Under the pieces are notes generated by a model. That model saw nothing but the letters and a program-made list of their open reading frames with translations, was not told the DNA's origin and did no database searches. From the NCBI RefSeq assembly GCF_030440595.1, contig NZ_CP047452.1, forward strand, positions 1,674,001 through 1,738,000: 64,000 nt of DNA, written 5' to 3'. This DNA is from Corynebacterium glucuronolyticum DSM 44120 (lineage in GTDB: Bacteria; Actinomycetota; Actinomycetes; Mycobacteriales; Mycobacteriaceae). The translations under genes and the position numbers were made by a program. This document shows, piece after piece, positions 1 through 64,000 of this stretch; position 1 is the first letter of the stretch; each line of letters begins with the position of its first letter.

Positions 1-83
1 ACCACCCGGGTCGAATGTATTTGGCAGCCGTGTTGCGCGGCACTACGTAGCCGCCAGTGGCGGTAGAAGGGCATGGACACACC

Positions 84-1490
84 ATGACGACGCAGAACCT
101 CAATCCCAACGACCCCCGGACCGCAGATGCCACCGCGCCCGCACCGCGTCCCACCCCGAAGCCCGGCCCACGGCCGAAACCCCGCCCCGCGCCCTCGCGT
201 AAACCGGTAGCAACTCTTACGTCCACAGCCTCGTTCGCCCTCGTCGGTGCCCCCACCATTCCGGTCGCCTCCACAAACCCCGGTGCCTACGGTCGCGCCG
301 ACGACAACGGCACTATCTTCCGTACCACCGCCGTCGGAGAGGTCGAAGTGGGCTCCTGGCAAGCCGGCGATCCGACCCAGGGACTCGTCCACTTCGCGCA
401 ACGATTCGACGACCTGCGCACCGAGGTTCTCGTCCTAGGAAACCGCCTCGAAGCGCACCCCGAAGAGGCCTCCACCATCGCTAACCAAGCACGCGCCATC
501 GCGGACCGGCTGCCCAGCGAGCAGGTCGTAGGCGACCTCGACGCCGTCAGCTCCTACCTCGATTTCCTCATCACAGCCACTGAATCCGCACACGCGGAAG
601 CGAAAAAGGCTAAGGAAGAACGTTCAGAGAAGGCCATCGCCCGCAAAGAAGAGCTCATTGCCGAGGCCGAATCCATCGCCGCCGACTCCACCGAGTGGAA
701 GGCCGCCGGCGACCGACTCAAGGCCATCCTCGAGGAATGGAAGACGATCCGCGGAATCGACCGCAAAACCGACGACGCTCTATGGAAGCGTTACGCCCGC
801 GCTCGCGACTCCTTCCGTCGCCGTCGCGGAAGCCACTTCGCTGAGCTCGACCGCAACCGTGCAGCTGCCAAGAAAATCAAGGAAGAACTCGTCGAACGCG
901 CCGAGGCGCTGCAGGATTCCACTGATTGGGGCGAAACTGCAGGCAAATACCGCGAATTGATGAAGGAATGGAAGGCCGCCGGTCGCGCGCCTCGCGATGC
1001 CGACAATAAGCTCTGGGCCCGCTTCCGCGCCGCCCAAGATGTCTTCTTTGGAAACCGCGATTCCGTCACCCGCGAACGCGACCAGGAATTCGAGGCCAAC
1101 GCTACCGCCAAGCAGACGCTCATCGACGAATACGATCCGCTGATCCAACCCGACAAGGATCTCGCCGGTGCACGCGAAAAACTCCACGAGCTACAAGACA
1201 AGTGGGAAGAAATCGGTTACGTCCCGCGCAACCGCATCCGCGAATTTGAGCAGAAGATTGCCGCCCTTGAATCCCGCGTGTCCAACGCCGCCGACGATCA
1301 GTGGCGACGCACCGACCCTGCCGCTCAGGCCCGCGCTGACCAGTTCTCGCGAAAGGTTGAAGAGCTGAACCAGCAGGCTGCCGCCGCCGAGGCCAAGGGC
1401 AAGACTGCCAAGGCTGAGGAACTGCGCGCCCAGGCAGCCCAGTGGCAGGAATGGGCCGACACAGCAAGCCACGCCGTCGAAGACCGCTAA
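84..1490 (+). CDS. DUF349 domain protein
   Basis: A 468-residue soluble protein. The first ~45 residues are rich in Pro, Lys and Arg and look disordered. After a short conserved segment (around SFALVGAPTIPVA) come about three DUF349 repeats of ~70 residues, visible through recurring phrases such as EWKAAGDRLKAILEEWK, GKYRELMKEWKAAGRAPRD and KLHELQDKWEEIGYVPR. The C-terminus is an Ala/Glu/Lys coiled coil. DUF349 proteins are common in Actinobacteria; their biochemical role is not settled, so none is assigned. I chose ATG 84 (MTTQNLNP). A GTG at 57 would add nine residues but has no ribosome binding site. It runs in the same direction as the following HNH gene. Confidence 0.85.
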   Translation: MTTQNLNPNDPRTADATAPAPRPTPKPGPRPKPRPAPSRKPVATLTSTASFALVGAPTIPVASTNPGAYGRADDNGTIFRTTAVGEVEVGSWQAGDPTQGLVHFAQRFDDLRTEVLVLGNRLEAHPEEASTIANQARAIADRLPSEQVVGDLDAVSSYLDFLITATESAHAEAKKAKEERSEKAIARKEELIAEAESIAADSTEWKAAGDRLKAILEEWKTIRGIDRKTDDALWKRYARARDSFRRRRGSHFAELDRNRAAAKKIKEELVERAEALQDSTDWGETAGKYRELMKEWKAAGRAPRDADNKLWARFRAAQDVFFGNRDSVTRERDQEFEANATAKQTLIDEYDPLIQPDKDLAGAREKLHELQDKWEEIGYVPRNRIREFEQKIAALESRVSNAADDQWRRTDPAAQARADQFSRKVEELNQQAAAAEAKGKTAKAEELRAQAAQWQEWADTASHAVEDR

Positions 1491-1569
1491 GCGATTCTTG
1501 TAATTTCGGGGGTGGTGTACCCCCCGTTTCGTGGTGCGCTGGTTTTGTGGTGCCGGTACGGTGCGGGGT

Positions 1570-2706
1570 ATGGAAACATTTCGGGGGGATTATTTACGCC
1601 TCTACGCTGATTCAATGAACACCATCCTTGGGGTGTACCAAGGCTGGTCTGTTGCAAAACTTGTTCGCGGTGGTGCCGACCCGGCACACGCCCGGGTGAT
1701 TAAGAAACTATCCGGCATCTACTTCGGCACCACCAGCGCCACCGTCAAACAAGAACGCTGCCGGGCGCGGTCTAGTGCTAACCACCACACACTGGAATCA
1801 CTGCGGGAAATCGAACGCCACGTAGCCAAACTGAAAAACAAAAACAACGCCTGGCAGCTCCGCATCGGCCTTTTGCAGCAACCCGCCGACCAGGCGGCAA
1901 TAGGCCACCGCGCCAAAGAACTGTTGGCCGCGATCAATGGCACGGGGGCGGAGAACCCGAAGAAGGCGGTGTCGACGAGGCGGGTGAAAAACTCCACCAT
2001 GAAGGACCTGTGCGTACGCACCTCCAGCCACCTGGTCACCCAGGCTATAAACGCCGCCAAAGCCTACGCCGAAAAGGAACACCTCGACCTGGCAGACGCC
2101 ATCTGCCAGTTGATTCTGGGCAATGCCACCGGCAAAGTCGCAACCGTTACCCCCGCTGTCATCGTGCCGCTTAACCCCGACGTGTTGGGGGTGACCCCCG
2201 CAGAACGCGCACACGCCGTCTTATCGCTTACCGACGGGTCGGTGATGCAAGTCAAAGACTTCACCCAAGTCCAAATCACCGCCTTCGGTTTAGCCCTGAC
2301 TGTCAACCACATCACCGGTGAAGACCTGGGGTTGTTCCGCCTGGATCCAGAGGATCCGGATGCCCGGTTTGCTGATGCGTATCAGCGTCAGGTGCTCCGG
2401 CTTATTAACCCGGTGTGTGTGGCCGATGGGTGCGGGGTCGGTGCAGATTATTGCCAGCCGCACCATGTGGTGGCTTTTAAACACGGTGGGAAAACAACAA
2501 CCTCCAACCTGACGATGCTGTGCCCGTATGACAATGGGCGAAACGATGATGATCGGGACCGTCCCCTGCATGGGCATGTGGAGAAAATTGGTGGGTTGGA
2601 CATGTGGGTGCCCGCCTTCGGCGGCAACCCCAAACTCAACATGCACCCCTGCGCCCAAGGCGGCGCCATCCGCCTAGCACGAAAAATGGCCACACTAAAC
2701 AGCTAA
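1570..2706 (+). CDS. HNH endonuclease family protein (DUF222-like)
   Basis: About 378 residues from ATG 1570 (METFRGDYLR); an upstream GTG at 1531 is possible. The N-terminal two thirds are mostly helical, as in the actinobacterial 13E12/DUF222 proteins. Near the C-terminus is a zinc-finger-like HNH module: CVADGCGVGADYCQPHHVVAFKHGG, then SNLTMLC, then CPYDNGRNDDD. Corynebacterial relatives usually read YHNG at the last position; here it is YDNG, so one HNH ligand may be altered. Such genes occur in several copies per actinobacterial genome and are often dispersed like selfish elements. Nuclease activity is inferred from family, not proven. Confidence 0.8.
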   Translation: METFRGDYLRLYADSMNTILGVYQGWSVAKLVRGGADPAHARVIKKLSGIYFGTTSATVKQERCRARSSANHHTLESLREIERHVAKLKNKNNAWQLRIGLLQQPADQAAIGHRAKELLAAINGTGAENPKKAVSTRRVKNSTMKDLCVRTSSHLVTQAINAAKAYAEKEHLDLADAICQLILGNATGKVATVTPAVIVPLNPDVLGVTPAERAHAVLSLTDGSVMQVKDFTQVQITAFGLALTVNHITGEDLGLFRLDPEDPDARFADAYQRQVLRLINPVCVADGCGVGADYCQPHHVVAFKHGGKTTTSNLTMLCPYDNGRNDDDRDRPLHGHVEKIGGLDMWVPAFGGNPKLNMHPCAQGGAIRLARKMATLNS

Positions 2707-2707
2707 A

Positions 2708-2856
2708 CACTGCTCGAAATACAACCCCCTCAGCAGGGGGTTCCCTTCGCACGTCGAAAAGCACACACCCCACGCAGGGTCCGTCCGCGCGCCCGCCGGC
2801 GGGGCAACGACACTGCTCAAAACGCAACCCTCTCAGCAGGGGGTTGCCTTCGCACG
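2708..2856 (+). repeat. Imperfect 46-bp direct repeat, each copy with a hairpin
   Basis: Two copies, 2708-2753 and 2811-2856, both running from CACTGCTC to CCTTCGCACG. Each carries a hairpin. In copy 1 it is 8 bp with a 4-base loop (2723-2730 with 2735-2742, sequence AACCCCCT/AGGGGGTT); copy 2 has one mismatch. They follow the HNH stop directly and sit in the HNH/membrane-protein convergent gap. Neither hairpin has a T-tract, so they are not classical terminators. The gap holds nothing else apart from the terminator at 2911-2942. Confidence 0.7.
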
Positions 2857-2910
2857 CTCACGCTCCCGATGCTGCTAGCACACACGCATTCCCACAACCA
2901 CTACCCCGAC

Positions 2911-2942
2911 CAAATACAAAAACACCCCGCCTGAGCGGGGTG
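2911..2942 (-). terminator. Rho-independent terminator of the membrane protein gene
   Basis: An 8-bp perfect stem (2923-2930 with 2935-2942, CACCCCGC/GCGGGGTG) with loop CTGA. On the minus strand it is followed by a T-rich run (the complement of CAAATACAAAAA). It lies ~20 bp past the stop of the gene at 2961-3629. Confidence 0.8.
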
Positions 2943-2960
2943 CGGTGAGCCGGGAACTTC

Positions 2961-3629
2961 CTATTTGGTTTCTCGACCGTAGGTGGACTCGCTGCGATGA
3001 TGGGCACGGGCGCGCCGATCGTCGGTAAGAAGGGGATGCTCTGCGTTGCGCGACTGTGTAAGGATGACCGCCTGTTCATTGGAGGCCTCACGCTCAGCTG
3101 CCACGCGGCGTCTCTCATCAGCCAGCGCGAGTTGCTCGGGTGTGCGGGTAAAAAGTGTGAGTACAAAACCGAGGATGGCAAGAATGTAGGCAGCTTCTTG
3201 GATAACGAAACCGATGCCAACGCCCCATGGAAGATCACCAGGAGGAGTCAGGGACAACCACCATACGAGGAGAGAAGTGAAAAACGCTGCCGTAACGGTC
3301 GCCCATCCGGCCCATGAAACAAGGGTGGACCGAGTAATGAGGGTAGCCGGAACCAAAATGATGAGCGCGATGAGCCCAAGCCAAGACGAAATGTAAATGG
3401 GCGCGCTCAACATATATGTTTGGGCAGCATCAGTGACCATAAAAACGTCGAGGCCTGTGAGCGAACCAAAGTAGCGGAGAAACTGGGCGACGATGAACAA
3501 AACAACGGCGATGGGCAGCAGGAAAGCCGCCCCGCCGATATAGATCTTTCCGCCGGCAGCACGTTCAGCCGAGGCTAAGTCCTGAGAGCTGTGCGCGGTG
3601 TTTTCCGTCTTCTCTTGTGATTCGGACAT
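2961..3629 (-). CDS. Conserved membrane protein, four predicted TM segments
   Basis: 222 residues. A polar N-terminal tail of ~28 residues is followed by four hydrophobic stretches (about residues 30-55, 75-98, 103-125 and 136-160), then a charged C-terminal tail of ~60 residues rich in Arg/Glu/Ala. I do not recognise a named family, although similar membrane proteins sit beside miaB in corynebacteria. It is transcribed in the same direction as miaB with a 44-bp gap, so it may be read from the miaB promoter. No catalytic motif is visible. Confidence 0.75.
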   Translation of the reverse strand: MSESQEKTENTAHSSQDLASAERAAGGKIYIGGAAFLLPIAVVLFIVAQFLRYFGSLTGLDVFMVTDAAQTYMLSAPIYISSWLGLIALIILVPATLITRSTLVSWAGWATVTAAFFTSLLVWWLSLTPPGDLPWGVGIGFVIQEAAYILAILGFVLTLFTRTPEQLALADERRRVAAEREASNEQAVILTQSRNAEHPLLTDDRRARAHHRSESTYGRETK

Positions 3630-3673
3630 GAGCTACTTTCTTCGAGGTGGATGGCTCTGCATTGAATAATAGG

Positions 3674-5176
3674 TCAGTGGGACCGAATTCCAGGCATTCC
3701 CAGGCCGACCTCACGGGGATTCGGGGCCGTAGTGGGGATAATGCCAGCCTCATAGTGGTCTCCCGCCTTGGTGCGGCGGTGGCTATGAACGCCGGAATCG
3801 GCGATGAGGTAATGGGGCTTGGATTCGGTAACGGTGACGATAACAAAGTCGCCGGGACGGATTCCCTCCCCCGTGCTGGGAGCAAAGTGGACGAGGCGCC
3901 CGTCGCGAGCGCGCCCAGACAGGCGATGATTCTCCGTCCCCTTCTTTGATTGGTGCTCTTGGACGAGGAGTTCTACCTCTTGACCAACGAAGCAAGCGTT
4001 TTCCTCGGCGCAGATGCGTTCCTGCAAGGCTTGAAGCCTCTCGAAGCGCTCCTGGACGACCTCCTTGGGTACTTGGTCTTCGTATGAAGCCGCAGGTGTC
4101 CCAGGCCTGGGGCTGTATTGGAAGGTGAATGCGCTGGTGAAGCGCGCACGTTCGACGACATCGAGGGTCTTTTGGAAGTCTTCCTCTGTTTCACCGGGGA
4201 AGCCCACGATAATGTCGGTAGTGATGGCTGCGTGGGGGATCTTTTCCCGCACTTCGTCGAGAATCGAAAGGAATTTCTTTGTCCGGTAGCTACGGCGCAT
4301 CCGCTTAAGCACCTGGTCCGACCCTGACTGCAAAGGCATGTGCAGCTGTGGGCAAATATTCGGGGTATCTACCATGGCATCGATGACATCACTGGTGAAT
4401 TCTGCAGGGTGGGGTGATGTGAAACGAAGCCTCTCCAGGCCGTCGATTTCGCCACAGGCACGCAGCAGCTTGGAGAAGGCGCTCCGGTCCCGCTCGACGC
4501 TGGGGTCGGCAAAGTTCACGCCGTAGGCGTTGACGTTCTGGCCGAGAAGGGTGACTTCTTCCACTCCCTGCTCGACAAGCGCCCGTACTTCCGCCAGGAT
4601 GTCGCCGGGGCGACGATCGAGTTCTTTGCCTCGCAGATGCGGGACGATGCAAAACGTGCACGTGTTATTGCATCCGACTGAGATACTCACCCAACCGGAA
4701 TAGGCGGATTCACGCTTTGCGGGCAGCACGGAGGGGAAGTCCTCCAGCGCGTCCTTAATTTCCACTTCCGCGCGTTTGTTGTGGGATGCTCGATCGAGCA
4801 GTGCCGGCAGGGATCCAAGGTTGTGGGTGCCGAAGACAACATCCACCCATGGCGCCTTTTCTATGATTTTTTTGCCGTCGTTTTGTGCCTGGCACCCACC
4901 AACGGCGATCTGCATCGTGGGGTGGTCCTCTTTGACTCCGAGGAGCTGTCCCAGGGTGCCGTACAGCCGCTGGGCCGCGTTTTCGCGTACGGCGCAGGTG
5001 TTGAAGACAATGAGATCCGGTACGACTGTGTGATCTCCAGCGACCAGTGGATCCTCGCCCTCATACGCAACGTAGCCGGCGCTCTCCAAGAGCCCGGATA
5101 ACCGTTCGGAATCGTGTACGTTCATTTGGCAGCCAAAGGTGCGCACTTGGTAGGTCTTAGGTATCGAGGCAGTCAC
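3674..5176 (-). CDS. miaB: tRNA-2-methylthio-N6-dimethylallyladenosine synthase MiaB
   Basis: 500 residues from GTG 5176 (reading [19 protein letters not shown]). The enzyme adds the methylthio group to i6A37 of tRNA. Three N-terminal cysteines of the auxiliary cluster are visible ([23 protein letters not shown]), followed by the radical SAM CxxxCxxC in [18 protein letters not shown] and a C-terminal TRAM-like segment ([17 protein letters not shown]). I preferred this start because a TACAAT -10 box (5185-5190) ends 8 nt before it, as in leaderless corynebacterial transcripts. A longer reading frame to 5269 adds residues not typical of MiaB. Confidence 0.95.
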
Positions 5177-5714
5177 GGCACAACATTGTATGGTACGAGG
5201 TTTCTTAGGCCTAACCGGCCGTGCGCTGGTGAATAAAAGGCGATTGCTGCTTTTGGCGTCGCACACCATTTGTACCTTTCGCTATTATCTCGCCTGTTTT
5301 GCTTCACACGTTGGGGTACTCGCCAGCACGTTGCCTTTCTTCGGAGTGGAACTGTGTAGCGCCACCCTATTGGCCTTTCTGGCGCAGTACCATAATTTGT
5401 GGCTACATACTTCACCAGCGCTCCTCTTTGTTTATTAACCCCCGCTGTACGTAATTGGTCTGCTGTTTCGGGGGCACCCGATGGCTATGCATCGCAGGTA
5501 ATAAATTCAACGATGCCACTATTTCGCACCTCGATTTAGTGTTACTAAAGTGGCGAAAATTCGGCCGTTACTCCATGCCAGGAATTAGAAACCTAAATTG
5601 TTGCGTTATTCCTGCTACAGCGCAGAATTTTAAAACATTCGCCCGTCGCATCGAGCGGGTTACCGGGCAGTCGAAAACTCCAAAACTTGAGTTCAGATGT
5701 TTTAGGCTAAATAC
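5177..5714. other. Divergent intergenic region, miaB / nuo regulator
   Basis: 538 bp without a gene I can support. The left edge carries the miaB promoter. The rest is visibly more AT-rich than its neighbours and must hold the promoter for the regulator-nuo cluster. Just before the regulator ATG is TTTTAGGCTAAATACATG, where TAGGCT or TAAATA could act as a -10 element. No clear operator or hairpin was found. Confidence 0.5.
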
Positions 5715-6170
5715 ATGCCCGAATCCAGTGTGGTTAGAACCACCCACGACAGTCACGACCCGGCCAAGCCGGTTCGTATTGCTGTTTACTCCGATAGGCG
5801 AGCGCTCAGAGAGGATGTTCGCGCGGCTATCGGCAGCAGTCTTGGTCGCGACTTTCCGTCGGTGGAACTAACAGATTTTGCAACCGCGCCCATCCTCGTC
5901 AGGGCGCTTCTTAACCGCGAGTTCGATCTCTGCCTGCTGGACGGCGAAACCGCCCCGCTTGGTGGCATCGGATTGGCGTACCAGATCCGAAATGAAGTGG
6001 ACAATCCCCCGCCACTGGTACTCCTGTTGGCACGACGCGACGACGCGTGGCTTGCCACGTGGTCCAAGGCCGACGAGGTAGTCCCACTTCCTATTGACCC
6101 TCTCCAGCTCCCGGCGACAGTGTCCCGCGTTCTTTCTGAACGACAGGCCATGCGCGAGGCTGTGGAATAG
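5715..6170 (+). CDS. Stand-alone receiver-domain regulator upstream of nuo (Rv3143-like)
   Basis: 151 residues with a response-regulator receiver fold and no output domain. Visible are an acidic-pocket region (VYSDRRALRED), a candidate phospho-acceptor Asp in CLLDGETAP, and the closing strand region DEVVPLPIDPLQL. M. tuberculosis has a comparable receiver-only protein, Rv3143, next to its nuo operon, so position supports the match. It lies 12 bp before nuoA and is probably co-transcribed. A role in controlling or interacting with complex I is inference; no partner kinase is in the window. Confidence 0.75.
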   Translation: MPESSVVRTTHDSHDPAKPVRIAVYSDRRALREDVRAAIGSSLGRDFPSVELTDFATAPILVRALLNREFDLCLLDGETAPLGGIGLAYQIRNEVDNPPPLVLLLARRDDAWLATWSKADEVVPLPIDPLQLPATVSRVLSERQAMREAVE

Positions 6171-6182
6171 ACAGGAGACCTC

Positions 6183-6542
6183 GTGAATTATTACGTTCCC
6201 ATCCTTGCGCTCGTCGCCATCGCGGCAATCTTCGTCGCCGTGATGATCGTGGTGTCCATCGTCTTAGGCCCGCACCGGCACAACAACGCCAAGTATGACG
6301 TGTACGAGTGCGGTGTGGAAGCTGTAGAACGCCCCGCCGACGGTGGCAAGATGTCGTTGAAGTACTTCACCATCGCCATGATGTTCATCATCTTCGATGT
6401 GGAGACCATCTTCCTCTTCCCCTTCGCCGTGAGCTTTGGGCTCATGGGGTGGTTCATGGTGATTGAAATCATCCTGTTCGTGCTCACCCTCCTCACCGCC
6501 TACATCTATGTATGGCGTCGCGGGGGGCTCACCTGGGAATAG
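6183..6542 (+). CDS. nuoA: NADH-quinone oxidoreductase subunit A
   Basis: 119 residues, three TM helices, the small membrane subunit at the junction of the peripheral and membrane arms of complex I. Conserved landmarks are KYDVYECGVE in the loop after helix 1, KYFTIAMMFIIFDVETIFLFPFAV in helix 2 and YIYVWRRGGLTWE at the end. Start is GTG 6183 with AGGAGA close upstream. First gene of the complete nuoA-N operon. Confidence 0.96.
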   Translation: MNYYVPILALVAIAAIFVAVMIVVSIVLGPHRHNNAKYDVYECGVEAVERPADGGKMSLKYFTIAMMFIIFDVETIFLFPFAVSFGLMGWFMVIEIILFVLTLLTAYIYVWRRGGLTWE

Positions 6543-6590
6543 CTCAGACGTTGAAGTACGTATCTCCGAAAAAGAACTGGATTAGTACCT

Positions 6591-7160
6591 ATGGGAATTG
6601 AAGACAACCTTAAAGGCGGTTATCTCACAACGACCACCGAGTGGCTCTTTGGTCTTACTCGCGAGTGGTCAGTGTGGCCCGCCACCTTCGGCCTCGCGTG
6701 CTGCGCATTCGAAATGATGAGCTACGCGGGGCCCCGTTACGATTCGTCTCGCTGGGGCCAGGAGGTCTTCCGCGCCTCCCCTCGGCAGGCGGATTTGCTT
6801 ATCGTCTCAGGCCGCGTGAGCCAGAAGATGGCGCCGATCATGCGACGTGTCTACGACCAGATGCCGGATCCGAAGTGGGTCATCGCCATGGGCGCATGCT
6901 CCTCCTCCGGTGGCATCTTCAATAACTACGCCATCGTCCAGGGTGCGGACCACATCGTCCCCGTCGATGTTTACGTCCCCGGCTGCCCTCCGCGCCCGGA
7001 AATGCTTATCGACGCTTCGTTCAAGCTTCGTGCCATCATCGCCAAGCAGACCAAGGTCGGCGATGCGAACACGATCGAGGACGAGCGTCGCAAGGAAGAA
7101 GCGGCCCTTGCAGGAGAAATCCGGCAGGCCCCCGAGAAACTCATCAAGATGAAGAAGTAG
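6591..7160 (+). CDS. nuoB: NADH-quinone oxidoreductase subunit B
   Basis: 189 residues. Carries the N2 [4Fe-4S] cluster that passes electrons to quinone. The cluster ligands are present: the adjacent pair C37/C38 (LACCAFEMM), C103 (GACSSSGG) and C132 (PGCPPRPE). The N-terminus ([17 protein letters not shown]) is the usual actinobacterial form. A 48-bp gap separates it from nuoA; nuoC follows after 8 bp. Confidence 0.97.
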
Positions 7161-7168
7161 GGTGCGAC

Positions 7169-7870
7169 GTGACTGAAAACCAAGCAAACCCGCTTCACCC
7201 ATCCACGGAGGAGCAACAGGAGATCGTTCGCGATAATTCGCACGCAGTCTTCGGTTCCCGTCGTGGTATGTGGGTGGATGGTACCGGCGATGTGTCCGGC
7301 TTTTCCAAGATCGTGCGCCTGCCAGACCGGATTGTCGCCGACGATGATCCGACCGCGAACCCACTGGCAGCTCGGCTCTTCGAGCTCGTCCCTGAGCTTC
7401 GTGATGCCCCTGCTGTCTCTGGTGGAGACCAGCTGACCATTTATGTGCCCCGCGAGCACCTGCTGGCGGCAGCCCACGCGCTGCGCGATGACCAAGAACT
7501 ACGGTGCGAGACGTGTTCCTCAGTTTCCGGTGTGCATTACCCGCAGGACACGGATGCCGAGCTGCACGCGGTGTACCACTTTTATTCGTTCACGCACAAC
7601 CACCGCGTGCGCTTCGAGGTCGTCTGCCCCGTCAACGATCCGCATATTCCCTCCCTCACCGGTATCTACCCCGGTGTGAACTTCCACGAGAGGGAGACAT
7701 GGGACATGTTCGGCATCATCTTCGACGGCCATCCCTCTCTCACGCGCATTCTCATGCCGGATGATTGGTCCGGCCACCCGCAGAGAAAAGACTACAAGCT
7801 CGGCGGTGTGCCAGTGGAGTTCTCCGATACTGACGTGCCACCGGTTGAGGACAGAAGGAGGTACCGCTAG
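7169..7870 (+). CDS. nuoC: NADH-quinone oxidoreductase subunit C
   Basis: 233 residues from GTG 7169. A 30-kDa-type hydrophilic subunit of the connecting module. The signature is [42 protein letters not shown] near the C-terminus. Separate from NuoD, as in most Actinobacteria; its stop shares one base with the nuoD start, indicating translational coupling. Confidence 0.95.
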
Positions 7871-9234
7871 TGACTACCGGATACTCGGCTCCAGCTGGAT
7901 CGACTGCGCTGTCGCCCGAGCAGGAATTTTCTGACCCGTCGATCCCCCAGTACTCGGCTGAAGGCGGAGACTGGCAGCAGATCGTCGAGGCGCAGCACCG
8001 TGACCGCGCCGACAGGATGATCATCAACATGGGTCCGGCGCACCCCTCCACACACGGCGTTATGCGCCTGTGCCTGGAGATGGATGGTGATATTGTCACC
8101 AACCTCCGCCCGGCAATCGGCTACCTACACACGGGAATTGAAAAGACTGCCGAATACCGCACGTGGACGCAGGGTTCTGCCCTCGTCACGCGCATGGATT
8201 ACGTCGCCCCGATGTTCAACGAGTGCGTTTACTCCATGGCTGTGGAAAAGGTCATGGGGATTACGGACGCCATCCCTGAGCGGGCACAGATCATTCGCGT
8301 TTTGTGCCTTGAGCTCTGCCGCATCGCCAGCCACCTCGTGGCGCTGGCAACCGGCGGTAACGAGCTGGGTGGCACGACGCTGCTCACCAACGGGCTCCGC
8401 GAGCGTGAGCGCATCCTCGACTTCTTCGAGTGCATCTCTGGACTGCGCATGAACCACGCGTACATCCGCCCCGGCGGTGTGGCTGGGGATCTGCCAGAAG
8501 ACGGTATGAAGATCCTCGATACGTGCCTCGACTGGTTGGAAAAGCGGATGCCCGACTTTTCCAAGATGCTCAACGATAACCCCGTGTTCAAGAAGCGCTT
8601 CGTGGATGTCGCCTACCTTGACCTCACGGGCTGCATGGCTCTCGGGATCACCGGCCCACGCCTGCGCGCTGCCGGCCTGCAGTGGGACCTCCGCAAGGCG
8701 GAGCCGTGCCTCGGCTACGAAACATACGATTTCGACGTTCCTGTGTGGGACACCTGTGATGCCTACGGCGCATACCGCGTCCGCCTGGCGGAGATGTTTG
8801 AATCACTCAAGATCGCCCGCCAGTGTCGTGATCGTCTGGCACAGACCGAGGGCCAGCCATTCATGGTGAAGGACCCGAAGATCGCCCGCCCCGCCTACCT
8901 CAAGGTGTACAAGGACGGCCAAGGCAACAGCTACGAGCACGTCAAGAACATCATGGGCCAGGATATGGAGTCCCTCATTCACCACTTCAAGCTGGTGACC
9001 GAGGGATTCAAGGTGCCTGCCGGCCAGGCCTACGTGGAGCTCGAGTCCCCGAAGGGGATCATTGGCTGCCACGTCGTTTCCGATGGTGGCACCCACCCCT
9101 ACCGCGTCCACATGCGCGACCCTGCGTTCCACGCCATCCAGGCGCTGCCCGCCCTGTGCGAGGGCGGAACGCTGTCGGATGTTGTCGTAGCAATCAGTTC
9201 CATCGACCCCGTTCTTGGAGGTGTAGACCGGTGA
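7870..9234 (+). CDS. nuoD: NADH-quinone oxidoreductase subunit D
   Basis: 454 residues from GTG 7870. The 49-kDa-type subunit forming the quinone-binding cavity with NuoB. Family landmarks: [38 protein letters not shown], a long helical core, and the C-terminal phrase [21 protein letters not shown] and [12 protein letters not shown]. Start and stop overlap both neighbours by 1-4 bp. Confidence 0.97.
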
Positions 9235-9968
9235 CCGACCACACGCCTCACCAGCACTTTGAGGCCCACTTCAGCGATGACGACCGCGTCGATCTCGCCG
9301 ATACAACTACTAACCTGACCGACGCTGATGTCGCCGACCTGAAGGAACTGGCTGGGCGGTACCCTAACCCCCAGTCCGCGTTGCTCCCCATGTTGCACCT
9401 CGTGCAAAGCGTGGATGGCAAGGTATCCGGAGAAGGCGTGCGTCGCATCGCGTCGCTTCTGCACATGACGGAGGCGCAGGTCATCGGAGTGGCAACGTTC
9501 TACTCCATGTACCACACCCACGAGGTGGGAAAGCACCTCGTGGGTGTGTGCACATCCGCACTGTGCGCCACCATGGGTGGCGACATCATCTATGACGCAG
9601 TCAAGCGCCATCTGGAGCTCGACGGCGAAGAGGACACCACCAGCGATGGGATGTTCACCCTCGAACGCATCGAATGCAACGCAGCCTGCGACTTCGCCCC
9701 CATCCTCATGCTCAACTGGGAGTACATGGACAACATGACCCCCAAGAAGGCCATCGAGATCCTGGACAAGCTTCGCGACGGCCAAGAGGTCTCCTCCACC
9801 CGCGGCCCCAAGATCACTAGCTGGCGCGACAACGAACGCGTACTCGCCGGCTTCTACGATGGTCGCGCCGACGAGGGACCAGGCGCTGGCCCTGCTAGTC
9901 TCCGTGGCCTTGAGCTAGCGGATGGTTACACCTACGACAAGACGGTGGGAGGTGCTGACCGTGACTAA
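9231..9968 (+). CDS. nuoE: NADH-quinone oxidoreductase subunit E
   Basis: 245 residues from GTG 9231, overlapping the nuoD stop as GTGA. A thioredoxin-fold [2Fe-2S] protein of the NADH-input module. Ligands lie in [11 protein letters not shown] and in [10 protein letters not shown] longer reading frame from 9156 lies inside nuoD and was not used. The last ~50 residues extend beyond the compact NuoE core. Confidence 0.95.
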
Positions 9969-11316
9969 CGAGACTACCGACCATGTGGGCGTCGACAAGC
10001 CACAGCAGCTGAAGATCACCCCGATCCTTTCTGCCAACTGGGGCGACCCCACGCCGTGGAAGATCGAAAGCTACGAGCAGCGCGGGGGCTACCAGGCCCT
10101 GCGTACCGCGCTGACCATGGAGCCGAAGGAGCTCGTGGATCTCATCCTCGATTCCGGGCTGCGTGGTCGTGGTGGTGCAGGCTTCCCCGTCGGCCGCAAG
10201 TGGTCGTTCGTCCCCGTGGATAACCCGAAGCCGAAATACCTCGTCGTCAACGGCGACGAGAGTGAGCCCGGCACGTGCAAGGACATGCCACTTCTCATGG
10301 CCACCCCGCACACGCTCGTGGAGGGTGCGATTATTTCGTGCCTCGCCTTCCACTCCGAGCATGCGTTCATTTACCTGCGTGGCGAGGTCGTACACATCGC
10401 CCGTCGCCTGCAGGCCGCGATCCAAGAGGCCTACCGCAAGGGGTACGCCGGCGAAAACATCATGGGATCCGGCAAGACCGTCCATATCCAGGTGCACTCC
10501 GGTGCCGGCGCCTACATCTGTGGCGAGGAAACCGCGCTTTTGGATTCCCTCGAGGGCAAGCGTGGCCACCCACGGCTGCGCCCGCCGTTCCCTGCAGTGG
10601 AGGGGTTGTACGCCTCCCCGACCGTGATCAACAACGTCGAATCCATTTCCTCCGTTCCCGCCATCGTGCGCAACGGCGCGGAGTGGTACACCCAGGTGGG
10701 CACCGAAAAGTCCAAGGGTGCCACCATCTACTCGCTGTCCGGTCACGTCACGCACCCCGGCCAGTACGAGGCACCGCTCGGCATCACACTGCGCGAACTC
10801 ATCGACATGGCCGGTGGCATCCGCGAGGGCCACACCCTGAAGTACTTCACCCCGGGTGGCTCATCGACACAGATGCTCACCGCAGAACACCTCGATGTGC
10901 CCCTGGATTACGAAGCGCTGCGCGAAGCGGGCTCCATGCTCGGCACCAAGGCCCTGCAGATCTTCGACGACACCACCTCCGTCGTCCGCACCACCACCCG
11001 GTTCGTGGAATTCTACAAGCACGAATCCTGTGGCAAATGCACGCCGTGCCGCGAAGGCACGTGGTGGCTCCTCCAGCTCTTGCAGCGGCTCGAGCGCGGC
11101 GAGGGGAAGCCGGGCGATGTGGACAAGTTGATATCCATCTGCGACCACATCGGTGGCCGCAGCTTCTGTGCTCTTGCCGACGGTGCCGTCGCTTGCGTCA
11201 CGAGCGCCGTAGCGAACTTCCGCGAGGAGTTCGAGGCCGGCTACACCACGCCCGCTTGGGAACTGTTCCCGTACGAAAAAAGCGCCATCTTTTCTGACAA
11301 GGAGATGCTGTCATGA
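9961..11316 (+). CDS. nuoF: NADH-quinone oxidoreductase subunit F
   Basis: 451 residues from GTG 9961, overlapping nuoE by 8 bp and preceded by GGGAGG. It binds NADH, FMN and the N3 [4Fe-4S] cluster. Visible are the FMN/NADH glycine-rich loop GLRGRGGAGFPVGRKW, the NGDESEPGTCKD segment, AGAYICGEETALLDSLEG, and the cluster motif HESCGKCTPCREGTWW with the distant fourth Cys in GRSFCALADG. Confidence 0.97.
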   Translation: MTNETTDHVGVDKPQQLKITPILSANWGDPTPWKIESYEQRGGYQALRTALTMEPKELVDLILDSGLRGRGGAGFPVGRKWSFVPVDNPKPKYLVVNGDESEPGTCKDMPLLMATPHTLVEGAIISCLAFHSEHAFIYLRGEVVHIARRLQAAIQEAYRKGYAGENIMGSGKTVHIQVHSGAGAYICGEETALLDSLEGKRGHPRLRPPFPAVEGLYASPTVINNVESISSVPAIVRNGAEWYTQVGTEKSKGATIYSLSGHVTHPGQYEAPLGITLRELIDMAGGIREGHTLKYFTPGGSSTQMLTAEHLDVPLDYEALREAGSMLGTKALQIFDDTTSVVRTTTRFVEFYKHESCGKCTPCREGTWWLLQLLQRLERGEGKPGDVDKLISICDHIGGRSFCALADGAVACVTSAVANFREEFEAGYTTPAWELFPYEKSAIFSDKEMLS

Positions 11317-13688
11317 CCGACAAGGTAACCGACAAAAAGGCTGAGGCAGCGGCTTTGGATGCCGTTGAGACAGTCACCTTGGAAATCGACGGCAAGAAGG
11401 TCACTGTCCCCAAGGGCACCGTGGTCATCCGCGCTGCGGAAAAGCTCGGCATCGATGTTCCCCGCTTCTGCGATCACCCAGGGCTTGAGCCCATCGCCGC
11501 GTGCCGCCAGTGCATGGTGGACGTTCCCGATGCCGGCAACGGCCGCGGGTTCCCCAAGCCGCAGGCATCCTGCTCACTGCAGGCCGCCGACGGCATGGTG
11601 GTGAAGACCCAGTACACCTCCGAGCTCGCGCGCGAATCTCAAAAGGGGATCATGGAGCTGCTTCTGGTCAACCACCCGCTTGATTGCCCTATCTGTGACA
11701 AGGGCGGGGAATGCCCGCTGCAGAACCAGGCGATGAGCGCCGGCCAAGGTGCCACGCGCTTTGACCTGGAAAAGAGGGAGTTCCCCAAGCCGATCAACCT
11801 CGTCTCCGGTGTTTTGCTCGACCGCGAGCGCTGCATCATGTGCACGCGCTGCGTACGGTTCCAGGAACAAATCGCCGGTGACCCGTGCATTGCCAAGGCG
11901 GAACGTGGTGCCGAGGAACAAATCCTCGCAGACCCCGCCTCCGATGCCGGCAGCTACTTCATGGGCAACACCGTGCAGATCTGCCCCGTCGGCGCACTCA
12001 CCAGCTCCGATTACCGGTTCCAGGCACGCCCGTTCGACCTCGTGTCCACCGACACCACCTGCGAACACTGCGCCGTTGGCTGCGCGCTGCGCGTTGACCA
12101 CCGGCACGGCAAGATCACGCGCCGCCTCGCCGGCGAGGACATGGATGTTAACCAGGAGTGGAGCTGCGATAAGGGCCGCTACGGCTACCGGTACGGGCTG
12201 CAGGAATTCCGCCTCACCACTCCCCTCGTTCGCCGCGATGGTGAGCTGACGGAGGCCTCCTGGACGGAAGCCCTGCAGGCTGCAGCCGACGGGCTCTCCG
12301 GTGCCCGTGGCGCGACAGCGGTCATCGCCCCCAGCGCTGCGACGGTAGAAAACACCGCCGCTTACAAAGCCTTCGCCGAGAAGGCGCTGGCAACTGGCTC
12401 CATCGACTTCCGCACGGACGCAGCGACGGACGAGGAGCAGGCGTTCCTCGCTCAGCACGTTGCGGGTAAGGACGGCATCACCTTCGAAGACCTGAACGAT
12501 GCCTCCCGCGTCGTTCTCGTCGCCTTTGATCCAGAGGACGAAGCCGGCGTGTTCTTCTTGCGTCTGCGCGACGCGCACCGCAGGCACGGCACGCAGATCG
12601 TCACCGTGTCTTCCCACGTCTCGATCGGCGCGCACAAGCTTGGTGCCACCCACGTGGCAGCCCGGCCTGGCGAAGATGCTGCCGCGCTGCGCGGAATCGA
12701 TGACCTCGACAGCAACACCGTGATCCTCGTTGGCCAGCGCGCCGCCCGCACTCCCGGTTTGCTCACCGCAGTGGCGGATGTTGCCCAGTCGACCGGTGCA
12801 CGGTGCGCGTGGGTGCCCGCCCACGCCGGCGATCGCGGTGCCGTCGAGGCTGGCTTGCTGCCTGCTGAGGGTGGCAAGAACACACCCGACATCCTCGCAG
12901 CCGCCCGCAATGGCGAGATCCGCGGCCTTGTCCTCGGCGAATTCGACGAACGCGACTACACGGATCAGGCCGGCCTCTTCGCCGCCGCAGATGCCGCTTT
13001 CACGGTTCAGCTCGCCCACCGGCGTACCGCTCTTTCTGAGCACGCCGATGTCGTCTTCCCCGTGGCTCTCATCAGCCAGGTCAACGGCCACTTCATGAAC
13101 TGGGAAGGTCACTGGCGTGGTGTCCGTGCCCTCGATGGCGTGAAGGTAATAGCTATGAGCGATCGGAAAGTCCTCATCAACCTCGCCCGCACGCTGGGCA
13201 CAGACCTCGGGCTCCCCTCAAACCGGGACTTCGTGGCGGGGCTGCGCGCGAATACGCCCGCCGTGTTCGCGCCGACGGTCCCCGCTTCCGCGGGCACGCC
13301 TGGCGCCCCCCAGAGTGAAGGGCTGCTCCTTGACTCCTGGCCGGAGCTGATGGGTGAGTCAGAAGCCTTGGCAGAGACGACATTCGTGGGCTCGGATCAC
13401 CGCCGCGGGCACGCTCGGATCAGCCCCACGACTGCGGATGCCCTCGGCATCCACCACTGCGCAGGCTGCGGTGGACACTCCTCTATCGAGCTGACAGTGG
13501 GCGACACGACGGTCGTCCTCCCCGTCACCGTCTGGCCCACAATGCTTGACGACGTTGTGTGGGTGCCCTCCAACGCACCTGCCACCGTCACGCTCCCCCT
13601 CGCGGGGACGAAGCGGGTCCGCGTGACAGCCGCACCGGAGCCGAGCGCCACCGGCACCCGGCAGGATAAAGAAACGATTGGAAGGTAA
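11313..13688 (+). CDS. nuoG: NADH-quinone oxidoreductase subunit G
   Basis: 791 residues, overlapping nuoF by 4 bp. The N-terminus is a plant-ferredoxin-like [2Fe-2S] domain (RFCDHPGLEPIAACRQCMVDV), followed by the His/Cys cluster segment (HPLDCPICDKGGECPLQNQ) and ligand motifs RERCIMCTRCVRFQEQI and CEHCAVGCALR. The remainder is the molybdopterin-oxidoreductase-like domain, which in complex I has a structural role. It is the largest subunit of the NADH module. Confidence 0.96.
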   Translation: MTDKVTDKKAEAAALDAVETVTLEIDGKKVTVPKGTVVIRAAEKLGIDVPRFCDHPGLEPIAACRQCMVDVPDAGNGRGFPKPQASCSLQAADGMVVKTQYTSELARESQKGIMELLLVNHPLDCPICDKGGECPLQNQAMSAGQGATRFDLEKREFPKPINLVSGVLLDRERCIMCTRCVRFQEQIAGDPCIAKAERGAEEQILADPASDAGSYFMGNTVQICPVGALTSSDYRFQARPFDLVSTDTTCEHCAVGCALRVDHRHGKITRRLAGEDMDVNQEWSCDKGRYGYRYGLQEFRLTTPLVRRDGELTEASWTEALQAAADGLSGARGATAVIAPSAATVENTAAYKAFAEKALATGSIDFRTDAATDEEQAFLAQHVAGKDGITFEDLNDASRVVLVAFDPEDEAGVFFLRLRDAHRRHGTQIVTVSSHVSIGAHKLGATHVAARPGEDAAALRGIDDLDSNTVILVGQRAARTPGLLTAVADVAQSTGARCAWVPAHAGDRGAVEAGLLPAEGGKNTPDILAAARNGEIRGLVLGEFDERDYTDQAGLFAAADAAFTVQLAHRRTALSEHADVVFPVALISQVNGHFMNWEGHWRGVRALDGVKVIAMSDRKVLINLARTLGTDLGLPSNRDFVAGLRANTPAVFAPTVPASAGTPGAPQSEGLLLDSWPELMGESEALAETTFVGSDHRRGHARISPTTADALGIHHCAGCGGHSSIELTVGDTTVVLPVTVWPTMLDDVVWVPSNAPATVTLPLAGTKRVRVTAAPEPSATGTRQDKETIGR

Positions 13689-13693
13689 AACCC

Positions 13694-15034
13694 GTGATTG
13701 AAAACGAAATCGGGCTATGGGGCGACCCATGGTGGCTGATTTTGATCAAAGCCATCATATTTTTTGCCCTGCCGCTCCTCATGGCCATCGTCACCGTGTG
13801 GTACGAACGTCGTCTTCTGGCGTTCATGCAGAGCCGCCTCGGCCCCAACATGGCCGGCCCCATCGGCCTTCTACAGCCGATGTCCGACGGTGTGAAGACC
13901 ATCTTCAAGGAAGATTTCATGCCGAAGGGTGTGGACAAGTTCGTCTTCACGCTCGCTCCGTTTATTACCGGCACCGCCGCGTTCACGACGTGGTCGGTTC
14001 TGCCGCTGGGCGGTCGAGTCAGCATCTTCGGCCACGAAACGCAACTGCAAAACGGTGACCTTCCCGTCGCCGTACTGTTCATCCTCGCCGTGGCCGGTCT
14101 CGGCACGTACGGCTTGGTTCTGGCGGGCTGGTCCTCAACATCGCGCTACTCGCTGCTTGGCGGCCTGCGTGCTGCGGCCCAGATGATCTCCTACGAAATC
14201 TCCATGGGGTTGGCCGTTGTCGCCGTCGTCCTCGTTGCAGGAACGATGAGCACGCTGGGCATCGTCGAGGCGCAGAGCGAGACGCTCACCTTGTTCGGCT
14301 GGGAGTCCCCACTGCCTGCATGGAACTTCCTCATCCTCATGCCCGCCTTCCTGATCTTCTGCGTCACCATGTTGGCAGAGGCTAACCGCGCCCCCTTCGA
14401 CATGCCCGAGTGTGAGTCCGAGCTCGTCGGTGGCTACGGCACCGACTACTCCGGCTTCCGCTTCGCAATGTTCTACCTCGGCGAGTACATGAACATGGGA
14501 ACGCTGAGCGCCATCTGCGCGACGCTGTTCCTCGGCGGTTTCCACGCCCCGTGGCCGCTCAACGGAACGGCACTCGACGGTGGCTGGTGGGGCATCATGT
14601 GGTTCATCATCAAAGTGGCCATCATGCTGTTCTTCTTCATCTGGGTGCGCGCCACGGTGCCTCGCTACCGCTACGACCAGCTGATGGACGTGGGCTGGAA
14701 GACGCTGCTGCCGCTTGCCCTCGGGTTCCTCATGGTGGAGGCTATCTACCTGAAGGCTCGCCAGCTGTCCGTGCCGGACTCGTTCCTGCGCGACGATGCG
14801 ACGCTTATCGGTTTGGTTATCGTCTTCCTCATCGTCGCCTACGTCGTCCTCGCGGTGCAGCGCCAGGCAACGGAGCGCAAGCTCGCCACCCCGTACCGTG
14901 TCCGCAACATCGCAGAGCTGGATCCCACGATCTTCCCACTGCCCGAACTGGACGGCAAGAAGTTCGGAGCCACCAACGGTGACTACGACACCGCGGCCCT
15001 GACCACATCCGCGCGAAAGAAGGAATTGTCATGA
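13694..15034 (+). CDS. nuoH: NADH-quinone oxidoreductase subunit H
   Basis: 446 residues from GTG 13694. A membrane subunit with about eight or nine TM helices at the quinone site. Landmarks: [31 protein letters not shown], the charged loop [26 protein letters not shown], and [15 protein letters not shown]. The C-terminal ~50 residues are a hydrophilic extension, common in Actinobacteria. Confidence 0.96.
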
Positions 15035-15648
15035 GTATCTTCTCCCGCTGGAGGGGAATGGCAGTGACGTTCGGAGCCATGTTCCGAGAAAAGTCGACTG
15101 TCAACTATCCAAAAAAACCTGCCGAGACAAACCCCCGTTTCCACGGCAGGCACCAACTGAACAGGTGGCCTGACGGGCTGGAGAAGTGCGTCGGATGTGA
15201 GCTGTGTGCCTGGGCCTGCCCCGCAGATGCTATCCGCGTGGAGGCAGCCGCCAACACCGATGAGGAGCGCTACTCCCCCGGTGAACGCTACGGCAAGGTT
15301 TACGAAATCAACTACCTCCGCTGCATCTTCTGCGGCATGTGCATTGAAGCCTGCCCCACCCGCGCGCTGACGATGACCAACGAGTTCGAGCTGGCCAACG
15401 TCTCCCGCGAGGCCCTCATTTACGGCAAGGACAAGCTCCTCGCCCCACTTGAGGACGGGATGGAAGAACCCCCGCACCCGCGCCGGCTTGCCGACGACGA
15501 GCGCGGCTACTTCCTCGGCCTGCCCACCTCCCCTGGTGCGGATATCGCGGTTGATCCCACGAAGGACACTGCACCGCAGTCGGCGCAAGAGGTTGCCGAC
15601 GAAACTGAGGCAACCAGCATCTCGACGCAGGAGGAGGCCGCACGATGA
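15031..15648 (+). CDS. nuoI: NADH-quinone oxidoreductase subunit I
   Basis: 205 residues, overlapping nuoH by 4 bp. A ferredoxin-type subunit carrying the two [4Fe-4S] clusters N6a and N6b. Both motifs are intact: [16 protein letters not shown] and [16 protein letters not shown]. The final ~45 residues are acidic and low-complexity. Confidence 0.96.
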
Positions 15649-16496
15649 TGTCGCTTACCTACCTGGCTGCTGACGCGGCAGAAACCGCCTACGAAGGGTT
15701 CGGGCTCCTCGGCCAGATTTCCTCGTGGATCCTCGCCGCGGTCATCATCGCCGGTGCTATCGGCATGGTGATGTGCAAAGAGCTCATCCACTCCGCACTG
15801 TGCCTCCTGCTCGTCATGGTCGGCGTGGCCATCGAGTACGCCACCATGGGCGCGCCTTTCGTGTTCGTTGTGCAAATTGTTGTTTATGCAGGCGCCGTCA
15901 TGGTGATGATCCTCTTTATCGTCATGATGGTGGGTGCCCGCGGTGAAGCTGCCGACGGCGAGAAAACCGCCACAGGCACCTCGCACACAGTGCTCACGGG
16001 CGTGGCCGCGATCGCGCTCCTCGCGCTCATCGGCATCGCTGTGAACATGAGCACGCTTACTGCGCCGCGGGGCATGAGCGAAGCCAACGCAGAGCACGGT
16101 GGCAACGTCGCCGGTCTCGGCGTGGAGATCTTCAACAAGTATGTTGTCGGTTTCGAGGTGCTTTCGGCGCTCCTCATTGTGGCCGCCGTGGGTGCCATGA
16201 TCATGATCTTCCGCGTCCGCGCGGTCAAGCGTTCCACACAGCGCGAGCTGTCGCAGGCACGCTTCCGCGCCTACAAGGAGCGTGGCATCAACGTCGGACC
16301 ACTCGCTGCGTCCGGTGTGTACGCCGATTCCAACGCGATGGATGTCCCGGCGCTCCTCCCCGATGGGTCGGAGCTCAAGACCTCTGTCAACCCCGCGTTG
16401 TACGAACGCGACGAGGTGGATCCCGCCCAGGGATTTGTCGACCAAACCAAGCGCATCTACGCGTCGCTGGATCAGCAAAGCGAAGGTGAGGAGTAA
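15645..16496 (+). CDS. nuoJ: NADH-quinone oxidoreductase subunit J
   Basis: 283 residues. Five predicted TM helices in the first ~200 residues, with the conserved helix-3 phrase [21 protein letters not shown] soluble C-terminal tail of ~85 residues follows. Overlaps nuoI by 4 bp and abuts nuoK. Confidence 0.94.
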
Positions 16497-16796
16497 ATGT
16501 CTACTGGATTTTACGTCGGGCTTTCGGCGATCCTGTTCTGCGTCGGCATCTGGGGGTTCCTCTCCCGCCGCAACGCGCTGGCATCGCTGATGTCCATTGA
16601 ACTTATGCTCAACGCGGCAAACCTCGGGCTTGTCGCCTACGCGCGCCACTGGGGCGAGCTAGAAGGCCACGTGGCAGCACTGTTTGTCATCGTGGTCGCC
16701 GCGGCCGAGGTCGTGGTGGGGCTCGCCATCGTTGTGTCCATTTACCGTTCGCAGGGCACAGTGATCGTCGATGACGAACGCGTGATGAAAGGCTAG
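16497..16796 (+). CDS. nuoK: NADH-quinone oxidoreductase subunit K
   Basis: 99 residues, three TM helices, a proton-channel subunit of the MrpC type. Conserved membrane glutamates are present in [11 protein letters not shown] and in [14 protein letters not shown]. Starts on the base after the nuoJ stop codon. Confidence 0.96.
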
Positions 16797-16801
16797 GCGC
16801 T

Positions 16802-18736
16802 GTGAATTACTTGTTACTTGCTCAACAGGTCGGCGCTGTGCCTGGCGAGGTCGCCGTGTCAGATTCCACCGCCATCACACTCGCCTGGCTCATCATCCTC
16901 TTGCCCCTGGCAGGAGCTACACTCCTCCTCGTCGGAGGACGGGTACTCGATGCCTTCGGCCACTGGATTGCTCTAGCCGCCAGCGTCGCGGCATTCGCGT
17001 GCGGAGTGACGCTCTTTACGGACATGCTGGCACGACCAGCAGCCGAAAGGCCACTCCACGCGCCCCTCTTCCAGTGGATGACGCTTCCCGGATTGGAAAC
17101 AGACCTCACACTCCGCGTCGACCAGCTTTCCATCGTGTTTGTTCTGCTCGTCACGGGTGTCGGTTCACTCATCCACCTCTACTCGGTGGGCTACATGGCC
17201 CACGATGAAAAACGGCGGAAGTTCTTCGCCTACCTCAACTTCTTCATGGCGGCGATGCTCACCCTCGTTTTGGGCGCCAGCTACCTCATCATGTTCATCG
17301 GTTGGGAAGGCGTGGGACTCGCGTCCTACCTGCTTATCGGTTTCTGGTCGCAACGCCCCTCGGCAGCTGCGGCGGCCAACAAGGCGTTCATCATGAACCG
17401 TCTCGGCGATATCGGCATGGTGCTCGGCATCTCCACGATGTTCGCCACGATGGGAACTACAGAGTTCAACGAAGTAAACGCTCATGTAGGCAGTCTTTCC
17501 ACCGGTGTTGTAACGTTCATCGGCTTCGCCCTCCTCCTCGGTGTGTGCGCAAAGTCCGCGCAGGTTCCGCTTCAGGCTTGGCTTCTCGACGCGATGGAGG
17601 GCCCGACCCCGGTGTCCGCCCTCATTCACGCCGCGACGATGGTCACTGCCGGTGTCTACCTCGTCGTTCGCGCCGGTGACATCTATCAGCACTCCGCCAC
17701 AGCATCGTTGGCCGTTGTCATCATCGGCACGGTGACCCTGCTCGTCGGCGCGTGGATCGGCTGCGCGAAGGACGACATCAAGAAGGTACTCGCCGGCTCC
17801 ACCATGAGCCAGATCGGTTACATGGTGCTTGCTGCGGGTATTGGCCCGGCGGGCTATGCGCTGGCCATCTTCCACTTGGTCACCCACGGCTTCTTCAAGG
17901 CCAACATGTTCCTCGGTGCCGGCTCCATCATGCACGGCATGAACGAGTCGGTGAATATGCGTGAGTTCGGCGCGCTACGCAAGGCGATGCCCTGGACGTT
18001 CATCACTTTCGCGGCGGGCTACCTCGCGATCATCGGGTTCCCCGGATTCGCCGGCTTCTACTCCAAGGACGCCATCATCGAGGTCGCATTTGAGCGTGGC
18101 TGGGTCTTCGGTCTCGCAGCGCTCATCGGCGCGGGTGTCACCGCGTTCTACATGACGCGCCTCATGATGATGACGTTTGTCGGCGAGAAGCGCTGGCGCG
18201 AGGATCAGCACCCGCACGAGTCCTCCCCCACGATGGTGGCGGCACTCGTCGTGCTCGGTATCCTCTCCGTCATCGGCGGTCTCCTCCTGGCAAACGGTAT
18301 CGCCTCCTGGCTCAACCCCGCTGTGGGAGGCACTGCGGACAATGTTCCGCTGGTGCACCTCACCCCGCTGACCGGCGTGACGCTCCTCGTTGTCGCCGCT
18401 GGCGTCGCACTCGGCTGGTGGATGTTTAAGAAGCCCACCGCACGCACGAGGGAGAATCCCGGTGTTGCCACCCTCATCGGTGACAACGCGTTCTACGCAG
18501 ACACCATCAATGATTGGGTTGCCGTGAAGCCCACCCACGTTCTCGCGGAAACTGCCGCTGTTGTGGATTCCGTGGGCATTACGACCGCTGTCGACGACGG
18601 TGGTCGGGGCTTCGCTGGGCTTGCTACTGCGTTTGGCAAGCTGCAAAACGGTCTCGCCCGCACCTACGGCCTCATCATGGTCATCGGTGCTGTCGTCATC
18701 GCAGCAGTCCTCCTCTTCCTGAATCAGATGGCATAG
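16802..18736 (+). CDS. nuoL: NADH-quinone oxidoreductase subunit L
   Basis: 644 residues from GTG 16802. An antiporter-like proton-pumping subunit with about 16 TM helices. The family core is present: GWEGVGLASYLLIGFW with the conserved Glu, the channel region QVPLQAWLLDAMEGPTPVSALIHAATMVTAGVY, and LAGSTMSQIGYMVLAAGIG. The C-terminus holds the lateral helix and last TM helix. Confidence 0.96.
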   Translation: MNYLLLAQQVGAVPGEVAVSDSTAITLAWLIILLPLAGATLLLVGGRVLDAFGHWIALAASVAAFACGVTLFTDMLARPAAERPLHAPLFQWMTLPGLETDLTLRVDQLSIVFVLLVTGVGSLIHLYSVGYMAHDEKRRKFFAYLNFFMAAMLTLVLGASYLIMFIGWEGVGLASYLLIGFWSQRPSAAAAANKAFIMNRLGDIGMVLGISTMFATMGTTEFNEVNAHVGSLSTGVVTFIGFALLLGVCAKSAQVPLQAWLLDAMEGPTPVSALIHAATMVTAGVYLVVRAGDIYQHSATASLAVVIIGTVTLLVGAWIGCAKDDIKKVLAGSTMSQIGYMVLAAGIGPAGYALAIFHLVTHGFFKANMFLGAGSIMHGMNESVNMREFGALRKAMPWTFITFAAGYLAIIGFPGFAGFYSKDAIIEVAFERGWVFGLAALIGAGVTAFYMTRLMMMTFVGEKRWREDQHPHESSPTMVAALVVLGILSVIGGLLLANGIASWLNPAVGGTADNVPLVHLTPLTGVTLLVVAAGVALGWWMFKKPTARTRENPGVATLIGDNAFYADTINDWVAVKPTHVLAETAAVVDSVGITTAVDDGGRGFAGLATAFGKLQNGLARTYGLIMVIGAVVIAAVLLFLNQMA

Positions 18737-18747
18737 GAGCAATAAGA

Positions 18748-20313
18748 ATGTATCTACTCACTACAGCCGCTCTGGTTCCGCTTGTTGCGGCATTGTTCAT
18801 GACGTTCTTGCGATCCGGTGCCGCCCGCGTGGTCGCCTTCGTCGCAAGCCTCGTCCCGCTCGCACTGGCAATCGTTATGGTCGCGGGTTTCGACCCCGGC
18901 GCTGGGATGCAGTACACGGTAGAAATTCCGTGGATCCCGGCTCTCGGTGCCTACTACGCCCTCGGTGTAGACGGCATCGCACTGGCCATGGTCCTCCTTA
19001 CAGCGATCTTGACCCCGATCGTCATCTTGTACTCCGGAACGGAGCACTACCGTGCCGATCAGATGAGAGAACATGCCTTCCTCGGCTTCGTTCTCGCCAT
19101 CGAGGGGCTCTCTATCTTCGTGTTCAGCTCCACCGATGTCCTGCTGTTCTACCTCTTCTTCGAAGCAACGCTCATCCCGATGTTTTTCCTCATAGGCGGC
19201 TTCGGTGGTGAGAACAGGCGCTACGCGGCCATCAAGTTCCTCCTGTACTCGCTGGGATCAGGCCTGCTCATGCTGGCCGCCATTATCGGCGTGTACATCG
19301 TCGGCGACGGTACTTTCCTCCTGTCGGATCTCCAAGACGCAGATCTGGGTGGCACCGTCGGAATGTGGCTGTTCGCCGGCTTCATGATCGCGTTCATCGT
19401 CAAGGCCCCGATGGTCCCCTTCCACACCTGGCTACCCGACGCCGCAGAGAACACCACTCCCGGCGGTGCCGTCATGATGGTCGCCATCATGGATAAGATC
19501 GGCACCTTCGGAATGATCCGGTTCGCCATGTGCCTCTTCCCGGAGGCCACGGAGTACTTCCGCAACGTCATGATCTGGCTCGCGGTTATCTCCGTCATCT
19601 GGGGCGCGCTGGCCGCGCTTGCGCAGACCAACCTCATGCGCTTTGTGGCCTACACCTCGGTGAGTCACTTCGGCTTCATCGTCCTCGGCATGTTCGCTGT
19701 GAACGAGACCGCAGTCTCCGCTGCCTCGCTCTACATGTTCAACCACGGCCTGTCTACAGCGATGCTGTTCCTCGTCGTCGGCTACATGATCAAACGTCGC
19801 AGCACTGCAGACATTCACGCCTTCGGCGGCGTACAGAAGGTTGCTCCGCTTCTCGGTGGCTACCTCCTCATCGCCCTCCTATCCGCCGTGGCGCTGCCCG
19901 GACTGGCACCGTTCGTTTCCGAATTCGGTGTCATCGCCGGCACGTTCAATGGCGCGCCGTGGGCTGCAGGTATCGCCGCTATCGCGATGGTCCTGGCAGC
20001 GTGCTACATCATGCGCGTGTACAAGACCACGATGACCGGCGAGCCTGGCGACGAGGTGATCCGCACGATGCCCGACCTCACCCATCCTGAGCGCTGGGTC
20101 CTGGCCCCGCTCATCGTTTTGCTGATTGTCTTCGGTGTCTACCCGGGGCCACTGACTAACCTCGTCAATCCGGCATCTGTGAACACCGTCGAATACCTGA
20201 ACTCCAAGGGTGTCCCACCCGTGGGCACGGTCTACGGCTGGGTCGTTGACCCGCCGGATATTCCAGATCCCGCCTTGCGAGCCGAACTTTCTAGCGAAGG
20301 AGGTGCGCTTTAA
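18748..20313 (+). CDS. nuoM: NADH-quinone oxidoreductase subunit M
   Basis: 521 residues. I set the start at ATG 18748 (MYLLTTAALVPLVA), 11 bp after nuoL and preceded by AGGAGC. The open frame upstream to 18514 lies inside nuoL. The antiporter-like core includes LFYLFFEATLIPMFFLIGG, VPFHTWLPDAAENTTPGGAVMM and AYTSVSHFGFIVLGMF. Confidence 0.95.
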   Translation: MYLLTTAALVPLVAALFMTFLRSGAARVVAFVASLVPLALAIVMVAGFDPGAGMQYTVEIPWIPALGAYYALGVDGIALAMVLLTAILTPIVILYSGTEHYRADQMREHAFLGFVLAIEGLSIFVFSSTDVLLFYLFFEATLIPMFFLIGGFGGENRRYAAIKFLLYSLGSGLLMLAAIIGVYIVGDGTFLLSDLQDADLGGTVGMWLFAGFMIAFIVKAPMVPFHTWLPDAAENTTPGGAVMMVAIMDKIGTFGMIRFAMCLFPEATEYFRNVMIWLAVISVIWGALAALAQTNLMRFVAYTSVSHFGFIVLGMFAVNETAVSAASLYMFNHGLSTAMLFLVVGYMIKRRSTADIHAFGGVQKVAPLLGGYLLIALLSAVALPGLAPFVSEFGVIAGTFNGAPWAAGIAAIAMVLAACYIMRVYKTTMTGEPGDEVIRTMPDLTHPERWVLAPLIVLLIVFGVYPGPLTNLVNPASVNTVEYLNSKGVPPVGTVYGWVVDPPDIPDPALRAELSSEGGAL

Positions 20314-21905
20314 TGACAGCACTCATGCCCCTTTCTGCCCACGTCTCCACGCTGGCTCAGCTGGGAAACAGGCACGGCAGCGCTGACGTAATGGAAGCGC
20401 CCGATTTGAATTACCAGATCCTCGTGCCCATGCTTGTCCTGTTTGGTGGTGCCTGCATCGCCATCCTGTTTGAGGCCATGGTCAAGGGAGCCCAGCGCTC
20501 GATTGTCCAGGTCTTCACCGTCGGACTGACGCTTCTCGCTACGCTCGGTGTTCTCGTCTACAACTTCGCGCAGGGACGCTTCGGCTCCTACGGCGCGGGG
20601 CTTCTTATGGCTGACAAGCCTGCCTATATCATGCAGATGGCGCTCATCGTGTTCACTGTGGGCTCGATGTTCTTGTTTGTCACGCACACGAGCACCTCCG
20701 CCCGCGAGGCCGGTGGCCGCAACAGCCAGCTGGAAAGCGAGATCCACGCTCTGGCTCTGTTCTCCTTATTCGGCATGGTGATGTTCGTGGCCTCCACGAA
20801 CCTCCTCATGCTGTTCATCGCCCTCGAGGTTCTCTCGCTGCCCCTGTACGTGCTGTGCAGCATGGACCGCTACCGCCCCAACCGAAGCCAGGAAGCCTCC
20901 CTGAAGTATTTCCTCCTTGGCGTGGTGGCTGCGGCACTCACGCTCTACGGTATTGTCCTCACCTTTGGTGCCACGGGCAGTTTCGACTACCAGGCGATTG
21001 CACAGGCTGCTGAGAATGGCGTGGAAGCCAACTTCTTCCTTGGTTTCCTGTTCATCATCGCTGGTCTCTTCTTCAAGATCGGCGCTGTGCCGTTCCACTC
21101 GTGGGTTCCGGACGTCTACCAGGGTGCCCCTACCCCGGTGACGGCATTCATGGCGATCGCCACCAAGCTCGCCGCCTTTGGCGCGCTCGGACGACTGCTC
21201 ACGCTCGCCGTTCCGATGAACGACGTGGACACGTGGAAGCTCGTCATTGCTATCGCCGCCGCCGTCTCCATGGCATACGGTGCCATTGTTGCCATCGCTC
21301 AGCGCGACGTGAAACGACTCATTGCGTACTCCTCGATCGGTCACGCGGGCTTCATCCTCGCGGCCTTCGTCGGCAGCACCGATGGAGTGTTCACCGTCGC
21401 CGGTCTGGAGATCACAGCAATGTCCGCAGCGATTGTCTACCTTCTCGCGTACGGTCTGGCAACCATCGGCGCATTCGCCGTTGTCACTCTCGTGCGGGAT
21501 GAGAACGGCAAGGAAGCCACAGATTTCGATTCGTGGGCCGGTATCGGGCGAAAGCACCCGGCAATCGGTGCAGCGTTTGTCATTTACTTCCTCAGCTTTG
21601 CGGGCATCCCGCTCACCGCTGGGTTTATCGGTAAATTGTCAGCCTTCGCTGTCCCGTGGCTTGCTGGCCAGGCGTGGCTCGTCGTCGTTGCGCTGCTCCT
21701 GTCCGCAGTCGCAGCCTTCGCCTACTTCCGCTTCCTCACGGTCATGTTCTTCGACACCCCCTCGAAGAATGCGCGCATGGTTGCTCCGCAAGGAGCAGTG
21801 ACGGTCATTATCGCCGTCACCGCGATTCTCACCGTCCTCATGGGCGTTCTCCCCACGTGGGTGATCTCGCTCGTCAGCGACGCAGGATCCTTCCTCGTAG
21901 GCTAA
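20313..21905 (+). CDS. nuoN: NADH-quinone oxidoreductase subunit N
   Basis: 530 residues; its ATG overlaps the nuoM stop as TAATG. Third antiporter-like proton channel of complex I. Core motifs: LFIALEVLSLPLYVLCSMDR, VPFHSWVPDVYQGAPTPVTAFMAIATK and AYSSIGHAGFILAAF. The N-terminus has ~30 polar residues before the first helix, so an internal start is possible. Last gene of the operon, followed by a strong terminator. Confidence 0.94.
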   Translation: MTALMPLSAHVSTLAQLGNRHGSADVMEAPDLNYQILVPMLVLFGGACIAILFEAMVKGAQRSIVQVFTVGLTLLATLGVLVYNFAQGRFGSYGAGLLMADKPAYIMQMALIVFTVGSMFLFVTHTSTSAREAGGRNSQLESEIHALALFSLFGMVMFVASTNLLMLFIALEVLSLPLYVLCSMDRYRPNRSQEASLKYFLLGVVAAALTLYGIVLTFGATGSFDYQAIAQAAENGVEANFFLGFLFIIAGLFFKIGAVPFHSWVPDVYQGAPTPVTAFMAIATKLAAFGALGRLLTLAVPMNDVDTWKLVIAIAAAVSMAYGAIVAIAQRDVKRLIAYSSIGHAGFILAAFVGSTDGVFTVAGLEITAMSAAIVYLLAYGLATIGAFAVVTLVRDENGKEATDFDSWAGIGRKHPAIGAAFVIYFLSFAGIPLTAGFIGKLSAFAVPWLAGQAWLVVVALLLSAVAAFAYFRFLTVMFFDTPSKNARMVAPQGAVTVIIAVTAILTVLMGVLPTWVISLVSDAGSFLVG

Positions 21906-21917
21906 AGCAAGAAGACG

Positions 21918-21959
21918 GAGGGTGCCTCCCAGCTAGGCTGGGAGGCACCCTCTTTTTTT
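21918..21959 (+). terminator. Strong terminator after the nuo operon
   Basis: A 16-bp perfect stem (21918-21933 with 21937-21952) closed by a three-base loop, followed by seven T. It lies 13 bp after the nuoN stop and also separates nuo from the convergent recX. Confidence 0.95.
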
Positions 21960-21971
21960 GTTCTTTACCGG

Positions 21972-22580
21972 CTACTCCCCCAGCTCGGCGTAGCGGGATT
22001 CTGCTACTTCCTTGGCGACGGTGAAGCACAGCCCTTGCGGGAAACCGCGCCGCGCAGCCACGCCGACAAGGCGCCGCAGATCCTTGTCGCGTTCTTTGCG
22101 TTCGGCTGGAACTGCCCTAATGGAGCGCGCCTTCTTCTCGATGAGCGCCCGCACCATGGCTTCCTCATCCTCGCGGGTGATCTGTTCCAACGCGTGAGCC
22201 CGGATGTCCGCGCTCACCCCCTTGTGCTCCAGCTCCCGGTCGAGAACTGTGACCGACTTCCCGCGGCGCGCATGTCGCACGCGCACCCATTCTTGAGCAA
22301 ACAGGGCGTCGTCGACAAGCCCAGAACCCTTGAGTTCCTCAACGACTGCGGTGACCACATCACGGGGAAAATCTGCCTGGAGGAGCCGCTCGGTGAGCTC
22401 GTGTGCCGAGCGCATGCGGGAGTCCAACAGTGTGAGAGCGCGCTCACGGACTGGCTTCGCTGCAGATTCGGCGGCGGAATCGAAGAGCAACGAGGTGTCC
22501 GACTGTTCAAATTCGCTGATCGCTCGGGAAAGCAGGGCAATCTTTTCTTCTTTAGTGGGCTCGTGCGGGTTACGAACCAT
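21972..22580 (-). CDS. recX: Recombination regulatory protein RecX
   Basis: 202 residues from ATG 22580 (MVRNPHEPTKEEK). AAAGG sits ten bases upstream; a GTG at 22610 would add ten residues. RecX binds RecA filaments and limits recombination. The three-helix RecX repeats are seen in ALTLLDSRMRSAHELTERLLQADFPRD, VDDALFAQEWVRVRHARRGKS and REDEEAMVRALIEKKARS. Lies 64 bp downstream of recA; the gap contains an imperfect GC-rich stem-loop near 22605-22635 that could reduce readthrough. Confidence 0.93.
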   Translation of the reverse strand: MVRNPHEPTKEEKIALLSRAISEFEQSDTSLLFDSAAESAAKPVRERALTLLDSRMRSAHELTERLLQADFPRDVVTAVVEELKGSGLVDDALFAQEWVRVRHARRGKSVTVLDRELEHKGVSADIRAHALEQITREDEEAMVRALIEKKARSIRAVPAERKERDKDLRRLVGVAARRGFPQGLCFTVAKEVAESRYAELGE

Positions 22581-22644
22581 GTCACCATGACCTTTCACAT
22601 GAAAACACACCCATCCGGGAATGGGAGGGGTGTGTCACTGAGTA

Positions 22645-23790
22645 TTAATCCTCTGAATCGTCGAACGAGTAATCGTCTTCAATGTCCACGTTAGGTACGA
22701 CGTCAACAAGGTCATCGGAGAGCTCGTCGGATTCCTCGTCCTCGACAGCGGAGTACTTCCCCACCTTGAGCTTGCGGAAGATCTTGTCCTCGATCTCGTC
22801 GGCAAGCTCCGGATTCGACTTCAGGAACTGGCGGGATTTCTCCTTGCCCTGGCCGAGCTGGTCGCCTTCGTAGGTGAACCACGAGCCGGACTTCATGACG
22901 ATTCCATTTTCCACACCCAGGTCGATGATGGAGGACTCGCGGGAAATACCCTCACCAAACATGATGTCGAACTCGGCGATCTTGAACGGCGGCGACACCT
23001 TGTTCTTCACAACCTTCAGCTTCGTGCGGTTACCGATCGCGTCACCACCGTCCTTCAGCGTCTGGATGCGACGGATGTCGCAGCGTACCGACGCGTAGAA
23101 CTTCAGCGCCTTACCGCCCGTGGTCGTTTCCGGCGAGCCGAACATGACACCGATCTTCTCGCGCAGCTGGTTGATAAAGATCGCCGTCGTGCCGGACTGG
23201 TACAGCGCGCCGGTCATCTTGCGGAGCGCCTGGCTCATCAGGCGGGCTTGCAGGCCGACGTGAGAATCGCCCATGTCGCCTTCGATCTCGGCTTTCGGCG
23301 TCAGAGCGGCTACCGAGTCAATGACCACGATATCGATAGCCCCGGAACGGATGAGCATATCGGCGATTTCCAGTGCTTGCTCACCAGTATCCGGCTGGGA
23401 TACGAGCAACTGATCTGTGTCTACGCCAAGTTTCTTCGCGTACTCCGGGTCGAGGGCGTGCTCAGCATCGATGAACGCCGCAATTCCTCCCTCCTTCTGC
23501 GCGGAGGCAATAGCGTGGAGCGCTACCGTCGTCTTACCGGAGGATTCCGGGCCGTAAATTTCTACGATACGACCGCGTGGGAAGCCACCGATTCCAAGTG
23601 CCACATCAATAGCCGTGTTACCGGATGAGATAGCCTCGATTGGAGGATGTTTCTCCTCCCCCAGGCGCATGATCGAGCCTTTGCCAAAGTCCTTCTCAAT
23701 TTTCTTCAGCGCAGCATCGAGAGCCTTTTCGCGGTCGCTGCCACTGGACTTAGTCACGGGCTTCTTGGACGTTGTCGTTTTTCGTGCCAT
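22645..23790 (-). CDS. recA: Recombinase RecA
   Basis: 381 residues from ATG 23790 ([10 protein letters not shown]), with AAGGAACTG just upstream. Strand-exchange ATPase and SOS co-protease. Walker A is GPESSGKTT; Walker B region [20 protein letters not shown]; the DNA-binding L2 region contains [15 protein letters not shown]. The acidic C-terminal tail is complete and there is no intein. The frame is open further upstream, but that segment is not RecA-like. Confidence 0.98.
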
Positions 23791-24218
23791 CAGTTCCTTT
23801 TCCTTCGGTCGTCTGTACATAGAGTAGCTCTCGAGCGCTGATGGCCCGCAGAGTTTCACGCCTCATTTGAGCGCCTCTATTTCCTTAGACGGTCTCAGTC
23901 GGGCATTTGGATCCCTCGGGGGTAAAAATTTTTCCGTCAGGGTGAGTTAGCCCGCTATTCCGTATCGCTTATAAAGCAGACCCTACGCGGTCGCGGTTTC
24001 CGCCCACTACTATACCTGCACATGTGTTCGAATACCTCCCAACTACTCGCGGCGTGTCCAGAGGGCACACGACCATCAGGGATCCGTACGTGACGGACCC
24101 CACAAACGGACACCACACAATAGAGTAAGAATCCGACATCCTGCGACGATCCACTCAGATAGCTTTTCTCACGGTCATCACCCGCGCGAGAGGCAGGGAG
24201 CGGAAGCACAGCAGATCT
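23791..24218. other. recA upstream region
   Basis: 428 bp without a coding region I can support. It carries the putative LexA box and -10 element near 24009-24031 and then a ~200-nt recA leader. Nothing in the leader is recognisable as a known RNA element. Confidence 0.5.
24009..24031 (-). promoter_or_regulatory. recA promoter with candidate LexA (SOS) box
   Basis: On the minus strand a TATAGT -10 box (24009-24014) is directly preceded by a 16-bp element at 24016-24031. That element matches the palindrome TCGAACATGTGTTCGA at 13 of 16 positions as read on the plus strand. The placement over the spacer would let LexA block RNA polymerase. It is ~220 bp upstream of the recA start, implying a long leader. 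Confidence 0.55.
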
Positions 24219-24431
24219 CTACGGTAGATCCTTCGGCCCCCAGCGACGGTCGTGGGGGACTTCGAAGTCATCACACAGTTTCTCCCAGATATCCCGCACA
24301 TCGGTGTCAGTGTTCAGCAGGTTAGCAGCGGTATCACCCAAGCTAGAGATCTGGTGGTGGTCGACGATGTAGTCACCGCGGGATTCACCGAATTCATGGT
24401 GGACCAGCTCGTAGAAGTGATTAAGACGCAT
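24219..24431 (-). CDS. DUF3046 protein
   Basis: 70 residues from ATG 24431 (MRLNHFYELVHHEFGES). Matches the actinobacterial DUF3046 pattern: an N-terminal MRL..F.ELV..EFG, a central DHHQISSLGDTAANLL, and VRDIWEKLCDDFEVP. Genes of this family usually sit upstream of recA, as here. Function is unknown. A TACTAT box (24439-24444) ends 7 nt before the ATG, so the transcript is probably leaderless. Confidence 0.85.
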   Translation of the reverse strand: MRLNHFYELVHHEFGESRGDYIVDHHQISSLGDTAANLLNTDTDVRDIWEKLCDDFEVPHDRRWGPKDLP

Positions 24432-24641
24432 ATCGCATATAGTACAGCGGGGAGCGCACGGATTCACCGCCGCCCCTTGAGCATCCTCGCTGTATAGAGG
24501 TCACGTGACTGCTCAGGGCACAGCTAGGCAATCCTCCGACTCGGTTACCTCCATGAATGTACGTTCGGCACGCTGAGACAGATCATTTCGACCAATGCTG
24601 CCATCTACATATCTTTCCTTAGCCCACTTTCTTAAACTACT

Positions 24642-24663
24642 TTCAATTGCTAAAGTAATTGAA
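24642..24663. promoter_or_regulatory. Inverted repeat in the bioY promoter, candidate operator
   Basis: A perfect 7-bp inverted repeat, TTCAATT and AATTGAA, separated by 8 bp and ending 2 bp before the bioY GTG. A possible -10 box TAAAGT (24651-24656) lies in the spacer. Corynebacterial biotin genes are repressed by the TetR-type BioQ, so a biotin regulator site is plausible, but I cannot match this to the BioQ consensus with confidence. Confidence 0.45.
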
Positions 24664-24665
24664 CT

Positions 24666-25238
24666 GTGAACAATAACTCTTCTTTTGATGTACGCGACCT
24701 TGGCTATATCGCCGTCTTCGCAGCGCTCATTTCAGTTCTCGCCTTCGTTTCTGTCCCTGTCGGTGTTCTTGGCGTTCCCATCGTTCTCCAAAATACAGCC
24801 GTCATCCTCGCTGGCATGGTGCTAGGAGCCAAGCGCGGAACCCTTTCCGTAATTCTCTGGCTGGCCATTGGCCTCGTTCTCCCGGTTATCTCCGGTAAGA
24901 CCCTTCTTACCGCCATCGTCGGCCCGACCATTGGTTACCTCGTCGGTTACATCGTCGCTACCGCACTTGCCGGTTTCATTGCCTACAAGGCCCCCCGTCG
25001 CCGTGGTGCCCTCATCGGCTACCTCGCCGTTGCTGGCGTTCTCGGCCTGCTCATCGAGTACGGTTTCGGAATCGTTGGCCTCGTCTTCCGCGCTGGTCTA
25101 GATTGGGGAACCGCTTTTACGTCCCAGCTCGTTTTCATCCCCACGGACCTCATCGAGGTTATCTTCTGGATCGCAATCGCCGTTGCCGTACACATGGCAT
25201 TTCCCGGCCTGCGCCCCCAGAAGATCATCACCGCCTAG
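24666..25238 (+). CDS. bioY: Biotin transporter substrate-binding subunit BioY
   Basis: 190 residues from GTG 24666; a membrane S-component of an ECF transporter with about six TM helices. BioY features: LGYIAVFAALISVLAFVSVPVGVLGVPIVLQN at the N-terminus, GMVLGAKRG, and FIPTDLIEVIFWIAIAVAVH near the end. Followed by the ATPase and transmembrane partners bioM and bioN, giving a complete biotin importer. Confidence 0.93.
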   Translation: MNNNSSFDVRDLGYIAVFAALISVLAFVSVPVGVLGVPIVLQNTAVILAGMVLGAKRGTLSVILWLAIGLVLPVISGKTLLTAIVGPTIGYLVGYIVATALAGFIAYKAPRRRGALIGYLAVAGVLGLLIEYGFGIVGLVFRAGLDWGTAFTSQLVFIPTDLIEVIFWIAIAVAVHMAFPGLRPQKIITA

Positions 25239-25261
25239 AATCTCCACGGTGACAAACACTC

Positions 25262-25300
25262 AGCCCCCTCTCGCCATCCATGGCATCCATGGGGGCTTTT
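25262..25300 (+). terminator. Hairpin with T-run between bioY and bioM
   Basis: A 7-bp outer stem (25262-25268 with 25291-25297, AGCCCCC/GGGGGCT) enclosing a smaller inner hairpin, followed by TTTT. Probably a partial terminator that lowers bioMN expression relative to bioY; both genes face the same way. Confidence 0.6.
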
Positions 25301-25346
25301 CACTTTTATTCCGCCACCAGTAACGAAAGAAGAATCGGATCACACC

Positions 25347-26036
25347 GTGCCCACCATTGAGTTTTCAGATGTGGAAGTCCGCTACGAAAATCGCGTCGTC
25401 CTGCGCCCCCTCTCCTGTACTCTGACCGAAAATCGCATTGGCATTGTCGGCGCGAACGGATCCGGAAAATCCACCTTTTTGCGCCTCATTAATGGACTTG
25501 GCAGCCCCACGTCGGGCGCAGTGAGCGTCGATGGACTGCCTGTCGCGGATAACGGCAAGCAGGTGCGCAAAAAGGTCGGTTTCATGTTTTCCGACGCGGA
25601 AAACCAGATCATCATGCCTACGGTAAAAGAAGATATCGGCTTCTCCCTCAAGCGCTTCAAACTCCCAGCCAAACAGAGGGAACAGCGAGCCCTAGCGATG
25701 CTCGAACGCTATGGTCTTGCAACGCACGCGGATGACTCGCCGTACACACTGTCGGGCGGACAAAAACAGCTCCTGGCGCTCGCCTCCATTCTCATTATGG
25801 AACCGTCTGTCATTTTGCTCGATGAGCCAACTACCCTCCTAGACCTCCGCAATCGTGTGCGCATTAAGAAGGAGCTTTCCCGTCTAGACCAGCAGATCAT
25901 TGTAGCCACACACGACCTGGCGCTTCTTGAGGGTTTCGACCGCGTTATCTACATCGCCGACGGCACGATTCGCGCCGACGGCACACCCGACAACGTCCTC
26001 CCCACGTACGTTTCGGAGATGACCGATGATCACTAA
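25347..26036 (+). CDS. bioM: Biotin ECF transporter ATPase BioM
   Basis: 229 residues from GTG 25347. ABC ATPase with Walker A GANGSGKST (near residue 35), Q-loop region FSDAENQIIMPTV, signature LSGGQKQLLALAS, Walker B VILLDEPTTLLD and switch His in VATHDLALLEG. Overlaps bioN by 11 bp. Energises uptake by BioY. Confidence 0.9.
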   Translation: MPTIEFSDVEVRYENRVVLRPLSCTLTENRIGIVGANGSGKSTFLRLINGLGSPTSGAVSVDGLPVADNGKQVRKKVGFMFSDAENQIIMPTVKEDIGFSLKRFKLPAKQREQRALAMLERYGLATHADDSPYTLSGGQKQLLALASILIMEPSVILLDEPTTLLDLRNRVRIKKELSRLDQQIIVATHDLALLEGFDRVIYIADGTIRADGTPDNVLPTYVSEMTDDH

Positions 26037-26643
26037 GTTCATCCCCTTAGCACTCTATATTCCCGGCACCTCCCCCATTCATCACATGACGGCAGGGTGG
26101 AAGATGATTGTCCTCCTGGCGTTCATCATCACCTCCGCTATCTATTCCCCCACGCCCTGGCATGCGCTCGGCTGGCTCATCGTGCCCATCATCGGTTACG
26201 TAATAGCGAAAATCCCCCCCACAGTCGCCGTCGGGCAGATTCTGACTCCGCTACCCATCATCGTGTTCTTTGGTGCCTTCACATGGTGGCAAAAGGGATT
26301 TCCGGCAGCGTTGACAATGGTTCTAACTTTTACCGCAGCCATCGCCGCCGCCACGCTACTCACTCTCACAACCACCATCGAGGAGCTTCTCGACGGCCTG
26401 GAACGATGGCTCGGCCCACTCTCGCGTTTCGGTGTCAACCCTGAGCTCGTCGCTCTCGCCATTTCACTCACTATCCGGCTCATTCCGCTCATCGCAATGA
26501 GCGCCGTTCAGGTGCTTCAAGCAAGAAAAGCCCGGGGAGCTGACCACTCCCTCCTCGCTTTCGGGATTCCGTTCATTGTTTCCGCTATTCGACGCTCCCA
26601 AGCTGTTGGTGACGCCCTCGTCGCCCGTGGAGTTGGGGATTAA
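26026..26643 (+). CDS. bioN: Biotin ECF transporter T-component BioN
   Basis: 205 residues, a CbiQ-type transmembrane coupling protein with about five helices. The coupling helix carries the Ala-Arg-Gly type motif in QARKARGADHS, and a second such motif is DALVARGVGD at the C-terminus. Overlap with bioM indicates coupled translation. Confidence 0.9.
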   Translation: MITKFIPLALYIPGTSPIHHMTAGWKMIVLLAFIITSAIYSPTPWHALGWLIVPIIGYVIAKIPPTVAVGQILTPLPIIVFFGAFTWWQKGFPAALTMVLTFTAAIAAATLLTLTTTIEELLDGLERWLGPLSRFGVNPELVALAISLTIRLIPLIAMSAVQVLQARKARGADHSLLAFGIPFIVSAIRRSQAVGDALVARGVGD

Positions 26644-26890
26644 GGTCGGGGGTAACCCGACGCTGTTTTTCTGCAAAAATTGTTGCGACGTGCTAGACGA
26701 TCCCGCCCGTCCCCCTGGCATGTGAATAATACATGTTCAAACCGGCTTTCCCCCTGCCGCACGGTGAACCGCCCAGATCTTCAACAAATGTCACGCCTCC
26801 GCACTGCTGACGCAATACCCCCTAATTAGGCTATTCTTCGCGCTATTCCTCAGCAATTAGCCAAAAACACGGTCAATTCACAGGTTCCCT

Positions 26891-26919
26891 TTGACAATCA
26901 GCAGGTTTTTTACCAAAAT
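26891..26919 (+). promoter_or_regulatory. Consensus promoter of the small secreted protein
   Basis: TTGACA (26891-26896), a 17-bp spacer and CAAAAT (26914-26919). The -10 box ends 7 nt before ATG 26927, so transcription would begin at the start codon. The remaining 26644-26890 is AT-rich and holds no gene I can support. Confidence 0.75.
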
Positions 26920-26926
26920 TACAACT

Positions 26927-27289
26927 ATGAAAGAGATTTGCACACGGCTTGGAGCGCTGCTCGTTGGTGTTGCGCTCACTTCGGGTGCAGTCATCGGCCC
27001 AGCGCCGACTTCTGCAGCCTCCGAGGTTGTAGTTACCACCGGCAACGCTGCTGAGTCAAAGATTATCGACTGTGCAGAAGCACCGTCCGAGCGGGACGAT
27101 GGAAGCCGTAGGTCCTATCTCACGGATTCCAGTCTCATCGACTTTTTCCTTGGGCTGACAACGAATGGTTTCACGACGGATGACAACGGGTGCCGTGTAC
27201 ATCCCGACAAAGTCAAGCTATCCATTATCACCCCTGTGTTAGCTATTCTCGGTTTCGGGAACTGGCTAAAGAAAAAGGACATCATCTAG
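26927..27289 (+). CDS. Small secreted or membrane-anchored protein, unknown function
   Basis: 120 residues from ATG 26927. Residues 1-32 form a signal peptide (charged MKEICTR, hydrophobic core LGALLVGVALTSGAVIG, cleavage near PTSAAS). The mature part has two cysteines (DCAEAP and NGCRVHP) that could pair. The C-terminus is a hydrophobic stretch, LSIITPVLAILGFGNWL, ending KKKDII, like a membrane anchor with a positive stop. No family recognised. A TTG at 26891 extends the frame, but it overlaps the -35 box and is unlikely to be the start. Confidence 0.7.
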   Translation: MKEICTRLGALLVGVALTSGAVIGPAPTSAASEVVVTTGNAAESKIIDCAEAPSERDDGSRRSYLTDSSLIDFFLGLTTNGFTTDDNGCRVHPDKVKLSIITPVLAILGFGNWLKKKDII

Positions 27290-27333
27290 CGCGACCGCCT
27301 ATGATCGCCCAGTAGATATAGCAGAGATATAGC

Positions 27334-27358
27334 AGCGAGGTTTTCGGCCTCGCTTTTT
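27334..27358 (+). terminator. Terminator of the small secreted protein gene
   Basis: 7-bp stem AGCGAGG (27334-27340) with CCTCGCT (27348-27354), loop TTTTCGG, followed by a T-run. About 45 bp past the stop codon. Confidence 0.85.
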
Positions 27359-27533
27359 CTTTGCACTACAGTCCTCTGCGTCCCAGCCTTCTAACCTCAC
27401 AAGGCTCCCGACCTCACATCCAGGGCACCGATGTGTGCCTCCCCCTCTTTCCTCCTCACCCCGAACGAGAACGCATCATTTGCTCATGCGAGATCAGCGA
27501 AGCAGGGTGACACGCATCAGCATGGAGGGACGT

Positions 27534-27566
27534 AAAAAGGCGCGAGACATTTCTCGCGCCTTTTTT
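27534..27566. terminator. Bidirectional terminator, mainly for pspA
   Basis: 9-bp perfect stem GGCGCGAGA/TCTCGCGCC (27539-27547 with 27552-27560), loop CATT, flanked by five A on the left and six T on the right, so it can act in both directions. It sits 55 bp past the pspA stop. The remainder of 27359-27620 holds nothing else I can identify. Confidence 0.9.
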
Positions 27567-27620
27567 CATCATGTACGTGGCTGGCAAGCACGCATGCAGC
27601 GCGTGCCCAACCCCGGGGAG

Positions 27621-28415
27621 TTAGTGTTCCTCAATGCCCTTCTTGCCCTGCGTGAGCTGTGACGCGCTGGAACTGCCGGAACCAGACTCCAATTCGCCCT
27701 GCATCTGAGCGCGGATCTCCTCCAGCCTACTGTGGCCTGCCAGCTGGTAGCCTGCGGATTCAACCTCAGCCATCCGGCTCTGCACGGAGTTCTGAGCCAG
27801 CTCGGCCTTGCCCAAGGCGTTAGCGTAGCGGCGCTCGATCTTCTCCCGCACCTGGTCTAGGTTCGGAGTGGAACCGGACGCAGTGAGGGAATTCATCGAC
27901 TGGATAGACTCGGAAACCTTCTCCTGCATCTTGGCCTGCTCAAGCTGAGACAGAAGCTTCGTCCGCTCGTTGACTTTCTGCTGCAGTTGCATGGAGTTAC
28001 GCTCCACGGCCTGCTTGGCCTGAGCTGCCTGCTGCAGAGCTTGATCGTGCATCGCCTTGAGGTCTTCAACCTCCTGCTCCGCAGCGACCAGCTGCGCGGC
28101 AAATGCCTCGGCTGTGTTTTCGTACTCGAGAGCTTTCTGCTCATCGCCTGCAGCACGGGCTTTGTCCGCCAGCTGCAACGCCTGTCGAGTATTTCCCTGG
28201 AGCTTCTCGATATTGCTCAGGTTGCGGTTGAGCTTCATCTCCAGCTGATGCTGGTTACCGATAACAGCAGCCGCCTGCTGAGACAGCTCCTGGTGCTGGC
28301 GCTGCGCATCCTCGATAGCCTGCTGAATCTGTACTTTCGGGTCAGCGTTCTCCTCGATCTTGGAATCGAAGAGCGCCATGAGGTACTTCCACGCTTTCAC
28401 AAAGGGGTTAGCCAT
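27621..28415 (-). CDS. pspA: PspA/IM30 family membrane-stress protein
   Basis: 264 residues, almost entirely helical coiled coil from ~residue 25 to 220. N-terminus [38 protein letters not shown] is the PspA/Vipp1 form with an amphipathic first helix for membrane binding. The C-terminus is Gly/Ser-rich ([21 protein letters not shown]). In Actinobacteria the partner activator is ClgR, whose gene lies just upstream here. Confidence 0.92.
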
Positions 28416-28559
28416 TGGTGAGTTTCCAGCCTTTCGTTATCCACGGCTGAGCGCTCGCTCGAGCCTGATGGGGTGTAACGGTTGATATTGTCGGTAGTTT
28501 AGTTTAGCTTGTCGCACCTTCCGTGGCAGCGAAAGGAACAAAAGAGGGGGACGTTGAGG

Positions 28560-28934
28560 CTAGACTCGCTCAAGCTCAGCAGTTGCGTCAGCAAGAGCCA
28601 TCGTCCCTGCGGCCTCAATGAGCACGTCGGCTACAGACACGCCAAGGGCTCTACAAACGGAGGCTAGGAGCTCGGAGGATACTTCCTTGCGCCCGCGTTC
28701 AAGCTCCGACAGGTAACCGGGAGACACCCGCGCGAGATCAGCAAGCTGACGCAACGTCAGGTGATTATCAGCCCTAAACGTCCGCAGAGCTGTTCCGAGC
28801 GCCTCTCGAAGAAGCATCTCGGGTGCACGACGGTGGGCCGGAATACCTGAGGTATGGGGCACGTGCTGGCGAGCCACTGGTGCCATACCTGCTGCTATTT
28901 CTGTCTTTACGGGGGAAATTGTTGTTACCATCAT
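28560..28934 (-). CDS. clgR: Transcriptional activator ClgR
   Basis: About 124 residues. An HTH_3/Xre domain starts near residue 40 (LGTALRTFRADNHLTLRQLADLARVSPGYLSELERGRKEVSSELLASVCRAL). ClgR controls Clp protease and membrane-stress genes in corynebacteria and mycobacteria, and its place between cinA and pspA is the conserved one. The C-terminus ends ADATAELERV without the Val-Ala tail often used for Clp degradation. Start codon uncertain: ATG 28934 or 28931 is likely; a TTG at 28943 is in frame. Confidence 0.88.
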   Translation of the reverse strand: MMVTTISPVKTEIAAGMAPVARQHVPHTSGIPAHRRAPEMLLREALGTALRTFRADNHLTLRQLADLARVSPGYLSELERGRKEVSSELLASVCRALGVSVADVLIEAAGTMALADATAELERV

Positions 28935-28973
28935 TAACTTCAACGGAGAAGAAGAGTCTTTTGTTCCCTCCTT

Positions 28974-29543
28974 CTACCGGTCGTTTTCCTCCTTGGGAGT
29001 GTTCATGAGCTTTACCAGCTTGAGCAGTTCTTCCAGCGCCGCCTCCACAGAGGCGCGACGAATCTCGTTACGGTTTCCATCTACAACGGCCACAGGTGTC
29101 GCCTCTCCGGGCACCAGGATCCATCTGTGGCTGTGTTGTGGGTAGGCGCGAAGAGCAACAGTATATCCCTGCGGATCACATAGGCCAATCCATACTTCGC
29201 CTACTTCGTGGCCGTCTTGCTTGCTCGGTCCGGCGACCCCCGTCAGGCTCACGCCCCAATCTGCATCGAGCAGAACCCGTACTGTAGCAGCCATCTGCTC
29301 AGCACACTCCCGGGAAACTGGCCCGACGGTTTCCAGTACAGAGGCATCGACCCCCAGCAAGTCTCGCTTGACGTCGGTGGCATAGCTGACGACACCACCG
29401 CGGAGTACTGCCGACGCTCCAGGTATACCGGCGACAGTTGCAGAAGCTAAGCCTGCTGTTAGTGACTCCGCAAAGGCGACGGTTTGTCCTCCAGTAGTCA
29501 GCGTCTGGACAAGTTCCTGTGCGACGGGGGATGGCTCGGTCAT
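28974..29543 (-). CDS. cinA: CinA C-terminal domain protein (NMN amidohydrolase type)
   Basis: 189 residues, only the C-terminal domain of CinA (full-length CinA is over 400). The family core is VAFAESLTAGLASATVAGIPGASAVLRGGVVSYATDVKRDLLGV and SLTGVAGPSKQDG. Relatives deamidate nicotinamide mononucleotide to the acid. Stop of pgsA and start of cinA are 4 bp apart, so the two are one unit with clgR and pspA likely downstream. Confidence 0.88.
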   Translation of the reverse strand: MTEPSPVAQELVQTLTTGGQTVAFAESLTAGLASATVAGIPGASAVLRGGVVSYATDVKRDLLGVDASVLETVGPVSRECAEQMAATVRVLLDADWGVSLTGVAGPSKQDGHEVGEVWIGLCDPQGYTVALRAYPQHSHRWILVPGEATPVAVVDGNRNEIRRASVEAALEELLKLVKLMNTPKEENDR

Positions 29544-29547
29544 AGTG

Positions 29548-30132
29548 TCACTTCTCCTTCAGACGTTTCGCATCAACGAGATATTGAATGCCCGTGGATA
29601 CGGTCACGATAACGGCCGCGAGCATGACGATCAGGGACGGAATATCCATCCACGCTGGGAGGGGCGCAAGGTAGAGACCGACTGCGATGGCTTGGAGGGT
29701 GGTTTTAATCTTTCCCCCCTTAGATGCGGGCACTACCTGCCCCTGACGGAGTTTCACCATGCGCCAGAACGTGATGCCCAGCTCCCGCACGACGATTACT
29801 ACGGTGATCCACCACGGTAGAGATCCGATGATGTTCAGAGTTACCAGCGCGGTAATCATGAGCGCTTTATCAGCGATCGGATCAGCGATCTTGCCAAAAT
29901 CCGTCACAATTCCCCGAGCACGGGCAATGTCCCCATCTAGCTTGTCGGTGATCATCGCAGCGACGAAGATCGCCAGCGCCCACCACATCCATGTGGTGTC
30001 TTCGCCTCCCCCACGCAGGACCGCCCAGCCGAGGAAGGGAACGGCGATGATGCGTAACGTCGTCAGCGCATTGGGAAGGTTGACGTTTGACTGTTTCGGT
30101 GAGCCAGTCACCGTGTGCTCGGAAGAAGCCAC
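29548..30132 (-). CDS. pgsA: CDP-diacylglycerol-glycerol-3-phosphate 3-phosphatidyltransferase
   Basis: 194 residues, integral membrane enzyme for the first committed step of phosphatidylglycerol synthesis. The CDP-alcohol phosphatidyltransferase motif is complete in TDKLDGDIARARGIVTDFGKIADPIADK (DxxDG..AR..G..D..D). Around five TM helices. Its position before cinA and clgR is typical of corynebacteria and mycobacteria. Confidence 0.92.
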   Translation of the reverse strand: MASSEHTVTGSPKQSNVNLPNALTTLRIIAVPFLGWAVLRGGGEDTTWMWWALAIFVAAMITDKLDGDIARARGIVTDFGKIADPIADKALMITALVTLNIIGSLPWWITVVIVVRELGITFWRMVKLRQGQVVPASKGGKIKTTLQAIAVGLYLAPLPAWMDIPSLIVMLAAVIVTVSTGIQYLVDAKRLKEK

Positions 30133-30184
30133 ACTACCACCTTTGACCTACGAATTTTTGGTCTTACTCAGTACACTTTATGCC

Positions 30185-30475
30185 ATGACGTACTTTGCTG
30201 TTTTCTATACCTACATTAGCGATGCCGAACAAGTTGCGGCTGTCCGCCCCGAACACCGGGCGTTTCTTGCCGGCCTAAAGGACGAAGGCACGCTTGTAGG
30301 TTCTGGCCCCCTCGTAGGCACGGATCCCGGTGAGGCTCTCATCGTGCTCCAGTTGCCGGACAACGCTACTGTCTCCGATGCTAAAGCCGTCATGGATAAC
30401 GATCCATTCCACAAAAAGGAAAAGATCGCCTCGCGCACGATCAAGGAATGGGACCCAGTTCTACGGGTGTTTTAG
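30185..30475 (+). CDS. YciI family protein
   Basis: 96 residues from ATG 30185 (MTYFAVFYTYISDAEQ). Dimeric ferredoxin-like fold with the YciI pattern: RPEHRAFLAGLKDEGTLVGSGPLVG, then VMDNDPFHKKEKIASRTIKEWDPV, with the conserved His/Asp pair. Function unassigned in most organisms. A TACACT box (30172-30177) ends 7 nt before ATG, pointing to a leaderless mRNA. The upstream in-frame extension is antisense to pgsA and is not coding. Confidence 0.85.
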   Translation: MTYFAVFYTYISDAEQVAAVRPEHRAFLAGLKDEGTLVGSGPLVGTDPGEALIVLQLPDNATVSDAKAVMDNDPFHKKEKIASRTIKEWDPVLRVF

Positions 30476-30573
30476 CCTGGCATTTCAGGCAGGAGCGCGC
30501 TGCCCCATGACCTGAACTGCACTCTTTCTGCCGGAGCTGCTCGACCCCTCTGGAGTTTCCTTTTTTTAGCTCT

Positions 30574-30613
30574 CAAGCCCCTTTCCTCCAGCAGGCTGGA
30601 GGAAAGGGGCTTG
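30574..30613. terminator. Long hairpin between convergent yciI-like and terC genes
   Basis: 18-bp perfect stem (30574-30591 with 30596-30613) and loop CAGG. No T-tract follows on either strand, so termination is likely but not canonical. It lies in the 275-bp convergent gap, which holds no gene. Confidence 0.6.
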
Positions 30614-30750
30614 AGTTAGGGGCTTTCCGCTGAGGTCTCCGGCACGCGTTCGGTCACTGCTTCTGCATCTCTCCTACCGGTGTAGGTGCACTAACCGTAC
30701 GGTGGGCAGGTGATGCTGGTAGCCGTTGCGCTCCAGAGTCTCCGAACGCT

Positions 30751-31833
30751 TTAGTCGCTCGAGTTTGTCTTGTCAGCTGCGGTTGCGACGTCTCCACTGG
30801 AACCCTCATCATCCGGTGTATGCGAGGCAGGATTCCAATCTGGGGCGACGGCACCTTGTGCCTCGTCGCGTTTTGTCTTGATCACTGAGGCAATGGCAGT
30901 AATGGCAAGCACACCGACGATGACGAACAGCGAGGTAATGTTGCCAATTTCCGGTACGGATACTCCCTCGCCACCGTTGATGAACGGGAGTTTATTCTCA
31001 TGCAGCGCATGGAGAACGAGTTTGATGCCGATGAAGGCCAGGATTGTAGCCAAACCGTAAGGGAGGTAGACCAACCGCTCCAACAAGCCGTCGAGAAGGA
31101 AGAACATCTGCCGCAAGCCCATCAGTGCGAAAGCATTCGTGGCGAACACGATGTACGGCTCCTGCGTCAGGCCGAAAATGGCGGGGATGGAGTCGAAGGC
31201 AAACATGAGGTCAATAAAGCCGATGGAGATGAGCGCCAGCATTAAGGGAGTGACCATCTTCTTGCCATTTTCCACGGTGAACAGGTGATCGCCATGGAAA
31301 TGAGAAGAAACAGGAATCACCTTGCGGGCGGTCTTGACCACGAACATGTCATCGATATTCGTGTCTTCTTCGCCCTTGACCTCATCAACGACAAGCTTTA
31401 CAGCCGTGTAGAGCAGGAACGCACCAAAGATGTAGAACACCCAGCTCCACGCGTTGATGGCAGCGGCACCGAGTAAAATAAAGATGAGGCGCATGGCCAG
31501 GGCTAGCGCAATGCCGATGAGCAGCACCTTCTGCTGGTATGCGCGCGGAATCTTAAAGGAGCCGATGATCAACGCGAAAATAAACAGGTTGTCGATCGAC
31601 AGAGACAACTCGGTGATGTAACCGTTGAAAAATTCGAGCGCATGCTCGTGCGTCCAGATAAACCACAAGAAGATGGTAAATAAGCCGGCGAGGCTCATGT
31701 AAAACGCCATCCAGCCACCGGCCTCTTTCATTGAGGGCTCGTGTGGGCTTTTGACGTGGGAATAGAAATCGAACGCGATGAACCCTAGTAGCACCACGAT
31801 CGTGATAATCCACGTAACTAGGTTTACTTCCAT
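30751..31833 (-). CDS. TerC family integral membrane protein (probable metal exporter)
   Basis: 360 residues with about seven to nine TM helices. TerC/Alx signature segments: ELSLSIDNLFIFALIIGSF, HLFTVENGKKMVTPLMLALISIGFIDLMFAFDSIPAIFGLTQEPYIVFATNAFALMGLRQMFFLLDG. The acidic residues in these helices are conserved in the family, several members of which export Mn2+. The last ~60 residues are a polar tail. A probable Mn2+-sensing riboswitch precedes the gene, supporting a manganese role over tellurite. Confidence 0.9.
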   Translation of the reverse strand: MEVNLVTWIITIVVLLGFIAFDFYSHVKSPHEPSMKEAGGWMAFYMSLAGLFTIFLWFIWTHEHALEFFNGYITELSLSIDNLFIFALIIGSFKIPRAYQQKVLLIGIALALAMRLIFILLGAAAINAWSWVFYIFGAFLLYTAVKLVVDEVKGEEDTNIDDMFVVKTARKVIPVSSHFHGDHLFTVENGKKMVTPLMLALISIGFIDLMFAFDSIPAIFGLTQEPYIVFATNAFALMGLRQMFFLLDGLLERLVYLPYGLATILAFIGIKLVLHALHENKLPFINGGEGVSVPEIGNITSLFVIVGVLAITAIASVIKTKRDEAQGAVAPDWNPASHTPDDEGSSGDVATAADKTNSSD

Positions 31834-31865
31834 GATATTTACTTAGACCTCCGGCTAATATGTCC

Positions 31866-31982
31866 TTAAACCTTGAGGTCTTACCCACCACTATCGTGGC
31901 CGACGTGCCCGGATGTACCACTGGTTTGCGGCACACCGTGATGACGTTCACGCCGTTGCGGGTTACTCCCCTCGTCACAACT
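31866..31982 (-). promoter_or_regulatory. Probable yybP-ykoY (manganese) riboswitch in the terC leader
   Basis: The minus strand carries AGGGGAGTAAC (31962-31972), a central region with CGTCATCACGG, CCGGGCACG and GGCCACGATAG, and GGTAAGACC (31877-31885). These match in order the conserved blocks of the yybP-ykoY class, which binds Mn2+ and often controls TerC/Alx and P-type ATPase genes. A TAAAGT -10 box at 31989-31994 would start the RNA just before the element, and the terC ATG follows at 31833. No covariance search was run. Confidence 0.75.
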
Positions 31983-32394
31983 GCTTCGACTTTAGCTGAA
32001 CTTCCCTCTGTGCGCTAACGGGGTGCTTTTTCGGTCAGGGTTCCTCCACCACTTATGCCCGTTCCAGACGGGCCAGCCCTTCATGCCTCTCACTGCCCCA
32101 CCATCGACTACACAGACCGCTGTGCGTCGCGACAACGCCACGTCCGTACCAATTGTGTGTGACGGATCGCTCCAGTTTTCTTTGCGCTGAAATTGAGGAG
32201 TTCAGAGGCGGAGAGAAGTAAAGCCGGACGTGTATGATCCTGTTTCCCCATGCATCCGCATCCCCCCACAGAGGACTCCGGCGAGCAGGTGACAACCACT
32301 AGACGTACGCAGCCGGCCATCCTGCATGGGATGGCCGGCTGCACCGAGGCGCAGCGAAAGGTACTGGGCGCGAGTACGTCGGTGCTCGACGAGT
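31983..32394. other. Gap between ftsK and the terC promoter, with a hairpin
   Basis: 412 bp with no supported gene. At the left is the terC promoter. At 32309-32342 there is a 14-bp perfect stem (32309-32322 with 32329-32342) with loop TGCATG, 53 bp past the ftsK stop. It has no T-tract but may end or protect the ftsK transcript. Confidence 0.5.
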
Positions 32395-35300
32395 TTAGAA
32401 GGTGCCTTCCGTTGGACGGGCAACCTCTACCTTTGTCGTTGTGGCACCCTGCGAGTTATCGATGACTTCTCCCTCGATAACATCATCGTCCACTTCCTTC
32501 GGGGCAGTTGCAGGGTCCGCACCCTTCACCAGCCAAATGACAGTCTCGAGTTCCTCCGGTTTAACCAGCACATCGCGCGCCTTGCTCCCCACAGAAGGCC
32601 CAACAATTTCCCTCGATTCCATGAGATCCATGAGCCGACCAGCCTTAGCAAAGCCGATACGCATCTTTCGCTGGAGCATTGAGGTGGAACCGAGCTGCGA
32701 TGTCACAACAAGATTGATGGCCTCAATGAGGTCATCCATGTCCTTGCCGATTTCTTCATCGATGGCCTTCTTTTCCGGTTCCTTTTCTTCCGTCACGCCT
32801 TCGGCGTACTCCGGCTCCGCCTGCTGCTTGGCAGCATCAACGACGGCCTGGATTTCCTCATCGGTGACAAACGCACCCTGGATACGCCGGGGTCGCCCGG
32901 CACCCTGTGGGATAAAGAGACCATCGCCCATGCCGATGAGCTTCTCTGCGCCACCCTGATCGAGGATAACGCGGGAGTCCGTCAGGGAGCTAGTAGCAAA
33001 TGCGAGACGCGAAGGAACGTTTGTCTTGATCAGACCTGTGACGACATCCACAGAGGGACGCTGGGTGGCCAACACCAAGTGGATACCTGCGGCACGCGCC
33101 TTCTGGGTGATGCGCACGATCGAGTCCTCGATCTCCTTCGGAGCGGTCATCATCAGATCCGCGAGCTCGTCGACGACACATACGATCGACGGGTATGGAC
33201 GGTACTCGCGTTCAGAGCCGGCAGGGGCCTGAATCTCACCGCTCAGCACCTTCCTGTTGTAATCCTTGATATGGCGCACGCGGGCAGACTTCATGTCCAG
33301 GTAGCGCTGTTCCATCTCCTCCACGAGCCACTGCAAAGCCGCAGATGCTTTCTTCGGCTGCGTAATAATCGGTGTGATGAGGTGAGGAATTCCCTCGTAG
33401 GGGGTTAGCTCCACCATCTTCGGGTCCACGAGAATGAGACGCACCTGATCCGGCGTAGCCCGGGTGAGAATGGATACAAGAAGGGAGTTCACGAACGCCG
33501 ATTTACCGGAACCTGTTGAACCGGCAACGAGCAGGTGAGGCATCTTCTGGATGGAGTGGCTGACAAAGTTGCCCTCAATGTCCTTGCCCAATCCGATGAG
33601 GAGCGGATCGTCACTACTATGCACCTTGGGTGCGTTGAGGACGTCGGAAAGCCGAACCATCTCACGGTCACTGTTGGGAACCTCGATGCCCACGGCTGAC
33701 TTGCCGGGAATCGGGGCAAGGAGACGCACGTTGTCCGTGGCCACCGCGTAGGCGAGATCTGCCTGCAAGTTCGTAATCTTGGACACCTTGACACCGGGTG
33801 ACAGCTCTACTTCATAGCGGGTCACTGTTGGGCCGCGTGAAAAGCCGGTGACCTGGGCACCGACCTTAAACTCACGGAATACCTCGTCAATGGCATCAAT
33901 AATCCGGTCATTGGCTGCCGAGTGCTCCTTGGGAGGCTGCCCGGGGATGAGCAACGATGTCGAAGGAACTCGGTAGTCCGAGTGCGTCGAAGCAGTGTCC
34001 ATCGCGGGCGCAGCATCCTCGTCCGTATCCTCAGAGACATCTGCGGAAGTACCCGTAGCAGAACCAGCAGTGACCGGTTCCATTGCTTTCTGTGCCGCTG
34101 GGGTCGCTGGTCCCGCCGAACGGTTGGGAGCCGTCGTCGGTTGCGGATGCCTGTTTGCGCCCGTGACCGCACCGGCGGATTCGCTGTCGACCTCCGGCGC
34201 AGTGAGCGCCTGGCTGTCAAGGACTCGAGTTGTGCCTGCGTCGAGCACGTCTTGCGTGGGCGAAACGGCAGGCATCGCAGCTGTCTCCGGCTTATACAGG
34301 TCCTCCGTTGCTCGACGACCGACCTTTCCCGCAGCATCCACGCCCCGCCGGATCAAACCGCGGGCACCTTCCTTGGCACCGTGCTCGGCCCCGTAGGCGG
34401 CACCTGCTGCACCAGCGACCGCACTCGCTGCGGAGCCGACGACGCCCGCAGCAGCACCTGCCGCGCCGGCGACACCACCAAATCCGGTGCCTGTGCGACC
34501 AGAGCGACGAGACTTCGCACCACGGCGATCGTTTGCCGCCCGACGGCGGTTGCCAGTCAGTTCAGTTTCTGCCCCCTCGGCGTAAGACGATTCATCGTCG
34601 TAGGCCGCGCCTCCATCACGTCTCCCCCATGCCAATCGATGCGACCGTGCCCGACGCGGGGCAGGACGCTGGCTGCGTGGCCGGTCTTCGGCTATCGCAT
34701 CGATATCGGCCTCCGCCCCACTGTACGGGTCGTCCAGAGGCTCATTGACTTCTTCGAAGCTACCGAATCCGAGGTACGCGATCAGTTCACTGACGAAGTC
34801 CTTCACCGTTGTACCGGTTGCCACGACCGCACCATAGATCACAGCAAGAATAAGCAGAGGAATGGCTATGTAGCGCGAAAACCCGATGGCCAGTGGCTGG
34901 CCGATAACGAGACCAATCGCCCCGCCGGCATCGATCCGACCTGGCCAGTCGGATGGGAGACCGGCAAAAATGTGCAGCATCGCAAGAACGCAGGCGACAA
35001 TGATCGAACCACCAATGGCAATATCTTTTCGACGTGCCGGTTCGACGGATTTCCCGGTGAACAGAACCCATGCCATGACCACCAGGCAGATAGGCAGGAT
35101 CCAGGAGGCCGAGCCGATGACGGATCCGACCCCCATAGAAATCCACTGTCCTACTGGACCTGCGATGTCGAACCACACTGCAGCAGCGAGAACAACGGCA
35201 AGGCCGATGCACACTAGTGCGATGCCATCCGAGTGTGCCGAGGGTTCGTCACGGCGCCAGCGTGCCGGTTGCGTGCGGTCCTCCTGGGACGTCGGCTCAG

Positions 35301-35688
35301 GCTGGCGATTTCTGCTGCGCCGACGGCGGGTAGAGCTCCCGGCCTCGTCGGCGGGTTCATCGTCGTTTTGTTGGTTTGCCACGTCGTCGGCCTCGATAGC
35401 GAAGTCGTCCTCCTCGTTCCAAAAGTCGTCGTCAAGCTCTTCCGGGTTCGGCTTAGGGCTCGTCAGGGACCGCCATAGCGCGCCTGAGCCACGCGCGACG
35501 GCACCAAACATCGTGCTTACCCCCTTGGCCGTCGCTCGGGTAGCGCTCCCTGTGCGCTCCCCCGCAGTGTCTGCAGCGCGAAACGCCGAGGAGCGGGGAT
35601 GCGTGCGGGAATCCCCGGCCTGTCGACGGGAGGACGGGCCGGTAGCTGCCTTCTTTCTACGGCTTGCAGAGGAGTTACGCACAGTCAT
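32395..35688 (-). CDS. ftsK: DNA translocase FtsK/SpoIIIE
   Basis: 1097 residues from ATG 35688 ([13 protein letters not shown]). Septal DNA pump for chromosome segregation. Order: basic N-terminal tail, acidic region near residue 90, four TM helices around 150-310, a low-complexity Ala/Arg/Thr linker to ~590, then the motor with Walker [13 protein letters not shown] and Walker [14 protein letters not shown], and a C-terminal winged-helix gamma domain ([39 protein letters not shown]). A TATTGT box (35696-35701) ends 7 nt before the ATG, so it is probably leaderless. Confidence 0.96.
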
Positions 35689-35828
35689 GTAAGTAACAAT
35701 AACCCCTTTTGCACCATTTTCCACACAAGCAACGCCGAGATGGCAATTTTCCGGATGATTCCGGCCCCTGAGCGGCTAGGAGTTAAGGAGGAATGCCACC
35801 GCCTTAGGCTGCGGAGTGGCACCGAACT

Positions 35829-36416
35829 TTATCGTGAGGTAACAAGACTGCGGTACACGTGACGGCCGAATGCCCACATAAAGATCTCCCCGACCGGTCC
35901 GCTCACACGCAGGACCTCGTCGCCCTTTTCCGCGACACCGTGCTTGTCCACAGCAACAAATCGGGGGAATCCCGTAGGTTCCAAAATTACAGGGACCGTG
36001 TGACTGCGAAGAAGGCCTTTACTGAGCACCTTGAGCGAACCGTATAGCTCCTTTTCTTCCCACTCGTTGAGGATGCGCGGCCCCTCCCAGTCTGGCTGGG
36101 CGCGCAGAACATCTTCATGGTGAATGAAGTGTTCTGCGGTGTTCACACCCGCCGGCATTGGGATCCGCGGCCCCTTTGCCCACTGTTTCACCACTGTTTC
36201 ATAACCGTGCCCTGCGACCTCATCCGAGACTTTCTTCAGATGGTCTTCGAGGAAAGGAACGAACATTCCTGCAGCCGCGTCAAGTCGGTTCTCACGAACC
36301 CATAGATGGACGGCCAGATCACGGGTTTTCCACCCCTCGCACAGGGTAGGCGCGTCGGGGCCTACCTCGAGGAAGGTTTCTGCTAGACGACGCCGTTCAA
36401 CCTCAGCAAACTTCAT
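35829..36416 (-). CDS. TIGR03085-type metal-binding protein (DinB/MDMPI fold)
   Basis: 195 residues. N-terminal helical bundle of the maleylpyruvate isomerase/DinB superfamily: FAEVERRRLAETFLEVGPDAPTLCEGWKTRDLAVHLWVRENR, then AEHFIHHEDVLRAQPDW. The His in AVHLW and the His pair in FIHHED are the likely metal ligands. Substrate unknown; some relatives act on mycothiol conjugates. A TAGAAT box (36423-36428) ends 6 nt before the ATG, indicating a leaderless mRNA. Confidence 0.82.
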   Translation of the reverse strand: MKFAEVERRRLAETFLEVGPDAPTLCEGWKTRDLAVHLWVRENRLDAAAGMFVPFLEDHLKKVSDEVAGHGYETVVKQWAKGPRIPMPAGVNTAEHFIHHEDVLRAQPDWEGPRILNEWEEKELYGSLKVLSKGLLRSHTVPVILEPTGFPRFVAVDKHGVAEKGDEVLRVSGPVGEIFMWAFGRHVYRSLVTSR

Positions 36417-36756
36417 GCCAAAATTCTACCTTTCTCTCGAATGCACTGCAGAGAAGCTTATGAGACCAAAAGCATCGGTGTGTCGAAGGATGGGTGTCAT
36501 CGCGGAGACGCGTCGAGACCCACTCCCCCCGGCCCCAATGGATCCTCCCCTCTGGTGCGCACCCTTCTACTTCGTGACACTAGTCCACTTCCAACCGTTT
36601 ACTATTCGCCTTTTATGTTTCGCACCGGAAGGCATTCGCCACTGCGTTGTCTGGTGTTACCAGCACATCCACCATTTCGTCATGCGGACCCCACAGATAG
36701 TTCACGAGGGAAACCTCATAGTGCAGCGCACACACTCAGCCCCGGCGGGGTAGACA
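36417..36756. other. Intergenic region upstream of the TIGR03085-type gene
   Basis: 340 bp. It holds the promoter of the gene at 35829-36416 at its left edge. No other element or coding region could be supported. The rnj terminator lies at its right end. Confidence 0.5.
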
Positions 36757-36789
36757 ACAAAAATCGCCCGCTACAGATGTAGCGGGCGA
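36757..36789 (-). terminator. Terminator after rnj
   Basis: 11-bp perfect stem TCGCCCGCTAC/GTAGCGGGCGA (36764-36774 with 36779-36789), loop AGAT, followed on the minus strand by TTTTTGTTG. It is ~40 bp past the rnj stop. Confidence 0.9.
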
Positions 36790-36831
36790 AGAGGGGAAGG
36801 CAGGAACCCTCACCCTCTGACGGGGCCCCTA

Positions 36832-38880
36832 TTATCGGGATTCGACGGTCTGGGCGACATCCTCGTCGTCGGGGCCGTCATTCGGGCTAGCCATCTGGAC
36901 AACCGTCGGAACGATCATCGGGCTACGCTGCCACTTCTTCTCCGTGTACTTGCGGATCCGGCGGCGCAGCTGCTGCACCATACGGTACGTATCGTTTTCG
37001 CCCTCTCCTGCGAGGTCGAGCATGATATTTTCTGCAAGTTCTGCAATCTCCGGCATCATAGACTTCGCGTCCTCGGAGAAGCCACGGGCCTGAACGGTGG
37101 GGCGCTCCAGCAGGCGACCCGAGCGGTTATCGATGACGGCGGTAAGAGCGATGAGGCCGCTCTCGCCAAGCTCGGTGCGGTCGGCGAGAACATGCTCTCC
37201 AACGTCACCCATGGTGGTGCCGTCGACGTAGAGATGGCCGATCGGAATCTGGCCAACCACCTGTGCGCGTCCGTCGACAAGATCGACAACAACGCCGTTT
37301 TGTGCAAGCACGACCCGCTCCGGATCAACGCCGGTGGAGATGGCGAGTTCCTTGTTCGCGCGGAGGTGTCGCCATTCGCCGTGGACCGGCATTGCGTTCA
37401 CCGGGCGTGCTGCGTTGTAAATGAACAGCAATTCGCCGGCGTAGCCGTGGCCAGAGGTGTGAACCTTCGCATCACGGGACGTCACCACGGTGGCGCCGAT
37501 CTGTGCCAGCATGTTGATAACGCCGAAGACCGCTTCCTCATTGCCTGGGACGAGGGACGAGCTGAGGATGATGAGATCGCCGTCGCGGACCGTAATCTGG
37601 CGGTGCTCACGGCGCGCCATACGGGACAGGGCGGCCATCGGCTCACCCTGGGTGCCCGTCGTGATGAGCATGATCTTGTGGGGTGCCATCTTGGCAGCCT
37701 CATCCATCGTGACAAAAGTGCCACGCGGTGCCTGCAGGTAGCCCAGTTTCTGGGCAATGTCCATGTTGCGAATCATGGAGCGACCGTTGAAGGCAACCTT
37801 GCGGCCGGCGGCGACTGCCGCATCCACAGCAGCCTGTACGCGGTACACGTTGGACGCGAAGGAGGCGAGAATGACCCTCTGTTTTGCCCCCATCACCAGC
37901 CGTTTGATCGTCGGGGCAACGTCCGCTTCAGAGCCGGAGATGCCCGGCGTGGTGGCGTTCGTCGAATCGCACATGAGGAGATCGATGCCCTCATCGCCGT
38001 AGCGGGAGATGGCGGGCAGATCGGTGGGACGCCCATCCGGAGGCGTCTGATCCAGTTTGATATCGCCCGTGTGCAGAATCGTGCCTGCACCCGTCTTGAG
38101 CACAATGCCCAAGCAGTCCGGGATCGAGTGGCCGACGTTGAAGAAGCGAATGTTAAACGGTCCGCGATCAACCTCAGAAAGCTCGTTAACTTCGATCAGC
38201 TTCGGACGCTGGCGGTGCTCCTGGCACTTAGCCGAGATGAGGGCACACGTGAACTTCGATGCCAGGATGGGCAGATCCGGCCGGTGGCGCAGGAGATAAG
38301 GGATCGCCCCAATGTGATCCTCGTGGCCGTGCGTGATAACGAGCGCTTCGACCTGATCGAGACGATCCTCGATGTAGGAGAAATCAGGCAGGATCAGATC
38401 GACACCCGGCTCGACGGAACTGGGGAACAAAACGCCACAGTCGACGAGCAGGATCCGGTTCTTGTACTCGAACACGGTCATGTTGCGGCCGATCTCAGAA
38501 ATGCCACCAAGAGCGACAATCCGCAGGCCATTCTTCGGAGCCTTCGGGGGTTCAGGCAGGCGCTGCGTCAGATCCGCGCCCTGCATGGAATGGACAACGT
38601 TGCGCCCATGCCGGTTGGAGCGGTCGGAACGACCGCCACGTCCGCCCTTTTTGGCGGAGCCGTTGGTGCCAGAATTCTTGTTATTTGTGGAATTGTTGTT
38701 GTTCGTATTCTTCTGGTTCGCAGACTGAGCAGCCTTACCGTTTCCACGGTTTTTTGTAGTGGTGGCACGACGACTGCTACTGCGCTTTTTAGGAGCCGAC
38801 GTGGAGTCGACGTTCGAAGGCGCGTCTGCGGAGCCAGTCTTACGCTCCGCGCGACGCCTCCGGTTGCGAGGTTCGGTCAT
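36832..38880 (-). CDS. rnj: Ribonuclease J
   Basis: 682 residues. A metallo-beta-lactamase/beta-CASP nuclease for mRNA and rRNA processing. The zinc motif HxHxDH is in ITHGHEDHIGAIPYLL; other ligands lie in HTGDIKLDQ and LMCDSTNA; the RNase J C-terminal phrase HTSGHGYAGELLFIYNAARPVNAMPVHGEWRH is present. An N-terminal extension of ~95 residues is rich in Arg, Lys, Ser and Asn and looks disordered, longer than in Bacillus. The dapA start region lies 3 bp upstream, so dapA and rnj are co-transcribed. Confidence 0.95.
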   Translation of the reverse strand: MTEPRNRRRRAERKTGSADAPSNVDSTSAPKKRSSSRRATTTKNRGNGKAAQSANQKNTNNNNSTNNKNSGTNGSAKKGGRGGRSDRSNRHGRNVVHSMQGADLTQRLPEPPKAPKNGLRIVALGGISEIGRNMTVFEYKNRILLVDCGVLFPSSVEPGVDLILPDFSYIEDRLDQVEALVITHGHEDHIGAIPYLLRHRPDLPILASKFTCALISAKCQEHRQRPKLIEVNELSEVDRGPFNIRFFNVGHSIPDCLGIVLKTGAGTILHTGDIKLDQTPPDGRPTDLPAISRYGDEGIDLLMCDSTNATTPGISGSEADVAPTIKRLVMGAKQRVILASFASNVYRVQAAVDAAVAAGRKVAFNGRSMIRNMDIAQKLGYLQAPRGTFVTMDEAAKMAPHKIMLITTGTQGEPMAALSRMARREHRQITVRDGDLIILSSSLVPGNEEAVFGVINMLAQIGATVVTSRDAKVHTSGHGYAGELLFIYNAARPVNAMPVHGEWRHLRANKELAISTGVDPERVVLAQNGVVVDLVDGRAQVVGQIPIGHLYVDGTTMGDVGEHVLADRTELGESGLIALTAVIDNRSGRLLERPTVQARGFSEDAKSMMPEIAELAENIMLDLAGEGENDTYRMVQQLRRRIRKYTEKKWQRSPMIVPTVVQMASPNDGPDDEDVAQTVESR

Positions 38881-38882
38881 AT

Positions 38883-39782
<900 letters not shown>

Positions 39783-40538
39783 TTAGAAATCCGTTACGTA
39801 GGGACTCGTTGCCATCTCGGATCCGTCCGACAGGCGGGTTACCTCAAAATCCCCAAACACGACGGGACACTCCTTAGCAAGTATTTTTAAACATTCCACG
39901 GCGAGAGTGCGTATTTCCTTATCGGCGTGTTCCGTCGCCCGCATACCGATAAAGTGCCTCCAGGCCCGCAGGTTTCCCGTCACTACGATGCGTGACTCCG
40001 TCGCGTTAGGGAGCACAGCCCGTGCGGCCTGCCGTGCCTGCTTCATGCGCAGCAGCGCGTTGGGTTCGTCGGAAAGCTTCTGTTCGAGCGAGGACAAGAT
40101 CTCTTCGAAGGCGAACCGAGTGTCATCCACGGTTCGCATGAACAGTCTTTCCAACTGTTCATCGCCTGCGATTTCATCAGGGACGACAACCTCGGTTTCA
40201 CCGGGGTGAACGAAGCGTTGAGATAGTTGCGAGAAGGAAAAATGCCGGTGGCGGACGAGTTCGTGCGTAGCCGAGCGGGAAATTCCGCGCACATACATCG
40301 ACGCGGAGGCGTGCTCCAGCAGCGACAGGTGTCCAACCTCCATAATGTGCCGGACATACGCCGCGTTGGTGGAGGTTCGGGGATTCGGCTTGTTAAACGT
40401 TTCGTAGCAGGCACGGCCGGCAAACTCCACTAACGCTTCTGGGGAGTCCACCGCATCCGTTGTCCACTCGATGCCCTCGGGCTTGTGAAACTCGGTCAGC
40501 GCGATGAGCTCGACAGAAAGGTCAGCGTGTGTTGCCAT
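39783..40538 (-). CDS. thyX: FAD-dependent thymidylate synthase
   Basis: 251 residues. Makes dTMP from dUMP using FAD and methylene-THF. The ThyX motif RHRxxSxxxxSxR is seen in [17 protein letters not shown]. Other conserved parts: [23 protein letters not shown], and [20 protein letters not shown]. Sits between dapB and dapA, the usual corynebacterial and mycobacterial arrangement. Confidence 0.95.
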
Positions 40539-40541
40539 GGC

Positions 40542-41369
<828 letters not shown>

Positions 41370-41492
41370 CTAACAGGACGGACCTGGAGAGGCAATCCTC
41401 TAGGGGACGGCGCACGGGCGCGTCCCCTGGGGATGAACCCGTTTACGGTTTACCGGCTCCGTCTTAATGGCACCGTTTTTACCGGCTACGGA

Positions 41493-43730
41493 CTAGTGGC
41501 CATCGACCGGGATGAGGGAGATCTTGCCACGGTTGTCGATATCCGCGATCTCGACCTCGACCTTCTCGCCGACGTTGATAACATCCTCTACCTTCTCGAT
41601 GCGCTTCTTGCCACCGAGCTTCGAGATGTGGATGAGTCCGTCGCGGCCAGGAAGGATGGAGACGAAGGCACCGAAGTTGGCGATCTTCACCACGGTGCCG
41701 AGGAAGCGCTCGCCCACCTTCGGCATCTGCGGGTTAGCCACAGCGTTGATCTTCTCAATCGCTGCATCGGCTGCTGCGCCCGTCGTGGCGGACACGTACA
41801 CGGTGCCGTCCTCCTCGATGGACACATCAGCACCGGTCTCCTCGGTGATGGCGTTAATGTTCTTGCCCTTCGGCCCAATAACCTCGCCGATCTTGGACAC
41901 CGGAACCTTGATGGAGGTGATGCGCGGTGCGAAGTCACTCATCTCGTCCGGCTCCTCGATGACCTGTGCCATCGTGTCGAGGATCTCCAGGCGGGCCTCG
42001 TGTGCCTGCTGGAGGGCAGCGGCGAGGACGTTGGAGGGAATACCGTCGAGCTTGGTATCCAGCTGCAGGGCGGTCACGATCTCGGACGTACCGGCAACCT
42101 TGAAGTCCATGTCACCGAAGGCATCCTCAGCGCCGAGGATGTCGGTCAGTGCCGTGTAGTGCATCTTGCCGTCGATCTTGTCGGAGACAAGACCCATGGC
42201 GATGCCGGCAACGGGTGCCTTCAGCGGAACGCCAGCGTTGAGCAGCGACAGCGTGGAGGCACAGACGGAGCCCATGGAGGTAGAGCCATTAGAGCCGAGG
42301 GCCTCAGAGACCTGGCGGATGGCGTACGGGAACTCCTCCTTGGAGGGGATCACCGGCAGCAGGGCGCGCTCAGCAAGCGCACCGTGGCCGATCTCGCGGC
42401 GCTTCGGGGAACCCACGCGACCCGTCTCACCGGTGGAGTACGGCGGGAAGTTGTAGTGGTGGATGTAGCGCTTGGAGGTCACAGGCGACAGGGAGTCGAT
42501 CTGCTGCTCCATCTTCAGCATGTCCAAAGTGGTGACGCCGAGGATCTGTGTCTCGCCACGCTCGAAGAGGGCGGAGCCGTGTGCGCGCGGAACGAGCTCG
42601 ACCTCGACGGAGAGGTCACGGATCTGCTTGACATCGCGACCGTCGATGCGGAAACCCTCGGTGAGGATGCGGTGGCGCACGATTTCCTTGGTTACCGCGT
42701 TGTAGGCGGCGCGGATCTTCTTCTCTGCGGTCTCGTCTTCTTCCTCAAACTTCGGCAGCAGCTTTTCGACGACCTGGTCCATGTGCTCGGCGGTAGCGGT
42801 ATCGCGCTCCTGCTTGCCGGGGATGGACATGATCTCGCCGATCTTCTTGGAAGCGCTCGTGCGAACTGCTTCCAGGATCTCGTCGGTGTAGTCCGGGAAG
42901 ATCGGGAATTCCTTCTTGTCCTTGGCGGCGAGCTTGGACAGCTGATCCTGTGCGCGGCAGAGGGTATCGATGAACGGCTTGGCTGCCTCGAGGCCCTCGG
43001 CAACGACGGACTCCGTCGGTGCGGGCGCACCGTCTGCAACGCGCTCGATGACACCCTCGGTAGCACCAGCTTCCACCATCATGATGGCAACGTCGTTCTT
43101 CTTGCCCTTCTTTACACGACGGCCGGCGACAACCATCTCGAAGAGGGCAGCCTCGTGCTGCTCAACGTTGGGGAAGGCGACCCACTGGCCGTCCTTGTGG
43201 TCCTCATCAGCGATCAGTGCCATGCGGACACCGCCGACAGCACCGGATACGGGGAGACCGGAGAGCTGCGTTGCTGCGGAGGCCGCGTTGATGGCGACGA
43301 CATCGTAGAACTCGTTGGGGTCAACGCTCATCACGGTGATGACGCACTGGACCTCGTTGCGCAGGCCCTTCTGGAAAGTGGGGCGCAGCGGACGGTCGAT
43401 GAGGCGGCAGGCGAGGATGGCGTCCGTGGAGGGGCGACCTTCTCGACGGAAGAAGGAACCAGGGATCTTGCCCTTGGCGTACATGCGCTCTTCCACATCC
43501 ACGGTCAGCGGGAAGAAGTCGAAACCCTCGCGGGGGTTGTTGCTCGCCGTCGTGGTGGCGAGCATCATTGTGTCCTCGTCCAGGTAGGCGGTAACGGAAC
43601 CGTCTGCCTGGCGGGCTAGCTGACCGGTCTCAAACCGGATGGTGCGGGTGCCAAAGTCACCGTTATCAATGGTGGCTGTGGCTTCAAAGGTGCCGACCTC
43701 TTCGTCGACAAAAGTCTGTACATCGTTCAT
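41493..43730 (-). CDS. pnp: Polyribonucleotide nucleotidyltransferase (PNPase)
   Basis: 745 residues from ATG 43730 ([13 protein letters not shown]), with GAGGAG about eleven bases upstream. Two RNase PH cores are joined by a helical domain, then a KH domain ([30 protein letters not shown], ~610-670) and an S1 domain ([33 protein letters not shown], near the end). The C-terminal RNase PH core shows GGRDVKQ-like [14 protein letters not shown] and [11 protein letters not shown]. The protein is full length. Confidence 0.96.
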
Positions 43731-45485
<1,755 letters not shown>

Positions 45486-45884
45486 CCACTTATTGCTCGC
45501 TGTACTATTTCTCGGTTCCCCACCACAGGGGAGGTGTCTCGGTTAGAAGCAACTCGGCCTACCCCCTCAGAGAACCGGTCACGTTTTGCGGGGTTTGTGT
45601 CACCCACCTCGACCCTCCATTTTCGCCCACGGCATCCTGCGCTGCCTGGGTGGCAATGCACAAAGGTGCCAAGGCCGACAGAGAAGGCTCGGACCCAACC
45701 CCAGGTGTCCACTTCCATGGGGTTGGGTCCAAGCTACGGCGCTCATTCCCCCAGGTCTCACCAGACGCACGTTCTCCAGTCGCAGGTTTAGCAACCACAC
45801 AAGCGCGCTGGTGTGGAACGTGCGGGCTGACCACCGGTCTAGGGGTCACTGGTCACGCAGCCGGTTTCCGGCCACCCGGCCTAG
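45486..45884. other. Convergent gap guaB1 / ABC exporter with a 13-bp hairpin
   Basis: 399 bp without a supported gene. It contains a perfect 13-bp inverted repeat (45691-45703 with 45718-45730, GGACCCAACCCCA/TGGGGTTGGGTCC) with a 14-base loop and no T-tract. It may act as the shared end of both transcripts. Confidence 0.5.
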
Positions 45885-48056
45885 CTATTGGTCACCGATT
45901 TTCTCAGGTTCTCCAGCTGATTCTGCTTCCCCATCACCATCACGATATCCGGCTGCTTGGAGCCTTCTTAGCTCCGCGTAGTATCCATCAGCACGTAACA
46001 GGGCTTCCGGCGAGCCGAATTCCACGAGCTTCCCATGGTCGAGTACGAGCACTTCATCCGCCAGCAGGGTACTGGGCAAACGGTGACTGACGATGACGGT
46101 AATCCCGCCGTAACGTGCGTTGTCCTTAGCGATGCGTTCGTAAGCGGAGAACAACCTCTTCTCTGATTCCGGGTCAAGCGCCGAGGTGGGTTCATCCAGA
46201 ACCAGCAAGAGAGGATGCGGCCGCGTGCATCCTCGAGCCAAAGCAATTTTTTGCCACTGTCCACCAGAAAGCTGTTTGCCGCCGTCTTCCAAACCAAGTG
46301 GCGTGGATAGACCGTCAGGTAACGCCTCCAGAACATCCTCCACGCCTGCGCGGGAGAGGGCTTGTGCAGCGACCTCTGCAGAACCGAATACACCATCGTG
46401 CCCGTCCACGCCGCCAAGAGTGAGTGCCTCAGCCGCAATCATCCGAGGCCGAAGGAAATCCTGGAAAACGGCCGAGACGCGAGAATGCCAATTGCCGATG
46501 CCCGACAGTTCTTTACCGTCCACAACAATATGGCCGTCGTAATCGAGAAGACCGAGAAGGCACAGCGACAATGTCGATTTACCTGCACCGTTTTCCCCTA
46601 CGACAGCCAACACATGACCGGCGGGGATGCGAAAACTGAGGTCTGACACAGCAGGTGAATCATGCCCCGGATATGTGATGGTGAGGTGGTCAACATCGAT
46701 GCCATAGCGAAGTTCCTTGAAAAGCGACTGGTGCGGGCAAACCGCAATCGGCGCTCCATCACCCGCACTGTAGCCGTCCACTACTGTGTCTTGCTGGCTG
46801 GCAACGCCGTCAGGGAGCGTCACAGGCTCTTCGTTCTTATTCGCAGACTCATCGTTGTTATTCGCAGACTCATCGTTGTTATTCGCTGACTCATCGTTGT
46901 TATTTGCCTCGTTTGCCTGCATTGTCTCGATGTGCGAAGCCAACCACAAATAACGGTCAACGGCGTGCACGCTGCTCCCAAGAGCGGTCACGGAAGCCAA
47001 TACCATCGCGAGAGAATTTGTGAGCTTGGGTACGAGTGCGCACGCGGCTGTAAGCTGCTCGATTGACACGTGGCCGTGGACGGTGTCCACTCCCATACTA
47101 ATGAGGACAGCAGCAGCCACTGCGTAATAAACCACGCTCGACCCGATGGATACCGCCGCCTGTTTATTGTCGCGCACGTGGATCGGAGCCCGCCAGTTAT
47201 GAACTCGCTTACGTAGAATTTCATGCAGATCAGATTGCGAATTGAGGGTTCGAAGGTCTGCGCTCATCTGCGGGTCGAGCCCCGCACTCACGAGTTGTTG
47301 AATCTGGCGGACATACGGCGCCGATGCGTCGTCTGCTTCTGCCTGCCAAGCCATCACCTTTGTTTGGAAGAGTGTCTCACCAAGCCCGGCAATAGCGACG
47401 AAAATGAGGCGCCAGTCTGTCAGCACTGCAAGGACGAGCAGAACAACCTGGGAGATAAAAAGTGGGGCGACGTTTCCAAGGATGTTGAAGGACTGTCCAA
47501 GTGTGCCTTTCCTCGCGATCAGGAGCCCGAGCGCATCCGCGACTTTACTATCGTAAAAAACCGAAAGCGTCCGGGGCCGGGAGAGATAGTCCGCTATCTC
47601 GCGATCAAAGTGATGCCCGATCTTGTCTGCGACGCGGAGCCGATAATGAACGCCCATCGCGGATAAAAAGGACGGCAGGATTGAATAGACGGCAAGTCCT
47701 GCTAGAGAAAAAATGATGAGGGTTTCATCGTGGCGTGCAAGACCTCCCACGAGACCAGCTATGGCAAACGGATACAGCGTGGTGATTAGCGCGGAGATGA
47801 GGCCAGACACGGACAAAACCATTTCCCGCCGGGCAACGCTCCACCCAGAGGCGACGAGGTAGCGCAAGCAGCCGGCCGTGCCGGCTATTTGCCCCCATAT
47901 TCCGGTGCGCGTTTTATCTTCGTTGCCAACCGTAGAGTCCTCCACCACGTTTTCCTTTACGTCGTCGTCTTCGGCGTACACTGTGGCGTTTTCCACTTGA
48001 GGTCTGTCACTGGAATGTGCTGTTTTTCGGTTCTTACCGGATCGTGGTTTACTCAT
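45885..48056 (-). CDS. ABC exporter half-transporter 2 of the RiPP locus
   Basis: 723 residues. An acidic, polar N-terminal tail of ~55 residues precedes a six-helix ABC exporter membrane domain (~60-360). An Asn/Asp/Glu/Ser-rich linker (~380-440) contains a tandem repeat. The ATPase domain follows: Walker A GENGAGKST, signature LSGGQWQKIALARG, Walker B LLLVLDEPTSALD, switch His in VSHRLPSTLLADE. There is no C39 peptidase domain. It overlaps the preceding ABC gene by 8 bp, so the two halves are translated together and probably form a heterodimer that exports the modified peptide. Last gene of the cluster. Confidence 0.85.
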   Translation of the reverse strand: MSKPRSGKNRKTAHSSDRPQVENATVYAEDDDVKENVVEDSTVGNEDKTRTGIWGQIAGTAGCLRYLVASGWSVARREMVLSVSGLISALITTLYPFAIAGLVGGLARHDETLIIFSLAGLAVYSILPSFLSAMGVHYRLRVADKIGHHFDREIADYLSRPRTLSVFYDSKVADALGLLIARKGTLGQSFNILGNVAPLFISQVVLLVLAVLTDWRLIFVAIAGLGETLFQTKVMAWQAEADDASAPYVRQIQQLVSAGLDPQMSADLRTLNSQSDLHEILRKRVHNWRAPIHVRDNKQAAVSIGSSVVYYAVAAAVLISMGVDTVHGHVSIEQLTAACALVPKLTNSLAMVLASVTALGSSVHAVDRYLWLASHIETMQANEANNNDESANNNDESANNNDESANKNEEPVTLPDGVASQQDTVVDGYSAGDGAPIAVCPHQSLFKELRYGIDVDHLTITYPGHDSPAVSDLSFRIPAGHVLAVVGENGAGKSTLSLCLLGLLDYDGHIVVDGKELSGIGNWHSRVSAVFQDFLRPRMIAAEALTLGGVDGHDGVFGSAEVAAQALSRAGVEDVLEALPDGLSTPLGLEDGGKQLSGGQWQKIALARGCTRPHPLLLVLDEPTSALDPESEKRLFSAYERIAKDNARYGGITVIVSHRLPSTLLADEVLVLDHGKLVEFGSPEALLRADGYYAELRRLQAAGYRDGDGEAESAGEPEKIGDQ
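46833..46911 (-). repeat. 21-bp tandem repeat in the ABC linker
   Basis: Three full units (46833-46853, 46854-46874, 46875-46895), differing by one base each, plus a partial fourth, based on GTTGTTATTCGCAGACTCATC. It encodes repeats of NNDESAN in the linker between membrane and ATPase domains of the ABC protein. The 21-bp period keeps the frame, so copy number could vary between strains without loss of function. Confidence 0.9.
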
Positions 48057-49899
48057 GACGGCTCTCCCCTAGTCCCAGCAAAGTTGCTTGCGTTTTAAAT
48101 GCCTCGGCATATAGTCCACCATCGTGCATGAGCTGATCATGCGTGCCTACCTCGGCTATTCCTCCCCCGTCGAGGACAATGATTCGATCGCAACCCCGGA
48201 CTGTCGCAAGCCTGTGTGTCACTAGAATCGTGGTGATTTTGCCACGGTTTCCCATCACTGAGGCATACATATCGGCCTCCGTCTTGATGTCAAGTTTTGC
48301 CGTAGGCTCATCAAGAATGAGGACCTCAGCTTGGCTCGCGGTTCGAACAAAAGCGCGCGCAAGCCCGATGCGCTGCCACTGTCCTCCAGATAGCGACGAA
48401 CCTTCGCTTTGGCTGATATCTAAAACGCCGGTACGGTGCATCAGTTCCGGAGATCCAGCCAGCTCCAATGCGTCACGAGCAGCATCCGCGGCAGAGCCGT
48501 GTACACCTGCACCAATAGTGGCATTTTCCACCACAGTTAATGGGAGACGCGCGCCTTGCTGGTGAACGACCGCGAGTTTTCTTTCCGCCACACATTCCCC
48601 TGGCGAGTTTCCTCCAACTTCAATCGTGCCGGCCTCCGGTTTGTAAAGACCACAAAGAAGTTTCACCAGTGTCGATTTCCCGCAGCCATTCTTGCCGACG
48701 ACCCCGACGACTTCTCCCGGCTGGACATCAAAGCTCACGTTTTTGAGTACGTCAGTACCTCCCGGGTAACCGAACGTCAGCTCCCGCACGTGTATGGCAC
48801 CTGCCTCCCCCACCGTTGCCTCGGGGGCCACCTGGTGCGATCGCACCTCTGCGTCCCCGCCATCCCCATTCAGGCTCTTTTTCCTCCAGCGATCGCTTCC
48901 CTTCCCGTCAGCTCCAGCTTCCGCCTGGTGCCTCATACGCCGTAGTTCTTCCCACTGTTTCTTATGCTGGGCAACGCGTATTTCAGCATCGCCTCCGACC
49001 GGACCCCAAAGTCCCATTTGATCCACCGCTTGGATAATCATGATGCAAGACCCCACTGTCAGCGCCCCGGTGAGCGCACCGTGGATACTCCACAGCCAGC
49101 ACCCCACAACGAAAGTGGAGGCGACACCGCTGGATAGATACACCGCACGAAGCTGTTTGTCCTGCTCTGCCCACATCGGCCGCACTGCCTCATGCCACAG
49201 TTGGGAAAACCGTGACAGTGCTAGGGATCGTATTCCCCATACACGTGCTTCTCCCGCATTTCGCCAGTCAGTAAGCAAGCTGTTGTACCAGGTAGCGTGA
49301 GAGAGGGCTTGCGAACCAGAGTCGTACAACGAAGCAAAAGCTTTCTCTCCATAGCTTTCCCACGTTGCGGCTGCCCACCACATCAACCCGATGAGAGCCA
49401 GCGCAATAAGCGGATTCCATGCAAGAACGACACCTGTCACGCACAGTGCGCTTAACCGAGCATTGAAAATCTGGAACAAGGGCCCGACGCCGACACTTCC
49501 GCTCATCTTCACAAGCTGGTTCGACACTGTCTCTAAGGTCGAACGCATTTGTGGATCTTCTACTACCTCAAGTGTAGGAGAGCCGTAAAGCGCCACGTGA
49601 AGATCATCAAACTGGTGTTTTAGGAACCCAGTATTTGCTCTTTCCACTGCAACGTTTTGAATTCTTGGCATCGTCTTCGCCGCAAACATAGCCAGAGCCA
49701 GCACCGCCAGTATCAAAGCTACGTGGCCTGCATCCTTTCCTGAGCCAACAACAGCATCAATTAGCGCCTTTGTGGCAAAAAGAATTGCAATATTTGCCAC
49801 TGCCGACGTAATTGCTGCCAAAAATGCTACTGAAACTGCGGGCTTTGCACCCTTAAAAATCGATCCGATATAAGAGGTATAGGAATAAAGTTTTTTCAT
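48049..49899 (-). CDS. ABC exporter half-transporter 1 of the RiPP locus
   Basis: 616 residues. Membrane domain of about six helices (residues ~20-310) beginning MKKLYSYTSYIGSIFKGAKP. ATPase domain: Walker A GKNGCGKST, signature LSGGQWQRIGLARAF, Walker B EVLILDEPTAKLD, switch His in LVTHRLATVRG. A charged linker (~335-370) joins the two. No peptidase domain. Lies 171 bp after the precursor gene, downstream of a stem-loop, in the same direction as the maturase. Export of the mature peptide, or immunity, is inferred from this context. Confidence 0.86.
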   Translation of the reverse strand: MKKLYSYTSYIGSIFKGAKPAVSVAFLAAITSAVANIAILFATKALIDAVVGSGKDAGHVALILAVLALAMFAAKTMPRIQNVAVERANTGFLKHQFDDLHVALYGSPTLEVVEDPQMRSTLETVSNQLVKMSGSVGVGPLFQIFNARLSALCVTGVVLAWNPLIALALIGLMWWAAATWESYGEKAFASLYDSGSQALSHATWYNSLLTDWRNAGEARVWGIRSLALSRFSQLWHEAVRPMWAEQDKQLRAVYLSSGVASTFVVGCWLWSIHGALTGALTVGSCIMIIQAVDQMGLWGPVGGDAEIRVAQHKKQWEELRRMRHQAEAGADGKGSDRWRKKSLNGDGGDAEVRSHQVAPEATVGEAGAIHVRELTFGYPGGTDVLKNVSFDVQPGEVVGVVGKNGCGKSTLVKLLCGLYKPEAGTIEVGGNSPGECVAERKLAVVHQQGARLPLTVVENATIGAGVHGSAADAARDALELAGSPELMHRTGVLDISQSEGSSLSGGQWQRIGLARAFVRTASQAEVLILDEPTAKLDIKTEADMYASVMGNRGKITTILVTHRLATVRGCDRIIVLDGGGIAEVGTHDQLMHDGGLYAEAFKTQATLLGLGESRHE

Positions 49900-50019
49900 G
49901 GATTTTGTATTTCTAGTATTAGTTTCTCATAGGTGCCCTGTAACAAGCTCACCTCTAATGCTGACAAGCCTCGTTCGTAAGAAGGAATAATTCTCCCTAG
50001 AAGGTAAGTTAAATTCCCC

Positions 50020-50052
50020 TTTCCCTCTGGCTACGGTATAGCCAGAGGGAAA
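50020..50052 (-). terminator. Intercistronic stem-loop between precursor and ABC genes
   Basis: 13-bp perfect stem (50020-50032 with 50040-50052), 7-base loop, beginning 18 bp after the precursor stop. On the minus strand it is followed by GGGGAATTTAACTT, not a clean T-run. Such loops after short peptide genes often stabilise the precursor message and allow only partial readthrough into the exporter genes. Confidence 0.7.
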
Positions 50053-50070
50053 GTAATAGCTGATTGGGAG

Positions 50071-50187
50071 CTAGAAGCCACCACAGAGAGTGCCTCCACC
50101 GCCGCAATGTTCGATGTCACGATACAAATCAGCAGCTAGCACCTCATCAATTTCATCAATCCATTCAGACAACTGAAGCTCTTCCAT
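50071..50187 (-). CDS. RiPP precursor peptide, Gly/Cys core
   Basis: 38 residues from ATG 50187, with a strong ribosome site (GAGGAGGGAGG) upstream. The leader is acidic and helical (MEELQLSEWIDEIDEVLAAD, then LYRDIEH). The core is CGGGGTLCGGF, with two Cys six residues apart in a Gly-rich frame and a C-terminal Phe. It lies 42 bp downstream of the radical SAM/SPASM gene and just upstream of two exporter genes. The two Cys are the likely donors for thioether or other cross-links made by the SPASM enzyme. I cannot match it to a named precursor family, and the leader cleavage site is unknown. No protease gene is in the locus. Confidence 0.82.
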   Translation of the reverse strand: MEELQLSEWIDEIDEVLAADLYRDIEHCGGGGTLCGGF

Positions 50188-50229
50188 TTTCGCCTCCCTC
50201 CTCAAGATTTAATCCGATAACGCCACCAG

Positions 50230-51408
50230 TCATTTGGGGGCTAGCCCCACTGACCGAAAATAAATAGATCCTCTTTTTCCTACAACCCCACTTAAGATCC
50301 CCTCAATCACCCCGACTCTCCAGGCACACATATATGGGTTCATACTCTCCTCACCTTCAAGGAGCTCCCCGACGCAACTACGACAAATGCTCCGAACCGG
50401 ACATGCGAGGCATTCAGGTCTATCATTTCGAATAACGCTCTCAACACTATGTTGAGCCTGTGCCGTAGCCGTTTGAAATGGCTCCCCGTCCAACACGCTT
50501 CCTAAATGAAACTCATGGCTTCCAATTGCGCGATAGCACGGCCAGATCTGCCCATCTGCCGACACGGAAATCGTGCTCCGCATAAGTTCGCAATGGGTAA
50601 GCCGATTTTCCCGTTGAAATATGATATGAAGGTGGTCTAGAATAAGGCGTTTAGCAGCACGAGTGTCACAATTTTCTATAAGCGAAACTACAAAATGAAA
50701 CGCTAATTCCTGAAACTCATTCGGAGACAGTGGCCAATCTCGTGCACCTGTCATCGGGATCATCATTATCGAATAAGGGCTAAATTCCGCATCGATGTAT
50801 CTAAACACTTCAAAAGGGGTTAACCCCCTACGAAGGTGCTCTGGTGTGTAAGTACACTCAGTCGAAAAATCAATTCCTTCAAATTGCAATGATCTTAAGT
50901 TTGAACTTACTCGGGAAAAGGAACCCTTCCCTGTTTTGTCGAACCGCTGCGCATCGTGGATTGACTCTGAGCCATCCACGGAGACGGTCAACCTTAGTTG
51001 CCTCTTTTTTAAATACGGTATTAACTTATCACTCAGTACTGTGAGGTTTGTAACAGCTCCAATCGAAGGCACTTTCGAAAATGATTCTTCGGCAAGCTGG
51101 ATTGCATAGATCACTAAGTCGGGACGAAGCAGCGGTTCACCACCAAAAAGTTTGATACTAGTAGTTTGGGGGAAACAGGATGCTCCCCACCCCATAGTTT
51201 CACGCAGCATTTCTTTGGAGATTGCTCTACGGAATGACGAATATGAACCCCCACCAGCAAAACAGCAGCTACAAGCTAAGTTACAGGTCTGTACGAGATT
51301 AATAGTCAACTCGAACGCGTTCGCAGCCTTACCGCATGCTACAGAAGTGGCGTGGGATCTAACCGCATTAAAAAGGGGTTCGCTTTCCGGCGAGAAAAAC
51401 CGTGGCAC
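50230..51408 (-). CDS. Radical SAM/SPASM peptide maturase
   Basis: 392 residues from GTG 51408, chosen because AAAGGAG sits six bases upstream; the frame stays open to a TTG at 51543. Radical SAM cluster CxxxCxxC at C42, C46 and C49 (TCNLACSCCFAGGG), with an extra C48. A GGE motif follows in IKLFGGEPLLRPD. The C-terminal SPASM domain has seven Cys: C273-x12-G-x4-C291, then C333-x2-C336-x5-C342-x2-C345 and C361, enough for two auxiliary clusters. SPASM enzymes of this design install C-S or C-C links in peptides. The gene is strikingly AT-rich (22 G+C in the 60 bases from 51001), unlike the core genome, suggesting recent transfer. Confidence 0.9.
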   Translation of the reverse strand: MPRFFSPESEPLFNAVRSHATSVACGKAANAFELTINLVQTCNLACSCCFAGGGSYSSFRRAISKEMLRETMGWGASCFPQTTSIKLFGGEPLLRPDLVIYAIQLAEESFSKVPSIGAVTNLTVLSDKLIPYLKKRQLRLTVSVDGSESIHDAQRFDKTGKGSFSRVSSNLRSLQFEGIDFSTECTYTPEHLRRGLTPFEVFRYIDAEFSPYSIMMIPMTGARDWPLSPNEFQELAFHFVVSLIENCDTRAAKRLILDHLHIIFQRENRLTHCELMRSTISVSADGQIWPCYRAIGSHEFHLGSVLDGEPFQTATAQAQHSVESVIRNDRPECLACPVRSICRSCVGELLEGEESMNPYMCAWRVGVIEGILSGVVGKRGSIYFRSVGLAPK

Positions 51409-51530
51409 GAGACACTCCTTTCGCGATTGCTTATAAAAGAAGATACGACAAAGAGCTCCACTGAACTCAAAAATCTTGCAAGAGAGATAAAAATCACACA
51501 AATAATCGTAAACCAGTTCTCCTCTAGATT

Positions 51531-52044
51531 TCCCAAGGGTCAAGTCGATTTGTGTGGTGTATTAACTGTTTGGGGGTGTGGGGGTAGTTGATACTGGTTT
51601 TTGCTAGTCGTGGAGGTAGGTTATGACCTCCTGGTAGCATTGTGCGCTGATGTTCATCAGGTGACCGAGGGGGTCTTCGATTTCGGGCATGATTGGTTGC
51701 AGCGCGTTGTTTAGGGCGAGGATTGGGTGGGTATCGTTGGGTTGCAGGGCGATTTGGTCGATGATCATCGGCAGGGCGTTCAGCATGGAGGCGATGCGGT
51801 CAAGTGTGTCCTCGATGGGTTGTGGTTGCGTGTGGGGGTCAATGGTTAGGCTATTTCTTTCTTTTCCGGCTCGGCATCGATAGAAGTTTGGTTTATTGTT
51901 CTTCGTGTTTCTGCTAGAGCAGCTAGTGACATGTACCGTTTTTGTTGGATCCACTCGTCGTGTTGCTCCGACAGTACGGCGCCGACTAGCCGGGTAACAG
52001 CGTCGCGGTTGGGGAAAATACCGACGACGGAGCTGACCCCGTTT
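51531..52044 (-). mobile_element. IS256-type element remnant (3' end)
   Basis: Reading the minus strand from ~52044 to the TAA at 51846-51848 gives SSVVGIFPNRDAVTRLVGAVLSEQHDEW followed by QKRYMSLAALAETRR, the C-terminal end of Mutator/IS256 transposases. The catalytic part is missing. The outer end near 51531-51563 (TACACCACACAAATCGAC on the minus strand) resembles the terminal repeat of such elements. The IS3 remnant begins just beyond the broken side. The element end lies ~125 bp upstream of the maturase start and may contribute to its promoter. Confidence 0.75.
51604..51786 (-). CDS. Small ORF inside the IS256-type remnant, unknown
   Basis: 60 residues from ATG 51786 (MLNALPMIIDQIALQPNDTH), ending in YQEVITYLHD. 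It sits between the transposase stop and the element end, in a different frame. The composition is protein-like (amphipathic, few rare residues), but there is no convincing ribosome site and the frame stays open far upstream. It may be an accessory ORF of the element or chance. Confidence 0.35.
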   Translation of the reverse strand: MLNALPMIIDQIALQPNDTHPILALNNALQPIMPEIEDPLGHLMNISAQCYQEVITYLHD

Positions 52045-52099
52045 GTGTGGACACCCTGATTCCCGGCTTGTTGGGTCGGGGGAAAGGTAGTCTACTGTC

Positions 52100-52808
52100 A
52101 TGCCGCGTAGAAATTTTTCTTAAGGAATTCAAGCGCGATGCGGTTGCGATGTATGAGAACGACCCCGATGTGTCGATGAACCAGGTCTCCAAGGATTTGG
52201 GGATCAATCGAGCCACACTGCGTTATTGGATCGACCAATTTGGAACTGGTAAGAAAACAGCACCTGTAGCTGTGGAAAAGCCTTCTGATGACCGCAATCT
52301 AGAAGATGAAAACCGCCGTCTGAAAAAGGAAAACACCAGGCTTCGTGAGGAGCGGGATATTTTGGTCAAGGCCGCGAAATATTTCGCGGGAGAGACAAAC
52401 TGGTGATCCGCTTCCGGTTTGTTGATGACCACCGCACCGTGTACTCGGTCAAGCGGATGTGTGCTGTTTTGACAATCCACCGCAGTAGCTACAACACCTG
52501 GCGTTTTAGACGCGAAAGGCGGGATCACAAGGCTTTGTCAGATGCGCTTCTTGGGGTGCGCATCACGGAGGTCTTCCGGCAAGAAAACGGTTGCTACGGT
52601 GCCAAGCGTATTACGGCTTAAACTCAATGATGATCCAGGTTCTACTCCTCTAAACCACAAGCGTGTGGCCAGGATCATGAAGGATTTAGGCCTTTGCGGG
52701 TATACCAGGCGACGAAGAGTAAAAACCACCGTGCGAGCCAAAGGCCGAAACGTGTTTGCTGACCTTGTACGCCGCAGGTTTTACGCCGATGGAATCAACA
52801 AACTTTAT
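52100..52808 (+). mobile_element. IS3-family element, frameshifted and truncated
   Basis: OrfA begins at ATG 52100 as MPRRNFS, then needs a one-base shift to continue EFKRDAVAMYENDPDVSMNQVSKDLGINRATLRYWIDQFG, followed by a leucine-zipper-like tail ending at 52406. OrfB starts at 52403 (MIRFRFVDDHRTVYSVKRMC), hits a stop at 52621 and needs another shift (RITA then KLNDDPGSTPLNHKRVARIM). It breaks off after GINKLY near 52808, before the catalytic DDE residues. So it is inactive on at least three counts. 52809-52939 holds no further recognisable piece. Confidence 0.85.
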
Positions 52809-52939
52809 GCCCACGGACACCAAAGTGCACGAGCAGAGGGATCGGAAGATACTAGCAACGGCGCAGATCGACATGTTGCTGGGTAAGTCAGACAGTACTC
52901 GCCACGGTTGCGTCCGCAATCTATGTTGCTTACTCACAC

Positions 52940-52970
52940 AAAAAAATGCGCTAGGAAAACCTAGCGCATT
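52940..52970 (-). terminator. Terminator after rpsO
   Basis: 11-bp perfect stem AATGCGCTAGG/CCTAGCGCATT (52945-52955 with 52960-52970), loop AAAA, followed on the minus strand by a T-run. It is 14 bp past the rpsO stop. Confidence 0.95.
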
Positions 52971-52984
52971 GTTCTTTGAAGCTC

Positions 52985-53254
52985 TTAGCGGCGGAGGCCG
53001 AGACGTGCGATGAGGTCACGGTAACGGTCGATGTCGCGGGAAGCCAGGTACTTGAGCAGGCCCTTGCGGCGACCAACGAGGAGCATGAGGCCACGACGCG
53101 AGTGGTGATCGTGACGGTGGGTGCGCAGGTGCTCGGTCAGCTGGGTGATGCGACGCGTCAGCAGCGCAACCTGAGCCTCGGGCGAACCGGTGTCGGTCTC
53201 GTGCAGGCCGAATTCCTTGAGGATTTCCTTCTTCTCTTCTGAAGACAGTGCCAT
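52985..53254 (-). CDS. rpsO: 30S ribosomal protein S15
   Basis: 89 residues, the normal length. Family phrases: [73 protein letters not shown] precedes the ATG. A TATCAT box at 53284-53289 on the minus strand is a possible -10. In related genomes rpsO lies next to pnp; here ~9 kb separates them. Confidence 0.98.
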
Positions 53255-53395
53255 GGGTTAAACTCCCTAATATTTCAGTTCCGCATGATAGTTCACGTTT
53301 CCGTGTGCTCATCTGCTGCGGACCGCAGACAAACACGAACCTTCGACATGGTAGTCGTTAAGCAACGCGCAAGGCAAATCAGCTCTGTTCTTCGG

Positions 53396-54334
53396 TTATT
53401 TTTCGCCGAACAGGCGCAGCGTGCGCGCCATGAGCTCCCCCACGAAGCGGTCCGCGTCCACACTCACCGCGACGTGGGTGTTCTTCACCGGATCGAGTAG
53501 CCGCGCCTCGTCACCGATGGTACGCCCGCCGAGATCCACCTTGAGGTTGGTATTAAGTGATGTCACCAGCGTGGGGTCGAGCGCCACGGCCACGGCCAGC
53601 GGGTCGTGCAGCCCGCAGCCGCCCAGGCCCGGGGACGTGGTGGCGTAGGCGCCGATGTAGTAGTCCACCATGTCCGCGTACGTTGCTGCCGCAACCATAC
53701 CGAGGTCGCGCCACCGGCGCGTTTGCGCGCCGGTAAGGAGAGTCTGCAACGTGACATCGAGCCCCACCATCGTCACGTTCTCTCCGTGGCGGAAAACGTA
53801 ATCGGCGGCATCCGGATCCTGGGAAATGTTCGCCTCAGCCACCGCGCTCACATTGCCGGGGACGGTAAGCGCCCCGCCCATGAGCACGATGCGGGCGCGG
53901 GCGACCTGTGGGTGGCGTTTCATCGCCTCCGCGATGGTGGTGAGAGCACCGGTGGGGACGATGGTGAGCTCCTGCCCGCACCGACGCACCTGGTCCGCGA
54001 TGAACGCGATCGCCTTCTCCCCGTCCGCGGGTTCCTCCGGCACTGCTGCACCAATATCCACCCCGCCCACTCCGTTGTCGCCGTGGATGAACCTGGAGGC
54101 ATCCGTGCGTACAAACTCTCGCTTACCCCACGGATGACCAATACCCGGGAACACCGGGATTCCCGGCGCGCCGAGGATCCCCAGCAGCCGGCGGGAATTG
54201 GCCACGCCCTGCTCCACCGTCACGTTGCCGTACGTGCCTGTGACGCCGATGAGCTCGGCGTCGGGCGAGCCGAGCGCGTACGCGATGGCGAGGGCATCGT
54301 CGATGCCGGTGTCGAGGTCGCAGATGAGTTTCAC
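53396..54334 (-). CDS. Nucleoside hydrolase (IunH family)
   Basis: 312 residues from GTG 54334. Cleaves ribonucleosides to base and ribose. The Ca2+/ribose-binding DxDxxxDD is CDLDTGIDDALAIAYAL at the N-terminus; other conserved parts are VPTGALTTIAEAMKRHP, IVLMGGAL, EANISQDPDAADYVF and LHDPLAVAVALDP. Its start overlaps the ribF stop by one base, so it is coupled to ribF. Substrate preference cannot be read from sequence. Confidence 0.92.
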   Translation of the reverse strand: MKLICDLDTGIDDALAIAYALGSPDAELIGVTGTYGNVTVEQGVANSRRLLGILGAPGIPVFPGIGHPWGKREFVRTDASRFIHGDNGVGGVDIGAAVPEEPADGEKAIAFIADQVRRCGQELTIVPTGALTTIAEAMKRHPQVARARIVLMGGALTVPGNVSAVAEANISQDPDAADYVFRHGENVTMVGLDVTLQTLLTGAQTRRWRDLGMVAAATYADMVDYYIGAYATTSPGLGGCGLHDPLAVAVALDPTLVTSLNTNLKVDLGGRTIGDEARLLDPVKNTHVAVSVDADRFVGELMARTLRLFGEK

Positions 54335-55344
54335 TAGTTGATCTCTTTCAGGTGCTCCACCGGTGTGTCCGCGTCCGCGAGAATCTCGCGTGCCTTGGCC
54401 ACGTCGCGGTCCATGTGCGTGAGCAGCTCGTCTACGCTGGAGAATTTCTCCATCCCGCGGATGAAGTCGATGAACTCCACGCGACAGTACCGGCCGTAGA
54501 GGTCGGCGTGCTCGTCCAACACGAAGGATTCCACGGAGCGCCTCTCGTCGCCGAAGGTAGGGTTGCTGCCCACGGACACGGCCGTCATGTACCGCACCCC
54601 CGGCTTCATCGTGCCCTCGATGGGAGCTGTGGAAGGGGCCTCGTCGAGCACGGTGAAGAAGCCTGCGTATACGCCGTCGGCGGGGATGGCTACGTCGGGG
54701 CCGAAGTACATGTTTGCCGTGGGGTAGCCGAGTTCCGCCCCGCCGCGGCCGGCGCCACGGACAACAAGCGAGCGGACGGTGAACGGACGGCCAAGCGCCC
54801 AGTTTACCTTTCTGATGTCACCCAAAAGCAGTGCCTTGCGGATCATCGTGGAGCAAATCCGTTCCCCGTGGTCTTTGAGGAGCTCCACCACGTCCACTTC
54901 CACGCCGTACTTCTCCCCCAGTTTTTGCAGGGTCTCCGTAGTGCCAGCAGCCTTATGGCCGAAGGTGAAGTTCTCTCCCACGAGAACAGCGGCGGCATGA
55001 ATCTTGTCCTGCAGCACGTGTTCGAAAAAGTCCTCCGGCTCGAGGCTGGACAGCGCCCGGTCGAACTGCAGGGCGACGATGTGGTCCACGCCCAGTTCGT
55101 CTGCCCGGCGCGCCCGCTGCTCCACGGTGCCGAGGATCGGCGGCATGGCCTGGGGGCGGATGACGGCGAGCGGGTGCGGATCAAAGGTGATCATGACGCA
55201 CGGCAGCCCAAGTTCGTGTGCTTTCTCCACGGCACGACAGATGAGCTTTTGGTGCCCCCTGTGGACGCCGTCGAACACTCCGATGGTGACTACTGTTTTC
55301 CCGATGTCGTGGGGGAACTCGTCTAATCCTGGCCAGATATTCAC
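54334..55344 (-). CDS. ribF: Bifunctional riboflavin kinase/FAD synthetase
   Basis: 336 residues from GTG 55344. N-terminal FAD synthetase (TIGVFDGVHRGHQKLICRAV; MITFDPHPLAVIRP) and C-terminal riboflavin kinase (GRGGAELGYPTANMYFGPDVAIPADGVYAGFF; SVESFVLDEHADLYGRYCRVEFIDFIR). Makes FMN and FAD, needed in this window by complex I and ThyX. A TACTGT box (55352-55357) ends 7 nt before the GTG, so it is probably leaderless. Divergent from truB across ~45 bp. Confidence 0.95.
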   Translation of the reverse strand: MNIWPGLDEFPHDIGKTVVTIGVFDGVHRGHQKLICRAVEKAHELGLPCVMITFDPHPLAVIRPQAMPPILGTVEQRARRADELGVDHIVALQFDRALSSLEPEDFFEHVLQDKIHAAAVLVGENFTFGHKAAGTTETLQKLGEKYGVEVDVVELLKDHGERICSTMIRKALLLGDIRKVNWALGRPFTVRSLVVRGAGRGGAELGYPTANMYFGPDVAIPADGVYAGFFTVLDEAPSTAPIEGTMKPGVRYMTAVSVGSNPTFGDERRSVESFVLDEHADLYGRYCRVEFIDFIRGMEKFSSVDELLTHMDRDVAKAREILADADTPVEHLKEIN

Positions 55345-55389
55345 CCCTTAGACAGTACTGCGTTATCTTGTTCCGTATATTTTGGGGGT

Positions 55390-56277
55390 ATGACCGATGA
55401 GAAGAGATTAGGCGGGCTTGTGTTGGTGGATAAGCCCAGGGGGATGACCTCACACAGCGTGGTTGGGGCGATTCGCCGATACTTTGGCACGAAAAAGGTG
55501 GGACACGCAGGCACGCTCGACCCGATGGCCACTGGCCTGCTTGTAGTCGGTGTGGAGCGCGGCACGAAGTTCCTCGCGCACCTGGTGGCGGAGACCAAGA
55601 CGTACGAGGCGACGATTCGACTGGGTCAGGAGACTACCACAGAGGATGCCGACGGTGAGATCACCCGCGAGGTGGATGCTTCTCACGTCACCGATGCCGA
55701 TATCGCTCGCGAGGTGGAAAAGCTCACAGGCGACATCATGCAGCGCCCCAGTTCGGTCAGCGCCATCAAAATTAACGGCAAGCGTGCCCACCAGCTCGTG
55801 CGCGAGGGCGAGAAGGTGGAGATCCCGCCCCGCCCGGTGACGATTCACTCGTTTGAGGTGACTGGCCGCGAGGGCACCGATCTGCGGGTGCGCGTCCACT
55901 GTTCTTCCGGTACGTACATCCGCGCACTAGCCCGCGATCTGGGTCACGGTCTCGGGGTGGGAGCGCACCTAATTGCTTTACGACGTTTAAACGTCGGCCC
56001 CTTCGACATCTCCCGGTCCCACCCCCTCGCCCACTTTGAGGATCATCCGGAGCTAAGCCTGACCCTCGACGAGGCCCTCCAGGCCTGCTACCCCACTCTC
56101 CACGTAACCGACGACGAGGCGCAGGCGCTCAGCGAGGGAAAATGGCTTTCGCCCCGAGGTTTACAAGGCGTCCACTCAGCGGTCGCGCCCGATGGCCGCT
56201 CCATCGCGCTTATCAAGGAGCAGGGCAAGCGCCTTTCCACTGTCTTTGTGGCACGCCCGTCGACGCTCGGACTGTAG
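55390..56277 (+). CDS. truB: tRNA pseudouridine(55) synthase TruB
   Basis: 295 residues. N-terminus GLVLVDKPRGMTSHSVVGAIRRYFGTKKVGHAGTLDPMATGLLVVGVERGTKF contains the catalytic Asp in GTLDP. RVHCSSGTYIRALARDLGHGLGVGAHL is the second family signature. A TATATT box (55376-55381) ends 8 nt before ATG 55390, consistent with little or no leader. Divergent from ribF, as in corynebacteria. Confidence 0.96.
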   Translation: MTDEKRLGGLVLVDKPRGMTSHSVVGAIRRYFGTKKVGHAGTLDPMATGLLVVGVERGTKFLAHLVAETKTYEATIRLGQETTTEDADGEITREVDASHVTDADIAREVEKLTGDIMQRPSSVSAIKINGKRAHQLVREGEKVEIPPRPVTIHSFEVTGREGTDLRVRVHCSSGTYIRALARDLGHGLGVGAHLIALRRLNVGPFDISRSHPLAHFEDHPELSLTLDEALQACYPTLHVTDDEAQALSEGKWLSPRGLQGVHSAVAPDGRSIALIKEQGKRLSTVFVARPSTLGL

Positions 56278-56295
56278 CTGTAACCTCAGCTGCAG

Positions 56296-56949
56296 CTATT
56301 CCACCGCAGTGGAGGCGATGATGTATCCGTGACGACACACCCACCGGCCCTCGATTGCGGGTAAGGGGGTGGGGCGTGCCAAAAGAACCGAGGTAAACGT
56401 CCCATCGGCGCGGAGGAGCACGCTCGCCTCATCAAAACCCAACCAGCGATGGGTGAGCGGAAACCACGCCTTGTACGTGGCTTCTTTGGCGCAGAACATG
56501 AGCCGATCCGCAAACGGAACCGTGCTTTTGAGCTCCTCTATGCATTTCAGCTCAGGTCCAAACGCAATGGATTCCACTATTTTGGGAGGCAGTGGCTCGG
56601 CGGGCTCCGCATCAAGCCCCATCGAGCGAACGAGGAGGCGGGGAGCAACCACCGCCGCCCGCAGTCCCACGGTGTGCGTGAGCGAACCCGACACCGAGGA
56701 CGCCCACAGTGGCATTCCCCTGTCTCCGCGGAGAATAGGCTGGCCCGTATCGCGATTCATCTCTTTCAACGCCCTGTGCGCGCACCACCGCGCATCACCG
56801 AATTCGGCCTTCCTGGAATTCACCGCGTGTGATACGAGCGCTCGCTCAAGCGGGTGAAGGCGGTTGTAGTTGGTGAGATCCTGCTCCTGAGGATCCGTGA
56901 ACATGTAGGCGTAATGGGCCGACGGCGGGAACAACAGCGGATCAAGCAT
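56296..56949 (-). CDS. 4'-phosphopantetheinyl transferase (Sfp/EntD type)
   Basis: 217 residues from ATG 56949 (MLDPLLFPPSAHYAYMF), overlapping the phosphoesterase stop by 8 bp; GGAGG lies nine bases upstream. It attaches the phosphopantetheine arm to carrier proteins. Family motifs: GMPLWASSVSGSLTHTVGLRAA, LGLDAEP-like MGLDAEPAEPL with the metal-binding Asp/Glu, and FCAKEATYKAWFPLT (KEAxxKA). In this group such enzymes (PptT type) activate FAS and Pks13-like synthases for mycolate formation; that target is inference. Confidence 0.92.
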   Translation of the reverse strand: MLDPLLFPPSAHYAYMFTDPQEQDLTNYNRLHPLERALVSHAVNSRKAEFGDARWCAHRALKEMNRDTGQPILRGDRGMPLWASSVSGSLTHTVGLRAAVVAPRLLVRSMGLDAEPAEPLPPKIVESIAFGPELKCIEELKSTVPFADRLMFCAKEATYKAWFPLTHRWLGFDEASVLLRADGTFTSVLLARPTPLPAIEGRWVCRHGYIIASTAVE

Positions 56950-57772
56950 CTCCGTCCACCTCCAGCACCGGGTATGGCCAGGGGCGAATTCCTCGGTCTT
57001 TTTGTTGTGACCATTCACGAGGGTAGCCGAGGGACACCTCAATGTGCGGAATGCCGTCCACCACGGTCGTACTCGGAATATGCAAGTGTCCGTAGATGCA
57101 CGCGGAGGCTTGGTACCGGGCGGGCCACGTCCGGGTATGGCGCGTCCCACACCACAACTGCAGTTCTCTATACTTCAATCGCTCGCACGGTTCAATAGTG
57201 AGGGGCCAGTGATTGATAAGGATCGTCTTGCCCTCCACCTTGGACAACCGTTTGATCGAATACGCCAACCGATCCCAGCACCATCCTCGAATATCCACAA
57301 ACGGGGCGATGGCAAACTCGTCGGTCATCACCAGTTCCCTATCGTGTGCTGACTGAATAGCCTGTTCCACAGTCATCCCGGGAAACCGGAAAGTGTAATC
57401 ATAAAGGGTAAATAGCGGCACAATTGTGTGCCCGCCGAAAACCGGGTACGGGTCTTCCGGGGTGAGGACATCGATATCCCGGCATCCTTGAACCAATTCC
57501 TCGTACTTTTGACGGCCGGTGAAGGGGTCCTTGCTGCGGCAGTACAACTCGTGATTTCCTGGCACCCAGATAACGGTCTCAAACTTGGCACGCAGTGTGC
57601 GTAATACATCAATAATGAGCCCCGTACGCTCCGCAACATCACCTGCAACGATGAGCCAATCGGCGGGATTGTCCGCGCTGATCATCTCGATGGGGTCGCG
57701 GTTCGCCTTCACCGCAGCGTGAAGGTCGGACACTGCCCACAGTGTCTTTTTAACTCTCCGCGACGACGTCAT
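56942..57772 (-). CDS. Metallophosphoesterase
   Basis: 276 residues. Calcineurin-like fold: first motif SDLHAAV (DxH), then DWLIVAGDVAER (GDxxE), VIWVPGNHELY (GNHE), INHWPLTIEP and IYGHLHIPSTTVVDG (GHxH). All metal ligands are present. Lies upstream of and overlapping the PPTase gene; this pair is conserved in corynebacteria and mycobacteria (the partner of PptT is reported to hydrolyse phosphopantetheinylated acyl carrier protein). Substrate not visible from sequence. Confidence 0.9.
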   Translation of the reverse strand: MTSSRRVKKTLWAVSDLHAAVKANRDPIEMISADNPADWLIVAGDVAERTGLIIDVLRTLRAKFETVIWVPGNHELYCRSKDPFTGRQKYEELVQGCRDIDVLTPEDPYPVFGGHTIVPLFTLYDYTFRFPGMTVEQAIQSAHDRELVMTDEFAIAPFVDIRGWCWDRLAYSIKRLSKVEGKTILINHWPLTIEPCERLKYRELQLWCGTRHTRTWPARYQASACIYGHLHIPSTTVVDGIPHIEVSLGYPREWSQQKDRGIRPWPYPVLEVDGDA

Positions 57773-57824
57773 GAAGGCCGACCTCTCTAACTACATTGAA
57801 AGTTATTTACCCTATCGTACGTCT

Positions 57825-59153
57825 TTATTTGGCCCACCTCATGGACCGGAACCGCCAGATGACGCCAACCATCCTAATGAGGATGAACATTCCCAGGCCA
57901 AGCCATACAGCGGGTAGTCCACCGTTGAGGTAATAGGCCAGAACCAACCCGGGGAGAAATCCCACCGCCACCCCGGCGATATTGAGGTTTCGCAGATACC
58001 CGGCGTCGGCAGCACCGAGAAGCACCCCATCAAGACCGAAAACCAGTCCTGCGCACAGTATCATCACCACGAAGATCAGCCACACCGCATGCATTTCATG
58101 GTGAACCTCCGTGGCAGGCGTAAAGATGCGCGGGATGAGGGAGTACCCCGAAGCAATAATCGCTGCAAGCCCCACGCCGAAGAGCCCGGAGTACCGGGCC
58201 ACCTTTTCTCCCACCGATCGTGCGTAGCTGATGTTTTTGGTTCCAAGCGCTGCTCCCACAAGAGTCTGAGCAGCAATGGCAAGCGAATCCAAAACCAGAC
58301 CAAGGAAGTTCCACAGCTGGATGAGCACCTGGTGCGCGGCGAGCGACGCCGTCCCAAAACGGGCGGCCACCGCCGCCGCCGAAATAAAAGCAATCTGGAA
58401 TGCCAGCGACCTGGCGATAAGGTCGCGGCCGAGCACCAGCTGCTCCTTCATCACGCTGGGTTGTGGCTTCCACGACCCCTTGTGGCTATAGAGGAGATAG
58501 CCAACGAAAAAGACGCTGGTGATCGTCTGCCCGGCGAGGTTCGACCATGCGGAACCGACAATGCCCATCCGGTCTACTAAGAACGGCACGGATATCGCCG
58601 ATGGGATAACTCCCATGAGCGTGAAGTAGAACGGGGTGCGAGTGTTCTGGATGCCTCTAAGCCAGCCATTTCCAGCCATGGTCATGAGAATCATGGGGAT
58701 GCCGAGACTTGCTACCCTAAGCCAGATAGTTGCCTCGCTCGCAACACCAGGGTCATTGGAAAGCCACAGAGCAAGCCATGGCGCAGTGATCCACACGAAC
58801 AAACAGATGGCGATTCCCACGAAAAGCGCCACCCACGTGGCCTGCACCCCCTCAGCTATTGCGCCCTTTTCATCCCCGGCACCAAACTTGCGGGATGCTC
58901 GCGCCGTCGTGCCGTAGCTCAAGAAGGTGAGGTTGGTGGTCAGCTGCGATTGGATCGTCGTCGCCGCGCCGAGCGCTGCCAAGTCAACGGCACCGAGCCT
59001 GCCCACCACCGCAGTATCCAACAACAAATACAGTGGCGACGCCGCCAACACCCCCAGCGCCGGCAATGCCAGCTTGAGGATCGTGCCAAAGGTCACCTTG
59101 GAAAGGTCTCCCTCTACCTGCTTCGCATTCGCCACAGAAAAACGCTCCATCAC
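57825..59153 (-). CDS. dinF: MATE family efflux protein (DinF-like)
   Basis: 442 residues, about twelve TM helices in two halves. N-terminal region LSKVTFGTILKLALPALGVLAASPLYLLLDTAVVGRLGAVDLAALGAATTI is the MATE signature. DinF-like members export drugs or metabolites with H+ or Na+. Start is GTG 59153 or ATG 59150. Its position between nrnA and the phosphoesterase matches corynebacteria, though the 59.2-62.2 kb insertion now separates it from nrnA. Confidence 0.9.
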   Translation of the reverse strand: MMERFSVANAKQVEGDLSKVTFGTILKLALPALGVLAASPLYLLLDTAVVGRLGAVDLAALGAATTIQSQLTTNLTFLSYGTTARASRKFGAGDEKGAIAEGVQATWVALFVGIAICLFVWITAPWLALWLSNDPGVASEATIWLRVASLGIPMILMTMAGNGWLRGIQNTRTPFYFTLMGVIPSAISVPFLVDRMGIVGSAWSNLAGQTITSVFFVGYLLYSHKGSWKPQPSVMKEQLVLGRDLIARSLAFQIAFISAAAVAARFGTASLAAHQVLIQLWNFLGLVLDSLAIAAQTLVGAALGTKNISYARSVGEKVARYSGLFGVGLAAIIASGYSLIPRIFTPATEVHHEMHAVWLIFVVMILCAGLVFGLDGVLLGAADAGYLRNLNIAGVAVGFLPGLVLAYYLNGGLPAVWLGLGMFILIRMVGVIWRFRSMRWAK

Positions 59154-59277
59154 AACGGGAAAATATCAACTATTGCAGTGTACGTAATCGATGTCACGAC
59201 GCGAAAAACCACAGCGGGCTGACAGACCTCTACCGTTTAGTTCTGTTCACATGAAAATGGCTAGCTGGTAGACCCGT

Positions 59278-59421
59278 GATGCCGCACGCGCGGGTGTCGC
59301 GCGCTGGATTGAAGTGGTCTACAACCGTCGCCGGCGGCATTGCGCACTCGGGATGCTCAGCCCCGTCGACTTCGAGCACCGCATCACCCAGACCACCAAC
59401 TATGAAGAAACAGCTGCCTAA
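59278..59421 (+). mobile_element. 3' end of an IS3-family transposase
   Basis: The plus frame reads ARAGVARWIEVVYNRRRRHC then ALGMLSPVDFEHRITQTTNY and stops at TAA 59419-59421. This is the C-terminal end of IS3-group OrfB (normally WIE.YN..R.HS.LG..SP..FE). The DDE domain is absent. Only this end survives. 59422-59617 holds nothing further I can identify. Confidence 0.8.
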
Positions 59422-59617
59422 CTATAAGGTAGCTCCACTACGTGCCCACCATTTGCGGGCAACCCCATACCTGGCTACCGAGCAGTACATGGTTGTACGT
59501 GCTCTCGTCGACATAGGTGACGACCAATTACTACTGTGGCAGACTCTAAAACCAAAACTACCAAACAACGACGAGAATGAGTCGACCTTTCCCGGGACTC
59601 CGTCACATTCCTCAATG

Positions 59618-60283
59618 TTAGAAGGACCAGCGGTAGTTTGCTATTTTATGTTCTGGCTTTCGGAGGTCATGTCGCTCGTCGATGTGAAGCATGGTCCACA
59701 CGCCATCGATGTCAGAACCGTAGTGGCGGGCGAGGAGCACCGCCATCGAAAATTCCGTGTCAATAACAGCTTCTTTCCACATGCAATATTTAAGCATCTC
59801 CTCTTCAGAATAACTTACAACTCTGATGTAACGGCCTCGCTCTAGCGGTTTTCCTGCACGCGTAAACGAGCGTGGGTAGTGTGCGTATGGTGGGACCTGA
59901 TGGCGCTCACCCCAGAACTCTGGGTATCCTTGGAAGTACAATAACACAGTTGGCCACCCGCAGCCGGACGTGAGTTGGGCACGGTGAATAAGATGATTGT
60001 TGCGAACCTCCGGTCCGATGTGGTCGATCTCTTCGCCGTCGCGGAAGTAGATGTGCTCGGATTGGGCGGGATAGGAATGTACACGGTAGGTCGTGTAGTT
60101 AGTGAACGGTCCTTGTTCGTCCGTAGTGCCGTCAGGATATTTCATGCAATCGAAAATGATCTCCGTCGACGTGTTGTGCGTCATGAGGCTGTTCAGCACT
60201 CCAGAGGAGCACAGGTCTGTTACCTCTTCAAACTGAGTGAGCTCCTGATTTTCACAGAAGTCATTCCACAAAGGACTATCCAT
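59618..60283 (-). CDS. Hypothetical protein downstream of the LGFP gene
   Basis: 221 residues from ATG 60283, 24 bp after the LGFP stop. Acidic, soluble, no signal peptide or TM segment. It has five scattered Cys and many aromatic residues (HIYFRDGEEIDHIG, GCGWPTVLLYFQGYPEFWGERHQ, SYSEEEMLKYCMWKEAVIDTEF). No family recognised. The ribosome site is weak (AAAAGAGACCG). Being coupled to a secreted repeat protein it could be a partner or protective protein, but nothing in the sequence proves this. Confidence 0.6.
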   Translation of the reverse strand: MDSPLWNDFCENQELTQFEEVTDLCSSGVLNSLMTHNTSTEIIFDCMKYPDGTTDEQGPFTNYTTYRVHSYPAQSEHIYFRDGEEIDHIGPEVRNNHLIHRAQLTSGCGWPTVLLYFQGYPEFWGERHQVPPYAHYPRSFTRAGKPLERGRYIRVVSYSEEEMLKYCMWKEAVIDTEFSMAVLLARHYGSDIDGVWTMLHIDERHDLRKPEHKIANYRWSF

Positions 60284-60307
60284 TTTCGGTCTCTTTTCTA
60301 ACTAAGC

Positions 60308-62197
60308 CTAGGTGTGATCGTCAACAGGATTGGTAAAAACACAGAGGTTTCCATAGAAAGTGTACTGGGGGCATTCGAATCGACCTATCGCAAACCTATA
60401 CCCGCCAAAACTAGCTTCGTAACCCCATTCGGGGACTTCAAGGCTAATGCCATCTACCTCCGTAAAATACGTACCAGGTTCTTCGGGAATGTCGTAAGGA
60501 CTATGGCTTGCATTATTTGGACCAGGCTGGGTAACCGTACTGGTTGTCTTGGCATTTGTCGAGTCTGCGCGAGCACGACGATCTTGCCTAAGTCGGGTAT
60601 CAACATGGAATACGAAGCTTGGTAAAGCCAAGGTAATGACATTCGTTGACACTTCTCCATGCCTTCGTTGAGTCAACTTATCGGTAACCTTCCACGCGAA
60701 TTCTCGCGACCATTTCGGTTCTACAGGAGAAACCAGTGATACTGGTTTGGTTTCCCCAATACAAAACTCGATCGTTTTACTAACTCTATAATCTGAGTAG
60801 CGATATGGCCCACCAATCAGACCAGAATCATACACATCACATTCGACTCCGACGGGCCCCGCCGCCCCTCGTGCAGCTCGCGAATTAGCGGCCGACAAGC
60901 TCTTAGCTACGTCTTCAACTGTCGGCATTCCACAATAGTCGGTGCCATTAACGCTAAATGAAATCCCACGATTTGAGCACATGTACTGCACTCCATCCAG
61001 AATTCCGTATTGTGCTGCAATTCGAGTAACAGCATGGAAGCATGAGAACGGTTGCCAGAAGACATTGGGGTCCGCATAGAGCACCCCGCCCTCGAATTGT
61101 TGCTGCTGAGCTCCCTGATCGTTGATGAACATATCACCGACGGGGTACCCATAACCACTAGCTTCGTAGCCTTGGGCGGACCAAGAAGCCAGTATCCCAC
61201 CTCTAACGGCATGCGCTCCCGCCGTAGGTGTCCAGTAGATCATTCCCCCCCCTGAAAGACGTTATAGCGCCCAACTCCATCAGGAGTAGTCAATTCATCA
61301 CTGATTGGATACCCAAGTTCGCTTTTTTGAGCTCCCATGGATTGCCACTTATCGTAGATCGCACCCTGGATGCTAGCCTGCGATACAGACACCGCATTGT
61401 GGGTATAGACGTGTCCGCCCTGGAAGTCCTGTTTAAACCACTGGTCCCCTAGAGTCATGTCGCTAGTGATAGGGTAGCCAAGGAAGCCGTGTTCCCAACC
61501 ATGGCGCTGCCATACTTTAGAGACGGGAATGCTGACACTTTGCGCCCCGGTGTCGGGGTGCCAGTAGATGAATCCGTTAACAAATTCCGAACGCTTTCCT
61601 ACGCCATTCGGGTTGGTCAGCTCGTTAGACTTAGGCAAGTTAAGGAAACTTGTCGGCCCTCCGATCTGGTCGTACTTGGTCTTTATAGCCCCACAGACCT
61701 CAAACCAGGATGGCCAATAAACACTGCAGCCTGTCGCAGTTCGCAGGCTAGAAACAGCGTCCGATTGAAGATAGGCCTCAGTCGTTTCTGCCTTGTCGGC
61801 GTCGGCCTTGGTGAAATCCTCCGGAACCGTCTCGTGGTCTAAGCGCATCTGCCCTTCAGCTATCGTCTCTTTCGGATCGTCCGTGGGATGCCACTCCTCC
61901 AGGCCTTGTGGGGCGAGATTACCCTCAGATACCTGATTAACCTGGTAGGATTCGGCACCGGGCGGTGTGGGAAAGCCCCACTCTGCAAAGGGACCACCAC
62001 TGATGCCTGCGGCCGGATTACTAATATCACTTTCGTGGACCGATAGTTCATCGACTGAGATTCTGTGCTCCGTGGCACCGCTATTCAAAGATGAACTTCC
62101 TAAATGCGAGAAATTGAGCATAAGCTGGCAATCCCAAAGAGGCGACGAGAACTATACTCGAGATCGTTGCAGCCAGCCAGATTACTGTTTTAGGCAT
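60308..62197 (-). pseudogene. Secreted LGFP-repeat protein, two frameshifts
   Basis: Three frames add up to one ~620-residue protein. From ATG 62197 a signal peptide reads MPKTVIWLAATISSIVLVAS then LGLPAYA. The frame then stops, and the body continues in another frame from about 62121 to 61240. The body holds LGFP repeats (NGFIYWHPDTGAQSV, HGFLGYPITSD, KSELGYPISDELTTPDGVGRYNVFQGG). A run of eight G (plus strand 61245-61252 as C) ends that frame with TGA; one more G would fuse it to MIYWTPTAGAHAVRGGI and on to 60308. LGFP repeats bind the corynebacterial envelope. The C-terminal ~200 residues are unrecognised, with a Pro/Asn/Ser linker. Could be decay, phase variation or sequencing error. Confidence 0.75.
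61245..61252 (-). repeat. Homopolymer run of eight G in the LGFP gene
   Basis: Eight C on the plus strand, so eight G in the gene, exactly at the frameshift between two halves of one LGFP repeat (VFQGG and MIYW). Length 9 restores the frame; length 8 stops two codons later. Confidence 0.9.
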
Positions 62198-62442
62198 AGT
62201 TACCCTGTCGATAAAGCTGTCAGAAATACGCTAACTGCATGTAAAATATAGCACATTAATTTATAACACTTCGGTCGGGGACCCTCGTGTGCTGGACATG
62301 GGTTAATAATCTGTAGGGCTGGGAAGTCCGGAGCTTGATAGAAGCAAATACGAGAATATGAGCTCTGCCATGGACCTCATCATGCCGTATTCAGACCTGT
62401 TTAATGGTTAGCCTTAGGTATCACTAGCCTTCTGTCCGTGAG

Positions 62443-63426
62443 CTACTGCACGTTCTTGCCAATTTCCTCGACCACCTGAACAAGGTGGCGGGCGAGATCG
62501 TCGGCGGTGCCGGTATCGGAGTAGCCGGCGGCGGGCTTGTGGCCACCACCGCCAAGAGCCTGGGCGTACTCGGCCACGTCGAGGGTGCGCGAGCGCAGGC
62601 TCACCGTCCACTCCCCCGGGTGCTGCTCCTTGAACACGCAACCCATATCCGTATCGTCGGTGGCGCGGACGAAATTGATGAGAGACTCAATGGTGGACTT
62701 CGGTCGGCCCTCGATCATCTCGTGGGTAGCCGTAAGCGACGCGATCCTAATCCCACCGGCATCGAACACCTGCAGCTTGGACAGGATCTCCCCGTTAAAG
62801 CGGAGGTCCTGGGTGGTGATGCGGTCGACAAGCTCGTAGGCAATGGCCTGCTGATCGATCCCCGTCTTCACAAGTTCAGCAGCCACGGCGTGCATCTGCG
62901 GGCCGCCCCACCGGAAGCTGCCGGTATCCGTAAGCACGCCGGCGTACAGGCTATGGGCGATGTCCTTGGTGAGTTCCACTCCAAGGGGGGCGATGAAGTA
63001 GTACAACATGACCGCGGTGGCCTCGGCCTCCGGGATGACGAAGTTCTTGTACCCAAACTCGGTGTTAGAGGCGTGGTGATCGATCACCACGGTCTTATCC
63101 AGTGCCGCGATCTCTTCCTGCAGCGCACCCGTGCGGTCGAGGGAGGAGCAATCCACGGTGATGCACGCGGCGACGTCCTGTGGGAAGCTCGTCACGGTGC
63201 GCACGTCCTCGGCACCGGGGATGGTGTACAAGTCCTCGGAGAAGCGCTCCTCCTGGCCGATGAAGCCGTGAGCATTGACACCCTTTTGCCGGAGCATTGC
63301 GACAAGAGCGGTGACGGAACCGATGGCATCGCCATCGGGGCGCACGTGACCGACAACGGCGACCGAAGAAGCGTCGACAAGCCTATCGAGTTCCTGAGCG
63401 AACTGCTCGGCAAAAGCGGTGTACAT
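62443..63426 (-). CDS. nrnA: DHH family phosphoesterase (NrnA-like)
   Basis: 327 residues. Nano-RNase / pAp phosphatase or cyclic-di-AMP phosphodiesterase family. DHH-domain motifs: VVGHVRPDGDAIGS, CITVDCSSLDRTG, VIDHHASNTEFG; the DHHA1 domain ends with ALGGGGHKPAAGYSDTG. Follows rbfA by 23 bp, the conserved rbfA-nrnA pair. 62198-62442 upstream of the LGFP gene is AT-rich and contains no supported gene. Confidence 0.92.
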   Translation of the reverse strand: MYTAFAEQFAQELDRLVDASSVAVVGHVRPDGDAIGSVTALVAMLRQKGVNAHGFIGQEERFSEDLYTIPGAEDVRTVTSFPQDVAACITVDCSSLDRTGALQEEIAALDKTVVIDHHASNTEFGYKNFVIPEAEATAVMLYYFIAPLGVELTKDIAHSLYAGVLTDTGSFRWGGPQMHAVAAELVKTGIDQQAIAYELVDRITTQDLRFNGEILSKLQVFDAGGIRIASLTATHEMIEGRPKSTIESLINFVRATDDTDMGCVFKEQHPGEWTVSLRSRTLDVAEYAQALGGGGHKPAAGYSDTGTADDLARHLVQVVEEIGKNVQ

Positions 63427-63449
63427 AATTTTCTCCTTACCACAACGGG

Positions 63450-63872
63450 TTACTTGTACGGATTTTCCTCACCAGCGGGGGTCTTCCCCTCGGCAAGCTT
63501 GCGCACCTCCTCGTCGCGCGCGCGGGCGCGGGCCAGGAGATCTTCCATGTGTGCGCGGGATTCTGGAACCGTGTCCAGTTCGAACGAAAGGGTCGGGGTG
63601 AACCTGACAGAGAGTTGGTCACCGACAATTTTGCGGAGACGACCCTTCCAGCGGTTAAGAGACTCGGCAGCCGCAGCGTAATCGGGCTCTTCATCGAGTG
63701 TCTTACCACGTACAGTGTAGTACACCGTGGCATCATGCAAGTCACCAGTGAGTGAGCAATCGGTCACAGTGATGTACTCCAGATGCCAGTCCTTAATCTC
63801 GTGCTCGAGTGCGGTGGCGACGATCGTTTGGATCCGCTTTGCCATCCTGCCGGCACGTACCTTGTCAGCCAT
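63450..63872 (-). CDS. rbfA: Ribosome-binding factor A
   Basis: 140 residues from ATG 63872 ([19 protein letters not shown]), with AAGGAGG well placed upstream. Small KH-fold 30S maturation factor: [33 protein letters not shown] and [38 protein letters not shown]. The longer frame to 63947 overlaps the upstream gene and is not RbfA-like. Confidence 0.95.
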
Positions 63873-63882
63873 AAAATCCTCC

Positions 63883-64000
63883 TTAAACTTTTTCCGCGCC
63901 TTCGATCCTACTTGGCCACCAGAACTTGTCACCGAGAAGGATGACAAGGGCGGGGATGAGGATCGTCCGAATCACCCAACACACCAACAAAAATCACGAT
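63883..64000 (-). pseudogene. C-terminal end of an MMPL/RND-type transporter (window edge)
   Basis: The minus frame ending at TAA 63883-63885 reads [20 protein letters not shown] then [10 protein letters not shown], typical of the last helix of MMPL-type lipid exporters (FVVRTLLVPALM...WWP). Going upstream the same frame meets TGA at 63994-63996, while IFVGVLGDS in another frame looks like the preceding stretch, so there may be a frameshift or small deletion. The stop is 10 bp before rbfA. Only ~118 bases are visible, so state and size cannot be judged. Confidence 0.45.

Follow-up and report, generated by a model that had tools for sequence, protein, structure and literature searches.

A divergent radical SAM/SPASM maturase gene with a probable small Gly/Cys precursor in Corynebacterium glucuronolyticum

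Introduction

Four adjacent genes of Corynebacterium glucuronolyticum DSM 44120, for a radical SAM/SPASM peptide maturase, a 38-residue peptide and two ABC half-transporters (ABC1 and ABC2), raise the question of whether they form a RiPP cluster and, if so, what kind of product it makes. They were analysed in the window, the whole stretch of 64,000 nucleotides of contig NZ_CP047452.1, together with related loci of other bacteria.

Gene organization

When the coordinates were re-read from the window sequence, the maturase, the precursor, ABC1 and ABC2 were found at the claimed positions and facing the same way, all four on the minus strand (Table 1); the claimed 8-nt overlap between ABC1 and ABC2 was also present (48049 vs. 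48056). The gap between the maturase stop and the precursor was 42 nt. The stretch GGAGGGAGG lies upstream of the precursor, whose ribosome-binding site is strong, and ABC1 has no obvious one. The Walker A, signature, Walker B and H-loop motifs were all present in ABC1; ABC2 also showed the ABC motifs, and a short tandem repeat in its linker. No C39 peptidase domain, the mark of PCAT transporters, was found in either protein (Pfam matches to E 0.1). Neither a protease nor a regulator gene was seen in the locus, nor any gene for immunity other than, potentially, the ABC pair. Promoter-like sites were at chance level (3 found, 3.8 expected), and there was no Rfam match at the gathering score in 45000-53000.

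Table 1. Features of the locus, in window positions.
Feature	Position	Strand	Description
Radical SAM/SPASM peptide maturase	50230..51408	-	392 aa, GTG start at 51408, AGGAG upstream
Precursor peptide (probable)	50071..50187	-	38 aa, ends HCGGGGTLCGGF
RNA hairpin	50019..50053	-	strong, begins 17 nt past the precursor stop, U-tract absent
ABC half-transporter 1	48049..49899	-	616 aa, membrane part and ATPase; PF00005 5.7e-30
ABC half-transporter 2	45885..48056	-	723 aa; PF00005 1.6e-24
IS3-type element remnant	52047..52900 (outer limits approximate)	+	between the locus and rpsO

The maturase

The cysteines of the radical SAM CX3CX2C motif (C42, C46 and C49) and those of the SPASM region (C273, C291, C333, C336, C342, C345 and C361) were invariant in a 54-row alignment, which bears out the complete radical SAM and seven-Cys SPASM set (3+7) proposed in the sequence-only reading. 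PF04055 scored 47.6 bits on the maturase (cut-off 29.5), and PF13186 (SPASM) was sub-threshold (16.2 bits, cut-off 21.5). Residue 48, just before the last radical SAM cysteine, was Cys in the window maturase but Tyr in at least 90% of the 54 rows, and Tyr also in the database representative of its own 90%-identity cluster (16 member sequences). The window allele might be weaker, because a Cys here replaces a near-universal Tyr.

None of the 25 NCBIfam models listed passed its cut-off on the maturase. The nearest was the PapB ranthipeptide maturase NF047865 (137.9 of 340 bits), which was the top NCBIfam model in 6 of the 6 family members scanned, the window maturase included; its scores on the five relatives (135.6-192.5 bits) were all far under the cut-off. 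The predicted structure was closest in fold to CteB, ChlB and anSME. Identities as nif11, SCIFF, PapB or GggB enzymes were rejected, every model being far under its cut-off, and so was a viperin identity (padloc pVip, 41.4 bits).

The precursor and its hairpin

The 38-aa ORF is likely to be the genuine precursor. Its acidic residues 1-27 would form the leader and C28-F38 the core, with a presumed border between them. C-termini with two Cys and three Gly were found in 6 of the 441 window ORFs of 25-60 aa and are not rare alone, but among these six a strong hairpin followed only the precursor (z -5.6; -1.5 to 0.1 for the other five). The hairpin of Table 1 had a folding energy of -32.1 kcal/mol (z -6.6, equalled by 0 of 200 shuffles); a longer stretch reached -36.2 (z -4.2, 1 of 200 shuffles).

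The hairpin is a feature absent from the sequence-only reading. An intrinsic terminator was considered and rejected: the U-tract is missing and the hairpin is not among the terminator-like sites.

Small ORFs were sought at the window, at an Actinomyces oris locus (L007), at a Cutibacterium sp. locus (L020) and at two distant radical SAM loci (L008 and L021); loci L023-L103, L105-L109, L111, L113 and L141-L188 lay outside this search. The precursor argument is carried by the first three. The window, L007 and L020 contain 6, 2 and 3 small ORFs with a Gly/Cys end, respectively, and at each locus just one of these had a hairpin with z at or below -2.5 behind it (z -5.4 in A. oris, -2.9 in Cutibacterium), against a background of such hairpins behind 12 of 200 sampled small ORFs in the window, 6 of 105 in L007 and 3 of 151 in L020. 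In all three family loci this ORF was a same-strand member of the maturase's gene group, and two Cys within the last 15 residues were common to the three.

The A. oris ORF is the first of its gene group and lies on the maturase strand, some 3.8 kb upstream of that gene; it aligned best to the window precursor among 105 small ORFs (score 47, next 32), a similarity matched by 6 of 20,000 shuffles. The Cutibacterium ORF (34 aa, ending WCGFGCSGIGIS) lies directly upstream of its maturase, with the hairpin between them; its similarity to the window precursor was weak (rank 3 of 151 ORFs, equalled by 459 of 20,000 shuffles), and its case as a precursor therefore depends on position and hairpin. Maturase homologues with no small ORF nearby had been named as evidence against the model; at the Cutibacterium and A. 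oris loci, where this was checked, both have one, so that the conserved small precursor ORF expected of a RiPP cluster was present at 3 of the 3 family loci read. At the distant locus L021 one ORF of the pattern was found on the maturase strand, without a hairpin. L008 had two such ORFs, and the one that is followed by a hairpin (z -3.7) falls within a gene annotated as a transposase; L008 thus offers no convincing precursor, and its transposase-internal ORF shows that a Gly/Cys end and a hairpin do coincide by chance.

Relatives of the maturase

Among the matches found, the closest relatives of the maturase are, by sequence comparison, a few enzymes from actinobacteria and metagenomes. A single-sequence protein search returned its own cluster and nine distant radical SAM proteins and missed the family, and a single-sequence search of genome contigs gave no family member among 26 pattern matches. 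In an alignment scan of genome contigs, the best 80 of 483 relatives (590 stretches) were at 23-27% identity and came, by title, nearly all from Clostridia or other Bacillota, with one Collinsella; the confirmation step used the window sequence alone, so true members may rank out of these. With a six-row family HMM the best of the 80 scored 171.6 bits, against 491-661 bits for the members, which are the rows that the HMM was built from. P0019 and P0020 (219-232 bits) and L008 (Methylocystis, 194 bits) fell between family and background, and were left outside the family by a border that we set ourselves.

Two protein searches scored 7995 and 7997 candidates. One listed the best 120 of 927 matches, and absence from such lists weighs little because P0015-P0018, family members that should have appeared, were not among these 120. 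In viral scans 1 of 49, 0 of 10 and 48 of 80 stretches matched, with no locus above 108 bits in the family HMM, and a phage search with P0017 gave 60 records, the best at 100 bits. A phylum search with A2 gave 5 matches in 396, four of which, all but its own, were at background level (126-168 bits). A class-wide search with the maturase of A. oris matched 4 of 296: its own, G463, G459 (103.8 bits) and G256 (84.4). The same query matched none of the 213 genomes of G306's order, a set that held no positive and is not readable as absence. No paper on the peptide or on its Actinomyces and Cutibacterium relatives was found, by title and opening of the abstract, in the open-access literature; a census such as PMC8549736 may count such clusters unnamed.

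The transport genes varied among the related loci: an ABC pair in the window, a MacB/FtsX-like ABC system in A. oris and an MFS protein in Cutibacterium. Because the two relatives have an MFS protein or a different kind of ABC system, the paired ABC exporter of the proposed model was not supported as a defining part; the other half of that model, a SPASM radical SAM maturase and its small Gly/Cys precursor, was supported.

Genomic context

The gene cluster was apparently acquired from elsewhere, as judged from the low GC of the maturase (47%, against 58.5% for the window), the interruption of rpsO-pnp and the rarity of the maturase in the genus. The locus is inserted between rpsO and pnp, which adjoin in 16 of 18 other genus genomes checked, and a search of 201 genomes of the genus (E 1e-10) found the maturase in its own genome alone. 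A sister species (G166) has kept the ABC genes, ABC1 with a stop, and has neither precursor nor maturase. The IS3-type remnant (HTH_Tnp_1, 1.2e-10) gave partial matches to IS3 transposases of actinobacterial plasmids. The whole locus had no match in plasmids, and tblastn of ABC1 against plasmids returned 4535 records, all below 60% identity and one with 80% coverage. A DNA search against 61 relatives matched 8 genomes; in the 7 besides its own the matches were pieces shorter than 100 nt.

Proposed pathway and alternatives

The best explanation, which we consider probable, is a horizontally acquired, minimal and divergent SPASM radical SAM RiPP cluster whose product would carry small Cys thioether rings and leave by ABC export. 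It draws on results obtained by computation: the gene set, the cluster ligands, the fold, the related precursor-maturase pairs at two loci and the foreign-looking position. The 38-aa peptide would be translated in excess, its message probably being protected or delimited by the hairpin that follows the stop. After binding the acidic leader, the maturase would join the thiol of C28, of C35 or of both to a carbon in a residue nearby, with C-x-x-G and C-x-x-F as candidate small rings. A protease whose gene lies elsewhere would then cut off the leader, and the ABC pair would export the Gly/Cys product of about 11 residues, which may act between bacteria as a bacteriocin or signal.

The same RiPP with a link other than thioether (oxidation, epimerisation or a C-C bond on the Gly-rich core, the Cys serving for metal or a disulfide) seems unlikely to us. 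SPASM enzymes catalyse many reactions, NCBIfam models of cyclophane-forming enzymes also match the maturase, if more weakly, and the fold search cannot separate chemistries; on the other side, the thioether enzymes PapB and SCIFF maturase rank among the best models, the presumed core contains no Trp, Tyr, Lys or Arg, and the paired C-terminal Cys are kept by all three small ORFs. The GC of the ABC genes (0.54-0.56 vs. 0.47 for the maturase), their persistence without the maturase in G166 and the presence of anSME among the closest folds would suit an enzyme that modifies another protein, like the anaerobic sulfatase maturases, with the small ORF and the ABC genes as bystanders. We regard this as very improbable, given that a Gly/Cys-end ORF with a hairpin stands in the gene group of 3 of 3 maturases, that two of these ORFs are similar beyond shuffles, and that the sulfatase-maturase model reached 79.9 of 349 bits.

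There is also a small chance that the locus is decaying and that nothing is made in the window strain, although the best explanation could still hold for its ancestors. The losses in G166, the substitution at residue 48 and the mobile-element debris next to the locus point this way, against which all four frames are open in the window, the maturase cluster Cys, the ABC motifs and the precursor ribosome-binding site are present, and the 90%-identity cluster has its 16 members.

A thioether RiPP, if this explanation is true, would add an unassigned branch to the SPASM radical SAM RiPPs, one whose substrate is very small (about 11 residues, with two Cys and mostly Gly), and would provide a system for asking how radical SAM enzymes choose their acceptor in a core without Asp, Glu or aromatic residues save the C-terminal Phe. 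A small ORF with a Gly/Cys end and a hairpin could also serve as a search key for unannotated precursors, as in the A. oris record. Tentatively, and with some doubt, these loci might represent a distinct minimal actinobacterial class of radical SAM RiPPs that has a maturase clade to itself and is marked by a DEID-like acidic leader, a C-terminus of Gly and Cys (two members share GGG..CG[GA]F), a hairpin right after the precursor and a freely swapped exporter (ABC pair, MacB-like ABC or MFS); its Cys rings would be closed onto Gly or the C-terminal Phe in a core without carboxylate side chains, a chemistry unlike that of the curated families compared.

Comparison with known systems

SCIFF precursors are defined by six Cys (the model is named rSAM_six_Cys), whereas the window precursor has two. 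Against the SCIFF maturase CteB/ScfB (TIGR03974, PDB 5wgg) the window maturase scored 93.8 of 425 bits, and its N-terminus is shorter. ChlB (PDB 9gm3/9gmc), known here by its PDB title alone, is 16% identical to the window maturase, and its chemistry was not found in print in the literature search. The PapA precursor carries Cys-X3-Asp/Glu motifs (PMC9413430); in contrast, Asp and Glu are absent from the window core beyond C28, its first Cys. Streptosactin arises from a short precursor and has two small unnested Cys rings, of which Cys31-Gly34 is a C-x2-G ring (PMC8172795). The window precursor is likewise short, and C28-x2-G31 matches this spacing; the window maturase, however, reached 82.8 of 650 bits with the GggA/GggB model (NF050038), and streptosactin is encoded together with a protease and regulators, none of which was seen in the window locus.

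Closer systems were found in other actinobacteria. The Cutibacterium sp. maturase (P0015/L020) is 29-31% identical to that of the window, its locus differing in the MFS exporter and the weak precursor similarity. The Actinomyces radical SAM clade includes A. oris (NZ_CP116225) and A. israelii (P0029), and the A. oris maturase is 26% identical to the window enzyme. Instead of the ABC pair, A. oris has an ABC ATPase and a permease with sub-threshold FtsX/MacB matches, together with proteins giving sub-threshold BtrH_N and M50 matches, and its precursor, similar to that of the window, ends ATGGGCGAFC with the hairpin behind it.

Gene content and rarity of the cluster

The locus is a real, rare and intact-looking RiPP cluster, a divergent form of a known kind. 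The description made by the sequence-only reading was borne out: the four minus-strand genes were present at the positions it had proposed (listed in the table), and the genes for ABC1 and ABC2 overlapped by the predicted 8 nt. With its GTG start, the maturase has 32 residues ahead of the first radical SAM strand (database entry P0005 has a longer maturase start, 439 aa). Walker A, signature, Walker B and H-loop motifs were present in both ABC proteins, as were five strongly hydrophobic stretches in each (simple hydropathy scan), and a peptidase domain was found in neither. ABC2 also carried a 21-nt tandem repeat (spacing 21) between the membrane part and the ATPase, encoding an Asn/Asp/Glu/Ser repeat; its units seem fewer in the sister species genome (G166), judging from overlapping match ends.

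Features of the loci compared
Locus	Feature	Position	Strand	Remarks
Window	maturase	50230-51408	minus	GTG start at 51408, AGGAG in front
Window	precursor	50071-50187	minus	38 aa, start at 50187, GGAGGGAGG in front; 42 nt from maturase stop
Window	hairpin	50019-50053		17 nt past precursor stop
Window	ABC1	48049-49899	minus	
Window	ABC2	45885-48056	minus	
Window	ABC2 tandem repeat	46820-46903		
Window	maturase residue 48	51265-51267		
Window	exporter			two ABC half-transporters
Window	rpsO-pnp gap	43742-52985		
Window	IS3-type remnant	52047-52900	plus	
A. oris (L007)	small ORF	2011-2115		34 aa from GTG; inner GTG gives 31 aa
A. oris (L007)	exporter			ABC ATPase and permease, the latter with FtsX and MacB_PCD matches below cut-off
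A. oris (L007)	BtrH_N-like protein	4963-5922		sub-threshold
A. oris (L007)	M50-like membrane protein	7130-7936		sub-threshold
Cutibacterium (L020)	small ORF	9055-9159	minus	34 aa, AAGGAG ahead, C-terminal end WCGFGCSGIGIS
Cutibacterium (L020)	exporter			MFS protein, 48 bits, above cut-off
Cutibacterium (L020)	secreted-looking protein	4867-6165		432 aa, downstream of cluster
Sister species (L006, G166:C68)	ABC genes	1-4042		ABC1 with internal stop

Besides the maturase's own cluster at 90% identity, which has 16 members, a single-sequence search returned nine radical SAM proteins (21-35% identity) and nothing else. At E 1e-10 it was found in 1 of 201 genomes of the genus, its own, where no second copy was found (the one match was the maturase itself). 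A search of 394 genomes of the class yielded one good relative (G463; 31%, 152 bits), identified in the protein search as P0015, ‘radical SAM protein [Cutibacterium sp.]’; the third match among these genomes (G256) was weak, at 58 bits. P0015, used as a query, matched only its own genome among the 97 of its family. A two-sequence profile (window maturase and P0015) retrieved the metagenomic clusters P0016-P0018 at 301-306 bits, the next of the matches listed reaching 130, and a six-row profile retrieved an Actinomyces clade (P0026-P0035), including A. israelii, among the best 120 of 927 matches. P0019 and P0020, metagenomic proteins of about 750 aa with seemingly two tandem radical SAM modules, also matched the family profile.

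In plasmid searches, the Actinomyces oris protein ranked fourth with the window maturase and first with P0017; it was 26% identical to the former (103 bits) and 29% to the latter (148 bits). Since its distance from the window maturase is about that of other peptide maturases, its family membership leans more on the precursor and the P0017 match. Together with protein searches that scored 7995 and 7997 candidates, this distance weakens the claim of a closed family, to about the same degree as the background control for the hairpins strengthens the precursor.

Residue 48, which adjoins the third cluster cysteine, was the sole difference between the window maturase (Cys) and the representative of its database cluster (Tyr), and was Tyr in at least 90% of 54 alignment rows. 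Cys48 may be silent or damaging to maturase activity.

Precursor candidates and hairpins

Three family contexts were read (window, Cutibacterium and A. oris). The expectation that homologous maturases would have a small ORF nearby held in both other loci: in Cutibacterium the ORF lies directly upstream of the maturase, the database start of P0015 being past the ORF stop, and in A. oris it heads the gene group, with the maturase 3.8 kb on, and ends in ATGGGCGAFC. When all ORFs of 25-60 aa in each locus were aligned to the window precursor, the A. oris ORF ranked first of 105 (score 47; the next, at 32, was a low-complexity ORF), with 6 of 20,000 shuffles scoring as well, and the Cutibacterium ORF third of 151 (459 of 20,000). 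At least two Cys and at least three Gly stood in the last 15 residues of 6 of 441 window ORFs, 2 of 105 A. oris ORFs and 3 of 151 Cutibacterium ORFs, so composition alone is a weak sign.

A stable hairpin without a U-tract followed the small ORF, at most 20 nt past its stop, in all three loci: -32.1 kcal/mol in the window (z -6.6), -29.1 in A. oris (z -5.4) and -29.6 in Cutibacterium (z -2.9; 3 of 200 shuffles as good), the latter two having been sought after the first was known and the pattern being derived from these same loci. Among small ORFs generally, z values of -2.5 or below were seen for 12 of 200 sampled in the window, 6 of 105 in A. oris and 3 of 151 in Cutibacterium. Among Gly/Cys-ended ORFs, one of six, one of two and one of three had such a hairpin, each being the candidate (z -5.6, -5.1 and -2.8 in the control run); this background control makes the precursor case stronger. 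Two more distant radical SAM loci had Gly/Cys-ended ORFs on the maturase strand: one in L021, without a hairpin, and two in L008 (Methylocystis), one of which, located within a gene annotated as a transposase, had a hairpin (z -3.7); both signs coincide there by chance. The hairpin would keep the precursor message abundant.

Only the precursor and the maturase were common to the three loci. The emphasis initially placed on a paired ABC exporter does not extend to the other two, which have an FtsX/MacB-like ABC system or an MFS protein. The BtrH_N-like and M50-like proteins of A. oris are possible leader-processing candidates. For the 432-aa protein of Cutibacterium, no Pfam family was found above cut-off.

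Genomic position

Eighteen other genomes of the genus were checked: 16 had rpsO inside the 1.5-kb pnp flank, where it was not seen in the remaining two. In the window, the rpsO-pnp gap contains a guaB-like gene, the locus and the IS3 remains, and is an insertion spot. GC content was 47% in the maturase, 46% in the precursor stretch, 54-56% in the ABC genes and 58.5% in the window.

Of the 19 other genomes searched for PNP, the sister species had the closest one (98%). Its pnp and guaB-like gene lie at the end of one contig, and rpsO and the ABC genes at the end of another, with ABC2 extending past the contig end. Its ABC DNA was 95-96% identical to the window, and aligned flanks longer than 300 nt were 74-91% identical; the match ends at 50030, within the hairpin. 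Neither precursor nor maturase was found in the 300 nt before its rpsO, and no maturase match was found across its genome at E 1e-10. These relations would fit a history in which the ABC part was exchanged and the remainder of the locus was lost.

Proposed pathway

Computation established the gene set, the cluster ligands, the fold, the hairpin-bearing small ORFs in gene groups and the unusual place. In the pathway we propose, the leader would be recognized without a fused RRE, a Cys would form a thioether with either a Gly or Phe38, an outside protease would cut the leader, and the ABC pair would export a product putatively used against or between bacteria. Streptosactin has a Cys31-Gly34 ring (PMC8172795), which C28-x2-G31 of the window precursor resembles.
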